Source of the DNA: Alcanivorax sp. | Lineage (GTDB): Bacteria; Pseudomonadota; Gammaproteobacteria; Pseudomonadales; Alcanivoracaceae | Length of the DNA: 64,000 nt | Reading direction: 5' to 3' | Assembly (NCBI RefSeq): GCF_002733835.1 | Contig: NZ_NVWY01000010.1 | Coordinates: 1 to 64,000, forward strand | In this document: positions 1-64,000 of the stretch, one piece after another | Layout: every line of letters begins with the position of its first letter | How positions within the stretch are numbered: the stretch's first letter is position 1 | The notes under the pieces: generated by a model | What the model was told of the DNA's origin: nothing | The model's input: the letters and a program-made list of their open reading frames with translations, nothing else | Databases searched by the model: none | Program-made: the position numbers and the translations under genes

Positions 1-78
1 CCTAATGAAGCCTGTAGCACGTCTTATAAAAATATAACGAGAAACACGTTAAACCACATAACGACATAGGTACTGATA

Positions 79-1320
79 ATGGCTAAAGCTCCTAATCACA
101 TGGTTTCCCTTGGGCCGGATATGCTCGAAGCGCCGGACGGTCGTATCTTCGTTGACGCAGGAACCTGCGAGGTAACAGACCTCACAGACTTTAAAATGGT
201 GCATTTCGGTACTGACACCGTGCGCCAGCTTTACAGGGGCAGCATCAAGCCGGGCGTGCTTGATCTCTTTGAAAGCCGTGACATGGTCGAGTTTGCTGGT
301 TATGACTGGATGCCGGGTAGAACCGGGCGCAGCTCCGGTTATCAGTTCCGCCTACAGAATGCAGACCTCGGCCTTATCCTGCTGATCAAGTCTTTTCACG
401 TCGACCAAGATAACGAAGGGCCACACCTTAAAATTGAGGTCTCCCCCCACTGCATCAAGGCCCACACCCCTGCACAGTTACAGCAACTGCTGGATATTCT
501 CGCCAGTGACGTGCTTTCTGATTCCGTAGCTTCTGGAACCGCTATTCACATCGCACTGGATTTTCAGGGTTGGGAACCCCCAGCGGATTTTGAAGCACGC
601 CTGCACTGCCGCTCAAAGCGGGTCGCTTCTGTCCAGGGCATTCAGTCCCTTGATTGGGACTCTGAATCCGCTACCTACGGCCGTGGTCAATCTTGGCGTT
701 TTGGTGCAGCCAATGGCCTGCAAATGGCCCTCTATAACAAGTCTCAGGAGGCCAAAGCCCATGACAAGCTGGATATGTGGCAGCACAATTGGGAGCAATC
801 CGGCCAGTACGATCCAGAAAAGCCTGTCTGGCGTCTTGAGATGCGCTTCCACCATTCAGTGGTTCGCCAGTTTTCAGAAGGCACCGTTGACACTGAAACC
901 GGTGAAGCCTTCGACTTCGATAGCTATTACGGCCTCGTAGACCATCGTGACGGCCTCTGGCGCTATGCCCTGCGCCAGTTCAAGTTCCTAGCCAGACCGG
1001 GCTGGTTCGATCCCGTATGGACCGTTCTAAGCCGTCAAAAGCTCTGTGACGATGAATACCAGGTCGACTACAAGCGGTATCACAAAACAGCGGCGGGATT
1101 CTCCGGTAAAAACGTTGAATTGCTCCTGGGCAACTTCATCAGCTGCGCCGCTAGAATGCGCCTGACCTTTGAACAAACGTGGCGTGCGCTCCATGCTCTC
1201 CCGGTTTATGACTTGATCCGTGACCACTATCTAAACAAAGGCAAAAGCAGCACTGAGATACAGGCCCACGTCCTAAAGCTCTTGAAGGAAAGGGTGGTCA
1301 GATACGGCAAAGCCGTATGA
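79..1320 (+). CDS. Rep-type replication initiation protein (phage/plasmid rolling-circle family)
   Basis: A 413-residue protein that resembles the replication initiation factor family (Rep_trans-like) found in filamentous phages and small rolling-circle replicons. Such proteins nick the origin and start replication of the element. Visible features that fit are the segment IHIALDFQGW near residue 157, ALYNKSQEAKAHDKLDMW near 216, and PVWRLEMRFHHSVVRQF near 256, which read like the core strands of that family. I could not identify a single certain catalytic tyrosine. The start ATG follows a TAGGT and an AT-rich leader with a TATAAA at 25-30. Its TGA overlaps the ATG of the downstream integrase by four bases, so the two are co-translated. 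Together with the adjacent tRNA this marks the end of an integrated phage- or plasmid-like element whose other genes lie left of the window. Family assignment is from pattern memory. Confidence 0.65.
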   Translation: MAKAPNHMVSLGPDMLEAPDGRIFVDAGTCEVTDLTDFKMVHFGTDTVRQLYRGSIKPGVLDLFESRDMVEFAGYDWMPGRTGRSSGYQFRLQNADLGLILLIKSFHVDQDNEGPHLKIEVSPHCIKAHTPAQLQQLLDILASDVLSDSVASGTAIHIALDFQGWEPPADFEARLHCRSKRVASVQGIQSLDWDSESATYGRGQSWRFGAANGLQMALYNKSQEAKAHDKLDMWQHNWEQSGQYDPEKPVWRLEMRFHHSVVRQFSEGTVDTETGEAFDFDSYYGLVDHRDGLWRYALRQFKFLARPGWFDPVWTVLSRQKLCDDEYQVDYKRYHKTAAGFSGKNVELLLGNFISCAARMRLTFEQTWRALHALPVYDLIRDHYLNKGKSSTEIQAHVLKLLKERVVRYGKAV

Positions 1321-2309
1321 TCAAACAGCTACCTGACGGGCGTTGGCTTGCGGATGTGGAACCGGTCAAAGGCTCTCGCTACCGTAAGCGTTTCGCAACC
1401 AAGGGCGAAGCCCGTCTATTTGAAGCACAAAAGCGTGCCGATCATTCAGATGGTGCAAAGCGCCCCAAGCGCGATAAACGGACCGTTACCGATCTAGCCG
1501 ATCGCTGGCATCAACTCCACGGCCACACGTTAACCGATGGTGTCAGGCGTCTTGAGATAGTGAAGCTCCACGCCCAGGAACTGGGCAACCCGATCGCAAG
1601 CCAATTCACAGCCAAGTCATACCTGTTAACCCGTGGCCGACTCCTCAGCGACGGCATGGCAGGCAAGACACTCAATAACCGCCTTGGCTACCTGAAGGCC
1701 GTCTTCAATGCCCTGATTTCCTTCGATGACATTGCCTATAAAAACCCGCTCTCAAAGGTCAAGCCGCTGCGCCTTCAAGAGAATCCAGTCACTTTCCTTA
1801 CAGCCGATCAGATAGAACGATTGCTTACGGCCGTACAGTCCACCAGCTCCCCTGAGGATCTGGATTGTGTTGTGAGGATCTGCCTTGCAACAGGTGCCCG
1901 ATGGTCTGAGGCCCTAAGCCTGACAAAAGAGAGGGTGAAGGGTGGGGCGGTCGAGTTCGTCAATACGAAGAGCAAGCGAGTCAGGGCGGTGCCTGTTTCA
2001 CCCGACCTCGAAAAGCGTGCCCAGGACCATTTGAAAACCAACGGCTACTTCTCCAACTGCATTCGCGGTTTTCACCATGCACTCACATCTGCTGAAATTG
2101 ATTTACCAAAGGGACAGGCAACACACGTATTGCGCCACACCTTCGCGGCACACTTCGTCATGAATGGTGGGAACATACTCGTACTACAGAAGATTCTGGG
2201 TCACAGCACTATCAACATGACCATGCGCTATGCACACCTTGCGCCGGATCATCTGCGCGAAGCGGTGGCATTAAACCCGCTTTCGTCACTTTCTCGACAC
2301 CAGAAATAA
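1317..2309 (+). CDS. Tyrosine recombinase / phage integrase
   Basis: A 330-residue tyrosine recombinase that would catalyse site-specific integration and excision of the element. The catalytic residues are visible: first Arg in ATGARWSEAL (about residue 190), then H-x-x-R in HVLRHTFAAHF (about 266-276), LGHSTINMTMRYAH near 292 with the second His and the nucleophilic Tyr. The N-terminal part (about 55-150) is a typical SAM-like core-binding domain, and the first 50 residues look like an Arm-type DNA-binding segment. The ATG overlaps the stop of the Rep gene (ATGA). The gene ends 36 bp from the 3' end of tRNA-Ser, the usual layout when an element has integrated into the tRNA 3' end. No second copy of the tRNA end (the other att site) is visible in the window. 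Confidence 0.9.
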   Translation: MIKQLPDGRWLADVEPVKGSRYRKRFATKGEARLFEAQKRADHSDGAKRPKRDKRTVTDLADRWHQLHGHTLTDGVRRLEIVKLHAQELGNPIASQFTAKSYLLTRGRLLSDGMAGKTLNNRLGYLKAVFNALISFDDIAYKNPLSKVKPLRLQENPVTFLTADQIERLLTAVQSTSSPEDLDCVVRICLATGARWSEALSLTKERVKGGAVEFVNTKSKRVRAVPVSPDLEKRAQDHLKTNGYFSNCIRGFHHALTSAEIDLPKGQATHVLRHTFAAHFVMNGGNILVLQKILGHSTINMTMRYAHLAPDHLREAVALNPLSSLSRHQK

Positions 2310-2310
2310 A

Positions 2311-2334
2311 AAAAGCCCGTAAAGGGCTGATTTT
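2311..2334. terminator. Bidirectional hairpin terminator between integrase and tRNA-Ser
   Basis: The stem AGCCC (2314-2318) pairs with GGGCT (2324-2328). It is preceded by an A-run and followed by GATTTTATT, so it can work for the integrase on the plus strand and for the convergent tRNA on the minus strand. It starts one base after the integrase stop codon. Confidence 0.65.
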
Positions 2335-2345
2335 ATTGAAGTATT

Positions 2346-2433
2346 TGGCGGTGAGGGAGGGATTCGAACCCTCGATACCTTGCGGTATACACACTTTCCA
2401 GGCGTGCTCCTTCGGCCACTCGGACACCTCACC
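2346..2433 (-). tRNA. tRNA-Ser (anticodon GGA)
   Basis: On the minus strand an 88-nt class II tRNA folds with acceptor stem GGTGAGG/CCTCACC, D-arm GTCCGAGTGGCC, anticodon loop CTGGAAA (anticodon GGA, reading UCC), a long variable arm (TGTATACCGCAAGGTATC) and a T-arm with GGTTCGAATCC. The 3' end carries discriminator G and an encoded CCA. The 3' end faces the integrase gene, so it is the probable attachment site of the element to its left. Confidence 0.97.
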
Positions 2434-2524
2434 AGATTGTCGTCAACAGCGCACTGGGCAACTCTTGAGGGCGCGTAGAGTACCGGAGGGGGCGGCGTGA
2501 GGCAAGCCTCATGCCGCCGGTTGT

Positions 2525-2971
2525 TCAGGGTTTGAACAGTGACAGCAATGTGCAGGCCTGGTCTACAGCCAGCCAGCTCACTAACGCCACTTGTACCAGA
2601 AAGAAACCGAAGCGAATCTGCACCAGCCAGTGGTTCACGCCGGCCAGATGGATAATGCTCTGGGCCACACGGGCGGCAACGATCCAGGGGAGCAGGCAGG
2701 CACTCAGTTCGGTGTTGCCGAGCCACAAAGCGGTGGCGCCGACGACAATCAGGATGCCGAGTAACTCCAGCGTGTTCAGATAGGCCCGATGCAGACGATT
2801 GAGGGGGCAGGCCGGGTTGTAGTGATATGGGGGAAAGCCGTCGGCTTTACTTTTGCCGCTCAACACGGCCAGGGAACGGGCGCTGATCAGCAGGATGAGC
2901 AAAAACAATGCCCAGCCCGCATAGGCCAGCAAATAGAAGTGAGTGGTAATGATGGTGCTGTCAGCTGTCAT
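2525..2971 (-). CDS. MAPEG family membrane protein
   Basis: A 148-residue integral membrane protein of the MAPEG family (microsomal glutathione S-transferase-like). It has four hydrophobic segments, at about residues 10-32, 63-85, 90-107 and 118-138. The family signature region HRAYLNTLELLGILIVVG (about 60-77) carries the Arg and Asn/Glu typical of the glutathione-binding helix. Bacterial members may conjugate or reduce reactive lipophilic compounds with glutathione; the exact substrate cannot be told. Its ATG overlaps the stop of the upstream thioesterase gene (ATGA), so it is the third gene of a minus-strand operon with the thioesterase and a nitroreductase, a set that could deal with electrophilic or nitro compounds (inference). 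Confidence 0.85.
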   Translation of the reverse strand: MTADSTIITTHFYLLAYAGWALFLLILLISARSLAVLSGKSKADGFPPYHYNPACPLNRLHRAYLNTLELLGILIVVGATALWLGNTELSACLLPWIVAARVAQSIIHLAGVNHWLVQIRFGFFLVQVALVSWLAVDQACTLLSLFKP

Positions 2972-3420
2972 GGGGTCCGATCCTTCGCAAGATAAAGACC
3001 CTGATACTCGCAGACCTGCGCGCCGTTGGCACTGGTACCCTGCGCCAAAACCGTCAGCGTGGCTTTTCCCCGGCGCGTCAGGCGCTGCTGGAAGCGGCTG
3101 ATGTCGTCGGTACTGGCGGTGGCGGTAATGTGGATATCGCTGTCCAGGGGCAGCTGATACTCAAGCCCGGTCTTGACGGCAACCACGTCCGCATCCACGC
3201 CTGCCTGGCGGGCCAGCAGGGTCGTCAGGCTCCAGCCGGCGAGTGTCAGCAGGGCCGACTGGCTGCCAGCAAAAAAGGTGCCTTTGTCGTTGTGGTTGAC
3301 GGCCAATGGCGCGGTGAGTGTCAGCGCCTGGCCATCAAATGTTTCAAGCTGAAAGGCCAGATGCCGGGTCAGCGGAATGGCATTGCGGACCTGTTCTGCC
3401 AGAGCAGCCAGATCCATCAT
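2968..3420 (-). CDS. Hot-dog fold thioesterase domain protein (YiiD C-terminal-like)
   Basis: A 150-residue protein that looks like the stand-alone thioesterase domain related to the C-terminal half of YiiD. The segment LTLTAPLAVNHNDKGTFFAGSQSALLTLAGWS (split over residues 32-63) matches the hot-dog helix region, with N-x-N-D-K-G-T-x-F-A-G as the recognisable core, followed by beta strands (VAVKTGLEYQLPL). The substrate is unknown; relatives are thought to act on acyl-CoA or acyl-ACP. It overlaps both neighbours by four bases (nitroreductase upstream, MAPEG downstream), so the three are translationally coupled. Confidence 0.75.
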   Translation of the reverse strand: MMDLAALAEQVRNAIPLTRHLAFQLETFDGQALTLTAPLAVNHNDKGTFFAGSQSALLTLAGWSLTTLLARQAGVDADVVAVKTGLEYQLPLDSDIHITATASTDDISRFQQRLTRRGKATLTVLAQGTSANGAQVCEYQGLYLAKDRTP

Positions 3421-3974
3421 GGCAATTCGCGGAGGAAGTCAGCGGGGGCGTCGTTAGGCAGGGATTTCAGACTGCCCACGGGTTTACCCAGGTAAAGGTA
3501 GGCGACAACCTGATCCTTGGCCGCAAAGCCGAGCTTTTCCTTGGCCAGGGTAGAGTTTGCCATGGCCCCGGTGCGCCACATGGCACCGATGCCCTGTTCG
3601 TAAGCCGCGAGCATCATGTTCTGAACGGATGCGCCCACAGCGAGTACCTGCTCCCAGACCGGAATCTTGTGGCCCTCGGTCACTTCGGCCACGGCAATGA
3701 TAATGGTGGGGGCACGCAGGGCCTTGCTGCGGGCAATCTCCTGAGCACGGTTGTCGGCGTCCGGTTGTGCTTCCAGCAGGTGGGCCACCATGATGTCGCC
3801 CAGACGTTCGCGCTGGCGGCCTTGCAGCACGATAAAGCGCCACGGGCGCAGCAGACCATGATCCGGGGCACGAATGGCTGCACGCAGCAACATGTCCAGT
3901 TGCTCATCGCTGGGGCCGGGAGCTTCCAGGCGCGGGGCGGATACACGGGTGGTCAGGGCGGTGAGGGTGTCCAT
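3417..3974 (-). CDS. Nitroreductase family protein (YdjA-like)
   Basis: A 185-residue FMN-dependent nitroreductase of the small YdjA type. Visible family features are RAAIRAPDHGLLRPWRFIVLQG (about 31-52), where PDHG and RPWRF contact FMN phosphate; the central helix WEQVLAVGASVQNMMLAAYEQGIGAMW (about 108-134); and the C-terminal FAAKDQVVAYLYLGKPVG (about 150-167). It would use NAD(P)H to reduce nitro or quinone substrates in the cytoplasm. It is the first gene of the minus-strand operon 3974-2525 and ends with a 4-bp overlap with the thioesterase gene. The true substrate is not predictable. Confidence 0.88.
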   Translation of the reverse strand: MDTLTALTTRVSAPRLEAPGPSDEQLDMLLRAAIRAPDHGLLRPWRFIVLQGRQRERLGDIMVAHLLEAQPDADNRAQEIARSKALRAPTIIIAVAEVTEGHKIPVWEQVLAVGASVQNMMLAAYEQGIGAMWRTGAMANSTLAKEKLGFAAKDQVVAYLYLGKPVGSLKSLPNDAPADFLRELP

Positions 3975-4144
3975 TCAGGGCTCCTATTACAACGGCGCCA
4001 TGGTAGCCCGAATCGCAGATGAGTCCCAGTTGCAGAGTGCGCCCGTTTTCCGGTGGCAGGGAATCGCCTACCTTTAGTCATCCCAGTCTTTTTTCTTAGA
4101 GACTAAACCGCTAAGCTTCGCAGAAATCGCGTGAAGCGGATCAC

Positions 4145-5692
4145 ATGACGACCTCCATGACGAAAAAGAAAGCTCGCCGCCCCCAGTTGGGTCCCATGGA
4201 GCGGGCGCGCCGTCAGGCAAACTACATACGGCTATTGGCCTTTCTGGTGGCCGCCATGATTCTGATGGCGGGCCTGAAGCTGAGCCTGTTCCCCGAGTTA
4301 TACATGCTGGGGGTGGCGGGGCTGCTGATTTATCCCATGTCGGCCCAGGGGCTGCTGTTCCTGTTTGAAAAGCAGGACCGGCCCACCAAGCCAGTGCACA
4401 AATTACTGATGCAGGCTGACGCCATGGTGATTGGCCTGGTGTGTGCGTTGCTGCACTTTTCACTGGTGCCGGCCATGGTGCTGCTGATTATCGTGCACGC
4501 CAATTCTGTCAGCAGTGGCGGGCTGAAACCCTGGTTGCTGAATGTGTTGATGACCGGGGTTGGTGCTTTGCTGATGGGCTGGATGCTGGGCTTTCAGGTG
4601 CTGTCGCCGGAACAGACGCCGGTGTTGCTGTCGGTGATTTCCATGCTGGGGTTAGGGATCTATGTGGGTGCCTCCTCCGCGTTTGCCCACCTGCAGGCTC
4701 GTTACCTCAAGCAGGCACAGGAGTTGGTGCGGCGCCAGCAGAAGCAGGCGGTGGATATGTCCCGCAAGCTGGCCAAGTATTTGCCGCCCCAGGTATGGGG
4801 GTCGATTTTTTCCGGCAAACGTGACGCCAAGCTGGAAACCCGACGCAAGCGCCTGACCGTGTTCTTTTCCGACATCAAGGGATTCAGTGCCATCTCCGAA
4901 GAGCTGCCGCTGACCACGCTTACCAAAATGCTCAACACCTACCTGAGCGAGATGACGCGCATTGCCCTGCGTCACGGTGGCACCATCGATAAATTCATTG
5001 GTGATGCGGTGATGATCTTTTTTGGTGATCCGAAAAGCGAAGGCGCCCAGGAAGATGCCTACCGTTGTGTATTGATGGCCATTGAGATGCAGGAACAAAT
5101 GAAGCTGCTGCGCCAGCGCTGGCAGCGCGAAGGCATCGACCACAAGCTGGAAATCCGTATTGGCATCAATACCGGTTACGCCACGGTGGGCAACTTTGGT
5201 ACCGATTCGCGCATGGATTACACCATTCTGGGCACGGATGTGAACCTGGCCAGCCGTCTGGAATCCGCCTGCCGGCCAGGCGGCGTGCTGATCTCGGAGG
5301 CGACCCAGGCGCTGGTGAATAACCGGATTCAGTGCCGCAGCATGGGTGACATTCAGGTCAAGGGATTTAACCGGCCGATCCCCGTGTTCGAGGCGTTGGG
5401 TGCCAAACGGGATGCGGGGGCAAAGAACCGTTATGTGTCTGCGCAAACCGATGGCTTTGGCATCCACATCGATCTGGAGCGCATCCGTAATTTCGACAAG
5501 AACACCATCTTGCGCACCCTGGCCCGCTCCGCCACGGACCTGAAGCAGGACAAAACGGTGGCCGTGGACTACGAAGCGGAAGGCTTCAGTCTGCACGTGC
5601 AGAGCGACATCATGAGAAAACGCGACCGTGAAAAAGTCATTGAGATGATGGGGCGCGCTGCGAAAAAAGTGCAGGTCGAGGTGCGGGTCTGA
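4145..5692 (+). CDS. cyaB: Membrane-bound class III adenylate cyclase, MASE2-type (CyaB-like)
   Basis: A 515-residue protein with an N-terminal membrane domain of about five or six helices (residues 28-190) that reads like MASE2, a short coiled linker (190-225) and a class III cyclase homology domain (about 238-410). Catalytic residues are visible: metal-binding Asp in VFFSDIKGFS, adenine-selecting Lys in TIDKFIGDAVMIFFGDP with the second metal Asp, and DYTILGTDVNLASRLE with the paired Asp/Asn and transition-state Arg. The architecture matches Pseudomonas CyaB, which makes cAMP for Vfr. An extra tail of about 95 residues after the cyclase domain (DGFGIHIDLERIRNFDKNTI onward) is not part of the classic design. 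The start ATG has only a weak Shine-Dalgarno, and a second ATG lies five codons downstream. cAMP rather than cGMP is inferred from the Lys. Confidence 0.85.
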   Translation: MTTSMTKKKARRPQLGPMERARRQANYIRLLAFLVAAMILMAGLKLSLFPELYMLGVAGLLIYPMSAQGLLFLFEKQDRPTKPVHKLLMQADAMVIGLVCALLHFSLVPAMVLLIIVHANSVSSGGLKPWLLNVLMTGVGALLMGWMLGFQVLSPEQTPVLLSVISMLGLGIYVGASSAFAHLQARYLKQAQELVRRQQKQAVDMSRKLAKYLPPQVWGSIFSGKRDAKLETRRKRLTVFFSDIKGFSAISEELPLTTLTKMLNTYLSEMTRIALRHGGTIDKFIGDAVMIFFGDPKSEGAQEDAYRCVLMAIEMQEQMKLLRQRWQREGIDHKLEIRIGINTGYATVGNFGTDSRMDYTILGTDVNLASRLESACRPGGVLISEATQALVNNRIQCRSMGDIQVKGFNRPIPVFEALGAKRDAGAKNRYVSAQTDGFGIHIDLERIRNFDKNTILRTLARSATDLKQDKTVAVDYEAEGFSLHVQSDIMRKRDREKVIEMMGRAAKKVQVEVRV

Positions 5693-5708
5693 GCGACAAG
5701 CTCAGACA

Positions 5709-5742
5709 GGGGAACCGGAAAAGCTCCCCCGGTTTTCCTTTT
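5709..5742 (+). terminator. Possible intrinsic terminator after the cyclase gene
   Basis: AACCGG (5713-5718) can pair with CCGGTT (5729-5734), followed by the T-rich run TTTCCTTTTC. It lies 20 bp after the cyclase stop codon. The loop is long, so the call is tentative. Confidence 0.4.
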
Positions 5743-5788
5743 CAACTTTTCACTTTGAATTTTCAACTGATGTATCGCGGGCAGTCCC

Positions 5789-5822
5789 GCAGGTCGGCTT
5801 AGGCGTAGCCGTAAGCCGACAT
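5789..5822 (+). repeat. REP family 1, single forward unit
   Basis: One copy of the main palindromic repeat: AGGTCGGCTT, then AGGCGTAGCC, then GTAAGCCGAC. The outer arms GTCGGCTTA and TAAGCCGAC pair, around a GGCGTAGCC inner stem. It lies 11 bp past the stop of the minus-strand beta-helix gene and between two convergent genes. The head is GCAG here rather than the usual GTAG. Confidence 0.85.
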
Positions 5823-5832
5823 CAGAGGCTCC

Positions 5833-7479
5833 CTAATTCAACGGAAACGCCGTCCAGTTGTCGGCCCATGTCTGCGCGCTGCCCGGGCGCATGGCACCGA
5901 GATAATCCGCTGCTTCATCCCAGAACTCGCCCTGCGGAATCGCCGTGGCGCCATTGCGGGCAGGAGAGCGTGAGGTGGGGGCAAAGTCCGGATGGGAGGT
6001 GCTGGTCGCATCGCGGGTCAGCAGCGGGTCGGTGCCAAACTGGGCGCCCACGGAACGGCTCTGGAAATAACGACGCTCGTCGAAACCGTTATCGTCATCA
6101 TTGTCCATGTTTTCTGCGTCGAAGAACGTCAGGCCACGGCTGCCCACTTTATGCACCATCATACTGTTGAAGGTGAGCTCGCCTTCCTGAATACGGCGCA
6201 CGGTCTCGCCGCCTTTCAGGTCGATGGTTTCCCCGGAGAAACCGTCAATAATCATGTTGTTGAAATGCCCGCCGGTGCCCACCTTTAGGGTCATCGCCCG
6301 GTGGTATTTTTCATGGCTGCGCGGGCTGATCAAGGTCACGTTATACATGACCGGCGCGGAAATGGGTGTGGCATCCGGATTCGCCTTGAGATTATCGCCT
6401 TCAAACGCATTGTCGCCCACATTGGCATGTTGCTGTGCTACCAGAAACTGTACCCGGCCACGCCAGCCCATATCCCAGTCCAGCGAGTCGTCCGCAGCAC
6501 CGGTAATAATGATGTGCTTGAGGTCCACTGTGCCACCGAACACTTCGATACCGTCGTCCAGTGCGCGATGGACCTGCACATTACGAATAATGGTGCTGCT
6601 GCCACAGCCGCCCAGGGTCAGGCCATTCAATTCGTTATTGGCGTAGACCTCGAAGCCGGCGAACTCCACGCGGGTGTATTCCATCACACCGCAGGAGCCG
6701 TCCGCATCGCTGCCGCCAAAGGCTCCCCGGGTATCGCCGTCGGGAATGCCTTCAATATGTGCGTTGGCCACGTTAACCGGTGCGCTGCCGAGCATGACCA
6801 CACCGCCCCAGTCGCCGGCAGTACGGGTGCCTTCCGGCTGGGTGCTGGTAAAGACGATGGGTGCGTTTTCCTGGCCACGGGAGAACAGGGTGGCGTCCCG
6901 GGTAATTACCAGGGCGGAGCCGGGTTTGCCTTCAATGCGTGTGCCCGGTTCGATGGTCAGACTGCCGCCCGCTTCCACATAGACAATGCCATCGAGCACC
7001 CAGGTGGTGCCGGCATGCCAGGTGTTTTGTCCGAACAGGGAGCCCTTGATGGTTTGCTGCCCGGCGATCAACTGGCGCACCGGGTCATAGGCAAAATAGC
7101 CCGCCATGCACAGCACAACGACGGCCAGGGCAACCCAGGCATAGAGGCCTGAAGGTTTACCGCTGGAGGGGTGTCTGCTGCCCAGGGTTTCCGCGATATC
7201 CGGGTTGGTGAGTGGGGTCGGCAGGCTGGCGGTAGGGCGTTTGTGCAGCAATACGCCGTCCCGGTTGGCCTCCTGAAGCTTCAGCCCCAGCGCCCGGATT
7301 TTTCGGTTGTCACTTTGAATGGCGCGGGTAATGATTTCCGCTCGGTAGACCGGGTCGTTCAGCAGCGTGTTGAAATGAACAAATCGCAGACTGCTGTCAT
7401 TTTCCTGATCAAAATTCTGTTTAAGCTGCCACAGCAATTCGACCAATTGTGCACGCGGTGATGAAACTGCATCGATCAT
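5833..7479 (-). CDS. Membrane-anchored parallel beta-helix protein of unknown function
   Basis: I do not recognise a characterised homologue. The chosen start (Met of MIDAVSSPRAQ) follows a GGGGGG run; an in-frame TTG nine codons upstream is possible. The 548-residue product has a polar N-terminal part of about 110 residues with repeats of the type LKQNFDQENDSSLRF and LQSDNRKIRALGLK. One transmembrane segment follows (WVALAVVVLCMAGYFAY, about 113-129), then a long extracytoplasmic domain rich in short beta rungs (VYVEAGGSLTIEPGTRIEG, VVMLGSAPVNVANAHIEGI, STIIRNVQVHRALDDGIEVF). This is the pattern of a right-handed parallel beta-helix, the fold of pectate lyases and many adhesins. No secretion signal other than the TM is seen, giving a cytoplasm-in, periplasm-out topology. 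It stands alone on the minus strand, between REP units on one side and family 2 repeats on the other. Confidence 0.75.
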   Translation of the reverse strand: MIDAVSSPRAQLVELLWQLKQNFDQENDSSLRFVHFNTLLNDPVYRAEIITRAIQSDNRKIRALGLKLQEANRDGVLLHKRPTASLPTPLTNPDIAETLGSRHPSSGKPSGLYAWVALAVVVLCMAGYFAYDPVRQLIAGQQTIKGSLFGQNTWHAGTTWVLDGIVYVEAGGSLTIEPGTRIEGKPGSALVITRDATLFSRGQENAPIVFTSTQPEGTRTAGDWGGVVMLGSAPVNVANAHIEGIPDGDTRGAFGGSDADGSCGVMEYTRVEFAGFEVYANNELNGLTLGGCGSSTIIRNVQVHRALDDGIEVFGGTVDLKHIIITGAADDSLDWDMGWRGRVQFLVAQQHANVGDNAFEGDNLKANPDATPISAPVMYNVTLISPRSHEKYHRAMTLKVGTGGHFNNMIIDGFSGETIDLKGGETVRRIQEGELTFNSMMVHKVGSRGLTFFDAENMDNDDDNGFDERRYFQSRSVGAQFGTDPLLTRDATSTSHPDFAPTSRSPARNGATAIPQGEFWDEAADYLGAMRPGSAQTWADNWTAFPLN

Positions 7480-7636
7480 ACATCCCCCCAAACGGATATC
7501 ACGCAATCACCAGAAGGGGGGCAGTGTGTAAAAAAAATATGACAGTAGGGTGAAACAAGCGAGGAGTTGCGCGCGACAACGTGATAGACAGTAAAGGCTG
7601 GAAACGTGCTCCAGATTTCGGGTTTTCCACGAAGCC

Positions 7637-7772
7637 GCTGTAGGCGTTCCTCTTGAGGGACGAACCCTAAGACCGGTCAGGCGTCCGGGTTCGACAGGTC
7701 AGAAAGAAAGTGCATCGGATGCCTCTGTTGCCTCGCTGCGCTCGGTTCGTTCCCTGGAAGGGAACGCCTGCC
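7637..7772. repeat. REP family 2, inverted pair in the 373-bp gap 7480-7852
   Basis: Two copies of a second palindromic repeat in opposite orientation. The forward copy is at 7637-7666 (GTAGGCGTTCC, TCTTGA, GGGACGAACC). The reverse copy is at 7742-7772 (CGGTTCGTTCCC, TGG, AAGGGAACGCCTG). The forward copy has the GTAG head typical of REP sequences. No gene is visible in the gap between the beta-helix gene and the GMC oxidoreductase gene, which are both on the minus strand. Confidence 0.75.
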
Positions 7773-7852
7773 CATTCTTCGCGGGCGGGGCGGTTGCCGT
7801 GTGGCGTCCCGCCCCCCCCTGTCCTCAAACAGCGTTGCCGCTTGCCGCTGTG

Positions 7853-9448
7853 TTACGCGCCGAGAATCGCGTCAGCCGCTTTTTCGGCAATCATCACGGT
7901 CGGGGCATTGGTGTTACCACCAATCAGCGTCGGCATGATGGAAGCATCTACCACGCGCAGGCCTTCCAGGCCGTGTACGCGCAGGTCCGCGTCCACCACC
8001 GCCATGTCATCACTGCCCATTTTGCAGGTGCCCACGGGGTGATAGATGTTGTCGCACTTCTGGCGCAGGAACTCGCGGATCTCTTCATCACTCTGCGTGT
8101 CCTTGCCCGGGAACAGTTCTTCACCGCGCCAGTCATTCAGCGCCTGTTGCGCCAGGATTTTGCGAACGGCCTTCACACCGCGAACCATGCCTTCCATGTC
8201 GTCCGGGTGTTCCAGGAAGCGCGGGTCGATCAGGGCCGGTGAGCGCGGGTTGGCATCGCGCAGGGTAATATTGCCACGGCTTTTGGGTCGCAGGATGCAG
8301 ACGTGGGCGGAATAGCCGTAGCCCATGCTGAACAAGGTGTTGAGGCCGTGATTGTCCAGCTTGGCCGCGGTCAGGTGCAGTTGCAGGTCCGGGATCGTCT
8401 CTTCCGGGCGGGATTTAATAAACCCGCCAGCTTCCGCCACGTTGGAGGTAAGCTGCCCATTGCGGCGGTAGAAGAAATTGAAGATGCCTTTCAGGCCAGT
8501 GGTGATCAGCGCGCCGGGCGCCAGGCTCAGAGTGTCCTTGCGCAGGCTCTTGTGTACCACCAGAGCATCGGGGTGATCCTGCAGGTTTTCGCCGACACCG
8601 GGCAGCTCATGGACCAGCGGGATGTTGTGCTCGGCCAGCTCGGCAGCCGGGCCTACCCCGGACAGTTTCAGTACCTGGGGAGAGTTGATCGCACCGCCGG
8701 ACAGGATGACTTCGTTGTCGGCTTTCAGAGTGCGGATCTGGCCGTTGTGTTCCACTTCCACACCGATGGCGCGCTTGCCCTCGAACAGGATGCGATTTAC
8801 CAGCGCATTGGTCATGATGGTCAGGTTGGGGCGGTCCATCACCGGGTGCAGGTAGGCCTTGGACACCCCGCAGCGTTCACCGTCCTTCTGGTTGACCTTG
8901 TACATGCCCACGCCTTCCTGGACATCATTGTTGAAGTCGTCGGTGGCGGGGTGGCCGGCTTCCACGCCGGCCTTGATGAAAGCATTGCTCACCGGGTGGG
9001 TGAAGCGCAGGTCTGCAATGTTCAGCTTGCCACCGGTGCCATGGAAGGGGCCTTCACCGCCTTCATAATGCTCCGAGCGTTTGAAAACAGGGAGCACGTC
9101 GTCAAAGCCCCAGCCTTTGTTACCCAGGGCGGCCCAGTGGTCGTAGTCCGATTGGTGGCCCCGGGTGTAGCACATGGCATTAACGGCGGAGGAGCCACCC
9201 AGGGTTTTCCCGCGGGGAATATAGATTTGGCGATTGTTCAGCGCCTTTTGCGGTACGGTGTAGTAACGCCAGTTCCGCGCGTTGGAGCGCATCATCAAAA
9301 TGATGCCTGCTGGTATCCGAATGAACAGACTGTTATCGGCGGGGCCAGCTTCGAGCAGGCATACGCGATTATTCGGATTCTCGGAAAGGCGGTTGGCAAG
9401 TACGCAGCCGGCAGAACCGGCGCCGACAATGATGTAATCAAACTGCAT
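7853..9448 (-). CDS. GMC family FAD-dependent alcohol/choline dehydrogenase
   Basis: A 531-residue flavoprotein of the glucose-methanol-choline oxidoreductase family, close in length and motifs to AlkJ (membrane-associated alcohol dehydrogenase of alkane degraders) and BetA (choline dehydrogenase). The FAD Rossmann motif is at the N-terminus (YIIVGAGSAGCVLANRL, residues 5-21). The GMC signature GKTLGGSSAVNAMCYTRGH is near 80, SGGAINSPQVLKLSGVGP near 250, and the C-terminal active-site region HPVGTCKMG followed by GGNTNAPTVMIAEKAAD lies near 466-525. It would oxidise an alcohol and pass electrons to the respiratory chain. No betaine aldehyde dehydrogenase or transporter sits beside it, so choline and alkanol are equally open as substrates. 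It is transcribed divergently from the DUF3047 gene. Confidence 0.9.
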   Translation of the reverse strand: MQFDYIIVGAGSAGCVLANRLSENPNNRVCLLEAGPADNSLFIRIPAGIILMMRSNARNWRYYTVPQKALNNRQIYIPRGKTLGGSSAVNAMCYTRGHQSDYDHWAALGNKGWGFDDVLPVFKRSEHYEGGEGPFHGTGGKLNIADLRFTHPVSNAFIKAGVEAGHPATDDFNNDVQEGVGMYKVNQKDGERCGVSKAYLHPVMDRPNLTIMTNALVNRILFEGKRAIGVEVEHNGQIRTLKADNEVILSGGAINSPQVLKLSGVGPAAELAEHNIPLVHELPGVGENLQDHPDALVVHKSLRKDTLSLAPGALITTGLKGIFNFFYRRNGQLTSNVAEAGGFIKSRPEETIPDLQLHLTAAKLDNHGLNTLFSMGYGYSAHVCILRPKSRGNITLRDANPRSPALIDPRFLEHPDDMEGMVRGVKAVRKILAQQALNDWRGEELFPGKDTQSDEEIREFLRQKCDNIYHPVGTCKMGSDDMAVVDADLRVHGLEGLRVVDASIMPTLIGGNTNAPTVMIAEKAADAILGA

Positions 9449-9503
9449 GGTGTCTGCCTTCGGCTAATGGCACAGTAAACAGCGTATTTTAGGAATTCGG
9501 CCC

Positions 9504-10154
9504 ATGAAAACGAGGTTTGTTTGTGACCGGAGAGTCCAATGTATACCACGCTGGGTGGCGCTGTCCTTGGCCCTAATGCCTGCTTTGGCGGTTTCGGATG
9601 TGCCGCAGGGCTGGCGGGAAGTGGAGTTCGCGGGGCATACGGAGTACCGGCAAGTGAACGGTTGCTGGCAAGCTCTTGCGAAAGGAACGGCCTCGGGCCT
9701 GGTGAGGGAGCAGGAGGTGGATCTCAACCAGACCCCCTGGCTGACCTGGCAGTGGCAGGGCGAAGTCATCCCTCCCTGGCCTGACACCTTGGAGCAAAGC
9801 AAGGCGGGGGATGATTTTCAGGCTCGCGTGTACGTGGTGAAAAAAGGCTGGTTGCCCTGGCAGACGCGGGCGATCAACTATGTCTGGTCCCGTGATGCCG
9901 AGCCCGGCGCTCACTGGCCCAACCCGTTTGCCAGCCAGGCAGAGATGGTCGTGGTGCAGGGGCCGGGTGGTGCCGGCTCCTGGCACCGGTTCTCGCGCAA
10001 TGTGCAGGCCGATTTCAGGCGTTTTCATGGCATGGAGGTGAACGCAGTGGATGCGGTGGCGATCATGACGGATGGCGATAATACCGGCACGCGGGTAATG
10101 AGCTGTTACCGTTTGCCAGTGTTTCGTGCTGCTGCGCAGGATGAACCAGAGTGA
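9504..10154 (+). CDS. Exported DUF3047 domain protein
   Basis: A 216-residue protein with an N-terminal signal sequence (hydrophobic stretch WVALSLALMPALAVS, about 17-31), so it should be periplasmic. The rest (QGWREVEFAGHTEYRQV, PWLTWQWQGEVIPP, DDFQARVYVVKKGWLPW, RAINYVWS, DAVAIMTDGDNTG) matches what I know as DUF3047, a beta-sandwich-like domain of unknown role seen in many marine and environmental proteobacteria. The start ATG lies 55 bp from the start of the divergent GMC gene, so they may share a control region. No catalytic residues can be assigned. Confidence 0.75.
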   Translation: MKTRFVCDRRVQCIPRWVALSLALMPALAVSDVPQGWREVEFAGHTEYRQVNGCWQALAKGTASGLVREQEVDLNQTPWLTWQWQGEVIPPWPDTLEQSKAGDDFQARVYVVKKGWLPWQTRAINYVWSRDAEPGAHWPNPFASQAEMVVVQGPGGAGSWHRFSRNVQADFRRFHGMEVNAVDAVAIMTDGDNTGTRVMSCYRLPVFRAAAQDEPE

Positions 10155-10430
10155 AGAAACGGATAAGCGACGGATAAGCGAGGATAAAGAAAGTTGCGGC
10201 CATTACCGCGAGCTGTTTATTATTTATTCAATCCGGTGTCTGTGATTAGCCTGTCGTGGCAGGTTAATCAGAGATAACCGGGTAAAGGCGCTGCCATCGT
10301 GTTCATACACAGCCACAGGCAATCCACTTTCCTCCGCCGGTCCATGCCGGACGGTGCTCCTGCCTCTCCCCGCTCCTTGTCGCAGACCCTTGTGTCGCAG
10401 AATCGTCATTACTTTACGTTTATATTTGCG

Positions 10431-10692
10431 GAGCCTCTGGATAACTCCTTGCATACTCAGTCTTTCAGGGTGGCTCGCAATCTAGGCGCGATTTTGAAGG
10501 TGTATGTCCATCCATCGAAAAAGCGCAACAACGAGTGCGAGCCACCCTGAAAGACCCGCAGGGCGTGGCCTGAAGGGCACATCTGTTGCGCTTTATCGCT
10601 AGGAAAGGGAGCCCACCCTGTCCGTTGCGAAAAAACACAACAGCTGCACCCTTCAGGCCACGCTGAGCACGCAAGGAGTTATCCAGAGGCTC
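10431..10692. repeat. 262-bp nested-palindrome element (MITE-like)
   Basis: The element is bounded by a perfect 22-bp inverted repeat (10431-10452 and 10671-10692, starting GAGCCTCTGGATAACTCC). Inside lie a perfect 19-bp inverted repeat (10461-10479 with 10536-10554, TCTTTCAGGGTGGCTCGCA) and an imperfect one of about 26 bp (10562-10587 with 10638-10663, core GCGTGGCCTGAAGGG). A further pair AAAGCGCAACA/TGTTGCGCTTT (10520-10530 and 10584-10594) allows alternative folding. There is no credible gene inside. The 275 bp to its left, up to the DUF3047 stop, also shows no gene. No other copy was seen in the window. Confidence 0.85.
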
Positions 10693-10726
10693 CGTGCCAT
10701 GCCTGATCACATTGCCGAGGTTGCCC

Positions 10727-11287
10727 ATGAGTGAACGCATTCTGCGCCTGGATAAAGCCGGCACGCCGGTTGAGTGGCTCGACTGGCAAATGGCCGCCAC
10801 CCTTTATGCGCGTGGCTTGGTGACCTGGACGCTGGGAGATGTGATCTACCGGCTGCACGGCGGCACCAGTCGCCTTACCGGCACCCGTTCCTGCCTGTCT
10901 CTGCATTCGATCATCGCCTGCGATGGCGTTACCCATAACCACAAGCGCCCGGCACCACCTTTGACCAACCGGGCGTTGTTTCGTCGCGATCAGCATTTGT
11001 GTCTCTATTGCGGTAAACCGTTTCCCGAAAACGTGCTCACCCGTGACCATATCGTGCCCACTTCGCGCGGGGGAAAAGACCGTTGGCTGAATGTGGTATC
11101 GGCGTGTCGGCGCTGTAACCAGCGCAAGGGTAGCCATCGGCTTGACGAAATCGAGATGGAATTACTGGCGTTGCCCTATGTGCCTAATATGGCGGAGTAT
11201 CTGGCGCTGATTAACAGCCACCGTATCCGTGGCGATCAAATGGAGTTCCTGCGCAGCCAGTTTGGTAAAGAAAGCCGGTTGTTGTAA
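10727..11287 (+). CDS. HNH endonuclease family protein
   Basis: A 186-residue protein with an HNH nuclease module in its second half. A zinc-finger pair (CLYCGKPF, and ACRRCNQRKG about 40 residues later) brackets the HNH motif LTRDHIVPTSRGGKDRWLN with DH and the central Asn. The first 85 residues hold no known domain. The start is taken at the ATG of MSERILRLDK, preceded by GAGG; an upstream ATG would add 11 residues with no ribosome site. Stand-alone proteins of this class occur widely on proteobacterial chromosomes and their role is unsettled. No methylase or phage gene is adjacent. The start lies 35 bp beyond the nested-palindrome element. Confidence 0.85.
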   Translation: MSERILRLDKAGTPVEWLDWQMAATLYARGLVTWTLGDVIYRLHGGTSRLTGTRSCLSLHSIIACDGVTHNHKRPAPPLTNRALFRRDQHLCLYCGKPFPENVLTRDHIVPTSRGGKDRWLNVVSACRRCNQRKGSHRLDEIEMELLALPYVPNMAEYLALINSHRIRGDQMEFLRSQFGKESRLL

Positions 11288-11297
11288 AACGGAATGT

Positions 11298-11329
11298 AAA
11301 AAAATGCAGGCGCTGCTGCGTTTTTATTT
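11298..11329 (+). terminator. Possible terminator after the HNH gene
   Basis: An A-run, GCAG-GCG-CTGC hairpin and TTTTTATTT lie 11 bp after the HNH stop. The A-run can also pair with the T-run. It separates the HNH gene from the pel operon. Confidence 0.4.
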
Positions 11330-11372
11330 ACAACTCGCCGCTTCGCTCACCATATTTCACATTGCCTTGATG

Positions 11373-11399
11373 CGAATTCAGATACACTGAAATATCGCT
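11373..11399. promoter_or_regulatory. Imperfect palindrome upstream of pelA
   Basis: GCGA-A-TTCAG (11373 onward) is mirrored around ATACA by CTGAA-ATA-TCGC, with the exact inner arms TTCAG/CTGAA. It lies 10-35 bp before the likely pelA start and contains TACACT, a plausible -10 element (15 bp after TTGCCT). It could be an operator or promoter of the pel operon. The regulator is not known. Confidence 0.35.
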
Positions 11400-11408
11400 C
11401 GCACCTTA

Positions 11409-14213
11409 TTGTTCAGGGGAAAATCTATTCGTTACGTTATTTTCTCGTTCTGCTGCTTAATTGCTGTAGCCGCTGCCGCGGCACAGGGCGAGAGTGACTC
11501 CAAAACGGCGGCTTTTTATTACGGCCCGGATATTCCATGGTCGTCATTGGCGTCGTTTGATTTTCCTGTGGTGGAGCCGGATCAGGCCGACAGTTTGCCG
11601 CAGGCCTATCGGGACGAAACCTTCTATGCCTATGTGAGCCTGGGCGAGGTATTGTCCCAGCGGCATTATTTTACTGGCCTGGACAAGGCCTGGTTGCTGG
11701 GTAAAAACCCGGACTGGGGCTCGTTTATTCTTGATCAATCTTCCCCGGCGCTGCGCAGTTATTTTATCGATGCCGTGATCGAACCGCTCTGGGCCAAGGG
11801 CTACCGTGGCTTTTTCCTCGACACCCTGGACAGCTATCAGCTGGTTGCCAAAGACGAGGCCGCGCGTGAGCGTCAACGACAGGGGCTGGCGGCGTTAATT
11901 AATGCCATCGCCGAGCGCCATCCCCAGGCGGGGTTTATTTTTAATCGTGGTTTCGAACTGATGCCGCTGGTGCAGGCCCGGGTGGATGCGGTGGCGGCCG
12001 AGTCCCTCTACCAGCGGTGGTTGCCGGACAAGGACCAGTTTACCGCTGTCCCGGAGGAAGACAGGGCCTGGCTGCTGGGTCAGTTTGAACAGGTCCGTGA
12101 GCGTTATGGCGTCAGCACTATCGCCATTGATTATGCGCCTCCTGCGTCCCGTGATCAGGCGCGCAAGATCGCCAGCGACATTGCTCAACACAACGTCATT
12201 CCCTGGGTCACCAACCCGGCGCTGGACATGATGGGCGTGGGGGAGCTGGAAATTCTGCCCCGCCAGGTGCTGCTGGTGTACGGCGGCAGCGAGGAGCGCA
12301 CCTGGGAATTGACCGATGCGGTGCGCTACGGGCTGATGCCCCTGCAGTTTCAGGGCCTGGTGCCGGATATTCGTGCGGTGGATGCGCCCATGCCGGCGGG
12401 CACGCTGGCCGGCCGTTATGCGGGCATTGTTATCTGGCTGGAAGATTCGGAAGTCGCCAGCGATGGCTTTGAAGACTGGCTGGCACAACAGAAAGAGGCC
12501 GGCGTGCCCATCCTGATGCTGGGTTATCCCGCCATTGACCCGCAGGGCCCCCATGCCCGGGACTTCGGTTTTGAGTCGCGCAACACGCCGGCAAGCCCGC
12601 CACAGATTGTCTCTCAGCACCCGGACATGGGGTTTGAAGTTACGTTACCGAAACTGCTGGAGTTGTCTGCGCCGGTGGATAACGACAACGCCACCCCCTG
12701 GTTAAAATTACGTAGTGAAAATCAGACCTTTACTCCGGTGGCGGTAACGCCCTGGGGTGGCTACGCCTTTCAGCCTTTCCTGATTCGTGCCGCACTACCA
12801 GGGGTGAAGACCGGCGCCGGGGATCGCTGGGTGCTTAATCCGCTCACCTTCACTCGTGACGCCCTGCAATTGCCGGCCATGCCGATCCCGGACGTGACCA
12901 CGGAAAACGGGCGGCGATTGTTGTTTGCGCACATGGACGGCGATGGCTTCCCCAGCCTGGCGGAAGTGGAAGGGTACCGGGGGAAAGCGGATGCCCTGGT
13001 GCTGCTGGATGAAATTCTCGAGAAGTTTGATATCCCCACCACCATTTCCGTGATTGAAGGGGAAGTGTCCAGTGAGGGGCTGTACCCCAAAATGGCCCCC
13101 GAACTGCAGCGTATTGCCCGCGCCATGTTTGCCCTGCCCCATGTGGAAGCGGCAACGCACACTTACTCGCATCCCTTTTTCTGGTACGACGCCCAGGCAA
13201 ACCCCGGGGAACTGTACGGGCCGGAAGGTCAGTTGCGGTTACCGATACAGGATTACCGCATGGACCCGGTCCGTGAAGTGGTGGGCTCGGCAAACTATAT
13301 CGAACGCGAGCTGTTGCCGCCGGGCAAGAAGACCCGCATGGTGCTGTGGAGTGGTGACACCATTCCCACACCGGAAGCGCTGAAAGCGGCCCGTGAAGGC
13401 GGCCTGTTGAACATGAACGGCAGCGATACGACCATCACCAACAGCCAGCCCACCTGGACGCTGGTGAAGGGCATTGGTATCCCGAAAGGGGATGAATACC
13501 AGGTCTACGCGCCCAACCAGAATGAAAATATTTATACCAATGAGTGGACCGGGCCTTTCTATGGCTTTGAGCGGGTTATCGAAACCTTCAAGCTGACCGA
13601 AACGCCCTATCGTTTTAAACCGGTGGATATTTACTACCACACCTATATCGCCAGCAAGAATGCATCACTGGAGTCCCTGCGACGGGTATATCAATGGGCC
13701 AGTGAGCAGCCGTATTTTCCGCTGTTTGCATCGGACTACAGTCGCAAGGTGCTGGATTTCAACGATATGGTGATTGGCCGCCGTGGTGACGAATGGTGGA
13801 TTCAGGGCAACGGTCAGCTACGTACGTTACGGCTGCCGGACGGGCTGGCGTTTCCCGCGTTGGCACACAGCAGCGGTGTGGCCGGCTACCGTGAAGACAA
13901 GCCCGGGCGCTATGTGCATTTGAGCGGTGCCAACGCCCATTGGCGAGGTCAATCATCCAGCGACGAGGACAGCAGGGTGCCGTATTTACAGCAGGCGAAT
14001 GGCCGGCTGACGGCCTTTTCCCGCGACGGACGAAACTTGCGTTTTTCCCTGGAAGCGATGGCGCCACTGGATTTTACCCTGGGCAATGCCAGGGGCTGCA
14101 CCTTGTCTCATCAGGGAACAACACTCAAACCTGCCGGCAGGGAAGGCCGGTTATATCACTACAGGAGTGCGGCGCGTGGGCTCAATGAGCTACGGCTACA
14201 ATGTCCGCACTGA
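11409..14213 (+). CDS. pelA: PelA: periplasmic Pel polysaccharide deacetylase/hydrolase
   Basis: A 934-residue protein (P. aeruginosa PelA is about 950) that trims and partially deacetylates the Pel polymer in the periplasm. After a signal peptide (VIFSFCCLIAVAAAAA, about 9-24) comes a GH114-type alpha-barrel hydrolase domain (about 30-280; YYGPDIPWSSL, FFLDTLDSY). A middle flavodoxin/GATase-like region (about 290-480) follows. The carbohydrate esterase domain has LFAHMDGDGFPS near 499 with the metal-binding Asp, and ATHTYSHPF near 581 with the two metal His residues. A beta-sandwich-like tail ends the protein. No ATG start exists in frame: TTG at 11409 lacks a Shine-Dalgarno, while AGGGGA at 11415-11420 points to ATT at 11427. 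First gene of pelA-G, overlapping the next gene by 38 bp. Confidence 0.95.
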   Translation: MFRGKSIRYVIFSFCCLIAVAAAAAQGESDSKTAAFYYGPDIPWSSLASFDFPVVEPDQADSLPQAYRDETFYAYVSLGEVLSQRHYFTGLDKAWLLGKNPDWGSFILDQSSPALRSYFIDAVIEPLWAKGYRGFFLDTLDSYQLVAKDEAARERQRQGLAALINAIAERHPQAGFIFNRGFELMPLVQARVDAVAAESLYQRWLPDKDQFTAVPEEDRAWLLGQFEQVRERYGVSTIAIDYAPPASRDQARKIASDIAQHNVIPWVTNPALDMMGVGELEILPRQVLLVYGGSEERTWELTDAVRYGLMPLQFQGLVPDIRAVDAPMPAGTLAGRYAGIVIWLEDSEVASDGFEDWLAQQKEAGVPILMLGYPAIDPQGPHARDFGFESRNTPASPPQIVSQHPDMGFEVTLPKLLELSAPVDNDNATPWLKLRSENQTFTPVAVTPWGGYAFQPFLIRAALPGVKTGAGDRWVLNPLTFTRDALQLPAMPIPDVTTENGRRLLFAHMDGDGFPSLAEVEGYRGKADALVLLDEILEKFDIPTTISVIEGEVSSEGLYPKMAPELQRIARAMFALPHVEAATHTYSHPFFWYDAQANPGELYGPEGQLRLPIQDYRMDPVREVVGSANYIERELLPPGKKTRMVLWSGDTIPTPEALKAAREGGLLNMNGSDTTITNSQPTWTLVKGIGIPKGDEYQVYAPNQNENIYTNEWTGPFYGFERVIETFKLTETPYRFKPVDIYYHTYIASKNASLESLRRVYQWASEQPYFPLFASDYSRKVLDFNDMVIGRRGDEWWIQGNGQLRTLRLPDGLAFPALAHSSGVAGYREDKPGRYVHLSGANAHWRGQSSSDEDSRVPYLQQANGRLTAFSRDGRNLRFSLEAMAPLDFTLGNARGCTLSHQGTTLKPAGREGRLYHYRSAARGLNELRLQCPH

Positions 14214-15054
14214 ACGGCTGCGGGTTGTTGGGCTACCGGAATTATTCGCCTTTCTGATTCTTATCGGCGTGGTGTGCTGGATGCTGTTCCCGCGGGACTT
14301 GTCCTCATCCCTGCGTACTGCGCGTCTGGACGCGGTGACATTCAGCTATATGCAAGCCTGGCTGAAAGCCAAACCGGATGACCATGAGCTACGTTTGTTG
14401 ATGGCACGGGAGTTGATTCTGCAAGGTAACTTTGTGGCGGCGGATGACCAGCTGCAAATCGTGGCTGCTGATACCAATGGCCGCTATGACACCCAGATCG
14501 CCTGGCTGGAATTGCGCCGGGATTTTACCCGTTTGATGGCCATAGACGCCGACAATCGCCGTGGCACCATGCTTGAACATGAAACCCTGACCCGTTTGCG
14601 CGCGATTGACTGGGCCGCCCTGAACAGTGAAAAACGCATCCGCTTCGCTGACATGGCCCTGGCCATGGGTAGCGTGGACCTGGCGGTGCAAGCCTATCGC
14701 CGGTTGGCGGATAGTGCGGCCAACCCCAGCCAGTGGCACGTCAAGGCGGCAAAAGTGCTGCTCGCCCACGGGCGCTATTCCGACTCTGCGGATGCCTACA
14801 TTGCGGCCATGGACGCACGCGGAAATTACACGGTGCGCAAGCGCTATTTCCTGGCTGCACTCAACGCGCTGCAAGCGGGCAGCCTGCATGACAAGGCGCT
14901 GCGTTTAGCTCAGGCCCGTGAGCGCGCTTTCTATCACGACAAGGCCGTGTTGTATCGCTTGATGACCCTGGCCCAGGCGGGCGGCAACATGCCGGTGGCC
15001 GAGCACTACGCGGTGTTGTTGCTAAGCTTGCCGTCCGTGGAGGGTAGCCGATGA
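14176..15054 (+). CDS. pelB: N-terminal half of a split PelB: inner-membrane-anchored TPR protein
   Basis: A 292-residue protein that corresponds to the first part of P. aeruginosa PelB. It has a short cytoplasmic segment, one transmembrane helix (ELFAFLILIGVVCWMLF, about 22-38) and then TPR-like helix pairs (DDHELRLLMARELILQGNFVAADDQL and SVDLAVQAYRRLADSA are examples, both within 70-200). The GTG start at 14176 follows GGAG with 8-bp spacing; ATG at 14185 is the alternative. Its TGA overlaps the ATG of the second half (ATGA). In P. aeruginosa PelB is one chain of about 1190 residues; here 292 plus 931 residues make up the same total. The downstream start has its own strong ribosome site and signal peptide, so this looks like a real split rather than a frameshift. 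It would act as a periplasmic scaffold bringing PelA to the secretion porin. Confidence 0.85.
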   Translation: MGSMSYGYNVRTERLRVVGLPELFAFLILIGVVCWMLFPRDLSSSLRTARLDAVTFSYMQAWLKAKPDDHELRLLMARELILQGNFVAADDQLQIVAADTNGRYDTQIAWLELRRDFTRLMAIDADNRRGTMLEHETLTRLRAIDWAALNSEKRIRFADMALAMGSVDLAVQAYRRLADSAANPSQWHVKAAKVLLAHGRYSDSADAYIAAMDARGNYTVRKRYFLAALNALQAGSLHDKALRLAQARERAFYHDKAVLYRLMTLAQAGGNMPVAEHYAVLLLSLPSVEGSR

Positions 15055-17846
15055 CCCGCCGCCCGTGGATACGACAATGGCTCCATGCGGCGATCTTCCC
15101 CCTCGCACTGTTGTCTGCCGTGCCGCTTGCCCATGCGGACACGCCGGCGCCCTATGTGGAGCGTTATTACGACCGCAGTTACCAGGTGTTCGTGGGGTCG
15201 GGGAACCTGGTTCGGGCCAGGCAGGTGGCTGAAAACGCCCTTTACTGGCGCCCGGATGATGAACGCTGGTGGCGCCGATTGGCGGAGATATCCCGTTGGC
15301 AGGGGGATCCGGAAACCTCGCTGAAAGCCTGGCGACAGGTGGCCTTGCGCAGTAATGATCCGGAGGCCTGGAAGCAGGTGTTGGTGTTGGCACCGCTGAC
15401 TTACAGCAACCGCCTCGCGCTGCGGGCCAACAAGGCGCTGTTGAGCGCCTCTCCCTACGATGCCGACATCATTGCCACCATCAGCCAGCAGTATGAGCTG
15501 CTGGGCCAACCGGATGAGGGCCTGCGCTTCTTCGCAGACTGGCGCCGGCGTTATCCCAGCAAGGCCGCATTGCGCGAAATGCAGCGGCTCGCCCTGAACC
15601 AGGGTGAGGATGTGCGGGCTGCGCGCTACTCCCGCGAATACATGGACCGCTTTGGCCCGGAGGAAGCCATGGCGGCCCAGGCGGCAGACCTGTTCTGGCT
15701 GGATGGCCAGCGCGAAAAAGCCTTGCAGGACCTGGACCGTGATGCCAGTGAATTGGCCTATTCGCCGGCACTGTCCCGGCGTATTGCGGTGATGGCCGCA
15801 GAGTTGGGCGAGTGGGATCTGGCGCTGGATCGTTACCAGCAATTGGTGGATCACGACGACGACCAGATTACCGATTTGTACCAATACATCACGCTGGCCC
15901 GTTATTACCGCCCGGATCGGGTGGCATCACTGATGGGTCGGGCCTGGCAGAAGAACCGCAATCCGCAATTTGCCCTGGGGGCGCTCTACCAGCTGAACGA
16001 TCGCCGCGATGATGAGGCCATTGATGCTTTCCTGGCAGGGTTGAGTGAAGAGCAGTGGCAAACGCTGATGCAGACTCCGGAATTTCTGCGCTTCTACGCC
16101 AACCTGCAATTGCGTCGCGGTGACACGCAAGCCGCGCAGCACTGGCTGCAGAAAGCGTTAGCTTTGAACGCCAATGACCGGGAAACCCGGATCAGCTGGA
16201 TGTGGCTACTGGTTGCCACCGGCCAGGACCGGGAGCTGCGACAAGCTCTGGTCACCTGGGAAGATGTGATCCGCAGTGACCGGCGCTACTGGGAAGTGCT
16301 GTCGGCGTCACACATGGCATTGGGCAATGCGGAACAGGCCCTGCGCTATGAAACCGAATTGCTGAAAACCGCACCCCAGAACTGGGAGCGCCAGTGGTAT
16401 TACGCCCAGGCGTTGATTGCCGCCGGTCGAAACGGGCAGGCCTGGCCGGTGCTGCGGCACCTCAAGGAACAATTGCCCTTGACGGTCGAGCCGCAAAAGC
16501 AGGCCATTTACAGGGACATGCAATTGACGCTGAGTCTGTTGTTTGACGATGGCGATACCTCACTGAAGCTGGCCCGGGCACAAACGCAAGGCATGGACAG
16601 TGATCCAGTGGCCCGGGCCGAGTGGTTGGCGCAATGGGCGATCGGGCAGTCAGAGCCCTTGCTGGCCCAGAGTTGGTATTTGCGTAAACAGCAGGCGCAA
16701 GGGGCGCTCAAAGCCGGCTCGGCACTGGCTTTTGCCCTGGTGCAGGATGATCTGGACGCGGTGGCGCAGATCCGTGAGCAGTATCAGGGCCAGCTTACCC
16801 TGTCCGAGCAGCTGGAAGCCCAGGTGCGGCTGGATGAGCCGCGCCGTGCTGCCAGTACCTTCATGGCCATTCAGGCCGGGTCGCCGGAACTGGCCGGCAG
16901 CAATAACCTGCAGGAAAGCCTGCTATTGCCCACGGCCCGCTCGTCACAGTTTCATATTGAACAGCGCCGTTTGGGGGCGCTGGATATTCAGGATCTGCAG
17001 TTTGTGCAGTACCAGCCGCTCAGTGATTTCACCCAGCTGTCTGTGAAAGCCCGCCAGCGCAATTTCAGCAGCAATGATGACGAACTGCTGCAAATCAGTG
17101 ATGACGAGCAGCGGCTGTCGATGGCGCTGGCTTACCAGCGCGAACGGTTCCGCAGCCGCCTGGAGCTGGGCCAGCGCAACCTGTTGGGCAACAGCGAAAC
17201 CATGGCGGATCTGGAGCTGGGCGCGAACTGGACGCGGTACTGGTCCGGTAGCCTGAATTACCAATGGCGAATGCCGGCGGATGAGTCGTCCCTGCTGATT
17301 CTCGGTGCGTCGCGTACCGGTAGCCAGTGGTTGCTGAACTGGACGCCATCCTCTACCTGGCAAAGCAGCGTGGATTGGGCCAACTATGACTATCAGGATC
17401 TCAATGACAGTGATCTGGGCAGCGGCAGCATCATTAATGCCCAGAGTACCTGGCGCCCCTGGTTGTCGCGCTTCTCTCCCGGGGTGCGGGTGAGGCATAC
17501 CCAGGCGGACTTTACCGCCGGCAACGACAGCATGGCCGAAGTACGTGCCTTGCTGCCGCCCGGCGCCCAGACGTTACCGCTGCCGCAGGACTATCACGAA
17601 TCGGAAGTGGTGTTCCTGCTGGGCCAGCCGGATGTGCATATTCGTCCGCACCGTTTGCAGGGCTGGGCAGAAATTGGTTACAGCCATAACAGCCTCTCGG
17701 GAGCGGGTTTTACCGGCCGCTTCGGTGTGGAGGGGCCGCTGATCGGTCGGGATGAATGGAAGCTGTATGCAGAACAACAGCTCAATAGCGGGGGTAGTGG
17801 TGAAGACAGCTACCGCTTCGGGCTGCAATATAGAGTTTATTATTAG
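15051..17846 (+). CDS. pelB: C-terminal half of a split PelB: TPR-porin for Pel export
   Basis: A 931-residue protein with a clear Sec signal peptide (WLHAAIFPLALLSAVPLAHA, cleaved about residue 30), a long array of TPR repeats (about 40-610) and a C-terminal outer-membrane beta-barrel (about 640-931) ending in an aromatic strand (YRFGLQYRVYY). This is the part of PelB that forms the Pel export pore and binds PelA. The ATG is preceded by GGAGGG with 6-bp spacing and overlaps the stop of the N-terminal half. Having its own signal peptide, it is delivered to the outer membrane independently of the inner-membrane TPR half, unlike the single-chain PelB of P. aeruginosa. Next gene pelC starts 11 bp downstream. 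Confidence 0.92.
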   Translation: MTRRPWIRQWLHAAIFPLALLSAVPLAHADTPAPYVERYYDRSYQVFVGSGNLVRARQVAENALYWRPDDERWWRRLAEISRWQGDPETSLKAWRQVALRSNDPEAWKQVLVLAPLTYSNRLALRANKALLSASPYDADIIATISQQYELLGQPDEGLRFFADWRRRYPSKAALREMQRLALNQGEDVRAARYSREYMDRFGPEEAMAAQAADLFWLDGQREKALQDLDRDASELAYSPALSRRIAVMAAELGEWDLALDRYQQLVDHDDDQITDLYQYITLARYYRPDRVASLMGRAWQKNRNPQFALGALYQLNDRRDDEAIDAFLAGLSEEQWQTLMQTPEFLRFYANLQLRRGDTQAAQHWLQKALALNANDRETRISWMWLLVATGQDRELRQALVTWEDVIRSDRRYWEVLSASHMALGNAEQALRYETELLKTAPQNWERQWYYAQALIAAGRNGQAWPVLRHLKEQLPLTVEPQKQAIYRDMQLTLSLLFDDGDTSLKLARAQTQGMDSDPVARAEWLAQWAIGQSEPLLAQSWYLRKQQAQGALKAGSALAFALVQDDLDAVAQIREQYQGQLTLSEQLEAQVRLDEPRRAASTFMAIQAGSPELAGSNNLQESLLLPTARSSQFHIEQRRLGALDIQDLQFVQYQPLSDFTQLSVKARQRNFSSNDDELLQISDDEQRLSMALAYQRERFRSRLELGQRNLLGNSETMADLELGANWTRYWSGSLNYQWRMPADESSLLILGASRTGSQWLLNWTPSSTWQSSVDWANYDYQDLNDSDLGSGSIINAQSTWRPWLSRFSPGVRVRHTQADFTAGNDSMAEVRALLPPGAQTLPLPQDYHESEVVFLLGQPDVHIRPHRLQGWAEIGYSHNSLSGAGFTGRFGVEGPLIGRDEWKLYAEQQLNSGGSGEDSYRFGLQYRVYY

Positions 17847-17857
17847 GAGTGAATCCA

Positions 17858-18382
17858 ATGAGACTGAGCATTGTGCTACTGGGAACTTTGCTGTTAGCCA
17901 CCGTGCTGGCCGGGTGTACCCATGTTCGTAGCAGCCAGGATGTGGAACTGTCCGGCGAGGGCACCTGGCTGGTGTTGCCGATGGTCAACCGCACTGCCAC
18001 TCCCCAGGCGGGGTTGCGGGCGGCAGCCATTGTCGAATCCGTGCTGTATCGCCATGGCGTGAATAACGTAACCCGCTACCCGGAAAGCGATAATGAAGGG
18101 GTGCTGTTTGAAGGCACCTCGGCGGCCAACCGCAAGAACATGAATCAGTGGGTCGCCTCGCAATCGGCCCAATATGTGGTGAGCGGGGTAGTACACGAAT
18201 GGCGCTATAAAACCGGTGTTGATGGTGAGCCCGCGGTGGGGGTAATGATCGAAATCCGTGAATTGCCGGAAGGGCGTATCGTCTATAGCGGCACGGGCTC
18301 ACGGGCCGGCTGGGCACGCCAGTCGCTCAGCGAAACCGGGCAGAAAGTCATCGATAAATTGCTCGCCCCGGTGGTGCAGTAA
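17858..18382 (+). CDS. pelC: PelC: outer-membrane lipoprotein of the Pel exporter
   Basis: A 174-residue lipoprotein with a type II signal peptide ending in the lipobox LAGC. The residue after Cys is Thr, so it should be sorted to the outer membrane. In P. aeruginosa PelC forms a dodecameric ring under the PelB barrel that funnels the cationic polymer; the Trp in SRAGWARQS near residue 149 fits the conserved aromatic of that ring. The ATG was preferred to an upstream GTG because AGGAG (17845-17849) sits 8 bp from it. Its TAA overlaps the pelD ATG by one base. Confidence 0.93.
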   Translation: MRLSIVLLGTLLLATVLAGCTHVRSSQDVELSGEGTWLVLPMVNRTATPQAGLRAAAIVESVLYRHGVNNVTRYPESDNEGVLFEGTSAANRKNMNQWVASQSAQYVVSGVVHEWRYKTGVDGEPAVGVMIEIRELPEGRIVYSGTGSRAGWARQSLSETGQKVIDKLLAPVVQ

Positions 18383-19716
18383 TGCTTGAGCGCATCAGTA
18401 ACGGCAAGCTGGCGGGGCTATTCATGCCCCAGCCAAGAGTGCTGTGGTCGCTGTGCGAAGCAGTGATTCTGATGGCGCTGGCCGTTGTCATGGGGTTGTG
18501 GCTGCGCGAGGAGGATCCGCTGACACTCATCGGGACCTTCCGTTGGGTATTGCTGGTGCCGATACTACTGGCGTTGCGTTACGGTAGCTTGCTCGGGGTG
18601 TTCGGCATGCTGTGTCTGGTGGCCAGCTGGTTTTTGCTCACGTCTTTGGGTTTCTATTCAGGCATGGACTTTCCGGAAACCACCATGCTTGGTGGTTTCG
18701 TGATTATTCTTATTTGCGGTGAGTTTGCGGATATGTGGCGCGTCAAACTGATGCGCGCAGACAGCGCCGCCAGCTATGCACTGGAGCGTTTGCAGAATTT
18801 GACGCAGCGGTATGTGCTGTTGCGTCTTTCCCATGACCGGTTGGAAGAAAACCTGCTGATCAAGCCCTATACCGTGCGTGATGCGTTGGTGCGATTGCGC
18901 GATCTGACCCTGGATGAAAGTGACAGGGTTCGGCTTCCTGCAGCGGACGATCTGATTCACATGCTGGCGGAATATTGCCAGCTGCAGCGTGCCGCGCTTT
19001 ATCGGGTGGTGGACGGCCATATCGACGATGAGCCCGCGGCCCAACTGGGTGAGATGCGCCCGCTGGAGCGCAACAATGCTTTGCTCCAGCATGCACTGGA
19101 AAACCAGCTGCTTGCCCATGTGCAGCAGCATGACCACGACAGTAACTACCATGGTCAGTATCTGGTTGCGGCCCCGATTATCAACAGTGGTGGCGCCTTG
19201 ATCGGGGTGATGGTGATTGAGCGTTTGCCGTTCCTGTCCATCAATTATGAAAACCTGCAGCTGTTGTCTGTGCTGCTTAACTTCTATGCGGATGTGGTGC
19301 ATGCCGGCGATGAAGTCGATGACATGTTGGACCGCTGGCCCACCATGCCATTCCGGATTGCCAGTGAGTTGGCTGCGCTGGTACGTCTGCGTGAGGGCGG
19401 CCGGGTGGATACCTCCCTCACCTTGTTTGTCGCGGATGACAGCGAACAGGCAGGGCTGATTCTTGATGCGCTGGCCCGCGGCCTGCGCAGCCTGGATCTT
19501 GCCTGGTGGCTGAATGACAACGTCTTGATGATCATGATGCCGATGACCGGGGAATCCAGTCTGGAAGGCTTTGTGCTGCGTACCGAGAAATGGCTGGCCG
19601 ATGAGTATGCGTTCATGAGCCTGCGCCAGGCCGGGGTGCAGTTCTATTACCGCCACCTGGATCAGCGTGAGGCAATGGAGCAGGTGGCTGAGCTACTGGA
19701 GGCGGCGGGTGTCTAG
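18382..19716 (+). CDS. pelD: PelD: inner-membrane c-di-GMP receptor of Pel synthesis
   Basis: A 444-residue protein with four N-terminal transmembrane helices (about 24-115), a helical linker, a GAF domain (about 160-310) and a degenerate GGDEF domain (about 325-440) with no GGDEF catalytic signature. R369-S-L-D372 matches the RxxD c-di-GMP inhibitory-site motif at almost the same position as R367/D370 in P. aeruginosa PelD. The Gln that follows two residues later in that species is Ala here. PelD should therefore switch on PelF-driven polymerisation when c-di-GMP is bound, in a complex with PelE, PelF and PelG. Overlaps pelE by 8 bp. Confidence 0.94.
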   Translation: MLERISNGKLAGLFMPQPRVLWSLCEAVILMALAVVMGLWLREEDPLTLIGTFRWVLLVPILLALRYGSLLGVFGMLCLVASWFLLTSLGFYSGMDFPETTMLGGFVIILICGEFADMWRVKLMRADSAASYALERLQNLTQRYVLLRLSHDRLEENLLIKPYTVRDALVRLRDLTLDESDRVRLPAADDLIHMLAEYCQLQRAALYRVVDGHIDDEPAAQLGEMRPLERNNALLQHALENQLLAHVQQHDHDSNYHGQYLVAAPIINSGGALIGVMVIERLPFLSINYENLQLLSVLLNFYADVVHAGDEVDDMLDRWPTMPFRIASELAALVRLREGGRVDTSLTLFVADDSEQAGLILDALARGLRSLDLAWWLNDNVLMIMMPMTGESSLEGFVLRTEKWLADEYAFMSLRQAGVQFYYRHLDQREAMEQVAELLEAAGV

Positions 19717-20719
19717 TCTCAAGCTGCTTATCTATGCGATCAGTGCGGAGATCGCCTCCCTGCTGTTGCTGTTGAGCAGACAGGCTGACCTGTCGCTGTT
19801 CGTGCTGTACCTGTTCTCTCACGGGTTGGCGTCGGCGCTGTTGTCGTTTGTTGCCTGGGGATTGCTGCCGGCACGTTTCAGGACGCCAAAAATTCTGTCC
19901 TGGGTGCTGATTTTTTCTTTTGCGTTTTTTATCCCGGCGGTGGGGCTGATCACCATCCTGGGTGGGGTGGCATTGGGTATCTGGCTACCGGCGCTGTTTC
20001 GGGACAAACCCTTCGGATTGGTGGAGCAGCCTTATTTTTCTCCGGTACAGGTCAACAGCGCAGCGGGCTTTCGGCAAATCGATCTAAAAAACCTGCTGAC
20101 TACATCCCGGGCGCCGAATGCCTTGCGGGTGCAGGGGATGCTGGTGCTCAAGGATATGCCGGCCAGGGTAACCGGCAATTTGTTGCGCCATACCCTGGGC
20201 GATTCCTTTGAAGACTTGCGGCTACTGGCTTACGGGATTCTCGATCAGAAAGAAAAGGAGATTACCCGGGATATCGAGCGGGCCCTGAATCTGCTGGAGC
20301 GGGCCACGGAGTCGCGCCGCTACCGTTTGGCCCGTCGTCTTTGTGAACTGTATTGGGAGCTGAACTATCAGGACCTGGTGCGCGGGGATATCCGTACCCT
20401 GACGCTGGAACGGGCCGCATTCTACGCCGACATGGGCTTGATGGAAGCGCCAGAGGATGCCGGTTTGTGGTTGCTGCGCGGGCGCATTCAGTTAGGCCAG
20501 GGAGAAATTGGTGAAGCGCATCAGTCCATGACCTTTGCCCGTCGTCTGGGGTTGTCTGCAGCGAAAGTGAATCCCTGGCTTGCGGAGATCGCCCTGCAGC
20601 GCCGGCAAATACCGCTGGTACGGTTGCTGATGCGTGAAATTACCGATGACAGCCAGTTCACCCAACTCAATAAATCCGTTGAATTCTGGAGGGGCTATGA
20701 GCCTGCCACGGGCGGATAG
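19709..20719 (+). CDS. pelE: PelE: inner-membrane TPR protein of the Pel synthase complex
   Basis: A 336-residue protein (P. aeruginosa PelE about 330) with three hydrophobic segments near the N-terminus (about 5-20, 25-45, 60-90) and a soluble helical/TPR region (about 170-330; GLWLLRGRIQLGQGEIGEAHQSM). It is thought to bridge PelD, PelF and PelG. The GTG start at 19709 was chosen because GGAGG lies 6 bp upstream; this start is inside the end of pelD. The 3' end overlaps the pelF start, keeping the operon tightly coupled. Confidence 0.92.
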   Translation: MSSLKLLIYAISAEIASLLLLLSRQADLSLFVLYLFSHGLASALLSFVAWGLLPARFRTPKILSWVLIFSFAFFIPAVGLITILGGVALGIWLPALFRDKPFGLVEQPYFSPVQVNSAAGFRQIDLKNLLTTSRAPNALRVQGMLVLKDMPARVTGNLLRHTLGDSFEDLRLLAYGILDQKEKEITRDIERALNLLERATESRRYRLARRLCELYWELNYQDLVRGDIRTLTLERAAFYADMGLMEAPEDAGLWLLRGRIQLGQGEIGEAHQSMTFARRLGLSAAKVNPWLAEIALQRRQIPLVRLLMREITDDSQFTQLNKSVEFWRGYEPATGG

Positions 20720-22265
20720 CGCCGATATCTGTTTATTACTGGAAGGCACTTTTCCCTATGTGAGTGGCGGCGTGTCCAGTTGGGTAAACCAGATTATTCG
20801 TGGTTTTCCCGAATATACCTTTGCCTGCTGTTTTGTGGGCAGCCGCCCGGAAGACTACGGCGAGATGAAATATGAATTGCCGGATAACGTGGTGCACCTG
20901 GAAGTGCATTACCTGCACAATTTTCAGCGGGGGCCACAAAAGCGTTCCTTAAAGGGCAATCGCAAGGCCTATGCCGACCTGCGGCGTTTCCATGAAATGG
21001 TGAAAGAGGGCGTTCACTCCAGAGAACGCAGCGAACTGTTCAGCCGCATCGTCACGCACCTGGGGGAAGGGGAGGATTATTCCGAAGAATCGTTCCTGCA
21101 CAGCCGGGCCAGTTGGGATTACATTGCTGAAGCGTATCGCGAGTTCAGCCGGGATCCGTCCTTTGTGGATTATTTCTGGACTGTTCGCATCATGCATTCG
21201 CCCATCTGGGTGCTCAACGATATTGCCAACAACCTGCTACCGGCAAAGATGTACCACACCATTTCCACCGGTTATGCGGGCTTTCTGGGTGCCATGCTCA
21301 AGCGCCGCACCGGCAAGCCGTTGTTGCTGTCCGAGCATGGTATTTATACCAAGGAGCGCAAAATCGACTTGTTCCAGAGCGAATGGATCAGCGATAACCG
21401 CGGCCTGGTGGAAAAGAACAACGCGGAGATGGCCTATTTCCGCGAAAAATGGGTGAATTTTTTCACCGAGCTGGGGCGCGAGTGCTACCAGGCATCGGAC
21501 CGGATCGTGGCGCTTTATGAGCGCAACCGGGAGCGGCAAATGGAAGACGGCGCGCCGCCAGAGCGCACCCTGAATATCCCCAATGGCATTGATCTACCGC
21601 GCATGCAGAAAGTGCGGGCGGCTCGGGGTGAATCGGTTCCCCCGGTGGCCTGTCTGATTGGCAGGGTTGTGCCCATCAAGGATGTGAAAACGTTTCTGCG
21701 TGCCATGCGGACCCTGGTCAATGTATTGCCAGAGGCGGAAGGCTGGATTGCCGGCCCGGAAGACGAAGACAAGGAATACGCCAGGGAGTGCCACGGCCTG
21801 GTGGCCAGTCTGGGGCTGGAAAAAAATGTGAAGTTTCTGGGGTTCCAGAAAATTGATGAGCTGCTACCCAAAGTGGGGGTGATCGTGCTCAGTTCCATCA
21901 GTGAGGCGTTACCGCTGGTGTTGCTGGAAGGCTTTGCCGCCGGGGTGCCGGCCGTTTCCACGGATGTGGGGTCTTGCCGTCAGCTGATTGAAGGCCTGGG
22001 CGAAGCCGATCGGGCCTATGGAAAAGCCGGCGAAGTGGTGGGCATTGCCGACCCGGAAGCGTTGGGCAATGCGGTTGCCTCGCTATTGAAAGATAGGGAT
22101 GCCTGGCACCAGGCGCAGCAGGCAGGCATTCGCCGGGTGGAGAACCTGTACACCCAGGACATGATGTTTGGCGCCTACCGTGACCTGTACCAGTCGCTGG
22201 TGAGGGACACGGACGCAGCCAGCCCGCAAGAAAGCACCGACCGCTACCGGGAGGGACGCCACTAA
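20697..22265 (+). CDS. pelF: PelF: cytoplasmic glycosyltransferase (Pel polymerase)
   Basis: A 522-residue GT4-like retaining glycosyltransferase that polymerises Pel from UDP-sugars. The N-terminal acceptor domain starts with LLLEGTFPYVSGGVSSWVNQ, and the C-terminal donor domain has NIPNGIDLPRM, CLIGRVVPIKDVKTFLRAM and the E-x7-E motif in SEALPLVLLEGFAAGVP (about 399-415). The start ATG at 20697 has GGAGGGG just upstream; a longer ORF upstream would lie inside pelE. The stop overlaps pelG by one base (TAATG). Confidence 0.95.
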   Translation: MSLPRADSADICLLLEGTFPYVSGGVSSWVNQIIRGFPEYTFACCFVGSRPEDYGEMKYELPDNVVHLEVHYLHNFQRGPQKRSLKGNRKAYADLRRFHEMVKEGVHSRERSELFSRIVTHLGEGEDYSEESFLHSRASWDYIAEAYREFSRDPSFVDYFWTVRIMHSPIWVLNDIANNLLPAKMYHTISTGYAGFLGAMLKRRTGKPLLLSEHGIYTKERKIDLFQSEWISDNRGLVEKNNAEMAYFREKWVNFFTELGRECYQASDRIVALYERNRERQMEDGAPPERTLNIPNGIDLPRMQKVRAARGESVPPVACLIGRVVPIKDVKTFLRAMRTLVNVLPEAEGWIAGPEDEDKEYARECHGLVASLGLEKNVKFLGFQKIDELLPKVGVIVLSSISEALPLVLLEGFAAGVPAVSTDVGSCRQLIEGLGEADRAYGKAGEVVGIADPEALGNAVASLLKDRDAWHQAQQAGIRRVENLYTQDMMFGAYRDLYQSLVRDTDAASPQESTDRYREGRH

Positions 22266-23635
22266 TGGCCGGCATCGGTTTTGAACTGCGTCGACTACTG
22301 CGCAAGGACACCCTGCTTGGTCTGATCCGGGCCTATGCCTATGCCGGTGTAATCAGTTCCGGCCCCTGGGTGTTATCGATTATCGGTATTCTGATTATCG
22401 GTATCTTCAGCCTGGGCATGGTGGTGCCGGATGCCTCGGTAACACAGTTCCAGATTACCGTGACCTATTTGATTGCCATCAGCCTGATTCTCACCGGCAT
22501 TGTGCAGCTGGCCTTTACCCGCTTCTGTGCGGACCGTTCGTTTGAAAACCGTGAAGACCTGATTCTGCCCAATTTTGGTGGCGTTACGGTGCTGGTGACG
22601 GTTATCTCCGGTCTGCTGGCGTTGCCGGCGGCCATGTTCCTGTTTCCCGGGCAGAGTGTGCTGTTCCGGGTGCTGCTGATCGCCTGTTTTGTGGTGTTGA
22701 GCAATATCTGGATTGCCACCGTTTTTCTCTCCGGCATGAAGCAGTACAAGGCCATTTTGTTGCTCTACGCCCTGGGCTACACCATTACGGTGCTGGGTGC
22801 CCTGATGTTGCGGTTTCTGGACCTGGATGGCCTGCTGCTGGGGTTTCTGCTGGGGCAGGTGACCCTGCTGGCAGGGATGCTGGTACTGATTGTGCGAGGC
22901 TACCCGGCCGAGAGCATCGTCTCGTTCGACATGTTCGGTAAAAAATACCTGTACCCCAGCCTGATGCTGGTGGGCTTTTTCTATAATGCCGGGGTGTGGG
23001 CGGACAAGGCCATGTTCTGGTTTTACGACGGCACCGGTAGCGATGTGATCGGGCCGCTGCGGGCCTCGTTGATCTACGATATTCCCGTGTTCCTGTCCTA
23101 CCTGTCACTGATCCCGGGCATGGCCGTATTTCTGGTGCGCATGGAGACCGATTTTGTAGAGTACTACTCCAACTTCTACGATGCGGTCCGTGAGGGCGGA
23201 TCACTGTCCTATATCGAAGATATGCGCAACCAGATGGTGTTCGTCATTCGCCAGGGCATCTTCCAGATTCTCAAGATTCAGGCGATCTCGGCGCTGGTGA
23301 TCATGGTGGCCGGCGCGCAGATCTTTAACGCTTTGGGCATTTCGGAGCTGTATCTGCCGTTGCTCAAGGTGCAACTGATCGCCACCGCCCTGCAGGTGGT
23401 CTTCCTCGCCATCATCAACGTGTTCTGTTATCTGGATCAGCGCCGCATGCTGGTGCTGCTGACCGGACTGTTCTTTGTGCTTAACGTGATTTTTACCGGC
23501 ATCAGCCTGTACCTGGGGCCACAGTTCTTCGGCTTCGGTTTCCTGTTGGCGTTGGCGGTGTGTGTGCTGCTTGGCCTGTGGCTGGTGAGCCGCAAAATGG
23601 CGGAACTGGAATACTCCACCTTTATGCTTAATTGA
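22265..23635 (+). CDS. pelG: PelG: inner-membrane Pel transporter (MOP superfamily)
   Basis: A 456-residue polytopic protein of about 12 transmembrane helices, the same length as P. aeruginosa PelG and belonging to the polysaccharide flippase superfamily. The N-terminus GIGFELRRLLRKDTLLGLIRAYAYAGVISSGPW (split over residues 3-36) is the recognisable start of this family, and the charged loop VRMETDFVEYYSNFYDAVREGG near 290 is typical. It would move the growing polymer across the inner membrane with PelD, PelE and PelF. Last gene of the operon; a REP island follows 36 bp after the stop. Confidence 0.95.
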   Translation: MAGIGFELRRLLRKDTLLGLIRAYAYAGVISSGPWVLSIIGILIIGIFSLGMVVPDASVTQFQITVTYLIAISLILTGIVQLAFTRFCADRSFENREDLILPNFGGVTVLVTVISGLLALPAAMFLFPGQSVLFRVLLIACFVVLSNIWIATVFLSGMKQYKAILLLYALGYTITVLGALMLRFLDLDGLLLGFLLGQVTLLAGMLVLIVRGYPAESIVSFDMFGKKYLYPSLMLVGFFYNAGVWADKAMFWFYDGTGSDVIGPLRASLIYDIPVFLSYLSLIPGMAVFLVRMETDFVEYYSNFYDAVREGGSLSYIEDMRNQMVFVIRQGIFQILKIQAISALVIMVAGAQIFNALGISELYLPLLKVQLIATALQVVFLAIINVFCYLDQRRMLVLLTGLFFVLNVIFTGISLYLGPQFFGFGFLLALAVCVLLGLWLVSRKMAELEYSTFMLN

Positions 23636-23671
23636 CCGGGACAGGATGTGCCCTTGGTCAAATTTCATGTT

Positions 23672-23788
23672 TGTAGGTCGAGTTAGGCGTAGCCGTAACC
23701 CGACACCTGGCCTTGTTGGTAGGGGTAAACGGTCAATGTCGGATTACGCCTTTCAGGCTCTCTGTGCCCTTGGGTGAATTCGACCTAC
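23672..23788. repeat. REP family 1 island: short forward plus long reverse unit
   Basis: A forward short unit (23672-23706, GTAGGTCGAGTTAGGCGTAG onward) and a reverse long unit (about 23737-23788) containing the extra segment CTCTGTGCCCTTGGGTGAA before the closing arm TTCGACCTAC. They form an inverted pair just downstream of pelG. Confidence 0.88.
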
Positions 23789-23806
23789 CGGGCTGACCGG
23801 TTTTGG

Positions 23807-23838
23807 GGTTCGTACCTCAAGAGGTACGCCCACAGCGG
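23807..23838 (-). repeat. REP family 2, single reverse unit
   Basis: GGTTCGTACCTC-AAGAGGTACGCC resembles the family 2 repeat at 7637-7772 and 42669-42983 (reverse orientation). The arms GTACCTC/GAGGTAC are palindromic. Confidence 0.6.
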
Positions 23839-23886
23839 TTTAATAGAAAGCGTGTTGCATGCTGCGTGCTGCGGCCGCCGAGCGGC

Positions 23887-23914
23887 AAAAAAAAACGGCG
23901 CCAAAAGGCGCCGT
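23887..23914 (-). terminator. Strong intrinsic terminator (minus strand)
   Basis: An 8-bp GC-rich stem (23895-23902 with 23907-23914) with a TTTT loop, followed on the minus strand by nine T residues. It ends transcription of the DUF3080 gene and/or the putative small RNA. Confidence 0.85.
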
Positions 23915-24015
23915 GAATAGTTTGGCTCGGGAGAGCTATCACGGAGTAAAACTCCGGAGCCGGTGAATGGGACTCACCGACACCCGGAAGTATGTGGACA
24001 ACTGTTCTCGCAAGC
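23887..24015 (-). ncRNA. Putative structured small RNA with intrinsic terminator
   Basis: On the minus strand, downstream of the DUF3080 gene, a run of perfect hairpins is followed by a strong terminator. The hairpins are CGGTGA/TCACCG (23961-23979, loop GTCCCAT), CGGAGT/ACTCCG (23942-23956) and GCTC/GAGC (23925-23936, loop TCCC). The terminator is ACGGCGCC-TTTT-GGCGCCGT with nine T. Two loops carry UCCC, a motif that can pair with Shine-Dalgarno sequences. There is no coding potential. A possible promoter (TTGACC inside the last codons of the upstream gene) has poor spacing, so the RNA could also be processed from the mRNA 3' UTR. The 5' end is a guess. I could not match it to a named sRNA family. 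Confidence 0.5.
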
Positions 24016-24037
24016 ATTCGCTTTGTAGACTTTTTGT

Positions 24038-25120
24038 TTAGCCTTCTAGGTCAATATTTGCACTATCGTCCAGTTTTTGCGCGCCACCGGGCATCAGGTC
24101 GCATTGCCGCAGGCGCTCCTGCCAGAGCGAGACATGGTGCTTGAGCGCCCGGTTTAACCGGGTTTGCAGGCCTTTATCAGAGAAATAATGCGCCAGCCAT
24201 TGAGCAAAGGCGGGGGGCGTGGGGCTGAGCAGTTGATCTATCTTCGCCAGGGCGTTGGCCAGTTGCTGGCGTTGGCGTTGTGCCTCCGCCAGGGCCTGTT
24301 GTACCCGGCTGCCCCAGATATTGTCCAGCACATTGCGCAGTTTTCGGGCCCGCGGCGTGGGCCGTCCTTTGGGGCAAAGCGCCACCGGATCAATATTTTC
24401 GAGCAAGGCATTGCCGCGCTCCAGCTCTCGCAGAGCCAGTGCCAGCCGCCGCAGCAATTGCCCGCCCACCTGGCTGTGGGCGATTTGCTGTAACCGGGCT
24501 TCCAGGCCGAACAGTTGCTCCGGGCTTGGCATGGCCTCGTTCTCAACCGGCGACTGGGCCAGTTGCGTCAAGCTCAGCAGAGCGGCCTGGCTGTCTCCGG
24601 CCAGTGCGGATGGAGACTGGCTGAAAAACTGGCGGAATTCCTCACTGGCGACCAGTGCGTTCCAGTACAGGGCCGGTAGTGCCGCCTGCTTCTCCGCTAC
24701 CACCTGTTCCAGCAGAGCCGTCAGCTCGGCATCATCCAGCTTGCCGTTTGCCAGACACAGGCGAGCACGTCGGATAAAGGTGACTTCATGTTTTAAACGC
24801 AGGGAGTCGGCCTGCAACTTGCCCAATATGCTATTGCGCTCGCTGATCAACGTCATCAGGTTGCAGTGGCGCAGCTCCAGGTACTCAAGCAGATTGACCC
24901 GCTGCTCCGGAATCGGTTGCTGGAGTTCCCGGTTACCCGGATAGACCAGCACCGGTAGCGGGGCCCGTTCCGGGACCGCTTGCCCTGACAATCGAGCCAG
25001 CCGTGACAGATAATCCTCCCAGCGGGCGTCATCGCTGTTGCCGGGTATCAGCCACCAGAGAGTGACAATCATCAGGGCAATAGTGATGATTATCAGGACT
25101 CCGTTTTTTGTTTTTATCAC
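24038..25120 (-). CDS. DUF3080 domain protein, membrane-anchored
   Basis: A 360-residue protein that I recognise as DUF3080, a family of unknown function in marine gammaproteobacteria. The GTG start at 25120 was chosen because GGAAG lies 6 bp upstream and it puts a hydrophobic segment right at the N-terminus (VLIIITIALMIVTLWWLI, about 7-24); a longer frame starting at 25213 is less likely. The rest is helical, with conserved-looking segments DARWEDYLSRLARL, VNLLEYLELRHCNLMTLISERNSILGK (split) and LAHYFSDKGLQTRLN, and should lie in the periplasm. It is divergent from the alpha-2-macroglobulin gene, with 141 bp between the starts. Confidence 0.7.
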   Translation of the reverse strand: MIKTKNGVLIIITIALMIVTLWWLIPGNSDDARWEDYLSRLARLSGQAVPERAPLPVLVYPGNRELQQPIPEQRVNLLEYLELRHCNLMTLISERNSILGKLQADSLRLKHEVTFIRRARLCLANGKLDDAELTALLEQVVAEKQAALPALYWNALVASEEFRQFFSQSPSALAGDSQAALLSLTQLAQSPVENEAMPSPEQLFGLEARLQQIAHSQVGGQLLRRLALALRELERGNALLENIDPVALCPKGRPTPRARKLRNVLDNIWGSRVQQALAEAQRQRQQLANALAKIDQLLSPTPPAFAQWLAHYFSDKGLQTRLNRALKHHVSLWQERLRQCDLMPGGAQKLDDSANIDLEG

Positions 25121-25261
25121 CGGATTCTTCCTTGAAACGGGGTTTATGGCTTGCGTCGCTCTTGCCGCCAGATTCAGCATGGAATGGTGACTGTTGCCGC
25201 ACGACTGTCCCATGTCTGTGGTATGTTTCCCACGTTAATCATTTTGCCGTGGAAGAGTCTC

Positions 25262-28200
25262 ATGCCAAGTCGGGGTTTGTCGTTTTTTCGTCTCTTGATG
25301 TTGTGGACTGTGCTGTTGATCGCAGCCTGTGATGATGCGGGTGATGCCAGCCGCAACGAGGAGGGCAACAGCGTTGCCGCTGAGCAAAACGACGCTGACC
25401 AGCAGGTATCTCCTCTGGATGATCGTTGGCAGACTCACCTGGCGGCCCTGCCGGCAGGCACCATCAGCGCCCGTGCGCCTTTGGTGGTGCGCTTTAATCA
25501 TCCAGTAGCCACCCCTGATCAACTGGACAAGCCTCAATCCGGGGTGGTGCGGCTGTTACCGGAAAGGGCGGTGACGGCGGTGTTTACCGCCGAAGACCGG
25601 CTGGAAATTCGCCCCTCCGAACCTCTGCCCGGCGGAGAATCGCTGACGCTGGTGTTGTACGCCCAGGGGCTTGCCAACGTGGACGATGCCTTGAGCCCTG
25701 CCGAATTTTCCCTGCAGGTGCTGCGCCAGCAGATGAGCCTGACGGTGGCGTCTCTGTTGCCCACGGACGATGGCAGCGAGATGGTATTGCGCGGCAGCCT
25801 GGAGACCCGCGATCTGTCGGACCAGGCTCACGTAGAGGCGGTACTGGATGCCCGCCAGAACGACAAGACCCTGACGATTAACTGGCAGCATGACAGTGCC
25901 GGCCTGCGCCATGATTTTTCGGTGAGCGGGATTGTGCGCGAACAGCAGGCCAGTGATGTATCACTGCGCTGGGATGCGGCGCCCCTTGGCGTGAACAACC
26001 AGGGCAACCGTCACTACACGGTGCCGGCACTGAAAAACTTCGCGGTAACCAATGTGCGGGCGGTCAGTTATCCCAAACCCCACGTCCAGGTGAATTTTTC
26101 CGAGGCCCTGAAAGCGACCCAGAACCTGAAAGGGCTGGTCACGTTGAATGGCAAGGCGCCCCGCGTGGAAGTGGATGGCAGCACCCTGCGCATTTATCCG
26201 CAGGATGAGCTGGAAGACGATGTGAAGCTGGTGATTGACGGCAGCCTGCGCTCCGCCAGCCAGGGTCGTCTGACGGACAAGCTGGAAAAAACCGTTACCC
26301 TGATGACCAGCAAGCCAGGGGTGCGTTTTGTCGGCGACGGCACCATCCTGCCCGATGGCAAACAACTCAGCGTACCGTTTGAAGCGGTGGGCGTGCACTC
26401 GGTGAAAGTGCAGGCGTTCCGGGTATTCGATGACAACATCGGCCGGTATCTGCAAGGCAGCGAACTGAATGAAGCCGACATGGATTCACGCAGCGGCCGC
26501 TACCTGTGGCAGAAAACCCTGACCCTGCCGGGTAATAGTGATGGCTGGCAACGCTACCAGCTGGACCTTACCGAGCTGATGGCCAAGCATCCCAATGGTC
26601 TGGTGCATCTCTCCCTGATCATCGACGGCGACGATATCAGCTACAGTTGCCCCGATGGTGCCCTGAAGAAAAAAACCACCTTGCCGGACAGCTACGAAGG
26701 CCCAGGGCAGGATCAGGATCGTTCTGATGTTTATCAGAATTATTATGCCGACGCGGGCTACCTGAGCTGGTACGAAAAAGACAATCCCTGCTCCGACAGT
26801 TACTACCAGTACAACGACCTGGCCAGCAGTACCCGCGCTTTCCTGGCCTCCAACCTGGGTCTGATCGCCAAACGCGGCCAAAACGATACCCTGCTGGTGG
26901 TGGCCACCGAGCTGGACAGCAACACCCCCGCCGAAGACGTGGTGCTCAAGGCCTATAACTACCAGCTGCAGCAGGTCGGCATGGGGCTTACCGATGCCGA
27001 GGGCATGGCCAGCCTCTCACTGGACGGATCCGCGTATTACCTGGAAGCGGTCAAGGACCGGGACAACGGCTACCTGAAACTGGCCCGCAACCGGGCCCTG
27101 CCCACCAACCAGTTCAACACCGGTGGCCAGCAAGTACGCGATGGACTGAAAGGCTTCTTCTACGGCGAGCGGGACGTGTGGCGCCCCGGTGATGACATTC
27201 ACCTGACCTTTATTCTGGAAGACCAGGACAACACCATCCCCGACGGCCACCCACTGATGCTGGACTGGTTTGATCCCCGTGGTAACAAGGTGAAGAGCTA
27301 TACCCTGGACAAGCCGGTGGGCGATTTTTATGCCTTCACACTACACACAGAAGAGGACGCGCCCACCGGCAACTGGCGTGCGGTGGCCCGGCTGGGTCAG
27401 CGTTATTTTGATACCCCGATCCGGGTGGAAGCGATCAAGCCCAACCGGCTGAAAATCGAGCTGGATCTGCCGGAAACGCTCTACACCAACCAAGCCACCG
27501 ACATCGGGCTATTTACCCAGTGGCTCAACGGTGCCACCGCCGCCAATTTGAAAGCCGATATGAAAGTGCGGGTGAGTGCGCGCACCACCCGTTTCGACGG
27601 CTACGACGCTTATCACTTCGACGATCCCACCCGCAAGCTCAGCAGTGAGCCGTTCACCGCCTTTGATGGCAACGTGGACGGGCAGGGCAACGCCACCGTG
27701 CCGCTCACGGTGAATGTGGAACAGACCCCGGGCATGCTGCGCGCCACCCTGACCACCCGCGTGTTTGAAAACAGCGGGGATTACAGTACCCAGATTCGCA
27801 GCGTGCCGGTGTACCCGTTCAAGCATTGGGTGGGCATGCGCATTCCCGAAGGCAGCGGCTGGGGCGGGGCGCTGTCCCGTGAAGGCCGGCATGCCATCGA
27901 CCTGATCAGCCTGGACAGCGACGGCAAGCCCGACGCCAGCCGGCCGCTGGATATCAGTGTCTACCAGATTGATTGGCGCTGGTGGTGGGACCGGGCCGGA
28001 GATGACCTGAGCAACTACATTAGTGACCCCAACACCAAACGCGTAGCCGATGCACAGATCACCACCGACGCAGAAGGCCGCGCCCAGTGGAATCTGAACG
28101 GCGAAGACTACGATTGGGGTCGCCATCTGATTCGCATTTGTGACCGGCAAAGCGACCACTGCACCGCACAAACCGTGTACCTGGGCTGGAGCTGGGAGCA

Positions 28201-30844
28201 GGCCAGTGGCAGCCAGGATGCGGCCACACGGCTGTCCCTGTCCGCAGACCAGGACCGTTACGCCGTTGGCGACACGGCCCATATTCAATTACCCGCTGTC
28301 GCCAAGGGCCGCCTGCTGGTGAGCCTGGAAACCGGCTCACGGGTACTGGATCATTACTGGCTGCCCGCCAACGGTGAAGCGCAAACCCTGGATATCCCCA
28401 TCACCGCCAATATGGCGCCTAATGTGTACGTGCATGTGGCGTTGCTACAGCCGCACAGTGGCCGCAACAACGACCGGCCCATTCGGCTCTATGGCCTGGT
28501 GCCGCTGTTGGTGGATGACCCGAATACTCGTCTTGCCCCGCAAGTGAGCGCCCCGGACAAGGTGAAACCGGAAGACACCTTTACCGTGAAGGTCAGTGAA
28601 CAGCAGGGCAAATCGATGACCTACACCCTGGCGCTGGTGGATGAAGGCCTACTTGGCCTGACCAACTACCAGACCCCGGATCCCCACGACAGCTTCTATC
28701 GCCGCGAAGCCCTGGGGGTGCTGACCTGGGATCTGTTCGACATGGTAGTGGGCGCCTACGGGGCAGAACTGGATCAACTGCTGGCACTGGGCGGCTCCGA
28801 CGGGGCCGACGATGGCCGGGAAAAGCAGCGTCGCCGTTTCCCGCCGGTGGTGAAGTTCCTGGGGCCGTTCACCCTGGAGGCCAATGAAACCGCCAATCAC
28901 GAGATTACCTTGCCGCCGTACATGGGCCAGGTGCGGGCCATGGTGGTGGCCGGTGACAACGGCGCCTATGGCAAGGCCGAAAAGGACATTACCGTCACCC
29001 AGCCGCTGACGGTGCTGAGCACCTTGCCACGGGTGCTGGGGCCGGGGGAAAGCGTGTCGCTGCCGGTGACCGTGTTTGTCACCGACGACAGCCTGAAAAA
29101 AGTCACCCTGACCGTGGACGCCGATGAAGACCTGTTCGAGGTGGAGCAGGGCAACGCCACGCTGACCTTCACCGGCCCGTCCGATCAGATTGCCATGCTG
29201 AAAATCACTGCCAAACAGCAGGTGGGTACCGGTGACATCACCGTCACCGCCAAAGGCGGCAAACATCGCGCCTCGGAAACCGTGCACCTGCCGGTGCGCG
29301 CGGCTAACCCGCCCACCACCCGCGATACCCGTAAAGTGCTGGCGCCCGGTGAAATCTGGGCGCTGGAATCGCAGCCCCATGGCATGGCCGGCACCAATAT
29401 CAGCACCATGGTGGTCAGTGCCTTGCCCGCCATGGGCCTGGAGCGCCGGTTGGACTACCTGCTGCGCTACCCGCATGGCTGCATCGAGCAGACCACCTCA
29501 TCGGTGTTGCCGCAGCTGTACCTGAATCAACTACTGCAACTGGATGAGCAGCAAAAGCAGGAGGTGCAGGACAACGTCACCGCTGGCATCGAGCGCCTCA
29601 AGCGCTTCCAGCTGGCCGATGGCGGTTTCAGCTACTGGCCCGGCCTGGCCAATGCCAGCGACTGGGGCACCAGCTATGCGGGCCACTTCCTGCTGGAAGC
29701 CAAACGGCTTGGCTACGCGGTGCCGGCCACCATGCTGGATAACTGGACGGCCTATCAGGTCCGCCGCAGCCAGAGCCTGGGCGATCGCCCCTGGCAGTGG
29801 AGCGCGGAAGCCTACCGCCAGTACACCCTGGCCCTGGCCGGCAAACCGCAGGTCGGTGCCATGAACCGGCTGCGCGAGCGGCTGCAAATGGCCAAGCCGG
29901 ATTACTCACGCAGTGCCAGTTATCACAGTGGCCGCTGGTTGCTGGCGGCCGCCTACCTGCAAATGGGCCTGGCCGATGTGGCGGCGGAGCTTACCGCCAA
30001 CGCTGCCGCTGATCTGGAATACGATGGCGCCAGTTACACCTATGGTTCCTTGCTGCGCGATCAGGCTATCCGCCTCACCGTGGCCGATGCCCGTGGTGAT
30101 ACCGCCGCGGCCTGGACCCTGGCGCAGGACATTGCCAGCCAGCTGTCTGCCGATCACTGGTACAGCACCCAGACCACCGGCTGGTCACTGATGGCCATGG
30201 CCCGCTATGCGGGCAGCCAGAGCGATGAGCAGGGCTATCAGTTTGCGATCCGTGAAGGCAAGCAGTCTTGGCAGGAAATAGCCGTCACCTCACCGGTGTA
30301 TCGCCAGGCACTGACCGATAGCGAATCTGCGCAAGCCTTCAGTGTTCGTAACGATAGCGAGCGCAAACTGTTTGTCACCCTGAGCCACACCGGCACGCCG
30401 TTGCCGGGTAACGAGCAGGCCAGCAGTGACGGGCTCAGTCTGACCACACGCTTCCTGGCCGATGGCAAACCGGTAAACCCGGCCAGCTTGCCCCAAGGGC
30501 AGGATTTTGTGGCCGAAGTCACCGTGACCAACACCGGTAACCGCACCCTGGAGAACCTGGCCCTGACCCAGATCCTGCCGTCCGGCTGGCAGATTACCAG
30601 CAGCCGGCTGGATGGCAGCGCCGACGACCAGGAGCGCGTCACGTACCAGGATCTGCGCGACGATCGTGTCATGCATTACTTCGACCTGAAGCCGGGCAAC
30701 AAGCACAGCCTCACCGTGCGCGTGGCGCTCAATGCCTCCTTCGCCGGGCGCTTCTACCTGCCCGCCTGGAACGTGGAAGCCATGTACGACGGCACTCGCC
30801 AGGCCCGCAGCAAAGGGCAATGGATCGAGGTGAAACGCGATTAG
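25262..30844 (+). CDS. Bacterial alpha-2-macroglobulin lipoprotein (YfhM type)
   Basis: A lipoprotein of 1860 residues. The start was set at the ATG giving MPSRGLSFFRLL, with GGAAGAG upstream and a lipobox LIAAC at residue 23. The two residues after Cys are Asp-Asp, which predicts retention in the inner membrane as for E. coli YfhM. Domains are a run of MG beta-sandwich domains, a bait-type region (about 1180-1200, KQRRRFPPV), the thioester motif HGCIEQ with Cys at about residue 1407 in an alpha/alpha-toroid TED domain (about 1370-1680), and a C-terminal receptor-like sandwich ending QWIEVKRD. It would trap proteases covalently in the periplasm. Its usual partner pbpC lies downstream, but REP units and a RAYT gene now separate them. 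Confidence 0.95.
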   Translation: MPSRGLSFFRLLMLWTVLLIAACDDAGDASRNEEGNSVAAEQNDADQQVSPLDDRWQTHLAALPAGTISARAPLVVRFNHPVATPDQLDKPQSGVVRLLPERAVTAVFTAEDRLEIRPSEPLPGGESLTLVLYAQGLANVDDALSPAEFSLQVLRQQMSLTVASLLPTDDGSEMVLRGSLETRDLSDQAHVEAVLDARQNDKTLTINWQHDSAGLRHDFSVSGIVREQQASDVSLRWDAAPLGVNNQGNRHYTVPALKNFAVTNVRAVSYPKPHVQVNFSEALKATQNLKGLVTLNGKAPRVEVDGSTLRIYPQDELEDDVKLVIDGSLRSASQGRLTDKLEKTVTLMTSKPGVRFVGDGTILPDGKQLSVPFEAVGVHSVKVQAFRVFDDNIGRYLQGSELNEADMDSRSGRYLWQKTLTLPGNSDGWQRYQLDLTELMAKHPNGLVHLSLIIDGDDISYSCPDGALKKKTTLPDSYEGPGQDQDRSDVYQNYYADAGYLSWYEKDNPCSDSYYQYNDLASSTRAFLASNLGLIAKRGQNDTLLVVATELDSNTPAEDVVLKAYNYQLQQVGMGLTDAEGMASLSLDGSAYYLEAVKDRDNGYLKLARNRALPTNQFNTGGQQVRDGLKGFFYGERDVWRPGDDIHLTFILEDQDNTIPDGHPLMLDWFDPRGNKVKSYTLDKPVGDFYAFTLHTEEDAPTGNWRAVARLGQRYFDTPIRVEAIKPNRLKIELDLPETLYTNQATDIGLFTQWLNGATAANLKADMKVRVSARTTRFDGYDAYHFDDPTRKLSSEPFTAFDGNVDGQGNATVPLTVNVEQTPGMLRATLTTRVFENSGDYSTQIRSVPVYPFKHWVGMRIPEGSGWGGALSREGRHAIDLISLDSDGKPDASRPLDISVYQIDWRWWWDRAGDDLSNYISDPNTKRVADAQITTDAEGRAQWNLNGEDYDWGRHLIRICDRQSDHCTAQTVYLGWSWEQASGSQDAATRLSLSADQDRYAVGDTAHIQLPAVAKGRLLVSLETGSRVLDHYWLPANGEAQTLDIPITANMAPNVYVHVALLQPHSGRNNDRPIRLYGLVPLLVDDPNTRLAPQVSAPDKVKPEDTFTVKVSEQQGKSMTYTLALVDEGLLGLTNYQTPDPHDSFYRREALGVLTWDLFDMVVGAYGAELDQLLALGGSDGADDGREKQRRRFPPVVKFLGPFTLEANETANHEITLPPYMGQVRAMVVAGDNGAYGKAEKDITVTQPLTVLSTLPRVLGPGESVSLPVTVFVTDDSLKKVTLTVDADEDLFEVEQGNATLTFTGPSDQIAMLKITAKQQVGTGDITVTAKGGKHRASETVHLPVRAANPPTTRDTRKVLAPGEIWALESQPHGMAGTNISTMVVSALPAMGLERRLDYLLRYPHGCIEQTTSSVLPQLYLNQLLQLDEQQKQEVQDNVTAGIERLKRFQLADGGFSYWPGLANASDWGTSYAGHFLLEAKRLGYAVPATMLDNWTAYQVRRSQSLGDRPWQWSAEAYRQYTLALAGKPQVGAMNRLRERLQMAKPDYSRSASYHSGRWLLAAAYLQMGLADVAAELTANAAADLEYDGASYTYGSLLRDQAIRLTVADARGDTAAAWTLAQDIASQLSADHWYSTQTTGWSLMAMARYAGSQSDEQGYQFAIREGKQSWQEIAVTSPVYRQALTDSESAQAFSVRNDSERKLFVTLSHTGTPLPGNEQASSDGLSLTTRFLADGKPVNPASLPQGQDFVAEVTVTNTGNRTLENLALTQILPSGWQITSSRLDGSADDQERVTYQDLRDDRVMHYFDLKPGNKHSLTVRVALNASFAGRFYLPAWNVEAMYDGTRQARSKGQWIEVKRD

Positions 30845-30858
30845 ACCCAAATGCTCAA

Positions 30859-31042
30859 TGTCGGCTTACGCCTTTAGGCTAAGCCGACCTACGGGCAGTG
30901 ACCAGGTGATATTTTGATGCCCTGTCGTAGGTCGTGTTAGGCGTAGCCGTAACCCGACATCCAGCCTCGTTGCTCGCAGCACATGCCAATGTCGGATTAC
31001 GGCTTGCAGGCTCTCTGTGCCCTTGGGTGAATCCGCCGTACA
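30859..31042. repeat. REP family 1 island upstream of the RAYT gene (three units)
   Basis: Three units: reverse short 30859-30892, forward short 30926-30960 (GTAGGTCGTGTTAGGCGTAG onward) and reverse long about 30991-31042 (contains CTCTGTGCCCTTGGGTGAA). The first unit starts 14 bp after the alpha-2-macroglobulin stop. The remaining 100 bp to the RAYT start show no gene. Confidence 0.9.
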
Positions 31043-31145
31043 CGGCGATGGCATTGCTTACGCTGGGTTGCGCGCATCCCTTCTCGTTTACCTCCTTCAT
31101 CGCGCCAATACTCGTCAATTCATGTACTGAAAAGACGGGGCTCAC

Positions 31146-31640
31146 ATGCATTACCGGCGCCATTACCTCCCCGGCGGCTGTTATTTCTTCACCGTGGTTA
31201 CCCATCAACGCAAACCGGTTCTGACCGAGCAACCCACGATCAATGTGTTGCGCCATGCCTTCCAATGGGTGCAAAAACGCCACCCCTTGCGCATCAATGC
31301 CATCGTTATCCTGCCGGACCATCTTCACTGCATCTGGACCCTGCCGGAAACGGACCATGACTTTTCAACCCGCTGGCGTTTAATCAAGGGAATGGTCACA
31401 AAACATGGCCAAATCAACACGCCGATCTGGCAAAAACGTTTCTGGGAACATACCCTTCGAGACGAGCATGATTTGCAAGCCCATACCGATTACATCTACT
31501 ACAACCCGGTAAAGCATGGTTACGTCCTTCAACCCGCCGATTGGCCCTACAGCAGTTTCCGCCGGGATGTGGCCCGTGGGTTGTATCCCGCTGATTGGGG
31601 AGGCAACCCGTTGTTGCCGGACAATCTCGGTAACGAGTAA
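31146..31640 (+). CDS. REP-associated tyrosine transposase (RAYT, IS200-like)
   Basis: A 164-residue HUH-type single-strand transposase of the REP-associated family. The N-terminus YFFTVVTHQRKPVLT is the classic start, the HUH motif is ILPDHLHCIWTLPE (about 58-71, His-Leu-His), and the catalytic Tyr lies in HTDYIYYNPVKHGYV (about 122-136), with WPYSSFRRDV after it. The gene has no IS ends of its own but is flanked on both sides by three copies of the REP family 1 repeat. That is the standard arrangement for a RAYT and the repeats it moves. It sits between alpha-2-macroglobulin and pbpC. The frame is intact with all motifs, so it may be active. Confidence 0.95.
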   Translation: MHYRRHYLPGGCYFFTVVTHQRKPVLTEQPTINVLRHAFQWVQKRHPLRINAIVILPDHLHCIWTLPETDHDFSTRWRLIKGMVTKHGQINTPIWQKRFWEHTLRDEHDLQAHTDYIYYNPVKHGYVLQPADWPYSSFRRDVARGLYPADWGGNPLLPDNLGNE

Positions 31641-31656
31641 GGTCGGATGTCGGACC

Positions 31657-31803
31657 GTAGGTCGAATTAGGCCGAAGGCCGTAATCCGACAGCCCAAGGT
31701 AGTGCCACGTCTAACCCTTGTGTCGGATTACGCCTTTAGGCTAATTCGACCTACATGCCGGCGCCTGACCGTAGGTCGTGTTAGGCGCAGCCGTAACCCG
31801 ACA
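31657..31803. repeat. REP family 1 island downstream of the RAYT gene (three units)
   Basis: Forward 31657-31691, reverse 31721-31754 and forward 31771-31803 units, all short form with GTAG heads. They begin 17 bp after the RAYT stop and end 30 bp before the pbpC start. Confidence 0.92.
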
Positions 31804-31832
31804 ATGGGACTGGTTCCGGGCTCTCTCCTCCA

Positions 31833-34154
31833 ATGAGTCTGCGGCACATCCTCCTGACCCTTCTAATCACCGCCGTGCCGGTGATGGCTGCACTGCAGTT
31901 CTGGCCGCTACCGGAGCGGCTCACGAACACCCCTTATGCCACCCTGATGCTGGATCGTAATGACCGCCTGCTCGGGGCCCGTATCGCGGCAGATGAACAA
32001 TGGCGCTTTGTGCCGGTGGAAACTCTGCCGGACAAATATCGCCGTGCCTTGCTGAGCTACGAAGACAAACGCTTCTTCGCCCACCCGGGTGTGGACCCAT
32101 TGGCCATTGCCCGTGCGGCCTGGCTTAATGCCCGCGCCGGGCGGGTGGTCAGTGGCGGCTCCACACTCACCATGCAGCTGGCCCGGTTGTTACGGGATGA
32201 TCCGCCCAGAACCCTATCGGAAAAGGCCCGCGAAGCGGTGCTGGCCCTGCAGCTGGAGTGGCATTTCAGCAAGGATGAGGTACTGATCGAGTACGCCAGC
32301 CGGGCTCCTTTTGGCGGCAACATCGTTGGATTGCGGGCCGCCGCCTGGCGCTATTTTGGCCGTGAACCGGCGGCGCTCAGCTGGGCGGAAGCGGCGCTGC
32401 TGGCGGTGCTGCCCAATGCCCCCTCGCTGATTCACCCCGGGCGGAACCGGGAGCGGTTGCTGGCCAAACGCAACACTTTGCTGAACGCTCTGCACAGCCA
32501 GGGCGACCTGTCGACGACGGACCTGAAGCTGGCCTTGCTGGAGCCCTTGCCCGATGCCCCCAGACCGCTCCCCGGCAGTGCCGACCACTTGCTTACTTCC
32601 CTCAGTGCCAGCAGCCCGCAGCACCTGTTTCACACCACCCTGGATGCGGACCTGCAACATCGCGTGCGCGAACTGGCGCGCCAGCATGGGCAGCGGTTAG
32701 CGGGGGAGGGGGTGCATAACGTGGCGGTGGTGGTGATCGATCACATTGATTTGGCCACTCGCGCCTATGTGGGCAACATCACCCACGGCGATGCCCATGA
32801 GTATGGCGCCGCCGTGGATATCGCCAGCGCCCCGCGTTCCACCGGCAGTGTTCTCAAGCCCTTGTTGTACGGACTCATGCTTGATGACGGCTTGCTGCTG
32901 CCCGATACCCTGGTGCCGGATCTGCCCACCAACTACGGAGGCTTCAGCCCGGAAAATTTCGACCATGCCTACCGGGGGGCGGTCCCTGCTCACCAGGCGC
33001 TCAGCCAGTCGCTGAACATTCCCGCCGTGCGCATGTTGCGTGAATACGGGCTGGGCCGCTTTCACAGCCAGTTGCAACGCATGGGCATGGGCACCCTGTT
33101 TCGCAGCGCGGAAGACTACGGCTTGACGCTGGTGCTGGGCGGGGCGGAAGGCACGCTTAGCGAACTCACCGGCATTTACGCGCGCCTGTTTGCCAGCGCC
33201 CTGCAGGCCCCGCCCTACCCGGTGGCGGTGCTGCAATCCGCCATGGCCGACCGCCAGCCCGGCGTGCCGGTGCTCAGCCCCGGTGCCGCCTGGTTAACAC
33301 TGGATGCCCTGCGGGACGTGGCCCGGCCCGGCACTGCACGGCAATGGCGGCTGTTCAGCTCCAGCCAGCCCATTGCCTGGAAAACCGGTACCAGCTATGG
33401 CCTGCGCGATGCCTGGGCCATCGGCAGTAACGGGCGCTATACCGTGGGGGTCTGGGCGGGCAACGGCAATGGCGAACCGGCACCCACGCTGGGCGGCGCC
33501 GCCACCGCTGCACCGCTGATGCTGGATGTATTTAGCCTGCTCGGGCCGGCCCGCTGGCCGGAACCGCCGTTGGCCGACCTGAAAACCGTGCGTGTATGCA
33601 GCGACGATGGTTATCTGGCCGGCGGACGTTGCCCCACGGTGGAGCGGCTGGCCCCACTGCACAGCCATTTTGAAACCGTGACGCCGTACCATGTGCGCGT
33701 GCATCTGGATAGCAACGGCCAGCGGGTGCATAGCCAGTGTGAGCCGGTCAGCGCCATGCGCCACCAGGACTGGTTTGTGCTGCCGCCAGGGCAGGCCTGG
33801 TTCTACCAGCGCCGCCACCCGCACTACCGGCCCTTGCCCGCCTGGCGGGATGATTGTCTGGCCGGCGCCAGGGCCATGAACAGCGAGCCGCCCATGGCGT
33901 TGATCTATCCCCATGCGGGCACGGCCATTTATATTCCGGTGGAACTGAATGGCCGCTTGGGGCGGGCGGTATTTCGTGCCGTCCATCAACGGGCTGACGC
34001 CACGCTGTACTGGCATCTGGATGCTGCTTATCTGGGCGAGACCCGGCATTTCCACGAATGGGCGCTCACCGCCGAGCCCGGCTGGCATACCCTGACACTG
34101 GTGGATGATCAGGGCTTTCGGTTAAAGCAGCGCTTCAAGGTGCTGGGTAAGTGA
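31833..34154 (+). CDS. pbpC: Penicillin-binding protein 1C
   Basis: A 773-residue bifunctional peptidoglycan synthase. An N-terminal anchor (about 5-22) is followed by a GT51 transglycosylase domain with EDKRFFAHPGVDP (about 75-87) and GGSTLTMQLARLL (about 107-119). The transpeptidase domain has SVLKP as the SxxK box (about 338), SLN (about 392) and KTGTSYG (about 516). The C-terminal biPBP_C domain is about 690-773. PbpC is usually encoded right after alpha-2-macroglobulin, and the pair is thought to repair the wall after protease or glycan attack. Here the two are about 1 kb apart, so they may no longer share a transcript. Confidence 0.95.
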   Translation: MSLRHILLTLLITAVPVMAALQFWPLPERLTNTPYATLMLDRNDRLLGARIAADEQWRFVPVETLPDKYRRALLSYEDKRFFAHPGVDPLAIARAAWLNARAGRVVSGGSTLTMQLARLLRDDPPRTLSEKAREAVLALQLEWHFSKDEVLIEYASRAPFGGNIVGLRAAAWRYFGREPAALSWAEAALLAVLPNAPSLIHPGRNRERLLAKRNTLLNALHSQGDLSTTDLKLALLEPLPDAPRPLPGSADHLLTSLSASSPQHLFHTTLDADLQHRVRELARQHGQRLAGEGVHNVAVVVIDHIDLATRAYVGNITHGDAHEYGAAVDIASAPRSTGSVLKPLLYGLMLDDGLLLPDTLVPDLPTNYGGFSPENFDHAYRGAVPAHQALSQSLNIPAVRMLREYGLGRFHSQLQRMGMGTLFRSAEDYGLTLVLGGAEGTLSELTGIYARLFASALQAPPYPVAVLQSAMADRQPGVPVLSPGAAWLTLDALRDVARPGTARQWRLFSSSQPIAWKTGTSYGLRDAWAIGSNGRYTVGVWAGNGNGEPAPTLGGAATAAPLMLDVFSLLGPARWPEPPLADLKTVRVCSDDGYLAGGRCPTVERLAPLHSHFETVTPYHVRVHLDSNGQRVHSQCEPVSAMRHQDWFVLPPGQAWFYQRRHPHYRPLPAWRDDCLAGARAMNSEPPMALIYPHAGTAIYIPVELNGRLGRAVFRAVHQRADATLYWHLDAAYLGETRHFHEWALTAEPGWHTLTLVDDQGFRLKQRFKVLGK

Positions 34155-34288
34155 GATGCTTCACGCAGGCATGCTACACGCAATCACGCCGGCCAATCCT
34201 TTGCGCGCCGTAAAACCGCACATCCACCGCGCCTTTTTGCCGTGAATCTGATAAACAAGGACTCTCAACGCAACGAACGGGGCCAAGG

Positions 34289-36517
34289 ATGAAGCACCTG
34301 CACTATCACACCTGCAATCTTTGCGAAGCCATGTGCGGTATCGAGATAGAGCACTGCGGCGATGACATACAAGCCATTCGCGGGGACAAGGCCGACCCGT
34401 TCAGCCGTGGTCATATTTGCCCCAAGGCGGTGGCCCTGCAGGATCTGCACAACGACCCGGACCGCCTGCGCCACCCGGTTAAACGTACCGCCGATGGCTG
34501 GGTGCCGATCAGTTGGGATGAGGCTCTGGACGAAACCGCCCAGCGACTCCACGCGATACAACAGGAGCACGGCAAGAATGCGGTGTCCCTGTACCTGGGG
34601 AATCCCACAGCCCACAATCACGGTGCCCTGTTTACCCTGTTGCCGTTTACCCAGGCGCTCAACACCCGCCAGCGTTACAGTGCCACCTCGGCAGACCAGC
34701 TGCCCCATCAACTTGCGACGTATCAGCTGTTCGGCCACCAAGCGCTGTTTCCCATCCCGGATATCGAGCGCACCGATTACTTCATGATTATTGGCGGCAA
34801 TCCGCTGGCCTCCAACGGCTCCATCATGACGGTTCCCGACGTCAAGAACCGCATCAAGGCGTTGCAAAAGCGCGGCGGCAAACTGGTGGTGGTGGATCCG
34901 CGTCGCACCGAAACCGCCCGGGTGGCGGACGAGCATCATTTCGTGCGACCAGGCACCGATGTGTACCTGTTGTTGGCGCTGGTTCAGGTGATGTATACGG
35001 AATTGCTGGTGGCGCCGGGCCGCCTCGAGTCCCTGCTTGATGGCAAGAAAACCCTGGAAAAGCTGGTGGCGCCGTGGACCCCGGAAAAAGTGGCAACGGC
35101 AGTGGGGCTTTCTGCTGATCATATCCGCAAACTCGCCCGCGACATCGCCAATGCGCCCAGCGCGGCGGTCTATTCCCGGGTGGGCGTTACCACCAGTGCC
35201 CATGGCGCGCTCAGCGCCTGGCTGGTTTACGTGATCAATATCCTCACCGGCAACCTGGATCGGGAAGGGGGCGTGATGTTCACCAACCCGGCCTTTGATA
35301 TTGTCGCCATGAGTGGCCTTAGCGGTGATACCGGCAGCTTCGACCGTTACCGCAGCCGGGTAAACGGTTACCCGGAATTTGGCGGTGAATTCCCGGTGAC
35401 CGCCATGGCCGATGAAATGCTCACGCCGGGGTTGGGGCAAGTGAAGGCCTTTATCTCCCATGCGGGCAATCCGGTGTTGTCCTGCCCGGATGGCAGCAAG
35501 CTGGACCGGGCCCTGGCCGGGCTGGATTTCATGGTCAGTATTGATCTCTATATCAACGAGACCACCCGCCATGCCGACATTATTCTGCCGCCCACCGGGC
35601 AGCTGGAACATGGCCAGTTTGACCCCATTTTTCAGGCGGTGTCAGTGCGTAACGTGGTGAAATACACGCCACCTCTGGTGCCCCGCCCGGAGGGTATGTT
35701 GCACGATTGGGAAATCCTGCTCGGGCTTACTACGCGGTTGAATCGGCTTAAGGCACGCAGTCGACGCAGCCGCTTGAAGGTGGCGGCCACTGACCGCTTT
35801 GTCCGCAAATTGGGTGACACCGGCATCATTGATCTGGGCCTGCGTCTGGGGCCCTATGGCAGTGGCGGCAAGGTCATGGCCGATCTGAAAAAAAACGGCC
35901 TGCATACACTACCCAAAGTGGCCTGGCGCCTGCTGCGGGGAAAGAGCCGTGGGCTGACCTTCAAGAGCCTGCAAGCGGCTCCGCACGGCATTGATCTGGG
36001 GCCGCTGACGCCCATGTTGCCCCAGCGTCTGTTTACGCCCGATCAGCGCATCAATCTGGTGCCCGCGCTCTACCACCGGGCCTTGCAAGGTTTGCCGGTG
36101 CCTTCTGCTCCGGAAAAGGATCAGCTGCTGATGATTGGCCGGCGCCATATCCGCAGCAATAATTCCTGGATGCATAACAGCCAGCGCCTGATCAAAGGCA
36201 AGGGCCGCTTCACGGTGATTGTGCACCCGCAGGATGCCCAGCGGCTGGGTGTGGAAGAGGGGGCGGATGTGACCATCAGCGGCAGCGCCGGCAGCATCAC
36301 GCTCCCGGCCAATATCAGTGACGACATCATGCCCGGGGTGATCAGTGTGCCCCATGGTTGGGGCCATGACCGTGACGGCGTGCAGCTGGAAATTGCCCGC
36401 TCTACCCAGGGCAGCAGTGTGAACGATGTGATTGGCACGGAAAGGGTGGAAGCGGTAACGGCCATGGCACAGCTCAATGGCATTCCCGTCACGCTGGCCC
36501 CTGCAACCTGCCCGTGA
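34289..36517 (+). CDS. Molybdopterin-dependent oxidoreductase (formate dehydrogenase-like)
   Basis: A 742-residue protein of the DMSO reductase superfamily. It has an N-terminal 4Fe-4S motif (CNLCEAMC at 9-16 and a fourth Cys in GHICPKA near 43), the central MGD-binding domains (MIIGGNPLASNGSIMTVPDVKNR, VVDPRRTETARVADEHHFVRPGTD, FISHAGNPVLSCPDG) and the C-terminal molydopterin-binding domain (about 610-735; RRHIRSNNSWMHNSQRL, ISVPHGWGHD). There is no Sec or twin-arginine leader, so it should be cytoplasmic. No selenocysteine or partner electron-transfer subunit is next to it, so the substrate is open; such orphans are often annotated as formate dehydrogenase-like. The stop codon overlaps the start of the outer-membrane barrel gene. 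Confidence 0.88.
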   Translation: MKHLHYHTCNLCEAMCGIEIEHCGDDIQAIRGDKADPFSRGHICPKAVALQDLHNDPDRLRHPVKRTADGWVPISWDEALDETAQRLHAIQQEHGKNAVSLYLGNPTAHNHGALFTLLPFTQALNTRQRYSATSADQLPHQLATYQLFGHQALFPIPDIERTDYFMIIGGNPLASNGSIMTVPDVKNRIKALQKRGGKLVVVDPRRTETARVADEHHFVRPGTDVYLLLALVQVMYTELLVAPGRLESLLDGKKTLEKLVAPWTPEKVATAVGLSADHIRKLARDIANAPSAAVYSRVGVTTSAHGALSAWLVYVINILTGNLDREGGVMFTNPAFDIVAMSGLSGDTGSFDRYRSRVNGYPEFGGEFPVTAMADEMLTPGLGQVKAFISHAGNPVLSCPDGSKLDRALAGLDFMVSIDLYINETTRHADIILPPTGQLEHGQFDPIFQAVSVRNVVKYTPPLVPRPEGMLHDWEILLGLTTRLNRLKARSRRSRLKVAATDRFVRKLGDTGIIDLGLRLGPYGSGGKVMADLKKNGLHTLPKVAWRLLRGKSRGLTFKSLQAAPHGIDLGPLTPMLPQRLFTPDQRINLVPALYHRALQGLPVPSAPEKDQLLMIGRRHIRSNNSWMHNSQRLIKGKGRFTVIVHPQDAQRLGVEEGADVTISGSAGSITLPANISDDIMPGVISVPHGWGHDRDGVQLEIARSTQGSSVNDVIGTERVEAVTAMAQLNGIPVTLAPATCP

Positions 36518-37631
36518 GAGTCGCTCCGTGGCGAGCGGCGGCATGTGTTGTCGGGTGTCTGTCTCTGCCTTGCGCGGCGGCAGTTACCGAAACCGATACC
36601 TTCATGGCGAATGTGGAGAAGGGCACTCACGGGCCCAACCTGGAAAAAGGCAACTGGGTAGTGGCGCCCATCCCCGTGTCGAACCCCACCATGGGTACAG
36701 GTCTGCAACTGGCGACCCTGTACCTGCACCCGTCCCGCGATGGCAATGGTGGCCCCAACCCCACCAGCGGCCTGGGCGCCATGTATACCGATACTGACAG
36801 CTGGGTGGTGGGGGCCTTTCATCAGGATTATTTGCTGGATGATCGTTTGCGGGTAACGGCGGCGGCCGGTACCGGTTCCCTGAAATTGAAATATTATGGT
36901 TTGGGGGGCGAGGGTTTCCTTGCCAATAATCCACTGGATTACACCATCGACATGGCCATGGGCTTTGCCCGTGCCCAGTGGCGCCTGCCGCAATCCGATC
37001 ACTGGTTCCTGGGCCCGGCGCTGATCTACTCGGATGGGGATGTGGAGATGGAGTTCGATCAACGGGTCGCCGGGTTACCGGGCGTGAACAAGGATATCGC
37101 CGTTGGCGGTGCGGGCATGGTGTTGACCTACGATTCGCGGGACAACAATTATTTCCCCACCCAGGGCATCAATTTCAGTGCCTCCTATTTTGATTTTGGC
37201 GAAGCCATGGGCAGCGATTTTGATTACGGCAAAACCCGGCTGGACCTGAGCTATTACAAACAACTGTTCCCAGATCTGGTGCTCGCCACCAACGGCGCCT
37301 GGGAAAGCACCTCGGGCGGGCGCCGTTTTTCAATCAGGCGTCGGCAGGGGTGCGCGGGTATAACCGGGGCGAGTACATGGACGATGATGCACTGAAAGCC
37401 AGCATTGAAGGCCGCTATTCCGTTTTGCCGCGTTGGGTGTGGGTGGGGTTCTACGATTATGGCTGGGTCAACGGCAGTGATGAGCCTATCTTCAACGGCA
37501 AAACCGCCCACAGCATCGGTACCGGCTTGCGCTGGCAAACCACCCCGAGCAAGCCTCTGCACATTGGTGTGGATGTGGCCTTCACGGAAGACGATACCGT
37601 CTTCTTTATTCAGTTGGGCGAAAGTTTTTAA
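36514..37631 (+). pseudogene. Omp85/BamA-like outer-membrane barrel gene with a one-base frameshift
   Basis: The GTG start at 36514 overlaps the stop of the oxidoreductase gene. It encodes a signal peptide (ACVVGCLSLPCAAA) and an all-beta protein of the surface antigen/BamA-barrel type (LTYDSRDNNYFPTQGINFSASYFDF is characteristic). Near 37317-37321 the frame slips: frame 1 reads TSGGRRFSIRRR and ends at 37395, while the next frame continues the expected barrel (PFFNQASAGVRGYNRGEYMDD onward) to a final strand ending in Phe (FFIQLGESF) at 37631. Adding one G to GGGCGGGCGCC would restore one chain of about 372 residues. It is either a recent inactivating deletion or a sequencing error. Confidence 0.85.
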
Positions 37632-37664
37632 CGCTTGAGCGGGCTTTCCGTTGCTTCGCCTGAA

Positions 37665-37699
37665 TGTCAGGTTACGCCTTTCAGGCTAACCTGACCTAC
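37665..37699 (-). repeat. REP family 1, single reverse unit with compensated arms
   Basis: The unit has TGTCAGGTTACGCC and GGCTAACCTGACCTAC. Both arms differ from the consensus (CAGG/CCTG instead of CGG/CCG), so pairing is kept. It lies between the convergent barrel and lipocalin genes. Confidence 0.85.
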
Positions 37700-37717
37700 G
37701 ACTTGAGCAAGGGCAGG

Positions 37718-38236
37718 TCACCACTCCTGGGGCACCTTTTGTAGTTTGTCCAGCGAGTAACCGCGCTCTCGGGCGATGCCCAGCAGGTGTTCGTAGGTCT
37801 TGGCATGCAGCTCCGGGCTGCGCGCCATGATCCACAGGTAGTCCCGTTTCTGCCGCCCCACGATGGTGGTCTGATAATTCGGGTCCACATACAGCACCCG
37901 GAAATCCGCTTTGAACGGCCAGAGAAACCGCATTCCCCAGATTGCCGGGTTCTCGTCGCTGACAAAGCCGGTGGGCGTCATGGTTTTCAGGTCCCCGTCG
38001 GGGGCATCCTTGCGGAAGGTGAAGGTGGTCGCAATTTCATTGGGGCCGGCCCGGCGGTAGGTTTCGGTGGCGTTATGGGCGCCTTTTTCGGGAAAGGTGG
38101 GGATATTGGCGATCACATACCACTGGCCCATAAAGCGATCCAGGTCGAACGGATCTGCCACTTCAATCGGTGCAGTCGGTGTGGTTTGGCAGGCGTTGAG
38201 CATAATCAGGCTCACTATCAACAACATTGGGCGCAT
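37718..38236 (-). CDS. blc: Outer-membrane lipocalin (Blc-like)
   Basis: A 172-residue lipoprotein. The start ATG (MRPMLLIV) has GGAGA 5 bp upstream; the open frame continues far upstream but that part is not coding. The lipobox LNAC is at about residue 16 and the next residue is Gln, so it should go to the outer membrane. Lipocalin motifs are visible: FDLDRFMGQWYVIANIP (GxW), YVDPNYQTTIVGRQKRDYLWIMARSP, and TYEHLLGIARERGYSLDKL at the C-terminal helix. Bacterial lipocalins bind fatty acids or lysophospholipids and help maintain the envelope. Confidence 0.93.
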   Translation of the reverse strand: MRPMLLIVSLIMLNACQTTPTAPIEVADPFDLDRFMGQWYVIANIPTFPEKGAHNATETYRRAGPNEIATTFTFRKDAPDGDLKTMTPTGFVSDENPAIWGMRFLWPFKADFRVLYVDPNYQTTIVGRQKRDYLWIMARSPELHAKTYEHLLGIARERGYSLDKLQKVPQEW

Positions 38237-38340
38237 AGGTCTCTCCATAACCCGGAGCATCGCATCAACCGGTGCAACACCAGGTGAAGCTGGGCGCCAG
38301 TCGTTTCCTTGCCACCCACACACCTCGCATTTCGCTCTTT

Positions 38341-38458
38341 TGTAGGTCGACTTTACCCGAGGGCACAGAGAGGCCGAAGGCCGTAAGCCGACATTCAATG
38401 TCGCCGCCGTCCCATGGGGCGAGTGTCGGATTACGTCTTTAAGACTAATCCGACCTAC
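38341..38458. repeat. REP family 1 island: long forward plus short reverse unit
   Basis: The forward long unit at about 38342-38393 has the insertion in reverse sense (TTTACCCGAGGGCACAGAGA). The reverse short unit is at 38424-38458 with the inner stem TCTTTAAGA. The pair lies between the divergent lipocalin and SDR genes. Confidence 0.9.
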
Positions 38459-38536
38459 AGAGGCAGGTCCGTCCCCTTGAAAGTCCGGTGTGCCATCACA
38501 ACACCTGTTAATACCCATCCGGAAAAGGAGAACCGC

Positions 38537-39172
38537 GTGAACGTTCTTATTGCAGGCGCAAACGGCAAAATTGGTCGTCGGCTGATTCCCCATCTGGCAG
38601 CGGACAATATTCATGTGACCGCCATGGTGCGCGATGCGGCCCAGGCTCAGTCCCTGAAAGAGCTGGGCGCTAACGGTGTGGTGGTGGCCGACCTGGAGGG
38701 CGACTGCCGTGAGGCGTTGAAAGGGCAGCACACGGTTATTTTCACGGCGGGCTCCGGTCCTCACACCGGCCCGGACAAAACCATCGACGTGGATCAGAAT
38801 GGCGCCATCGCGCTGGTGGATCAGGCGAAAGAGCAGGGGGTAGCCCGATTTATCATGGTTAGCTCCATGCGGGCCGATGATCCGGACAGTGGCCCGGAAA
38901 AAATGCGTCATTACTTTGAAGCCAAAGGCAACGCAGACAATCACCTGCGCAGCAGTGGTCTGGACCATGTCATTGTCCGCCCAGGGCGTCTCACCGAGGA
39001 ACCGCCGCTAGGGAAGATAAAACTGGAGCGCAAAATAAAGGATTTTGGGGAAATCTCCCGCGAAGATGTGGCCAAGGTGCTGGCGGAAGTCACCCGTATG
39101 GAGGTCCGCAACCAGGAGTTTGATGTTATCTCCGGTGAGAGCCCCATTCGGGATGCCCTGCAAGCTATTTGA
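38537..39172 (+). CDS. Atypical short-chain dehydrogenase / NAD(P)-binding protein
   Basis: A 211-residue protein of the atypical SDR group that binds NAD(P)H. The nucleotide motif is N-terminal (VLIAGANGKIGRRL, GxxGxxG), followed by TAMVRDAAQ, VIFTAGSG and the strand-helix VARFIMVSSMRADDP. HVIVRPGRLTEEP near 155 is typical of the NmrA/YwnB-like branch. Active-site Tyr-x3-Lys is not in the classic place, so it may sense redox state or act as a reductase. The GTG start at 38537 has AAGGAG 6 bp upstream. It stands alone between two REP islands. Confidence 0.88.
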   Translation: MNVLIAGANGKIGRRLIPHLAADNIHVTAMVRDAAQAQSLKELGANGVVVADLEGDCREALKGQHTVIFTAGSGPHTGPDKTIDVDQNGAIALVDQAKEQGVARFIMVSSMRADDPDSGPEKMRHYFEAKGNADNHLRSSGLDHVIVRPGRLTEEPPLGKIKLERKIKDFGEISREDVAKVLAEVTRMEVRNQEFDVISGESPIRDALQAI

Positions 39173-39184
39173 TCCCCGGGTTCA

Positions 39185-39314
39185 ATGTCGGCTTAGGCTT
39201 AGGCTTAGGCTTAGCGCGTAGGTCGTGTTAGGCGAAGCCGTAACCCGACATCTGGCCTCGCCATGGAGGTAAACGGCAAATGTCGGCTTACGCCTTTAGG
39301 CTAAGCCGACCTAC
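39185..39314. repeat. REP family 1 island with a GGCTTA tandem expansion
   Basis: A partial reverse unit starts at 39185 and runs into four tandem GGCTTA copies (39190-39213). A forward unit (39218-39251) and a reverse unit (39281-39314) follow. The island begins 13 bp after the SDR stop. Confidence 0.88.
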
Positions 39315-39410
39315 AAAACTACAAAACCAATACTTCCTCTTGAATTGTTAGACAAAAATACTCTGTCGCTATCATCCTAACCCCAAGTATTCAAAGGCCT
39401 GCGTCACCAA

Positions 39411-39501
39411 TACGTATGAATTACGTAGGGTAAGTGCTGCAAACCATTCGCATTGCAGTAAACAAACTGTAAAATGCCGCAGCTTGTCATATGGATGACA
39501 A
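39411..39501. promoter_or_regulatory. Operator-like palindromes upstream of wzi
   Basis: Two signals lie in the AT-rich 235-bp leader of the capsule locus. One is TACGTA-TGAAT-TACGTA at 39411-39427. The other is the inverted repeat TTGTCAT-ATGG-ATGACAA at 39484-39501, 49 bp before the wzi ATG. CATAAT at 39513-39518 could be a -10 element, placing the second palindrome over the -35 region. No JUMPstart/ops motif was seen. Confidence 0.4.
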
Positions 39502-39549
39502 AAAAAAGTACGCATAATCCGCCCCTCGATATCAAAACAGCTGGATAGG

Positions 39550-41079
39550 ATGTCCTTAGTGCAGTTTTCTTCACAGTTAACCCGTTGGAGTCTCGGGGGG
39601 CTGGCCTTTCTGTGTGCCACCAGCGCCCAGGCCGCTTCACCTTGGGTGCCCGCCGGGGATCTGTCCGCACGCCATCATATCGAGGCGCTGCAGTCCCAGG
39701 GGTGCCTTGATGGCGTGACTCTCAGCTGGCCTATCAGCTGGGCTGCCCTGATGAAAAGCTACCGCCTCGCCCGCCATAGCCTCCCGGAAGCCGACGCCAA
39801 ACGCTGTGAAAACCAGCATGCCGCCTTCCTCGAAAAAGCTCTCCAGCAGGCCCAGCAAAGTACCCGTGGTGTTTCTATTGAACTGGGCGGTGCCAACCAG
39901 GAACCGCTCTACACCAGCTTCGACACCCAGGTAGAAGACGAATTTACCAGCCAGGTGGCACTTTACGGCATGGGCGAGCGCTGGGCCGGGCAATTGGCCA
40001 TTGGCTATGTGGACGGCGAGCGCGACAGCCAATATGTGCGCCTGGACGACACCTACCTGGCCGGCATCATCGGCAACTGGCAGCTAGGTGTCGGTGCTGT
40101 CGATCGCTGGTGGGGCCCGGGCTGGCAAAGCTCCCTGGCCCTGTCCAATAATGCCCGCCCGGTGCCCGGGCTGTGGCTTTCCCGGCAAATGCCGCTGGCA
40201 CCGGAAAGCCCCTGGCTCAGCTGGATCGGTCCCTGGGATTTGCAACTGATCGCTGGGCAGCTGGAACACGATCGTGCGATCCCCGATGCCCGCCTGCTGG
40301 GTGCCCGCTTTGTCTTCAAGCCCTTGGATTCCCTGCAAATCGGCCTGTCGCGCCTGGCGCAATGGGGCGGGGAAGGGCGTCCGCAGGGGATTGACTCGCT
40401 ATGGAATGCAGTGATTGGTAAAGACAACGGCGAGTCAGATGGGTTTGATGAGGGAGAAGGGCCGAGTAATCAGATCGGAGGTGTAGATTTCCGTCTGTCC
40501 CTGAACCCCGGCGATGTGCCTCTTGGCATCTATGGCCAATTCATGGGTGAAGACGAAGCGGGTGGCTTGCCCTCCAAGCTGTCTTCCCTGGCCGGTATCG
40601 ATATGGTGACGGGCTGGGGCAAGGGCTCCCAGCGCTTCTTTGTGGAAGCCACAGATACCGTGGCCGGCAGCTGGTTTAGTGATCGCCGGTACGATGTCAT
40701 GTATGAACACAGTACCTACCAAAGCGGCTTCCGCGATCATGGCCGCAACCTGGCCAGCACCTGGGAAGGCGATGCACAGGCCGTTACCCTCGGCATTCAG
40801 CAGTTTTTCCGTAACGATGTGGCGGTGGCGCTTAGCCTCTCGCAAGCCACTTTGAATGAAGATGGCGGGACGCGCGCGGTGGTCACGGAAGATGGCGACG
40901 CTATCCTTCAGGCCGTTGACGAACAGGACATTACCCTGGCCGAACTTCGCGTCGGCCACCCCCTGCTGGGCGGCCGCCTGAATTGGCTACTTTCTGCTAC
41001 GGATGAACCCGTAGTGACCTATGAAGAGCGGGAGCGGTTCACCGCCGGCCTTCAGTGGATCCGACACGTGAATTGGTAA
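39550..41079 (+). CDS. wzi: Wzi-family capsule assembly outer-membrane protein
   Basis: A 509-residue protein with a Sec signal peptide (GGLAFLCATSAQAASP, cut about residue 29) and an outer-membrane beta-barrel. It matches the capsule assembly Wzi family: an N-terminal helical part (WVPAGDLSARHHIEALQSQG), then WQLGVGAVDRWWGPGWQSSLALSNNARP split near 170-197, a region typical of Wzi. The C-terminal strand ends in Trp (GLQWIRHVNW). Wzi helps attach exported polysaccharide to the cell surface. First gene of the capsule locus, downstream of the palindromic leader. GTG three codons in has better spacing to AGGA and could be the true start. Confidence 0.88.
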   Translation: MSLVQFSSQLTRWSLGGLAFLCATSAQAASPWVPAGDLSARHHIEALQSQGCLDGVTLSWPISWAALMKSYRLARHSLPEADAKRCENQHAAFLEKALQQAQQSTRGVSIELGGANQEPLYTSFDTQVEDEFTSQVALYGMGERWAGQLAIGYVDGERDSQYVRLDDTYLAGIIGNWQLGVGAVDRWWGPGWQSSLALSNNARPVPGLWLSRQMPLAPESPWLSWIGPWDLQLIAGQLEHDRAIPDARLLGARFVFKPLDSLQIGLSRLAQWGGEGRPQGIDSLWNAVIGKDNGESDGFDEGEGPSNQIGGVDFRLSLNPGDVPLGIYGQFMGEDEAGGLPSKLSSLAGIDMVTGWGKGSQRFFVEATDTVAGSWFSDRRYDVMYEHSTYQSGFRDHGRNLASTWEGDAQAVTLGIQQFFRNDVAVALSLSQATLNEDGGTRAVVTEDGDAILQAVDEQDITLAELRVGHPLLGGRLNWLLSATDEPVVTYEERERFTAGLQWIRHVNW

Positions 41080-41099
41080 CAGAGTTTATGCAGGTATCT

Positions 41100-42233
41100 A
41101 TGAATCCTTTCGGGAAATTTCTGGCTGTCGGCCTTCTGGCTTCACTGGCAGGCTGCACCGTTGTGCCGGGCTCCCACATTTCCACGTCGCCGGGCTGGTT
41201 CCTCGACGAAGACGAGAGTGCGGAAGAAGCCGAACCTCTGCCGGATGTGGTGCAGGTGCACACCATCACCACCAACGTCCTGCAGACCAAACCGGCAGAA
41301 AAAGCCAAGCCGGCCCCGGTCCTGCTCGAAGAACCGGAAGATTACGATTACGTGGTCGGGCTCGGTGATGTCTTGCAAATCACTGTTTGGGACCACCCGG
41401 AACTGACAATCCCGGCAGGCTCCATGCGTAGCCCGTCGGAATCCGGTAACTGGGTACACAACGACGGCACCATCTTTTACCCCTACGTTGGCAAGATCAA
41501 AGTCGTCGGCCTGCGTGTCACCGAAATCCGAGATCTGATCGCTCAGCGGATTGCGGAATACATCGAAGACCCGCAAGTGGATGTGACCATTGCGGCCTTC
41601 CGCAGCCAGCGTGTGTATGTGTCCGGTGCGGTTAAACAACCCGGCGCCTACCCGGTGACCAACGTGCCCCTGCGCCTGCTGGATGCGGTGAATTCGTCCG
41701 GCGGCTTGACCGAAATGGCCGACTGGAACGACGTCACCCTGACCCGTAACGGGCAGGAATATACCCTGTCGCTGAAGGCGGTTTACCAGGAAGGCAACCC
41801 GGCCTACAACGTGCTGCTGCGCCCCGGTGATGTGATCCATGTGGCCCGCAACGATGACAATAAAGTCTTTGTGCTGGGCGAAGTGGGTGAGAACCAGCCC
41901 GTGCCAATGACCCGTAACGGCCTGACGCTGGCAGAAGCCCTGTCGGCCTCCGGCGGTTACACCCAGGATACGGCGGATGCTCGTGGCATCTTCGTGCTGC
42001 GCCGTGCGCCCCAAGGAAGTGATCACCTGATTGACCTCTACCAGCTCAATGCCAAGGATGCCACCGCCTTGATCTTGGCTGATGGTTTCGATCTGCAAAG
42101 CCGCGACATTGTTTATGTCACCGCCGCGCCGCTGGCTCGCTGGAACCGCGTAATCAAAAATATTCTGCCGACCTTCCAGACCATCTACTACGGGGCACTG
42201 GCGGCAGACCGGGTAAGGGATCTGGACGAGTAA
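41100..42233 (+). CDS. wza: Wza-like outer-membrane polysaccharide export lipoprotein
   Basis: A lipoprotein of 377 residues with lipobox LAGC at residue 19 (next residue Thr, outer membrane). It has the polysaccharide export domain YVVGLGDVLQITVWDHPELT (about 82-101), two SLBB-type domains (VYVSGAVKQPGAYPVTN near 179, VFVLGEVGENQPVPM near 258) and a C-terminal amphipathic helix (WNRVIKNILPTFQTIYYG) that builds the outer-membrane pore in Wza. ATG at 41100 was chosen; ATG at 41088 is in frame too. Its stop overlaps the wzb start. Confidence 0.93.
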   Translation: MNPFGKFLAVGLLASLAGCTVVPGSHISTSPGWFLDEDESAEEAEPLPDVVQVHTITTNVLQTKPAEKAKPAPVLLEEPEDYDYVVGLGDVLQITVWDHPELTIPAGSMRSPSESGNWVHNDGTIFYPYVGKIKVVGLRVTEIRDLIAQRIAEYIEDPQVDVTIAAFRSQRVYVSGAVKQPGAYPVTNVPLRLLDAVNSSGGLTEMADWNDVTLTRNGQEYTLSLKAVYQEGNPAYNVLLRPGDVIHVARNDDNKVFVLGEVGENQPVPMTRNGLTLAEALSASGGYTQDTADARGIFVLRRAPQGSDHLIDLYQLNAKDATALILADGFDLQSRDIVYVTAAPLARWNRVIKNILPTFQTIYYGALAADRVRDLDE

Positions 42234-42661
42234 TGTTTAATCGCATTCTGGTGGTCTGCGACGGCAACATCTGTCGCAGCCCCACCGTCGCCGCCATGCT
42301 GCGGGAGCTGAAGCCGGAAAAAGCCGTGTCTTCTGCGGGTCTGGTCGGGCTGGTGGGCCAGGACATGGAAGCGACCGCCCGCGCCGTGGCGGAAGAAAAC
42401 GGCCTGGACTGCGGCAAGCATGTGGCTCGCAAGCTGGACAGTGAACTGTGCCGCGATAGCGATTTGATTCTCGTCATGGAAAGCCGCCAGAAAGAACGCC
42501 TGGGCAGAGCCTTCCCGGAAGCCAGCGGCAAGACATTCCTGCTAACTCACTGGAATGGCGGCCACGACATCCCCGACCCCTACAAACGCGGCCGGGATGC
42601 TTTCGAAAGAATCTACCCGCCCATGCGAGAAGCCACAAAAGCCTGGGCAGAAAAACTGTAG
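42233..42661 (+). CDS. wzb: Wzb-like low-molecular-weight protein tyrosine phosphatase
   Basis: A 142-residue phosphatase with the CX5R active loop VCDGNICRSPT at residues 8-18 (Cys9, Arg15) and the general acid Asp in HDIPDPYKRG (about 103-112). It removes phosphate from the Wzc tyrosine cluster, and cycling of Wzc phosphorylation is needed for high-molecular-weight polymer. It overlaps wza by one base. A 375-bp gap filled with family 2 repeats separates it from wzc. Confidence 0.95.
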   Translation: MFNRILVVCDGNICRSPTVAAMLRELKPEKAVSSAGLVGLVGQDMEATARAVAEENGLDCGKHVARKLDSELCRDSDLILVMESRQKERLGRAFPEASGKTFLLTHWNGGHDIPDPYKRGRDAFERIYPPMREATKAWAEKL

Positions 42662-42668
42662 AGAGTTA

Positions 42669-42983
42669 TGTAGGAGCACCTCTTGAGGTGCGAATCGTGC
42701 CCCCTTCTAGGGGGCACTGTAGGAGTTCCCTTCCAGGGGACGAACCAAGCGCCAGCGCGAAGATCACCCAAGGGTGATAAGAAACCGCCGGTACACGGGC
42801 ACAGCTCAGCAAGAAACAGCACGGCTGTAGGAGTTCCCTTCCAGGGGACGAACCAAGCGACAGCACGAAGATCACCCAAAGGGGTGATAAGAAACAAGTG
42901 GCCCTTCCAGCGTGAAACGAAGGGTCGGTAGCCGGCGTTTACTCGCCAAGGCCCGGGTTCGCCCCCTGGAAGGGAACTCCTAC
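42669..42983. repeat. REP family 2 cluster between wzb and wzc, with a direct duplication
   Basis: Four units. Forward units are at 42669-42696 (AGGAGCACCTCTTGAGGTGC), 42718-42751 and 42826-42859 (both GTAGGAGTTCCCTTCCAGGG onward). A reverse unit is at 42958-42982. The second and third, with about 35 bp of following sequence (AGATCACCCAAGGGTGATAA), form an imperfect direct repeat of about 68 bp spaced 108 bp apart. No gene is visible in the 375-bp gap. Confidence 0.88.
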
Positions 42984-43036
42984 AAGGGGCCCCGAAAAAA
43001 CGCCCAACAGCAAAACAGACAGTAGAGCAATAAAAC

Positions 43037-45253
43037 ATGGCAGAAAACGCAACAAACACAGCACGGCAGCCTCAATCGTCTTCCAGCATGGCCGACGAGA
43101 TAGATCTGCAACGTCTGTGGGGGCTACTGGTCGACCACCGCTGGCTGATTATTGGCACCACGTTTATCGCCCTGTGCCTGGGGGTGGCTTATGCTTTGCT
43201 GGCCACCCCCATTTATAAAGCCGATGCGTTACTGCAAGTGGAAGACAAACAGGGCGGCGTGCCCGGGTTTTCCGAACTGAACGAACTGTTTACGGAAGAA
43301 TCCTCTGCTGATGCCGAGATCCAGATAATCCGTTCGCGGATGGTGCTGGGCGAAATCATTGACCAACTGCAATTGGATATACGCATAGCCCCGGATCGTG
43401 CGCCCTTCATTGGTGGTTTTGGTGCGCCTGACCCTGCGCCGGAGTTTGTCCCCAAACCCCTGTTTGCGGGCTACCGGGATAGCGAGACCTTCGTGACCAT
43501 CAAATCTTTCCAGGTGCCGGAAAACCTGGAAGGCAAAGTGTTTACGCTGATCGAAGAAAACGGCCAGCCCGCGCTGTATCTCGAAGAGCAAAAAGTCGGC
43601 AGCGCCCCCCTCGGCACCCCAATCACCAGCGAAGACAAACGCATTGTGCTGGAGCTGGGCGAGTGGGAATACGGCGAAGAGCCGCTAACGCTGGTGCATC
43701 AAACCCGCGCCGATGCGGTCAATAAACTTCGTGGCCGTCTTTCCGTCAGCGAGCAAGGTAAAGCCACCGGCATCATTGGAATGTCCATCACCGGGCCTCA
43801 CAAAGGCCGTATCCGTTCCATTCTGGATTCAATCAGCGAAACCTATCTACTGCAGAATATTAAACGTATGTCTGCAGAAGCGGAAAATAGCCTGGACTTC
43901 CTCGACGAGCAGCTTCCCGAAATCAAGGAAAAGCTCACCGGCGCGGAAGAAAAGCTGAATGCCTACCGCCTGAAAAGTGAATCGGTTGACCTGTCCCTGG
44001 AAACCCAGTCTGTATTGGAGCGGCTGGTTGCCATCGAAGCAAAAATCAATGAGCTGAAAATCAAGGAAAGTGAAGTTTCCGCCCGCTTTACCAGGGAGCA
44101 CCCGGCTTATCGCACGCTGATTCAGCAGCGGGGCTCCCTGATTCAGGAAAAAGACGAGCTGAATAAACAAATCAAAGAACTGCCGGAAACCCAGCAGGAA
44201 GTGCTGCGGTTGATGCGCGACGTAGAAGTTAACCAGGAAATCTATGTGGGCCTGCTCAACAAGGTGCAGGAGCTACGCATCATGAAAGCCGGCACCGTCG
44301 GTAGCGTACGCATTATCGACAAGGCCCTGGTGCAACCTGAACCGGTCAAACCCAAGAAAGCGCTGATTGCCATTCTGGCTGCCATGCTGGGGGCCATGGG
44401 CTCTGTTGGTCTCGTTCTCCTCAAGGCGGCTTTTAACCGTGGAATCGAAAGCCCGGAGCAACTGGAAGAGCAGGGTATCTCCGTGTATGCCTCTATCCCG
44501 TTGTCTGAACACCAGCAAAAAGTGGACAGGGTGGAGGCCCTGAAGCGACGCCGCAAGCGCAAGAAAGACAAAGACCCTATCCCGTTGCTGAGCCTGTCCG
44601 ACCCGAACGACCTGGCGGTTGAAGCCCTGCGGAGCCTGCGCACCAGCCTGCACTTCGCGATGATGGAGGCCAGCAACAAAGTGCTTATGGTCTCTGGCCC
44701 CAGTCCGGGGGTGGGCAAGTCTTTTGTCTCCGCTAACCTGGCAGCAGTGCTTGCTCAAACCGGGCAGAAAGTGGTGGTGGTCGATGGGGACATGCGCAAG
44801 GGCCACATGCACCGCTTTTTCGAAAACCGTAACGACGCAGGCTTGTCGGACTATCTGTCTGGTCAGGTTGAACAAAGCCTGATTGTACAGTCGACGCAAA
44901 TGGAAAATTTGTCATTTATTTCCCGCGGGCAGGTGCCACCGAATCCGTCCGAGCTGTTGATGCATGACCGTTTTAAAGCGCTGATGGAGTCCCTGAGTGC
45001 TCAATACGACATCGTGCTGGTAGATACCCCGCCAATCCTCGCGGTAACCGATGCCGCCATCGTAGGTCAGCTGGCCGGCAGCAGCCTGATTGTGACCCGC
45101 TTTGGCGTTAACAGCGTTAAGGAAGTAGACATCACCCTGACACGTTTTGCGCAGAATAATGTGGAGATTAAAGGGGCGATTCTCAATTGCATGGAGAGAC
45201 GGGCCTCCAACGAATACGGGTATTACAACTACGCATATGGAAATGATGCCTGA
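43037..45253 (+). CDS. wzc: Wzc-like bacterial tyrosine kinase and chain-length co-polymerase
   Basis: A 738-residue inner-membrane protein. Wzz domain helices are at about 35-55 ([20 protein letters not shown]) and 438-458 ([20 protein letters not shown]), with a long periplasmic coiled coil between. The C-terminal BY-kinase has Walker [18 protein letters not shown] (about 553-569), Walker A' [11 protein letters not shown] (about 577-587) and Walker B VLVDTPP near 659. The tail carries a tyrosine cluster at Y727, Y729, Y730, Y732 and Y734. It works with Wza and Wzb to control chain length and export. Confidence 0.96.
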
Positions 45254-45306
45254 ACAGGCATGTATTTCGCGGACTAACCAGACAGATTGAACAGGAGAAG
45301 GAAAAA

Positions 45307-47593
<2,287 letters not shown>

Positions 47594-47607
47594 AGGAGTC
47601 TGGTCCA

Positions 47608-48189
47608 ATGGATTATCAGGTACACCCCAGCGCTATTGTCGATGACGGTGCCAAGATCGGTGCAGGCTCCCGGGTATGGCATTTTGTTCATGTGTGCGGC
47701 GGCGCCCGCGTCGGTAAGAACGTGTCCATGGGCCAGAACGTCTTTATCGGCAATAAGGTCACTATTGGCGATAACTGCAAAGTCCAGAACAACGTATCGG
47801 TCTACGATAATGTGCACTTGGAAGAAGGGGTCTTCTGTGGCCCGAGTATGGTGTTCACCAACGTTTATAACCCTCGCTCCCTGATAGAACGCAAGGATGA
47901 GTACCGCGATACCCTGGTAAAGAAAGGTGCCACCCTTGGCGCGAACTGCACCATCGTTTGCGGGGTAACCATCGGCGCTTATTCCTTTGTGGGGGCTGGC
48001 GCCGTGGTTAATAAGGATGTGCCCGACTATGCTTTGGTTGTCGGCGTGCCCGGCAAGCAAATCGGCTGGATGAGCCAATTCGGTGAGCAATTAGACTTGC
48101 CCGTCACCGGCGACGGAGAAACCCGTTGCCAACATACTGGAGCGATTTATCGACTCACCAATGGCCTTCTGGAAAAGGTAACAGCCTGA
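47608..48189 (+). CDS. wbpD: UDP-3-amino-GlcNAcA N-acetyltransferase (WbpD, left-handed beta-helix)
   Basis: A 193-residue hexapeptide-repeat acetyltransferase ([59 protein letters not shown]). It N-acetylates the 3-amino group to give UDP-GlcNAc(3NAc)A. The ATG follows AAAGGAG. The TGA overlaps the ATG of wbpE, so the two are translationally coupled. Confidence 0.93.
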
Positions 48190-49274
48190 TGCAGTTTATT
48201 GATCTCGCCGCACAGCAAGCGCGTATTAAGGACAAAGTTGATGCAGGCATCCAGCGTGTTCTGGCCCACGGTCAGTACATACTAGGCCCCGAAGTGGCAG
48301 AGCTGGAAGAAAAGCTGGCGGCATTTTCTGGCGCAAAACATTGTATTACTTGTGCTAATGGTACTGATGCACTGCAAATTGCTCAGATGGCTTTTGGCAT
48401 TGGCCCTGGGGATGAAGTTATTACTCCCGGCTTCACCTATATCGCTACCGCAGAAACTGTAGCGGTGCTGGGCGCCAAACCGGTGTACGTGGATATTGAT
48501 CCGAAGACGTACAATCTGGATCCGGAAAAACTTGAAGCGGCTATTACGCCGCGAACCAAAGCCATCATTCCGGTTTCCCTTTACGGGCAGTGTGCGGATT
48601 ACGATGCCATTAATGCGATTGCCAATAAGCATGGCATTCCGGTGATTGAGGATGCTGCCCAAAGCTTTGGCGCTACTTACAAAGGCAAGCGCTCCTGCAA
48701 TCTTAGCACCGTGGCAACTACCAGTTTTTTTCCGAGCAAGCCTCTGGGCTGCTATGGGGATGGTGGTGCTATCTTCACCAACAATGATGAGCTGGCCGTG
48801 ACCCTGCGGCAAATTGCCCGTCACGGGCAAGATCGGCGTTATCACCACCTTCGCGTGGGCGTGAACAGCCGTCTGGATACCCTGCAAGCGGCTATTTTGC
48901 TGCCAAAACTGGAGATTTTTTCAGACGAGCTATCTCTTCGGCAGCAGGTTGCTAAAAATTATACCGAGAAGCTGAAAGCGGCAGGTATTGAAGTGCCTCA
49001 CGTAGAAAGTCATAACACCAGTGCTTGGGCTCAGTACACCGTACGGGTGAATAACAGGGATATTGTACAGGCGTCATTAAAAGAGCTGGGTATTCCAACT
49101 GCCGTACATTATCCCATTCCTCTTAACTTGCAGCCGGCTGTTGAAGATAAGACTTTAACGCTGCGAGAGGGCGATAAAGCGGCAACAGAAGTTATGAGTT
49201 TACCAATGCACCCTTATATGAGTGAAGAGCAAGTCCAAAAGGTGACTCAAGAAATTGAAAAAGTGCTTTGTTAA
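48189..49274 (+). CDS. wbpE: UDP-3-keto-GlcNAcA aminotransferase (WbpE)
   Basis: A 361-residue PLP-dependent DegT/DnrJ/EryC1/StrS aminotransferase. CITCANGTDALQIAQMAFGI (about 51-70) and VIEDAAQSFGATYKGKRSC (about 151-169) are family motifs, and the PLP Lys is in TTSFFPSKPLGCYGDGG (about 178-194). It transfers an amino group to C3 of the WbpB product. Gene order A-B-D-E matches P. aeruginosa O5 except that wbpC is absent and no intact wbpI epimerase follows, so the final sugar may be the gluco rather than the manno isomer. Confidence 0.93.
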   Translation: MQFIDLAAQQARIKDKVDAGIQRVLAHGQYILGPEVAELEEKLAAFSGAKHCITCANGTDALQIAQMAFGIGPGDEVITPGFTYIATAETVAVLGAKPVYVDIDPKTYNLDPEKLEAAITPRTKAIIPVSLYGQCADYDAINAIANKHGIPVIEDAAQSFGATYKGKRSCNLSTVATTSFFPSKPLGCYGDGGAIFTNNDELAVTLRQIARHGQDRRYHHLRVGVNSRLDTLQAAILLPKLEIFSDELSLRQQVAKNYTEKLKAAGIEVPHVESHNTSAWAQYTVRVNNRDIVQASLKELGIPTAVHYPIPLNLQPAVEDKTLTLREGDKAATEVMSLPMHPYMSEEQVQKVTQEIEKVLC

Positions 49275-49394
49275 AAAATGCTTTCTGAGCATCTTTATTT
49301 GCTTTGAAATGTTAAGAGGGGGCTCCGCGGTTAATTAATGATTGCGGTTCTGCCAAGAAGAGAGTTACAAGGAATAAAGTCGAACGAAAACCAT

Positions 49395-50702
49395 ATGAGT
49401 AAAACGATAAAGACGATGATCACCCGTAGTCGCATCACTCGAAATGTCCTGATGTTAATGAGTGGCACGGCAATGGCACAAATAATAGTTGTTGTTGCTA
49501 TGCCGTTCGTCACGAGATTGTTTACTCCGGAAATGTTTGGGGCGCTTTCTTTGTATCAGTCCCTATCTCAGTTTTTTATTCCAGTCGTTGCTTGGCGGTA
49601 TGAAGGGGCCCTATTAATATCTGAAGCAGAGGAAGAGTCGAGAGCCTTATTTTTTTTGGGGTTGATTATTGTGTTCTTCATGGCTTTCTTTGCTTCTATA
49701 GTTACTTATGGTTTTTTTGTTTTTGATTTTATGGGTTATGCTGAACTCCCTAGCTGGTCCCCATTATTCATGGCGATATCACTTGTTGGGACCGGTTATT
49801 TTGCGCTGTATAGGTCGTGGCTTCTTAGACAAGGTGCGGTTAAAGGGATTGGGTTGGCTGCTATTAGCCGTTCAGGCTCAAGTGCTGTGAGTAAAGTGTT
49901 GGCCGGTTTTTTTAGTTTGGGATCTTACGGCCTTCTTTTATCTGAAGTTGTGGGTGCGTGGGCAGCAGTGCTTAGTTTAAGAAAAAAATCGAAACGTTTA
50001 TTCAAGGGAGAGGTGGGGCGCTGGAACTTGAGTAGCGCGAAAAGAATGGCGAAAAAGTATAAAAAATTCGCTGCATATGAAATGCCGTCAATGTTGTTAA
50101 ACCAGGTTTCTGCAGTTGCGCCTGTACCTATTATCGCGTCGCTATACGGAATTAAAGCAGCAGGGATGTTTGGTGTGGCTAGGATGGTTTTTTCTATACC
50201 TAGCAGGCAAATTGGCAATGCAGCAGCAGATGTCTTTCAGATGGAGCTAGGACGATTGGTTAGAGTGAACAAGGTGGAGCAAGTGGAAAAGCTTTTTTAT
50301 TCCTTCTCTGGAAAGCTAACAATTGTTGCTCTTGTTCTTTGTTTAGCTTTTGTTTTTCTTGCTCCTCTTTGTGTGCCGTATGTTTTTGGGGTTGAGTGGA
50401 GTGCCGCAGGGTTTATGTTAGCCGAGATGGCTCCATGGATTTGTGCCTCATTAGTTGTTAGCGCAATGAGTAGGGCGCTTTCTGTTATGGAAAAACAAGA
50501 GTGGAAAATTGTCTACGACATCTCGCTGTTAGGAATAATGGCTTTGGTTTATGGTTATAGTAAAAATCAAGAATTTTCATCGGTTGATTTTGTGGGTGTT
50601 TTATCTGTGGGGATGGCTTTGGCTTACGTCATATACTTTTTTGTAATTGCTGTGGTTGTGCATATAGATGTTAAGGCGAGGTGTGCTGAAAGTCATGGAT
50701 GA
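49395..50702 (+). CDS. wzx: Wzx-like polysaccharide repeat-unit flippase
   Basis: A protein of 435 residues with about 12 transmembrane helices of the MATE/MOP flippase type. The N-terminal part ITRNVLMLMSGTAMAQIIVVVAMPFVTRLFTPEMFGALSLYQS (split over 13-56) is the standard start of these flippases. It would flip the lipid-linked repeat unit across the inner membrane. The start is uncertain: ATG at 49395 gives a natural N-terminus but has no good ribosome site; ATG at 49338 is also in frame. From here the base composition becomes clearly AT-rich. Confidence 0.85.
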   Translation: MSKTIKTMITRSRITRNVLMLMSGTAMAQIIVVVAMPFVTRLFTPEMFGALSLYQSLSQFFIPVVAWRYEGALLISEAEEESRALFFLGLIIVFFMAFFASIVTYGFFVFDFMGYAELPSWSPLFMAISLVGTGYFALYRSWLLRQGAVKGIGLAAISRSGSSAVSKVLAGFFSLGSYGLLLSEVVGAWAAVLSLRKKSKRLFKGEVGRWNLSSAKRMAKKYKKFAAYEMPSMLLNQVSAVAPVPIIASLYGIKAAGMFGVARMVFSIPSRQIGNAAADVFQMELGRLVRVNKVEQVEKLFYSFSGKLTIVALVLCLAFVFLAPLCVPYVFGVEWSAAGFMLAEMAPWICASLVVSAMSRALSVMEKQEWKIVYDISLLGIMALVYGYSKNQEFSSVDFVGVLSVGMALAYVIYFFVIAVVVHIDVKARCAESHG

Positions 50703-50751
50703 AGTGCTGCTTTTTTTAATTTTCATTAGTCTTTGATGTGATGACTTTAAT

Positions 50752-52074
50752 ATGATGGTGAGCACGCTTTTTGTCTTGTTGTATTTTATGTCTCCCTTTT
50801 TTTTGTTCTGGCTGTACAGATTGTCGGGTTTTAACGTTCGCGAAGTGAATATAATAAATTTGGTTGTTTTTTCTTTTTTTGTTTTTGCTTATGTGGGTGT
50901 TTTGCCCTTGTATTTTTATTGGGATGAATACCGCTATGTGGTTGGGGTTGTGGATAGAGATATTATAATAAGTATTTTCTTTGCTTCCCTTTGGTCCTTT
51001 TTCGCAATAATTTTGATTTTTTCTCTTTGGGTTAGAGTGCTTTTTGTTCCTGCTCGAAGATGTGCGGGTGTGGATATGCGGCCATTTAATCATATGGAGT
51101 CGTTGGTCTGTGCCTTGGCTTATTTGATTTGTGGTATGGCCTTTTTGTTATATATGCGATCTGTTGATCAGGTGGCGCTTTTTGTGGCTCTCTTTGAGAC
51201 ACAGGAGGGCGTTGCTCGTGCCAGAAGTTCGATGACAAATGCGTTTGATGGGCGCTATCATTGGTACAGGTTATTGATAAGTGATTTTTCGGTTTTCTTA
51301 TCTTATTGTTTTTATGCTAACTATTTGAAAGTGAAGAGTAGAATGTCACTCGGTGTTTTTTCTGTGACGTTCCTTCTTTGCTGTTTGTTCTTGCTTTCTT
51401 CAGCGCAGAAGGCGCCTGTCGTCTGGTATTTTTTGGGGCTCTATCTTGTTTATAGTGTTGTCGTTAATAAAGGAATTGTCAGTTTTAAGGGGGGGGTTTT
51501 TCTAGGGGTGTCAGGGCTGGGGGTCCTTGTCGTTCTATTTGTTGTTTTTATGGGGGTTGAGGATTTTTCTTTAGCAGTGGCCTCAGTATTTTCGCGACTT
51601 TTTACAGCAGGGATATCGGCTTCATATTTTTATATTAAGTTTTTTCCCGATGTGGAGGGCTTTCTTTGGGGGAGAAGTTTGCCCAACCCTGGTGGGATAT
51701 TTCCATTTGATCCATACCCGCTAACAAAAAAGATTATGGATTGGAGGTTTGCAGGGAATATGGAGAGAGGCGTTGTAGGAAGCTCCCCTACAGTTTTTTG
51801 GGGTGAGGCATATGCTAATTTTTCATGGTTTGGGGTTTTCTTTATTCCTTTTTTAATTGGATCTGTGATTTATTTGTATCATTATTTTGTATCCTTTTTG
51901 GAGGATACGCCATTTAAGGTGGCCTTAACTGTTTGGCTTGCGCTTTTCTTTAAGGATGTTTCGGTGACGGGGTTTAGTGCATTTTTAATTAATGTGACTT
52001 TGTTTTCTTTTGTTTTTCTCGTTCTTTTCTTGGTGGTGTTGTCGAATAAGCTTTCATTTAAAATTATTCGATGA
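50752..52074 (+). CDS. wzy: Wzy-like O-antigen/capsule polymerase
   Basis: A 440-residue, very hydrophobic protein with 11 or so transmembrane helices and no similarity to transporters that I can see. A large loop near residues 285-345 (FPDVEGFLWGRSLPNPGG, NMERGVVGSSPTVFWGEAYANF) resembles the periplasmic loop of oligosaccharide repeat-unit polymerases, where the GxxPTxxxGE pattern is common. Position between flippase and glycosyltransferase genes supports the call. Strongly AT-rich with long T-runs. Confidence 0.75.
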   Translation: MMVSTLFVLLYFMSPFFLFWLYRLSGFNVREVNIINLVVFSFFVFAYVGVLPLYFYWDEYRYVVGVVDRDIIISIFFASLWSFFAIILIFSLWVRVLFVPARRCAGVDMRPFNHMESLVCALAYLICGMAFLLYMRSVDQVALFVALFETQEGVARARSSMTNAFDGRYHWYRLLISDFSVFLSYCFYANYLKVKSRMSLGVFSVTFLLCCLFLLSSAQKAPVVWYFLGLYLVYSVVVNKGIVSFKGGVFLGVSGLGVLVVLFVVFMGVEDFSLAVASVFSRLFTAGISASYFYIKFFPDVEGFLWGRSLPNPGGIFPFDPYPLTKKIMDWRFAGNMERGVVGSSPTVFWGEAYANFSWFGVFFIPFLIGSVIYLYHYFVSFLEDTPFKVALTVWLALFFKDVSVTGFSAFLINVTLFSFVFLVLFLVVLSNKLSFKIIR

Positions 52075-52101
52075 ATTTTATTTTATGTAAGTTGTGGTGC
52101 A

Positions 52102-53220
52102 ATGAAAAAAATAGCAAGTGTTGTTTTGAATGACTTCACTAATGATTCTCGTGTCTGGAAGATGTCACGTTCATTTGTTAAGCAGGGTTTTTCGCCAATA
52201 GTGGTGGCAATGTATTCTGACGGTTTGATGCTAAGGGAATCAGTTGATGGTGTGAGTGTTGAAAGAATCAAGTTGGCTTCCCGCCCTTGGCCTAAGTGGA
52301 AGCTGGTTCAGATATTTAAGTATATTGAGTTTCTTGTTCGTGCTTTCTGGCGTTTTCGTGGCGTCGACATTGTTCATTGCAATGATCTAAATGCACTTCC
52401 AGTTGGTGTTTTGATCAAATTTTTTGGGGGTGGGAAGGTCGTCTATGACTGTCATGAGTATGAAACAGAAACGAATGGGCTGAAAGGTTTGGAAAAAAAA
52501 GCCAAAAAATGGCTTGAGCGTATGCTTATCCCGTTTGCAGATAAAGTGTGCACGGTAAGTGACTCTATAGCTAATGAGTATGCCCGGATTTATAAAATCA
52601 CCAAGCCAGCATTGGTTATGAATTGCCCTTCTTTTGTTGAAATAAAAAAACGAAATATTTTTCGAGAAACGTTGGGCATCCGCAGTGATCAGAAGATTTT
52701 TCTTTATCAGGGGAGTTTAAGTAAAGGAAGGGGCGTTGAGGTGCTGCTAGACGCATTTGCTGATTTTGAGTCGGATGAAGCTGTTTTGGTATGCATGGGA
52801 TATGGTCCGTTGGAAGCTTTGGTTAGGGCGAAGTCGGAGGCGTCCAATACGGTTTTTATTCACCCCGCCGTTTCGCCTGATGTGTTGCTGGACTACACCT
52901 GCTCCGCAGACTATGGAGTCTCTTTTATAGAGGATGTGTGTTTGAGTCATCGCTACTGCCTCCCTAATAAAATGTTCGAATATATAATGGCGGGAATTCC
53001 AGTGTTGACTTCTGACCTTTTCGAAATGAAAAAAATTGTTGAGTCTGAGGGGGTTGGAATAGTGGCTGCTTCCAATACGGTTCAAGGGTTTCAGGGTGCT
53101 GTAAAAAAAATCCAATTTCAAAACTATTCTGATATGCAGAAGCGTGTGTTTTCCGCTCGTGGGAAATACTGCTGGGAAGAGCAAGAAGTTATATTAAAAG
53201 AGATTTACAATGCAATATAA
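52102..53220 (+). CDS. Glycosyltransferase, GT4 family
   Basis: A 372-residue cytoplasmic glycosyltransferase with GT-B fold. The first domain includes [18 protein letters not shown] and [17 protein letters not shown]. The donor domain includes [20 protein letters not shown] (about 195-214), [20 protein letters not shown] and the acid region [20 protein letters not shown] (about 293-312), where E-x7-E is modified. It adds one sugar of the capsule repeat unit; donor and linkage are unknown. It overlaps the next gene by 11 bp. Confidence 0.85.
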
Positions 53221-54328
53221 AATGCGTGTTGCCCATCTTACCTCTGCTCATCCGCGCTTGGATGCACGTATTTTTCTCAAGGAATGCGTGTCTTTAGCCA
53301 AGCATGGGTATGCTACTTATTTAGTGGTGGCAGACGGTAAAGGCGATGAACAAAAGAATAATGTTTCTGTTTGTGATGTCGGTTCGAGTAATGGTCGTTT
53401 GGATCGTATAAGGAATGCGCCCGCTCGAGTGCTAGTGAAGGCATTGGCTCTTGATGCTGATATTTATCATATCCACGATCCTGAACTGCTTCCAATTGCT
53501 CTTAAGCTTAAGAAATATGGGAAAGTTGTTTTTTTTGATGCGCATGAGGATGTCCCGAAACAGTTGCTCGGAAAGCCATACCTTAACAGGCCAATTAGAC
53601 TTTTTTTATCTCGAATTTTTGAAATATACGAGCGTTATGCTTGTGGTAAAATGGATGCAGTAGTTGCCGCGACTCCTTATATCAAAGATAAGTTCATGTC
53701 CATGGGCTTGCGATCCGTTGATATTAATAACTTTCCCCTGCTTGGAGAGCTCTCTTGTGATTTTGTGGGCTGGTCAAACAAAAAAGCACAAATAGCATAT
53801 GTTGGTAGCTTGGGAGAGGTGCGTGGGATTCGCGAAATGGTTCAGGCAATCGGTTTGTCTCAATCTTCAGTTAAGCTGGCTATTGGAGGTGCTTTCTCAC
53901 AGAAAAGTTTTGAGCTGCAAGTAAGAAATGAGCCTGGTTGGAGTAAGGTGGATTTTAAAGGCTGGTTGGATAGAGGTGGCGTAAAAGAAATATTAAATGA
54001 ATCGTTGGCTGGTTTGGTGACGCTTCAGCCGATAATAAATTACCTAGATTCGCTTCCAGTAAAAATGTTTGAGTATATGGCGGCTGGTTTGCCTGTGATC
54101 GCTTCTGACTTTCCGCTTTGGAGGTCCATTCTCGAAGATAGTCAGTGTGGCCTTTGTGTCGATCCACTAAATCCGCAGGCTATTGCAGATGCTGTTGATT
54201 ATTTGGTCCATCATCCTGATGAGGCTATGAAAATGGGGGTTAATGGACAAAAAGCTGTTGTTGAAAAATACAACTGGTCAATTGAAGAGAAGAAGCTAAT
54301 TGAGCTTTACCGCTCATTCTCCAAGTAG
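53210..54328 (+). CDS. Glycosyltransferase, GT4 family
   Basis: A 372-residue GT-B glycosyltransferase. It has [20 protein letters not shown] near the N-terminus, [20 protein letters not shown] and [20 protein letters not shown] (first domain), [20 protein letters not shown] and [20 protein letters not shown] (donor domain, E-x7-E region). The HDPELLP motif is common in transferases working on diacetamido-uronic acids and similar sugars, but the donor cannot be assigned. ATG at 53222 is an alternative start. A 203-bp gap with a gene remnant follows. Confidence 0.85.
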
Positions 54329-54438
54329 ACTGCAATCCGTTATTTGGTGGCGTTAGCGGATGAATCTGGGTTGATGAATTTTGAGCTCTAATTTTATTAG
54401 GCTGTAGATATTACGTGACGGTACTGCTGGTAACCTAA

Positions 54439-54531
54439 GTGCTTATTGATGATGTTAACGAAGCCTTGATGTCTGGTGGAAAAACTTCTGCTGTATGTCA
54501 GGCTCTTATTGATTTAGTTAGAGAGTTTTGA
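54439..54531 (+). pseudogene. 31-codon remnant of a deleted gene, abutting the next start
   Basis: An open frame reads VLIDDVNEALMSGGKTSAVC and then QALIDLVREF, and its TGA directly touches the ATG of the next gene. The junction looks like a normal operon boundary. The GGKTSAVCQALIDL segment resembles the C-terminal tail of non-hydrolysing UDP-GlcNAc 2-epimerases (GDGKTSERI type), which would fit a lost wbpI. The preceding 110 bp are broken by stops in every frame. Weak similarity judged by eye only. Confidence 0.35.
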
Positions 54532-55755
54532 ATGACGAAGGTCGTTTGGATTATTAATCAATATGCCTCTACCCCTGAAACCGGAATGGGAGGCCGTCAC
54601 TATTATCTTTCTAGATCTTTGGCCAAGCAGGGATACACGGTTTTTTTGATTGCATCGAGTTTTGGACACAAGATGAGGAGGCCGCCATGTGTGACGGATA
54701 GATTCACTGTTAGTGAACAGGGCGGCTTTAATATGGTTTGGATAAAGATGCCAAGATACTCTGGCTCTGGAAGCCCTGTCCGTATTTTGAACTGGTTTCT
54801 TTTTTCTTTTATGTTGCGCTTTTTGCCTGGGTTTTTAAAGAGCAAGCCTGATGTTGTCTATTATTCGTCACCATCGCTGATTGGTTATTTGGGTGCCGAG
54901 CGGTTGGCAAGAACGACCGGTGCACGGTTGTTCTTTGAAATTAGAGATATATGGCCTTTGACTCTGCAGAAGCTCGGTGGATATACGAATAATAACCCTT
55001 TGATCCGTTTTATGTATTGGGTGGAAAAACGTGCCTATAAGAGTGCTGATGTTCTGCTCTCAAATCTCAAGGGAGCTGGCAGATATATTAAACAAGTGGC
55101 GGGTAGTTGTGATCAGTTTTTTTGGGTTCCTAACGGTATCTTGTTGGATGAGGTTTCAAACCCCGATCCACTGCCTGATGGTGATATAGGTAAAATAAGA
55201 ACTAACCACTTTGTTGTCGGCTATGCAGGGGCGGTTGGAAAAGTTAATGCTATCAATGTTCTTGTTGATGCGGCGGAACTGCTTAAAGAGTCGCACCCTG
55301 AAATTTCTTTTGTTGTGGTTGGAGAAGGTGAACAGAAGAAACGACTTGTTTCTCAAGTTGTTGAAGGTGGAGGGACAAATGTTACTTTTATAGGAGCAGT
55401 CCCAAAATCTCAGGTGCAAAGCGTGTTGTCTCAGTTTGATGCCCTGTATCTCGGATGGCTGAATGAGGATCTTTACGATTTTGGCATTGGAGCTAATAAA
55501 ATACCTGAATATCTCTATGCGCAGAAGCCTGTGATTCATTCCTATTCTGGAGGATGTGATCCCATTGCGGAGTCTGGTGCCGGTGTGACTATTCCGGCTG
55601 AGGATTCTGAAAAATTGGCTCAAGCCATTGTTGATATTTATGAAATGTCATGTGAAGAGCGCTCGTATATGGGGGGCTTGGGGAAAAGTTATGCTGTTGA
55701 AAATTACGACTTCGAAAGGCTATCCCGTAAAGTCGCTTCGTTGATTGATTCTTGA
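54532..55755 (+). CDS. Glycosyltransferase, GT4 family (WbuB-like)
   Basis: A 407-residue glycosyltransferase with the WbuB-type N-terminus VWIINQYASTPETGMGGRHYYLSRSLAKQGYTV (split over 4-36), FFEIRDIWPLTLQKLGGY near 141, FFWVPNGILLDEV, VVGYAGAVGKVNAINVLVDA and KIPEYLYAQKPVIHSYSGGC near 322. WbuB relatives transfer N-acetyl-fucosamine or related amino sugars to undecaprenyl-linked sugars. Its stop codon overlaps the ribosome site of the sulfotransferase gene downstream. Confidence 0.87.
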   Translation: MTKVVWIINQYASTPETGMGGRHYYLSRSLAKQGYTVFLIASSFGHKMRRPPCVTDRFTVSEQGGFNMVWIKMPRYSGSGSPVRILNWFLFSFMLRFLPGFLKSKPDVVYYSSPSLIGYLGAERLARTTGARLFFEIRDIWPLTLQKLGGYTNNNPLIRFMYWVEKRAYKSADVLLSNLKGAGRYIKQVAGSCDQFFWVPNGILLDEVSNPDPLPDGDIGKIRTNHFVVGYAGAVGKVNAINVLVDAAELLKESHPEISFVVVGEGEQKKRLVSQVVEGGGTNVTFIGAVPKSQVQSVLSQFDALYLGWLNEDLYDFGIGANKIPEYLYAQKPVIHSYSGGCDPIAESGAGVTIPAEDSEKLAQAIVDIYEMSCEERSYMGGLGKSYAVENYDFERLSRKVASLIDS

Positions 55756-55766
55756 AAGGGAAAGGT

Positions 55767-56618
55767 ATGGAGAGCGTTATTATTATTGGGGCGCCACGTT
55801 CTGGCACCAATATGCTTAGAGATGTTTTGACCTCTTTTGAAGGTGTGGCTAGTTGGCCTTGTGATGAAATTAATTACATTTGGCGACATGGTAACGTTCG
55901 TTACCCTTCTGATGAAATTCCGGCTGACAATGCCTTTCCAGCCGTAAGCCATTATATTCGTGGTCGATTTAAATTTATCGGCCGGCAGACTGGTGCCGAT
56001 GTACTAATCGAAAAAACTTGCGCCAATTCACTGCGTGTCCCTTTTGTCGATGCTGTTATCCCTGAAGCAAAATATCTTTTTATTTATAGGGATGGCATTG
56101 ATGCTACTGGTTCTGCCAAGTTGCGATGGACGGCCAAACTGGATATCCCTTATATTCTAGAAAAAGTCCGTTTTGTGCCTAAGATGGACTTGCCTTATTA
56201 CGGATTACGCTATTTGTGGTCTCGTTTTTATCGTTTCTTCTCCAAGGAAAAGCGCCTCGCGTTTTGGGGGCCGGCTTTGGATGATATGCAAGAGATTCTT
56301 CAAAAACATGATCTGGATGAAGTTTGTGCACTCCAGTGGCAAAAGTGCGTAGAGCAATCAGAGAATGCCTTCTCCACTATGCCGGAGGGTAAAGTGCTCC
56401 GTATTCGTTACGAGGATTTTGTCCGGGCTCCGAAGGAAGAACTAAAGCGGATTCTCGACTTTATGGGAAGAGAGGTATCCGACGATTCGATATCCAGTGC
56501 TGTGGCAGGGGTTTCCGCCAAAAGCCTTGGGAAAGGGCGGCAATCCCTGGGAGAGGAGAAAGTGAAGCAACTCGAAGAGCTGGTAGGGGGCACCCTGAGG
56601 CGTTATGACTATCTCTAA
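55767..56618 (+). CDS. Sulfotransferase family protein
   Basis: A 283-residue PAPS-dependent sulfotransferase. It has the 5'-phosphosulfate loop IIGAPRSGTNMLRDVL (about 6-21), the 3'-phosphate region YLFIYRDGIDATGS near 104-117 (RDxxD/S pattern) and LRIRYEDFVRAPKEELKRIL (about 212-231). It would sulfate the capsule repeat unit, or less likely a lipid. ATG at 55767 was chosen because of AAGGGAAAGG just upstream. It overlaps the next gene by 14 bp, so it belongs to the operon. Confidence 0.88.
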   Translation: MESVIIIGAPRSGTNMLRDVLTSFEGVASWPCDEINYIWRHGNVRYPSDEIPADNAFPAVSHYIRGRFKFIGRQTGADVLIEKTCANSLRVPFVDAVIPEAKYLFIYRDGIDATGSAKLRWTAKLDIPYILEKVRFVPKMDLPYYGLRYLWSRFYRFFSKEKRLAFWGPALDDMQEILQKHDLDEVCALQWQKCVEQSENAFSTMPEGKVLRIRYEDFVRAPKEELKRILDFMGREVSDDSISSAVAGVSAKSLGKGRQSLGEEKVKQLEELVGGTLRRYDYL

Positions 56619-57222
56619 ACTTGCGTTGTCACCGGTGCAGTCGTTTCTGAAGCGCTCGTTTGATTTTCTGGTTGCGTTTGCCGGTCTGATAGCGGTCTGG
56701 TGGCTAATTCTTATTGCCTACATTGCTGCCACGCTGGATACCCGCAGCAGCGGTTTTTTTATCCAGACCAGGGTGGGCAAAGATGGAAGGGTCTTCAGGG
56801 TGGTGAAGATCAAAACCATGCGGCCTGATGATAAGACGACGACTACGGTAACACAGTCTGGCGATCCCAGAATTACCCCTCTGGGTGCTTTCTTTAGGAA
56901 GACAAAAATTGATGAATTACCCCAGCTTTGGAATGTTCTGCTGGGGCAGATGAGCTTTGTTGGACCGCGACCGGATGTTCCAGGATATGCAGATAGGTTG
57001 GAAGGTGAAGACCGGGCGGTCCTTTCCCTTCGCCCTGGTATTACTGGGCCTGCGACCCTGAAATATCGGGATGAGGAGGAAATCCTGGCTGCACAGGATG
57101 ATCCTGAACGTTATAACCGTGAGGTCATTTATCCCGATAAAGTACAAATTAATCTCCAGTATATTCGGGACTGGTCTTTCTCCGGTGATCTGCGTTACAT
57201 CCTTGCAACGGTTCTGGGCTGA
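56605..57222 (+). CDS. Initiating phosphoglycosyltransferase (PglC/WcaJ-type sugar transferase)
   Basis: A 205-residue monotopic phosphoglycosyltransferase that places the first sugar phosphate on undecaprenyl phosphate. A re-entrant membrane helix ([21 protein letters not shown], about 19-39) is followed by [23 protein letters not shown] and the catalytic Asp-Glu in [15 protein letters not shown] (about 98-112), then [13 protein letters not shown]. The short form without extra N-terminal helices acts on 6-deoxy amino sugars such as the QuiNAc4NAc class, which fits the WbpM-type dehydratase and aminotransferase nearby. Confidence 0.93.
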
Positions 57223-57260
57223 TCGCTCAGCGCTCTAATGGCTTTATAAGAGTACGATTT

Positions 57261-58451
57261 ATGCTAAACGGCCCGTTTTCTCCTTGGCCTTCCTTCACCC
57301 CGGAAGAGGCCGATGCAGTTTCCCGTGTGTTACTTTCCAACAAGGTGAATTACTGGACCGGCCAGGAAGGGCGTGAGTTCGAGCGCGAATTCGCGGCCTT
57401 TGCCGGTACTGAGTATGCCATTGCTGTCGCCAACGGTACCTTGGCGCTGGATCTGGCTCTGCATGGGTTGGGTATTGGTGCTGGTGATGAAGTGGTAGTG
57501 ACGCCGCGTACTTTCCTGGCGTCGGCAACGGCGGTGATTAACGCGGGGGCGACTCCGGTGTTTGCCGATGTGGACCCGGACACCCAGAACATCACCCCAG
57601 AGACGGTTGCCGCTGTGCTAACCCCGAAAACCCGGGCGGTAGTGTGCGTGCATCTGGCCGGTTGGCCTTGTGACATGGGTGGCATGATGGCGCTGGCCGA
57701 ACAGCACGGGCTGTTTGTGATTGAGGACTGCGCGCAGGCTCACGGGGCAACTTACAAGGGTAAGCCGGTGGGTGGCCTTGGACATGTGGGTTGCTGGTCT
57801 TTCTGTCAGGACAAGATCATGAGCACCGGCGGTGAGGGCGGCATGGTCACGGTGAATGATCGTGACTTGTGGTCCCGGATGTGGAGTTTCAAGGACCATG
57901 GCAAAAGCTGGAACGCTGTTTATGAGCGTGAGCACCCGCCGGGTTTTCGTTGGCTGCATGAATCGGTGGGCACTAACTGGCGGTTGACGGAAATGCAGTC
58001 AGTTATCGGTCGAATTCAGCTGCAACGCATGCGGGATTGGACTATCGCACGCCAGGCCAATTGCCGGGCAATCTGGGAAACAGCGGCATCACTGCCCGGG
58101 TTACGCGTGCCGGTGGTGCCGGAAGATATCGGTCATGCGGGTTACAAGTGTTATGTGTTTGTGGATGAGGCTGTTGTTAATGAGCCCGTTGCGGATGTGC
58201 GTGACCGGATTATGAATGCAATTGTGGCGGAAGGTGTGCCCTGTTTCTCCGGATCTTGCTCAGAGGTGTACCTGGAGAAGGCATTTACGGATCTTGGGTT
58301 GGGGCCGCAAGAGCGGTTGCCGGTTGCAAGGGCCCTGGGGGAGAGTTCGCTGATGTTTTTGGTGCACCCGACATTGACCGAGGCCGAGATTGATAAAACT
58401 TGTGAGGTGTTGCGCAAGGTAATGGGTTCGGATGTCGGGTTACGGCCTTAG
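57261..58451 (+). CDS. DegT/DnrJ/EryC1/StrS aminotransferase, C-terminus encoded by a REP unit
   Basis: A 396-residue PLP-dependent sugar aminotransferase with AIAVANGTLALDLALHGLGI (about 53-72), VIEDCAQAHGATYKGKPVGG (about 153-172) and the PLP Lys in CWSFCQDKIMSTGGEGGMV (about 178-196). It could aminate the 4-keto sugar made by the WbpM-like dehydratase, as PglE does. The last residues, DVGLRP, and the stop codon lie inside a REP family 1 unit that starts at 58433. The natural C-terminus was probably replaced when the repeat inserted. Confidence 0.9.
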   Translation: MLNGPFSPWPSFTPEEADAVSRVLLSNKVNYWTGQEGREFEREFAAFAGTEYAIAVANGTLALDLALHGLGIGAGDEVVVTPRTFLASATAVINAGATPVFADVDPDTQNITPETVAAVLTPKTRAVVCVHLAGWPCDMGGMMALAEQHGLFVIEDCAQAHGATYKGKPVGGLGHVGCWSFCQDKIMSTGGEGGMVTVNDRDLWSRMWSFKDHGKSWNAVYEREHPPGFRWLHESVGTNWRLTEMQSVIGRIQLQRMRDWTIARQANCRAIWETAASLPGLRVPVVPEDIGHAGYKCYVFVDEAVVNEPVADVRDRIMNAIVAEGVPCFSGSCSEVYLEKAFTDLGLGPQERLPVARALGESSLMFLVHPTLTEAEIDKTCEVLRKVMGSDVGLRP

Positions 58452-58643
58452 GCCTCTCTGTGCCCTTGGGTAAACACGACCTGCGAGCGACTGGTTCGTG
58501 TTTGTGATTTGTAGGTCGCATTAGCCTAAAGGCGTAATCCGACAATGGACTTGGCCTGTGATTGTGTCGTGTCATTGCTACGCTCGGCTTGATTCACGGA
58601 TGAATGAGTGTCGGATTACGTCCTTCGGACTAATTCGACCTAC
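58433..58643. repeat. REP family 1 island with three units, first one inside a gene end
   Basis: A reverse long unit (58433-58484, contains CTCTGTGCCCTTGGGTAAA) provides the aminotransferase stop. A forward short unit (58510-58544, inner stem GCCTAAAGGC) and a reverse short unit (58609-58643) follow. The last ends 15 bp before the TTG start of the ligase gene. Confidence 0.92.
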
Positions 58644-58658
58644 CGATGAGGTGGGTTT

Positions 58659-59957
58659 TTGATTCGATTCTGCCGATTCTCCGCTAGCATTCTGTTGTTT
58701 TCCTTTCTTGCCTTTCTGCTGGTGTTTCAGTCTGCCTATGCGGTGTTACCTGTGTTGGCGGTTGTCGCGGCGTTGTTGTGCTTGGTGGAGTTTCAGCGAG
58801 GGCATGCTCGATTGGCGGGGGATGATCTCGCCATGCTCTTGGTGTTGTTGTGCTTTTCCCTGGTGTGGCTTGCGGATGTCTGGCGTGCCGGGCAATGGCC
58901 GATGGGGACCGAAGGTGAAGGGCGATGGTTGCCGGTGTGGCCTCTGTTGTCTGCTCTGGTTCTGCTGGCTTGGCGGTACGTACCACCGGCGGCCTCGGCC
59001 TGGTGGTGGGGCGTGGTTGTGGGGGCGCTCTGTGCCGGCGGCATTGCGGCCCATGAGCACTTCTGGTTGGGGCGATGGCGCCCGGATAATGGCATGAATG
59101 CGATTCCGTTCGGCAATATTGCGCTGTTGCTTGGCTCGCTGTCTTTGGTTCCCTTGGTGTCTTTGCGAGGGGCATTGGCTCCCCGGTTTGGTGTATGGTT
59201 GAGCGCGGCACTGGTTCTGGCTGCATTCGCCGGGCTGCTGGCTTCGGTGTTATCCGGTACGCGTGGTGGATGGGTGGTGTTTCCTGCACTAGCGCTTTTG
59301 TTATGTGCCGCTGCACTGACTTCCTTGTCCCGTGGGCGGGTGGTTGCGTTGGTAGTGGTGTTGATGACGGCATTGCTGGCCATGGCGTTTCTGCCGCGGG
59401 CGTCGGTGTCTGCCCGGGTGGGAGAGGGTGTGGAAAACCTTCAGGAGTACGCCCAGGGCGATGCAGGTTCGTCGCTGGGCGTACGATTGGAAATGTGGCG
59501 GGCCGGTTGGCATTTGGTTCAGCAAAAACCCTTGCTGGGTTGGGGCGAAGGCAAGCTGGAAGCCCAGCGAGACGAATGGGTGGCTGAAGGCCGCTTTAAT
59601 CGGGGTATTAGCCAGTATGATCAGCTGCACAGCGATACTGTGGATACTCTGGCCCGGCGAGGCATTGTTGGGGGGCTATCGCTGTTTGCCTTGTATTTGG
59701 TGCCTTTGGGGCTGTTCTGGCGCTATTGGCGCCGGGCTGGCCATGCCGGGAATGAGGCGGTACAGCGCGAGATGAGAGCCTTTGCGCTGTGCGGTGCCCT
59801 GGTTGTGGTGGCGTTTATGGGCTTCGGGCTGAGCCAGTCGATGTTGCGGGACCCCCGTGGTCTGGCTGGGTTTCTGGGGTTGCTGGTGGCGTGCTGGTGC
59901 TTGCTCAAACAGGCGGCTGAGTGTCAGGCCGATGTCGGGTTACGGCCTTCGGCTTAA
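58659..59957 (+). CDS. O-antigen ligase/polymerase family membrane protein (WaaL/Wzy_C)
   Basis: A 432-residue membrane protein with about 10-12 helices. SVLSGTRGGWVVFPALALLL near 210 is the hallmark SGTRGxW of O-antigen ligases, and the large periplasmic loop near 265-330 includes GVRLEMWRAGWHLVQQKPLLGWG and YDQLHSDTVDTLARRGIVGG with the catalytic-region His. It would ligate or polymerise the polysaccharide. The TTG start has GAGG upstream. The last residues DVGLRPSA are encoded by a REP unit starting at 59933. Confidence 0.9.
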   Translation: MIRFCRFSASILLFSFLAFLLVFQSAYAVLPVLAVVAALLCLVEFQRGHARLAGDDLAMLLVLLCFSLVWLADVWRAGQWPMGTEGEGRWLPVWPLLSALVLLAWRYVPPAASAWWWGVVVGALCAGGIAAHEHFWLGRWRPDNGMNAIPFGNIALLLGSLSLVPLVSLRGALAPRFGVWLSAALVLAAFAGLLASVLSGTRGGWVVFPALALLLCAAALTSLSRGRVVALVVVLMTALLAMAFLPRASVSARVGEGVENLQEYAQGDAGSSLGVRLEMWRAGWHLVQQKPLLGWGEGKLEAQRDEWVAEGRFNRGISQYDQLHSDTVDTLARRGIVGGLSLFALYLVPLGLFWRYWRRAGHAGNEAVQREMRAFALCGALVVVAFMGFGLSQSMLRDPRGLAGFLGLLVACWCLLKQAAECQADVGLRPSA

Positions 59958-60122
59958 CACGACCTACGAGTGGATGGTGTGTTTTGTGGTTTGTAGGTCG
60001 AATTAGCCTGAAAGGCGTAATCCGACAGGGGCCCGGCACGTGGAGTGCATCTTGTCATGGCTGTGTTTGATTTGGTCTATGGATGGATGTCGGATTACGT
60101 CCTTCGGACTATTTCGACCTAC
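59933..60122. repeat. REP family 1 island with three units, first one inside a gene end
   Basis: A reverse short unit (59933-59967) supplies the stop of the ligase gene. A forward unit (59992-60027, inner stem GCCTGAAAGGC) and a reverse unit (60088-60122) follow. The remaining part of the gap to 60400 holds a promoter and no gene. Confidence 0.92.
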
Positions 60123-60273
60123 CGGGCTGGTGGGTTGTAGTGTAGCGCTCGTTTGCAACAGATTGAAAAAGATGAGTGATTGCGAGTGAATTATCACAGA
60201 CCTCAGTATCCGTTTGTCGCCTAATTGTCACGGTTCATGACTAGATTGCCTCGAAATTAGTGCTTTTTACCCG

Positions 60274-60301
60274 TTGGATATCCTGGAGAACGGCTTATAA
60301 T
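60274..60301 (+). promoter_or_regulatory. Sigma-70 type promoter of the wbpM-like gene
   Basis: A perfect -10 box TATAAT (60296-60301) with TTGGAT (60274-60279) 16 bp upstream as a weak -35. It lies about 100 bp before the dehydratase start, leaving a leader of about 90 nt. So the dehydratase gene is not just read through from the capsule operon. Confidence 0.65.
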
Positions 60302-60399
60302 GCTCCCCCGGCTAAGTAGTGTGACGAAAATCACAGTCTTATGGCTAAGAGGGACTTTGCCGTGTTAGTCGGCCCTGTGGTCGCATGGATGGACCTGTT

Positions 60400-62355
60400 A
60401 TGACGAACAAATATCTCTATTCCCCTGTACATCGGATGGTGTCGCTCTCGCGCGCGGCCAAGCGCCTGATCATGCTTGGTGCGGATGCGCTTGCTGTGCC
60501 GCTGCTGCTGTGGCTGGCTTACGCGTTGCGCCTGAATTCCCCCAGTCCTGAGATTGACGATCTTTGGTTGTTGGTGGCGGCGCCTCTGTTGTTGTTGCCT
60601 GCCCTGTACGTGTTTGGTTTTTACCGCTCGATCGTGCGCTATCTCGGCGCGGAGGTGGCTTGGTCGATCCTGGCGGGTGTCACCATTACGGTGGTGTTGC
60701 TGGCGGCGTCCTCTTACATGGTGTCGGCCTCTACGCCGCGCTCAGTGTTTCTGATTTTCTGGGCGGTGCTGGTGCTCTACTTGGGCGGCAGCCGCTTCAT
60801 GATGCGCCGCTTCCTCTATAACGTGCTGGGCAAGCGTATTGCCCGTGAAGCGGTGGCGGTGTTTGGTGCCGGTGGTGCCGGTGCCCAGCTGGTTTCGGGC
60901 CTGCTTTCTACGGCCGAGCTGCACCCGTTGATGATCGTGGACGACGCGCCCGGTAAGCAGGGTACGCTGCTCTGTGGTGTGCCGGTAGTGGGCCGCCGAG
61001 CCCTGGAAAAAGCGGTGGAGCGTGGGGCGATTCGTACTGTGTTGCTGGCGCTGCCTTCAGAAAGCCGGGCCACCCGTATGGCGGTGGTACGCTGGCTGGA
61101 AACGCTGAATGTGCATGTGCAGACGGTACCGTCATTTGCGGATATTGCCAGTGGCAAAGCGCGCCTTGAAGAAATCAAGGAAGTGTCCATTGAAGACCTG
61201 CTGGGCCGTGACGCTGTCCCGCCCCGGGCGGATCTGCTGACGCGCTGTATCAGTGGCAAGCATGTGCTGGTAACCGGTGCGGGTGGTTCCATTGGCAGCG
61301 AGTTGTGCCGGCAAATTCTCAAGTTGCACCCCTCCAAACTGGTGTTGCTGGAGCAGAGCGAGTTCGGGCTGTATGCCATCGAGAAGGAGCTGCGGGCGCT
61401 GGCGGGGGCGCGCAGCAAGGATATCGAGATCGAGGCGGTGTTGGGTTCGGTGGTGAACCGGGGCCTGATGGAGCGGCTGTGCCGTGAGCATCGGGTGGAT
61501 ACCGTCTATCACGCGGCCGCGTACAAACATGTGCCGATTGTTGAGGCCAACCCTTCTGCCGGCGTACGGAATAATATTATCGGGACGCTGGAAGCCGCAC
61601 AGGGGGCCGAAGCGGCCCATGTGAAGCACTTTATTCTGGTGTCCACTGACAAGGCGGTTCGCCCGACTAATGTAATGGGCGCCACCAAGCGTTTTGCCGA
61701 GTTGGTGCTCCAGGCTATTGCTGCGCGGGGTTCGGAGACGGTGTTCTCCATGGTGCGTTTTGGCAATGTGCTGGGTTCGTCCGGTTCGGTGGTGCCCCTG
61801 TTCCGTGACCAGATTCAAAAGGGTGGGCCGGTGACGGTGACCCACCCGGATGTGATTCGTTATTTCATGACGATTCCGGAGGCTTCCCAGCTGGTGATCC
61901 AGGCGGGTGCCATGGCCCAGGGCGGCGAGGTGTTCGTGCTGGATATGGGCGAGCCGGTGCGCATTGTGGACCTGGCGCGGACCATGGTGCATTTGATGGG
62001 CATGTCCGTGCGGGATGAGAAGAGCCCGGATGGTGATATCGAGATTGCCTTTTCCGGCCTGCGCCCGGGTGAGAAGCTCTATGAAGAGCTGCTGATCGGT
62101 GACTGCAGTACGCGTACCGAACACGAGATGATTATGCAGGCCCATGAAGAAAAGCTGGAATGGGATGAAATCTCTTTCGCTCTGGAAGCCTTCCGCAAGG
62201 CGTTGAACCGCGCTGACCAGGATGCCCTGCGGGCTTTGCTGCGTAGCTATGTGAATGGGTACGAGCCGAGCGGAGTGAGCGTAGAGGCGCCCAAAAGCGC
62301 GCCCAGCCGTGAATTACCGGCGATGGTGGCGAAAACCGCCAGCGCGGTGGAATAG
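60400..62355 (+). CDS. wbpM: WbpM-type UDP-GlcNAc 4,6-dehydratase (membrane-bound)
   Basis: A protein of 651 residues with four N-terminal transmembrane helices (about 20-130), a CoA-binding-like domain (VAVFGAGGAGAQLVSGLLST near 146) and a C-terminal SDR dehydratase domain. The SDR domain has LVTGAGGSIGSELCRQIL (about 288-305), VSTDKAVRPTNVMGATKRFAE (split, about 418-438) with Met replacing the usual Tyr of the M-x3-K pair, and LRPGEKLYEELL. It makes UDP-4-keto-6-deoxy-GlcNAc, precursor of QuiNAc/FucNAc-type sugars. ATG at 60400 (GGA 6 bp upstream) was chosen; ATG at 60385 is in frame. It has its own promoter. Confidence 0.93.
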   Translation: MTNKYLYSPVHRMVSLSRAAKRLIMLGADALAVPLLLWLAYALRLNSPSPEIDDLWLLVAAPLLLLPALYVFGFYRSIVRYLGAEVAWSILAGVTITVVLLAASSYMVSASTPRSVFLIFWAVLVLYLGGSRFMMRRFLYNVLGKRIAREAVAVFGAGGAGAQLVSGLLSTAELHPLMIVDDAPGKQGTLLCGVPVVGRRALEKAVERGAIRTVLLALPSESRATRMAVVRWLETLNVHVQTVPSFADIASGKARLEEIKEVSIEDLLGRDAVPPRADLLTRCISGKHVLVTGAGGSIGSELCRQILKLHPSKLVLLEQSEFGLYAIEKELRALAGARSKDIEIEAVLGSVVNRGLMERLCREHRVDTVYHAAAYKHVPIVEANPSAGVRNNIIGTLEAAQGAEAAHVKHFILVSTDKAVRPTNVMGATKRFAELVLQAIAARGSETVFSMVRFGNVLGSSGSVVPLFRDQIQKGGPVTVTHPDVIRYFMTIPEASQLVIQAGAMAQGGEVFVLDMGEPVRIVDLARTMVHLMGMSVRDEKSPDGDIEIAFSGLRPGEKLYEELLIGDCSTRTEHEMIMQAHEEKLEWDEISFALEAFRKALNRADQDALRALLRSYVNGYEPSGVSVEAPKSAPSRELPAMVAKTASAVE

Positions 62356-62368
62356 CTTTTCCTGATAA

Positions 62369-62460
62369 TGTCGGATTACGCCTTTCAGGCTAATCCGACC
62401 TACAAGATCCACTCACCCGTAGTTTCGTAGGTCGAATTAGGCGCAGCCGTAATCCGACAT
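62369..62460. repeat. REP family 1 island: reverse plus forward short unit
   Basis: A reverse unit (62369-62403) starts 13 bp after the wbpM stop. A forward unit (62427-62460, GTAGGTCGAATTAGGCGCAG onward) follows. The 133 bp between this island and the permease start hold an AT-rich leader and no gene. Confidence 0.92.
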
Positions 62461-62593
62461 TATGCTGTGGGTGTTGGTTTTTGCTTATATTAAATTTGAC
62501 TAAGCTCTCCCTTTTTATATTCCCTTTGCCCTGTAAAATGCCCTTTTTGCTGCGCGGTTTGTCGCGCGGCTTGGGTTCTGTCTGGTTCATCTG

Positions 62594-64000
62594 ATGACGC
62601 TGGAAATACTGATAACACTGCTGATTGTGTTGGCTGTGCTGGGGGCGCTGGCTAGCAACCGTGTGCCTGCGGATATGACCATGATGGCGGCGCTGGTACT
62701 GGTGCTGGTCACGGGTATCATTTCCCCGGGCGAGGCGCTGTCCGGTTTTGCCAACCCTGGCTTGATGACCATTGCGGCGCTGTACGTGGTGGCGGCTGCC
62801 TTGCGGGATACTGGCGCCATTTACTGGGTAGCGCACCGGTTGCTGGGCCAGCCCAAGTCCGTACTTTCCAGCCAATTTCGGTTGATCGCGCCGGCGTCCA
62901 TTCTGAGTGCCTTCCTGAACAACACCACGGTTGTGGCGATGATGATTCCTGCGGTGCAGGAATGGGCGCAACGCTTGCGGTTGTCTGCCTCTAAACTGCT
63001 GTTGCCGTTGAGTTATGCGGCTATTCTCGGCGGTACCTGTACGCTGATTGGCACTAGCACCAATCTGGTGGTGGATGGCCTGGTACAGGAGAAAGGCCTG
63101 CCGGCGTTCGGCATTTTCGATGTGGCCTGGGTGGGCGTGCCGGTGTTGCTCGGCGGTGCGGCCTTCATGTTGCTGGTCAGCCGCTTCTTGTTGCCGAACC
63201 GGGCGAGTATGGCGTCCCAGTGGGAAGATGCCCGTGAGTACCACGTTGAGATGCTGGTGGCGAAAGGCAGCCCGCTGGCAGGGCGTACCATTCAGGATGC
63301 TGGGCTGCGCAATCTGACCTATGGCTTTTTGACCGATATTCAGCGCGACGAACGCTTGTTTACGGCGGTTGGCCCGGAAATGACGCTGCAGGAAGGTGAT
63401 CTGCTGGCGTTTGTCGGGGTGCCGGAGTGTGCGCGGGAGCTACAACGTATCAACGGTTTGCAGGCCGCCCATGGTGGGGCTCACAAATTGGGCTTGAATA
63501 ACCACCAACGCCACCTCGTGGAAGTGGTACTGAGCCCGGAGTTCCCTGGCATTGGCCGTTCGGTGAAGGAAACTGGCTTTCGTACCCGCTACCAGGCGGC
63601 AATTTTGAGTATTAGCCGTAACGGGAAGCGAGTGCCTGGCAAGGTGGGCGAGCAGAGTTTGAAGGTAGGGGACACCCTGCTGCTGGAAACCAGCCAGCAG
63701 TTTGTCGAGCAATATCAGTATCGTCGCGATTTCATGCTGGTCAGCCCGTTGAAGGATTCCACCCCCCCGGACTTTCGTCGGGCGCCGCTGGCCGTTGCGG
63801 TGCTGGTGGCCATGGTGATGGCGAATGTGTTGGGGCTGGCCTCGACCCTGGAGGCGGCCATGTTTGCTGCAGGGCTGATGATCGCCCTGCGCTGTGTCAC
63901 CGTGAACCGCTCGCGGATGAATGTAAGCGTCAACCTGCCGGTACTGGTGGTGATTGGTGCGTCGTTTGCGCTGGGTAAAGCCATGGAGTCCAGCGGCGCG
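62594..64000 (+). CDS. SLC13-family permease with RCK_C (TrkA-C) domains, cut by the window end
   Basis: The frame is open from ATG at 62594 to the last base, giving at least 469 residues. The first half has membrane helices with FLNNTTVVAMMIPAVQEWAQ (about 115-134) and GGTCTLIGTSTNLVVDGL (about 149-166), the paired Asn/Thr-rich motifs of DASS/SLC13 carriers. Two RCK_C-like domains follow (about 211-290 and 300-375; KGSPLAGRTIQDAGLRNL and PEFPGIGRSVKETGF). The second set of helices begins near 395. Such proteins are often annotated as sulfate or dicarboxylate transporters. A sulfate role would fit the nearby sulfotransferase, but that is inference. Confidence 0.9.
   Translation, partial: MTLEILITLLIVLAVLGALASNRVPADMTMMAALVLVLVTGIISPGEALSGFANPGLMTIAALYVVAAALRDTGAIYWVAHRLLGQPKSVLSSQFRLIAPASILSAFLNNTTVVAMMIPAVQEWAQRLRLSASKLLLPLSYAAILGGTCTLIGTSTNLVVDGLVQEKGLPAFGIFDVAWVGVPVLLGGAAFMLLVSRFLLPNRASMASQWEDAREYHVEMLVAKGSPLAGRTIQDAGLRNLTYGFLTDIQRDERLFTAVGPEMTLQEGDLLAFVGVPECARELQRINGLQAAHGGAHKLGLNNHQRHLVEVVLSPEFPGIGRSVKETGFRTRYQAAILSISRNGKRVPGKVGEQSLKVGDTLLLETSQQFVEQYQYRRDFMLVSPLKDSTPPDFRRAPLAVAVLVAMVMANVLGLASTLEAAMFAAGLMIALRCVTVNRSRMNVSVNLPVLVVIGASFALGKAMESSGA

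Follow-up and report, generated by a model that had tools for sequence, protein, structure and literature searches.

The window, a 64,000-nucleotide stretch of an Alcanivorax sp. contig (NZ_NVWY01000010.1, assembly GCF_002733835.1), carries a pelABCDEFG operon that the ORF list and Pfam show to be ordinary apart from pelB, which is laid out as two ORFs, here called pelB1 and pelB2. The genes and features of this region are the following.

11409-14213, + strand: pelA, hydrolase/deacetylase (GH114 Pfam match, position); 29-nt overlap with the ATG start of pelB1
14176-15054, + strand: pelB1, predicted inner-membrane-anchored TPR protein (sequence; alignment to residues 10-287 of the fused PelB L115; AF2)
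14233-14286, + strand: predicted PelB1 transmembrane helix, residues 17-34 counted from ATG 14185 (AF2 and hydropathy; no AxA site downstream)
14332-15027, + strand: predicted PelB1 TPR helices, 13 long helices, residues 50-281 (AF2)
15039-15044, + strand: GGAGGG, pelB2 ribosome-binding site, 6 nt before the ATG (sequence)
15051-15054, + strand: ATGA stop/start overlap of pelB1 and pelB2 (sequence), suggesting translational coupling
15051-17846, + strand: pelB2, 931 aa, TPR7-19, alpha-rich region and outer-membrane barrel (Pfam, profile alignment, AF2, structure match)
15051-15137, + strand: PelB2 signal peptide, predicted cleavage AHA↓D after residue 29, unmatched in fused PelB
15159-16469, + strand: predicted PelB2 TPR helices, residues 37-473 (AF2)
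16491-16934, + strand: predicted PelB2 alpha-rich region, residues 481-628 (AF2)
16941-17840, + strand: PelB2 16-stranded barrel, residues 631-930 (PF24604 1.7e-55, AF2)
17849-18382, + strand: pelC, lipoprotein-like, LAGC by eye (conserved pel order; no Pfam match)
18382-19716, + strand: pelD (PF16963 4.2e-33)
19667-20719, + strand: pelE (position, conservation)
20634-22265, + strand: pelF (NF038011 8.8e-249)
22265-23635, + strand: pelG (PF16933 5.6e-157)

The pelB1 frame, which the mechanical ORF list opens at 14086 (322 aa) and a TGA closes at 15054, can start at GTG 14176 (292 aa) or at ATG 14185 (289 aa), of which the ATG is the likelier. The ATGA overlap and the well-spaced GGAGGG, both remarked on in the first-pass annotation, are present at the positions listed, and the Sec signal peptide it assigned to the second ORF is predicted as well: by eye and by a simple rule, the PelB2 N-terminus MTRRPWIRQWLHAAIFPLALLSAVPLAHA↓DT is of the Sec type. 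Hydropathy and simple rules give PelB1 a strong transmembrane segment with no AxA site after it, and we saw no lipobox in PelB1 by eye. Pfam finds the PF24604 barrel and TPRs on PelB2 and, on PelB1, no more than a sub-threshold TPR, and a search of the source genome returned a single PelB2 match. Downstream of the operon, positions 25151-30844 hold a 1897-aa ORF with a GCIEQ motif, by which it looks like a putative bacterial alpha-2-macroglobulin.

To place the break on single-chain PelB, we used a profile alignment of 19 Alcanivoracaceae rows against 22 fused PelB proteins. PelB1 residues 8-286 align to residues 10-287 of L115 and PelB2 residues 32-931 to 283-1198, and the two proteins tile fused PelB end to end without a gap. 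PelB2 residues 1-31 have no counterpart in fused PelB, so the signal peptide does not correspond to ordinary internal PelB sequence, and by this alignment it is an addition relative to the single chain. Residue n of L115 is residue n-1 of P. aeruginosa PelB, and the break, whose position the first-pass annotation had proposed to map, falls at P. aeruginosa residues ~282-286. Since PDB 5WFT holds TPRs 8-11 (PMC12022489) and covers residues 320-436, the break lies, by our own count, between TPR6 and TPR7. From the alignment, PelB1 comprises a predicted inner-membrane helix and about TPR1-6, and PelB2 comprises TPR7-19, the PelA-binding stretch and the barrel. Binding of PelA by P. aeruginosa PelB has been placed at TPR9-14 (PMC12022489), so by homology the PelA-binding TPRs should all sit on PelB2. 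An AF3 kink reported for P. aeruginosa PelB (PMC12022489) is not the break site, as the kink comes after TPR8 and the break after TPR6.

The predicted folds agree with this division. The PelB1 model (AF2, mean pLDDT 92.4) has a transmembrane helix at 17-34 and TPR helices to 281, and its fold search gave general TPR matches only; the PelB2 model (mean pLDDT 89.9, residues 1-30 of low confidence) has helices at 37-628 followed by 16 strands at 631-930. The C-terminal part of the PelB2 model (residues 553-931) matches the solved PelB 9h80_M with a VIA-align Z of 34.7 (rmsd 3.0, 371 aligned), and the next matches are BcsC (6tzk, 9b8h) and the polysaccharide outer-membrane secretin 4y25, which we take to be PgaA. 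The pair thus has the C-terminal PelB barrel by both profile and structure, a long TPR array ahead of it by profile alignment of both parts and AF2, the pelABCDEFG context and, by prediction from hydropathy and AF2, an uncleaved N-terminal inner-membrane helix, carried on PelB1. It is not a single polypeptide, and we therefore class it as a two-gene variant of PelB, homologous along its whole length. The first-pass annotation had expected a topology different from the model system, with a TPR scaffold tethered to the inner membrane and a porin sorted on its own; sequence and AF2 predictions support this, with the amendment that by homology the PelA-binding TPRs belong to PelB2 and not to the inner-membrane piece.

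We then asked how far the arrangement extends among relatives. A search of 46 Alcanivoracaceae genomes with PF24604 found the barrel in 23, with stop-to-stop frames all of 923-1017 aa, and pelB1 lies directly upstream of pelB2 in 24 of the 25 pel loci of these 23 genomes, the window included. The lone exception is a scrambled second copy in one genome (L095 in G006); none of the close relatives has a fused ORF. Between the window and its nearest relative L091, dN is 0.026 and dS 0.445 for PelB1 (dN/dS ~0.06), and 0.015 and 0.191 for PelB2 (~0.08); dN was far under dS in 11 other pairs tried as well. Both pelB1 and pelB2 are under purifying selection, and they are almost certainly functional genes of one system. 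A sequencing error or a recent frameshift in one strain only is so improbable that we reject it as the cause of the split, because both genes are constrained and occur together in 24 of 25 family loci; the overlapping starts and the signal peptides speak against it too. The same conservation, with the low dN/dS, excludes a chance arrangement, and the earlier reading of a functional gene split holds. The second pel region of G006 (G006:C1:48597-63505) lacks pelB1; its PelB2 begins in the scrambled stretch, which by eye resembles the large ORF that follows the pel operon of the window, and further broken PelB-like pieces (L021-L023) lie between the two pel copies.

The split is real in this genome and is not peculiar to it. 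A search of the order (390 genomes) gave 13 PelB outside the family in pel operons, with frames of 1067-1339 aa; a 14th match above the cut-off (L128 in G074, 34.2 bits) was excluded for want of adjoining pel genes, and six matches below the cut-off (frames of 424-842 aa) are outside these counts. We classified 133 barrel-bearing loci drawn from family, order, class and phylum searches and from named genomes: 49 are split at the TPR6/7 joint, 71 are fused and 13 are neither by our rule, a split-to-fused ratio that is not a prevalence because the named-genome set is the top 80 out of 576 candidates, ordered by how similar each was to the PelF of a split operon. The set holds duplicate records among the split (L110=L185, L113=L213) and the fused loci (L148=L221). 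Ten of the 80 named-genome loci had no barrel match and were left out (L159, L171, L179, L188, L195, L202, L216, L225, L227, L233); most are on short contigs or near contig ends, and L202 (Nautiliaceae) is long and has pelA after pelG. The 13 loci in neither class are the scrambled L095, L125 (no PelB1 match), L133 (split with a frame break), L136 (three genes), L141, L151, L166, L200, L209 and L217 (cut by contig ends), and L150, L162 and L207 (short or broken frames). The PelB2 frame of L133 (G678) is broken once, at about 5823-6355. L143, with its long stop-to-stop frame, was taken as fused and proved to be split on classification.

Split members include Rhodanobacteraceae, Geobacteraceae, Comamonadaceae (Rhodoferax, Curvibacter) and one Moraxellaceae MAG. 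Their two genes overlap by 4 nt in 43 of 49 loci and by 1 nt in three, the rest being at 11, 17 and -16; in L106 and L107 the 4-nt overlap is via TTG, with an ATG one codon on. The PelB2 N-terminus is hydrophobic in all 49 (best 10-mer hydropathy at least 1.72, and at least 1.9 in 45), and none of the 71 fused PelB reaches 1.9 in the 40 residues before the joint (highest 1.85), so that the two ranges overlap slightly. A hydrophobic 19-mer (1.67-2.88) lies near the N-terminus of every one of the 49 PelB1. Among the 71 fused proteins, the joint is spanned by no more than 3 residues in 23 and by a linker of 8-135 residues in 48. With tight, linker and split forms all at one joint, this point can be welded, tethered or left open. 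In Burkholderiales, fused PelB has linkers of 51-135 residues, often Ala/Pro-rich, exactly at the TPR6/7 joint (L144-L149, L184, L186, L189-L193, L199, L203, L205, L211, L215, L221, L223, L226). The motif LDGPRG is common to Cupriavidus-type linkers, and Paraburkholderia sp. C35 has two different pel operons (L199, L215), both with linker-type fused PelB.

In G694 and its relatives (family f217), PelB is spread over three genes. A search of the order of G694 matched 19 of 31 genomes and gave 18 full-barrel frames, 17 of 364-652 aa and one of 987. Of 11 such loci inspected, nine (L250-L252, L254-L258 and L260) consist of three ORFs with overlaps of 4 or 8 nt, L259 has two ORFs and L253 is cut by a contig end; G694's own locus, L136 (4373-8418), has three as well. 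The three products are a PelB1-like protein, a TPR protein without porin and an alpha-rich barrel protein, the second and third with signal-peptide-like starts by eye. On P. aeruginosa PelB, the match of the middle chain ends at ~722-739 and that of the last chain begins at ~739-796. With TPR19 ending at 726 (PMC12022489), these alignments put the second break near the TPR19 end.

To follow the history of the split, we built trees on PelA, PelF and PelG and not on PelB. On the PelA+F+G tree of 126 loci, with L133 and L136 entered as split, the three states split, linker and tight need 5 changes, and split versus fused needs 4. Under a mixture model on 23 chosen rows, grouping every split row in a single clade is rejected (lnL 277 lower, AU p 5.3e-5, an optimistic value as the group was defined after viewing a tree), as is a clade of W, L108, L109, L232 and L176 without L126 (lnL 182 lower, p 3.3e-6, 23 rows). 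These rejections mean that the split was gained or lost more than once. L126 is fused with 3 residues at the joint and nested among split relatives, and is best read as a re-fusion. When a PelF+PelG tree is rooted on outgroups from Alphaproteobacteria and Fusobacteria, the tight form comes out at the base, and the split and linker forms, together with L126, group in a single crown clade (84 rows, SH-aLRT 100). Of the 116 loci that had been assigned a state, 104 entered this tree, after near-duplicate and incomplete ones had been set aside by choice; its root depends on long outgroup branches and on a simple model. A tight-basal polarity is neither proved nor refuted by the mixture-model trees, which are unrooted. 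Signal-peptide fossils in linkers, as proof that fused PelB came from split, are unsupported: 2 of 47 linkers scanned (of 48) gave p<=0.05, about what chance gives, and both (L201, L204) are from Gallionellaceae. Five alphaproteobacterial and fusobacterial pelF/pelG regions (L235, L236, L237, L239, L240) gave no PelB barrel match at E 1e-3. In Cereibacter and Sulfitobacter a polysaccharide export family protein adjoins pelF/pelG.

How the two chains might work together is suggested in part by the joint itself. In the 19 Alcanivoracaceae rows, mature PelB2 residues 32-71 stand at the 99.5th percentile of helical-region conservation and PelB1 residues 261-282 at the 82nd, against the 62nd and 41st for the equivalent stretches of 13 tight fused PelB. 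This conservation could also reflect another partner, and the most conserved part of PelB1 is residues 41-80, near the membrane, and not the joint end. The GRAVY of the last PelB1 helix ranges from 1.15 to -0.90 within the family, so a 'sticky end' is not general. In five PelB2 of a Comamonadaceae clade (L198, L206, L218, L220, L231) the TPR match begins as late as residue 113-177, and in all of these except L218, where Pfam found no SPOR, a SPOR-like domain occupies residues ~28-88 between the signal peptide and the first TPR (L198 at 3.6e-6, above the cut-off; L206, L220 and L231 at 0.0025-0.003, below it). Such an extension is lacking in L194 and L172, members of this clade whose TPR matches begin at 53 and 34. 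SPOR domains bind peptidoglycan, a hint that the joint is close to the cell wall. A single rigid joint is disfavored by the long PelB2 extensions and by the linkers that many fused PelB carry.

We consider it likely that the Alcanivorax genes encode an export scaffold in two chains, separable at the TPR6/7 joint and made as two translationally coupled proteins. An uncleaved N-terminal helix would anchor PelB1 in the inner membrane, with about TPR1-6 held in the periplasm as the first part to meet the polymer leaving PelDEFG. PelB2, secreted via its own signal peptide, would be seated in the outer membrane and carry TPR7-19, the PelA-binding stretch, the alpha-rich portal and the barrel within the PelC ring, where with PelA and PelC it would finish and export the polymer. 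The TPR arrays of PelB1 and PelB2 would meet end to end at the former TPR6/7 joint, a docking that we favor modestly, with the tight fusion of L126 as a hint. The coupling, localization, cleavage, docking and function of both proteins in this scheme are what we infer.

Other readings of the pair differ in how they treat the joint. The strongest is neutral gene fission, in which the two chains would assemble into a fixed complex identical to that of fused PelB, without any change in function; the fold, the gene order and the partners are indeed shared, and this reading is a serious contender that falls somewhat short of even chances in our judgment, as the split and fused states occupy large stable groups on the 126-row tree instead of being scattered, and a separate signal peptide must be maintained. 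Alternatively, PelB1 could be an inner-membrane synthase subunit alongside PelD, PelE and PelG that hands over the polymer without docking. Its own anchor and gene, its conservation peak near the membrane, and the linkers of up to 135 residues and SPOR-containing extensions, which indicate that tight contact is not always needed, would suit such a role; with joint ends conserved above average in the family and L126 tightly fused inside a split clade, we regard it as unlikely. Very unlikely is cleavage of the PelB1 helix, or retention of that of PelB2, leaving two soluble or two inner-membrane proteins: 48 of 49 PelB1 have no AxA after the transmembrane segment (L139, with ARA, is the exception), and PelB2 has its AHA↓D site. 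Beyond the two-chain scaffold that we prefer, a speculative and rather doubtful generalization is that Pel export works not through a fixed bridge across both membranes but through a coupling that is jointed behind TPR6, perhaps close to the peptidoglycan, whose inner- and outer-membrane halves assemble separately and couple or uncouple, and which lineages weld (Pseudomonas type), tether (Burkholderiales and relatives), leave open (Alcanivoracaceae, Rhodanobacter, Geobacter) or cut into three.

In comparison with P. aeruginosa PelB (PDB 9H80, 5WFT; PMC12141448, PMC12022489), the operon, TPR array, alpha-rich region, barrel and N-terminal inner-membrane helix are the same, whereas one chain of 1193 residues is replaced in Alcanivorax by two, with the signal peptide added at the break. 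A 2025 cryo-EM study suggests for single-chain PelB a possible role as a physical bridge between the two membranes (PMC12141448). Many pel operons, this one included, have no single chain able to form such a bridge; PelB need not be one continuous bridge, as the same joint is cut or loosened in many bacteria, and the question becomes directly testable in non-pathogenic marine bacteria. The natural cuts delimit the scaffold modules TPR1-6, TPR7-19 and alpha-rich region plus barrel. That pelB can occupy more than one gene was already noted as 'pelB fission' for aquatic thermophilic species (PMC7112194, Fig 5iii legend); the available portions of that article are without species, site, signal peptide or extent, whereas here the joint is mapped and followed over 133 loci. 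In the portions of open-licence PMC literature covered, we found nothing on the Alcanivoracaceae split or where it falls, on the linkers, or on PelB in three genes. BcsC and PgaA are likewise TPR-porins of synthase systems, with TPR and porin on one chain (PMC9384988) where Alcanivorax PelB has two. The alginate proteins AlgK and AlgE do place TPR scaffold and porin on separate chains (PMC9384988), but AlgK is an outer-membrane lipoprotein, whereas PelB1, which has a predicted transmembrane helix and in which we saw no lipobox by eye, appears to be held in the inner membrane, and most TPRs stay on PelB2; PelB1 would act partly like an AlgK-type scaffold and is not one. Closer to AlgK/AlgE than the two-gene form is the three-gene PelB of f217, a family that is probably the Acidithiobacillaceae. 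In L136, pelG is followed by an ORF that by eye looks like an epimerase, a feature also described in Acidithiobacillus thiooxidans and A. caldus (PMC5852609); A. thiooxidans cells null for pelD were seen by SEM to overproduce a filamentous structure (PMC5852609).
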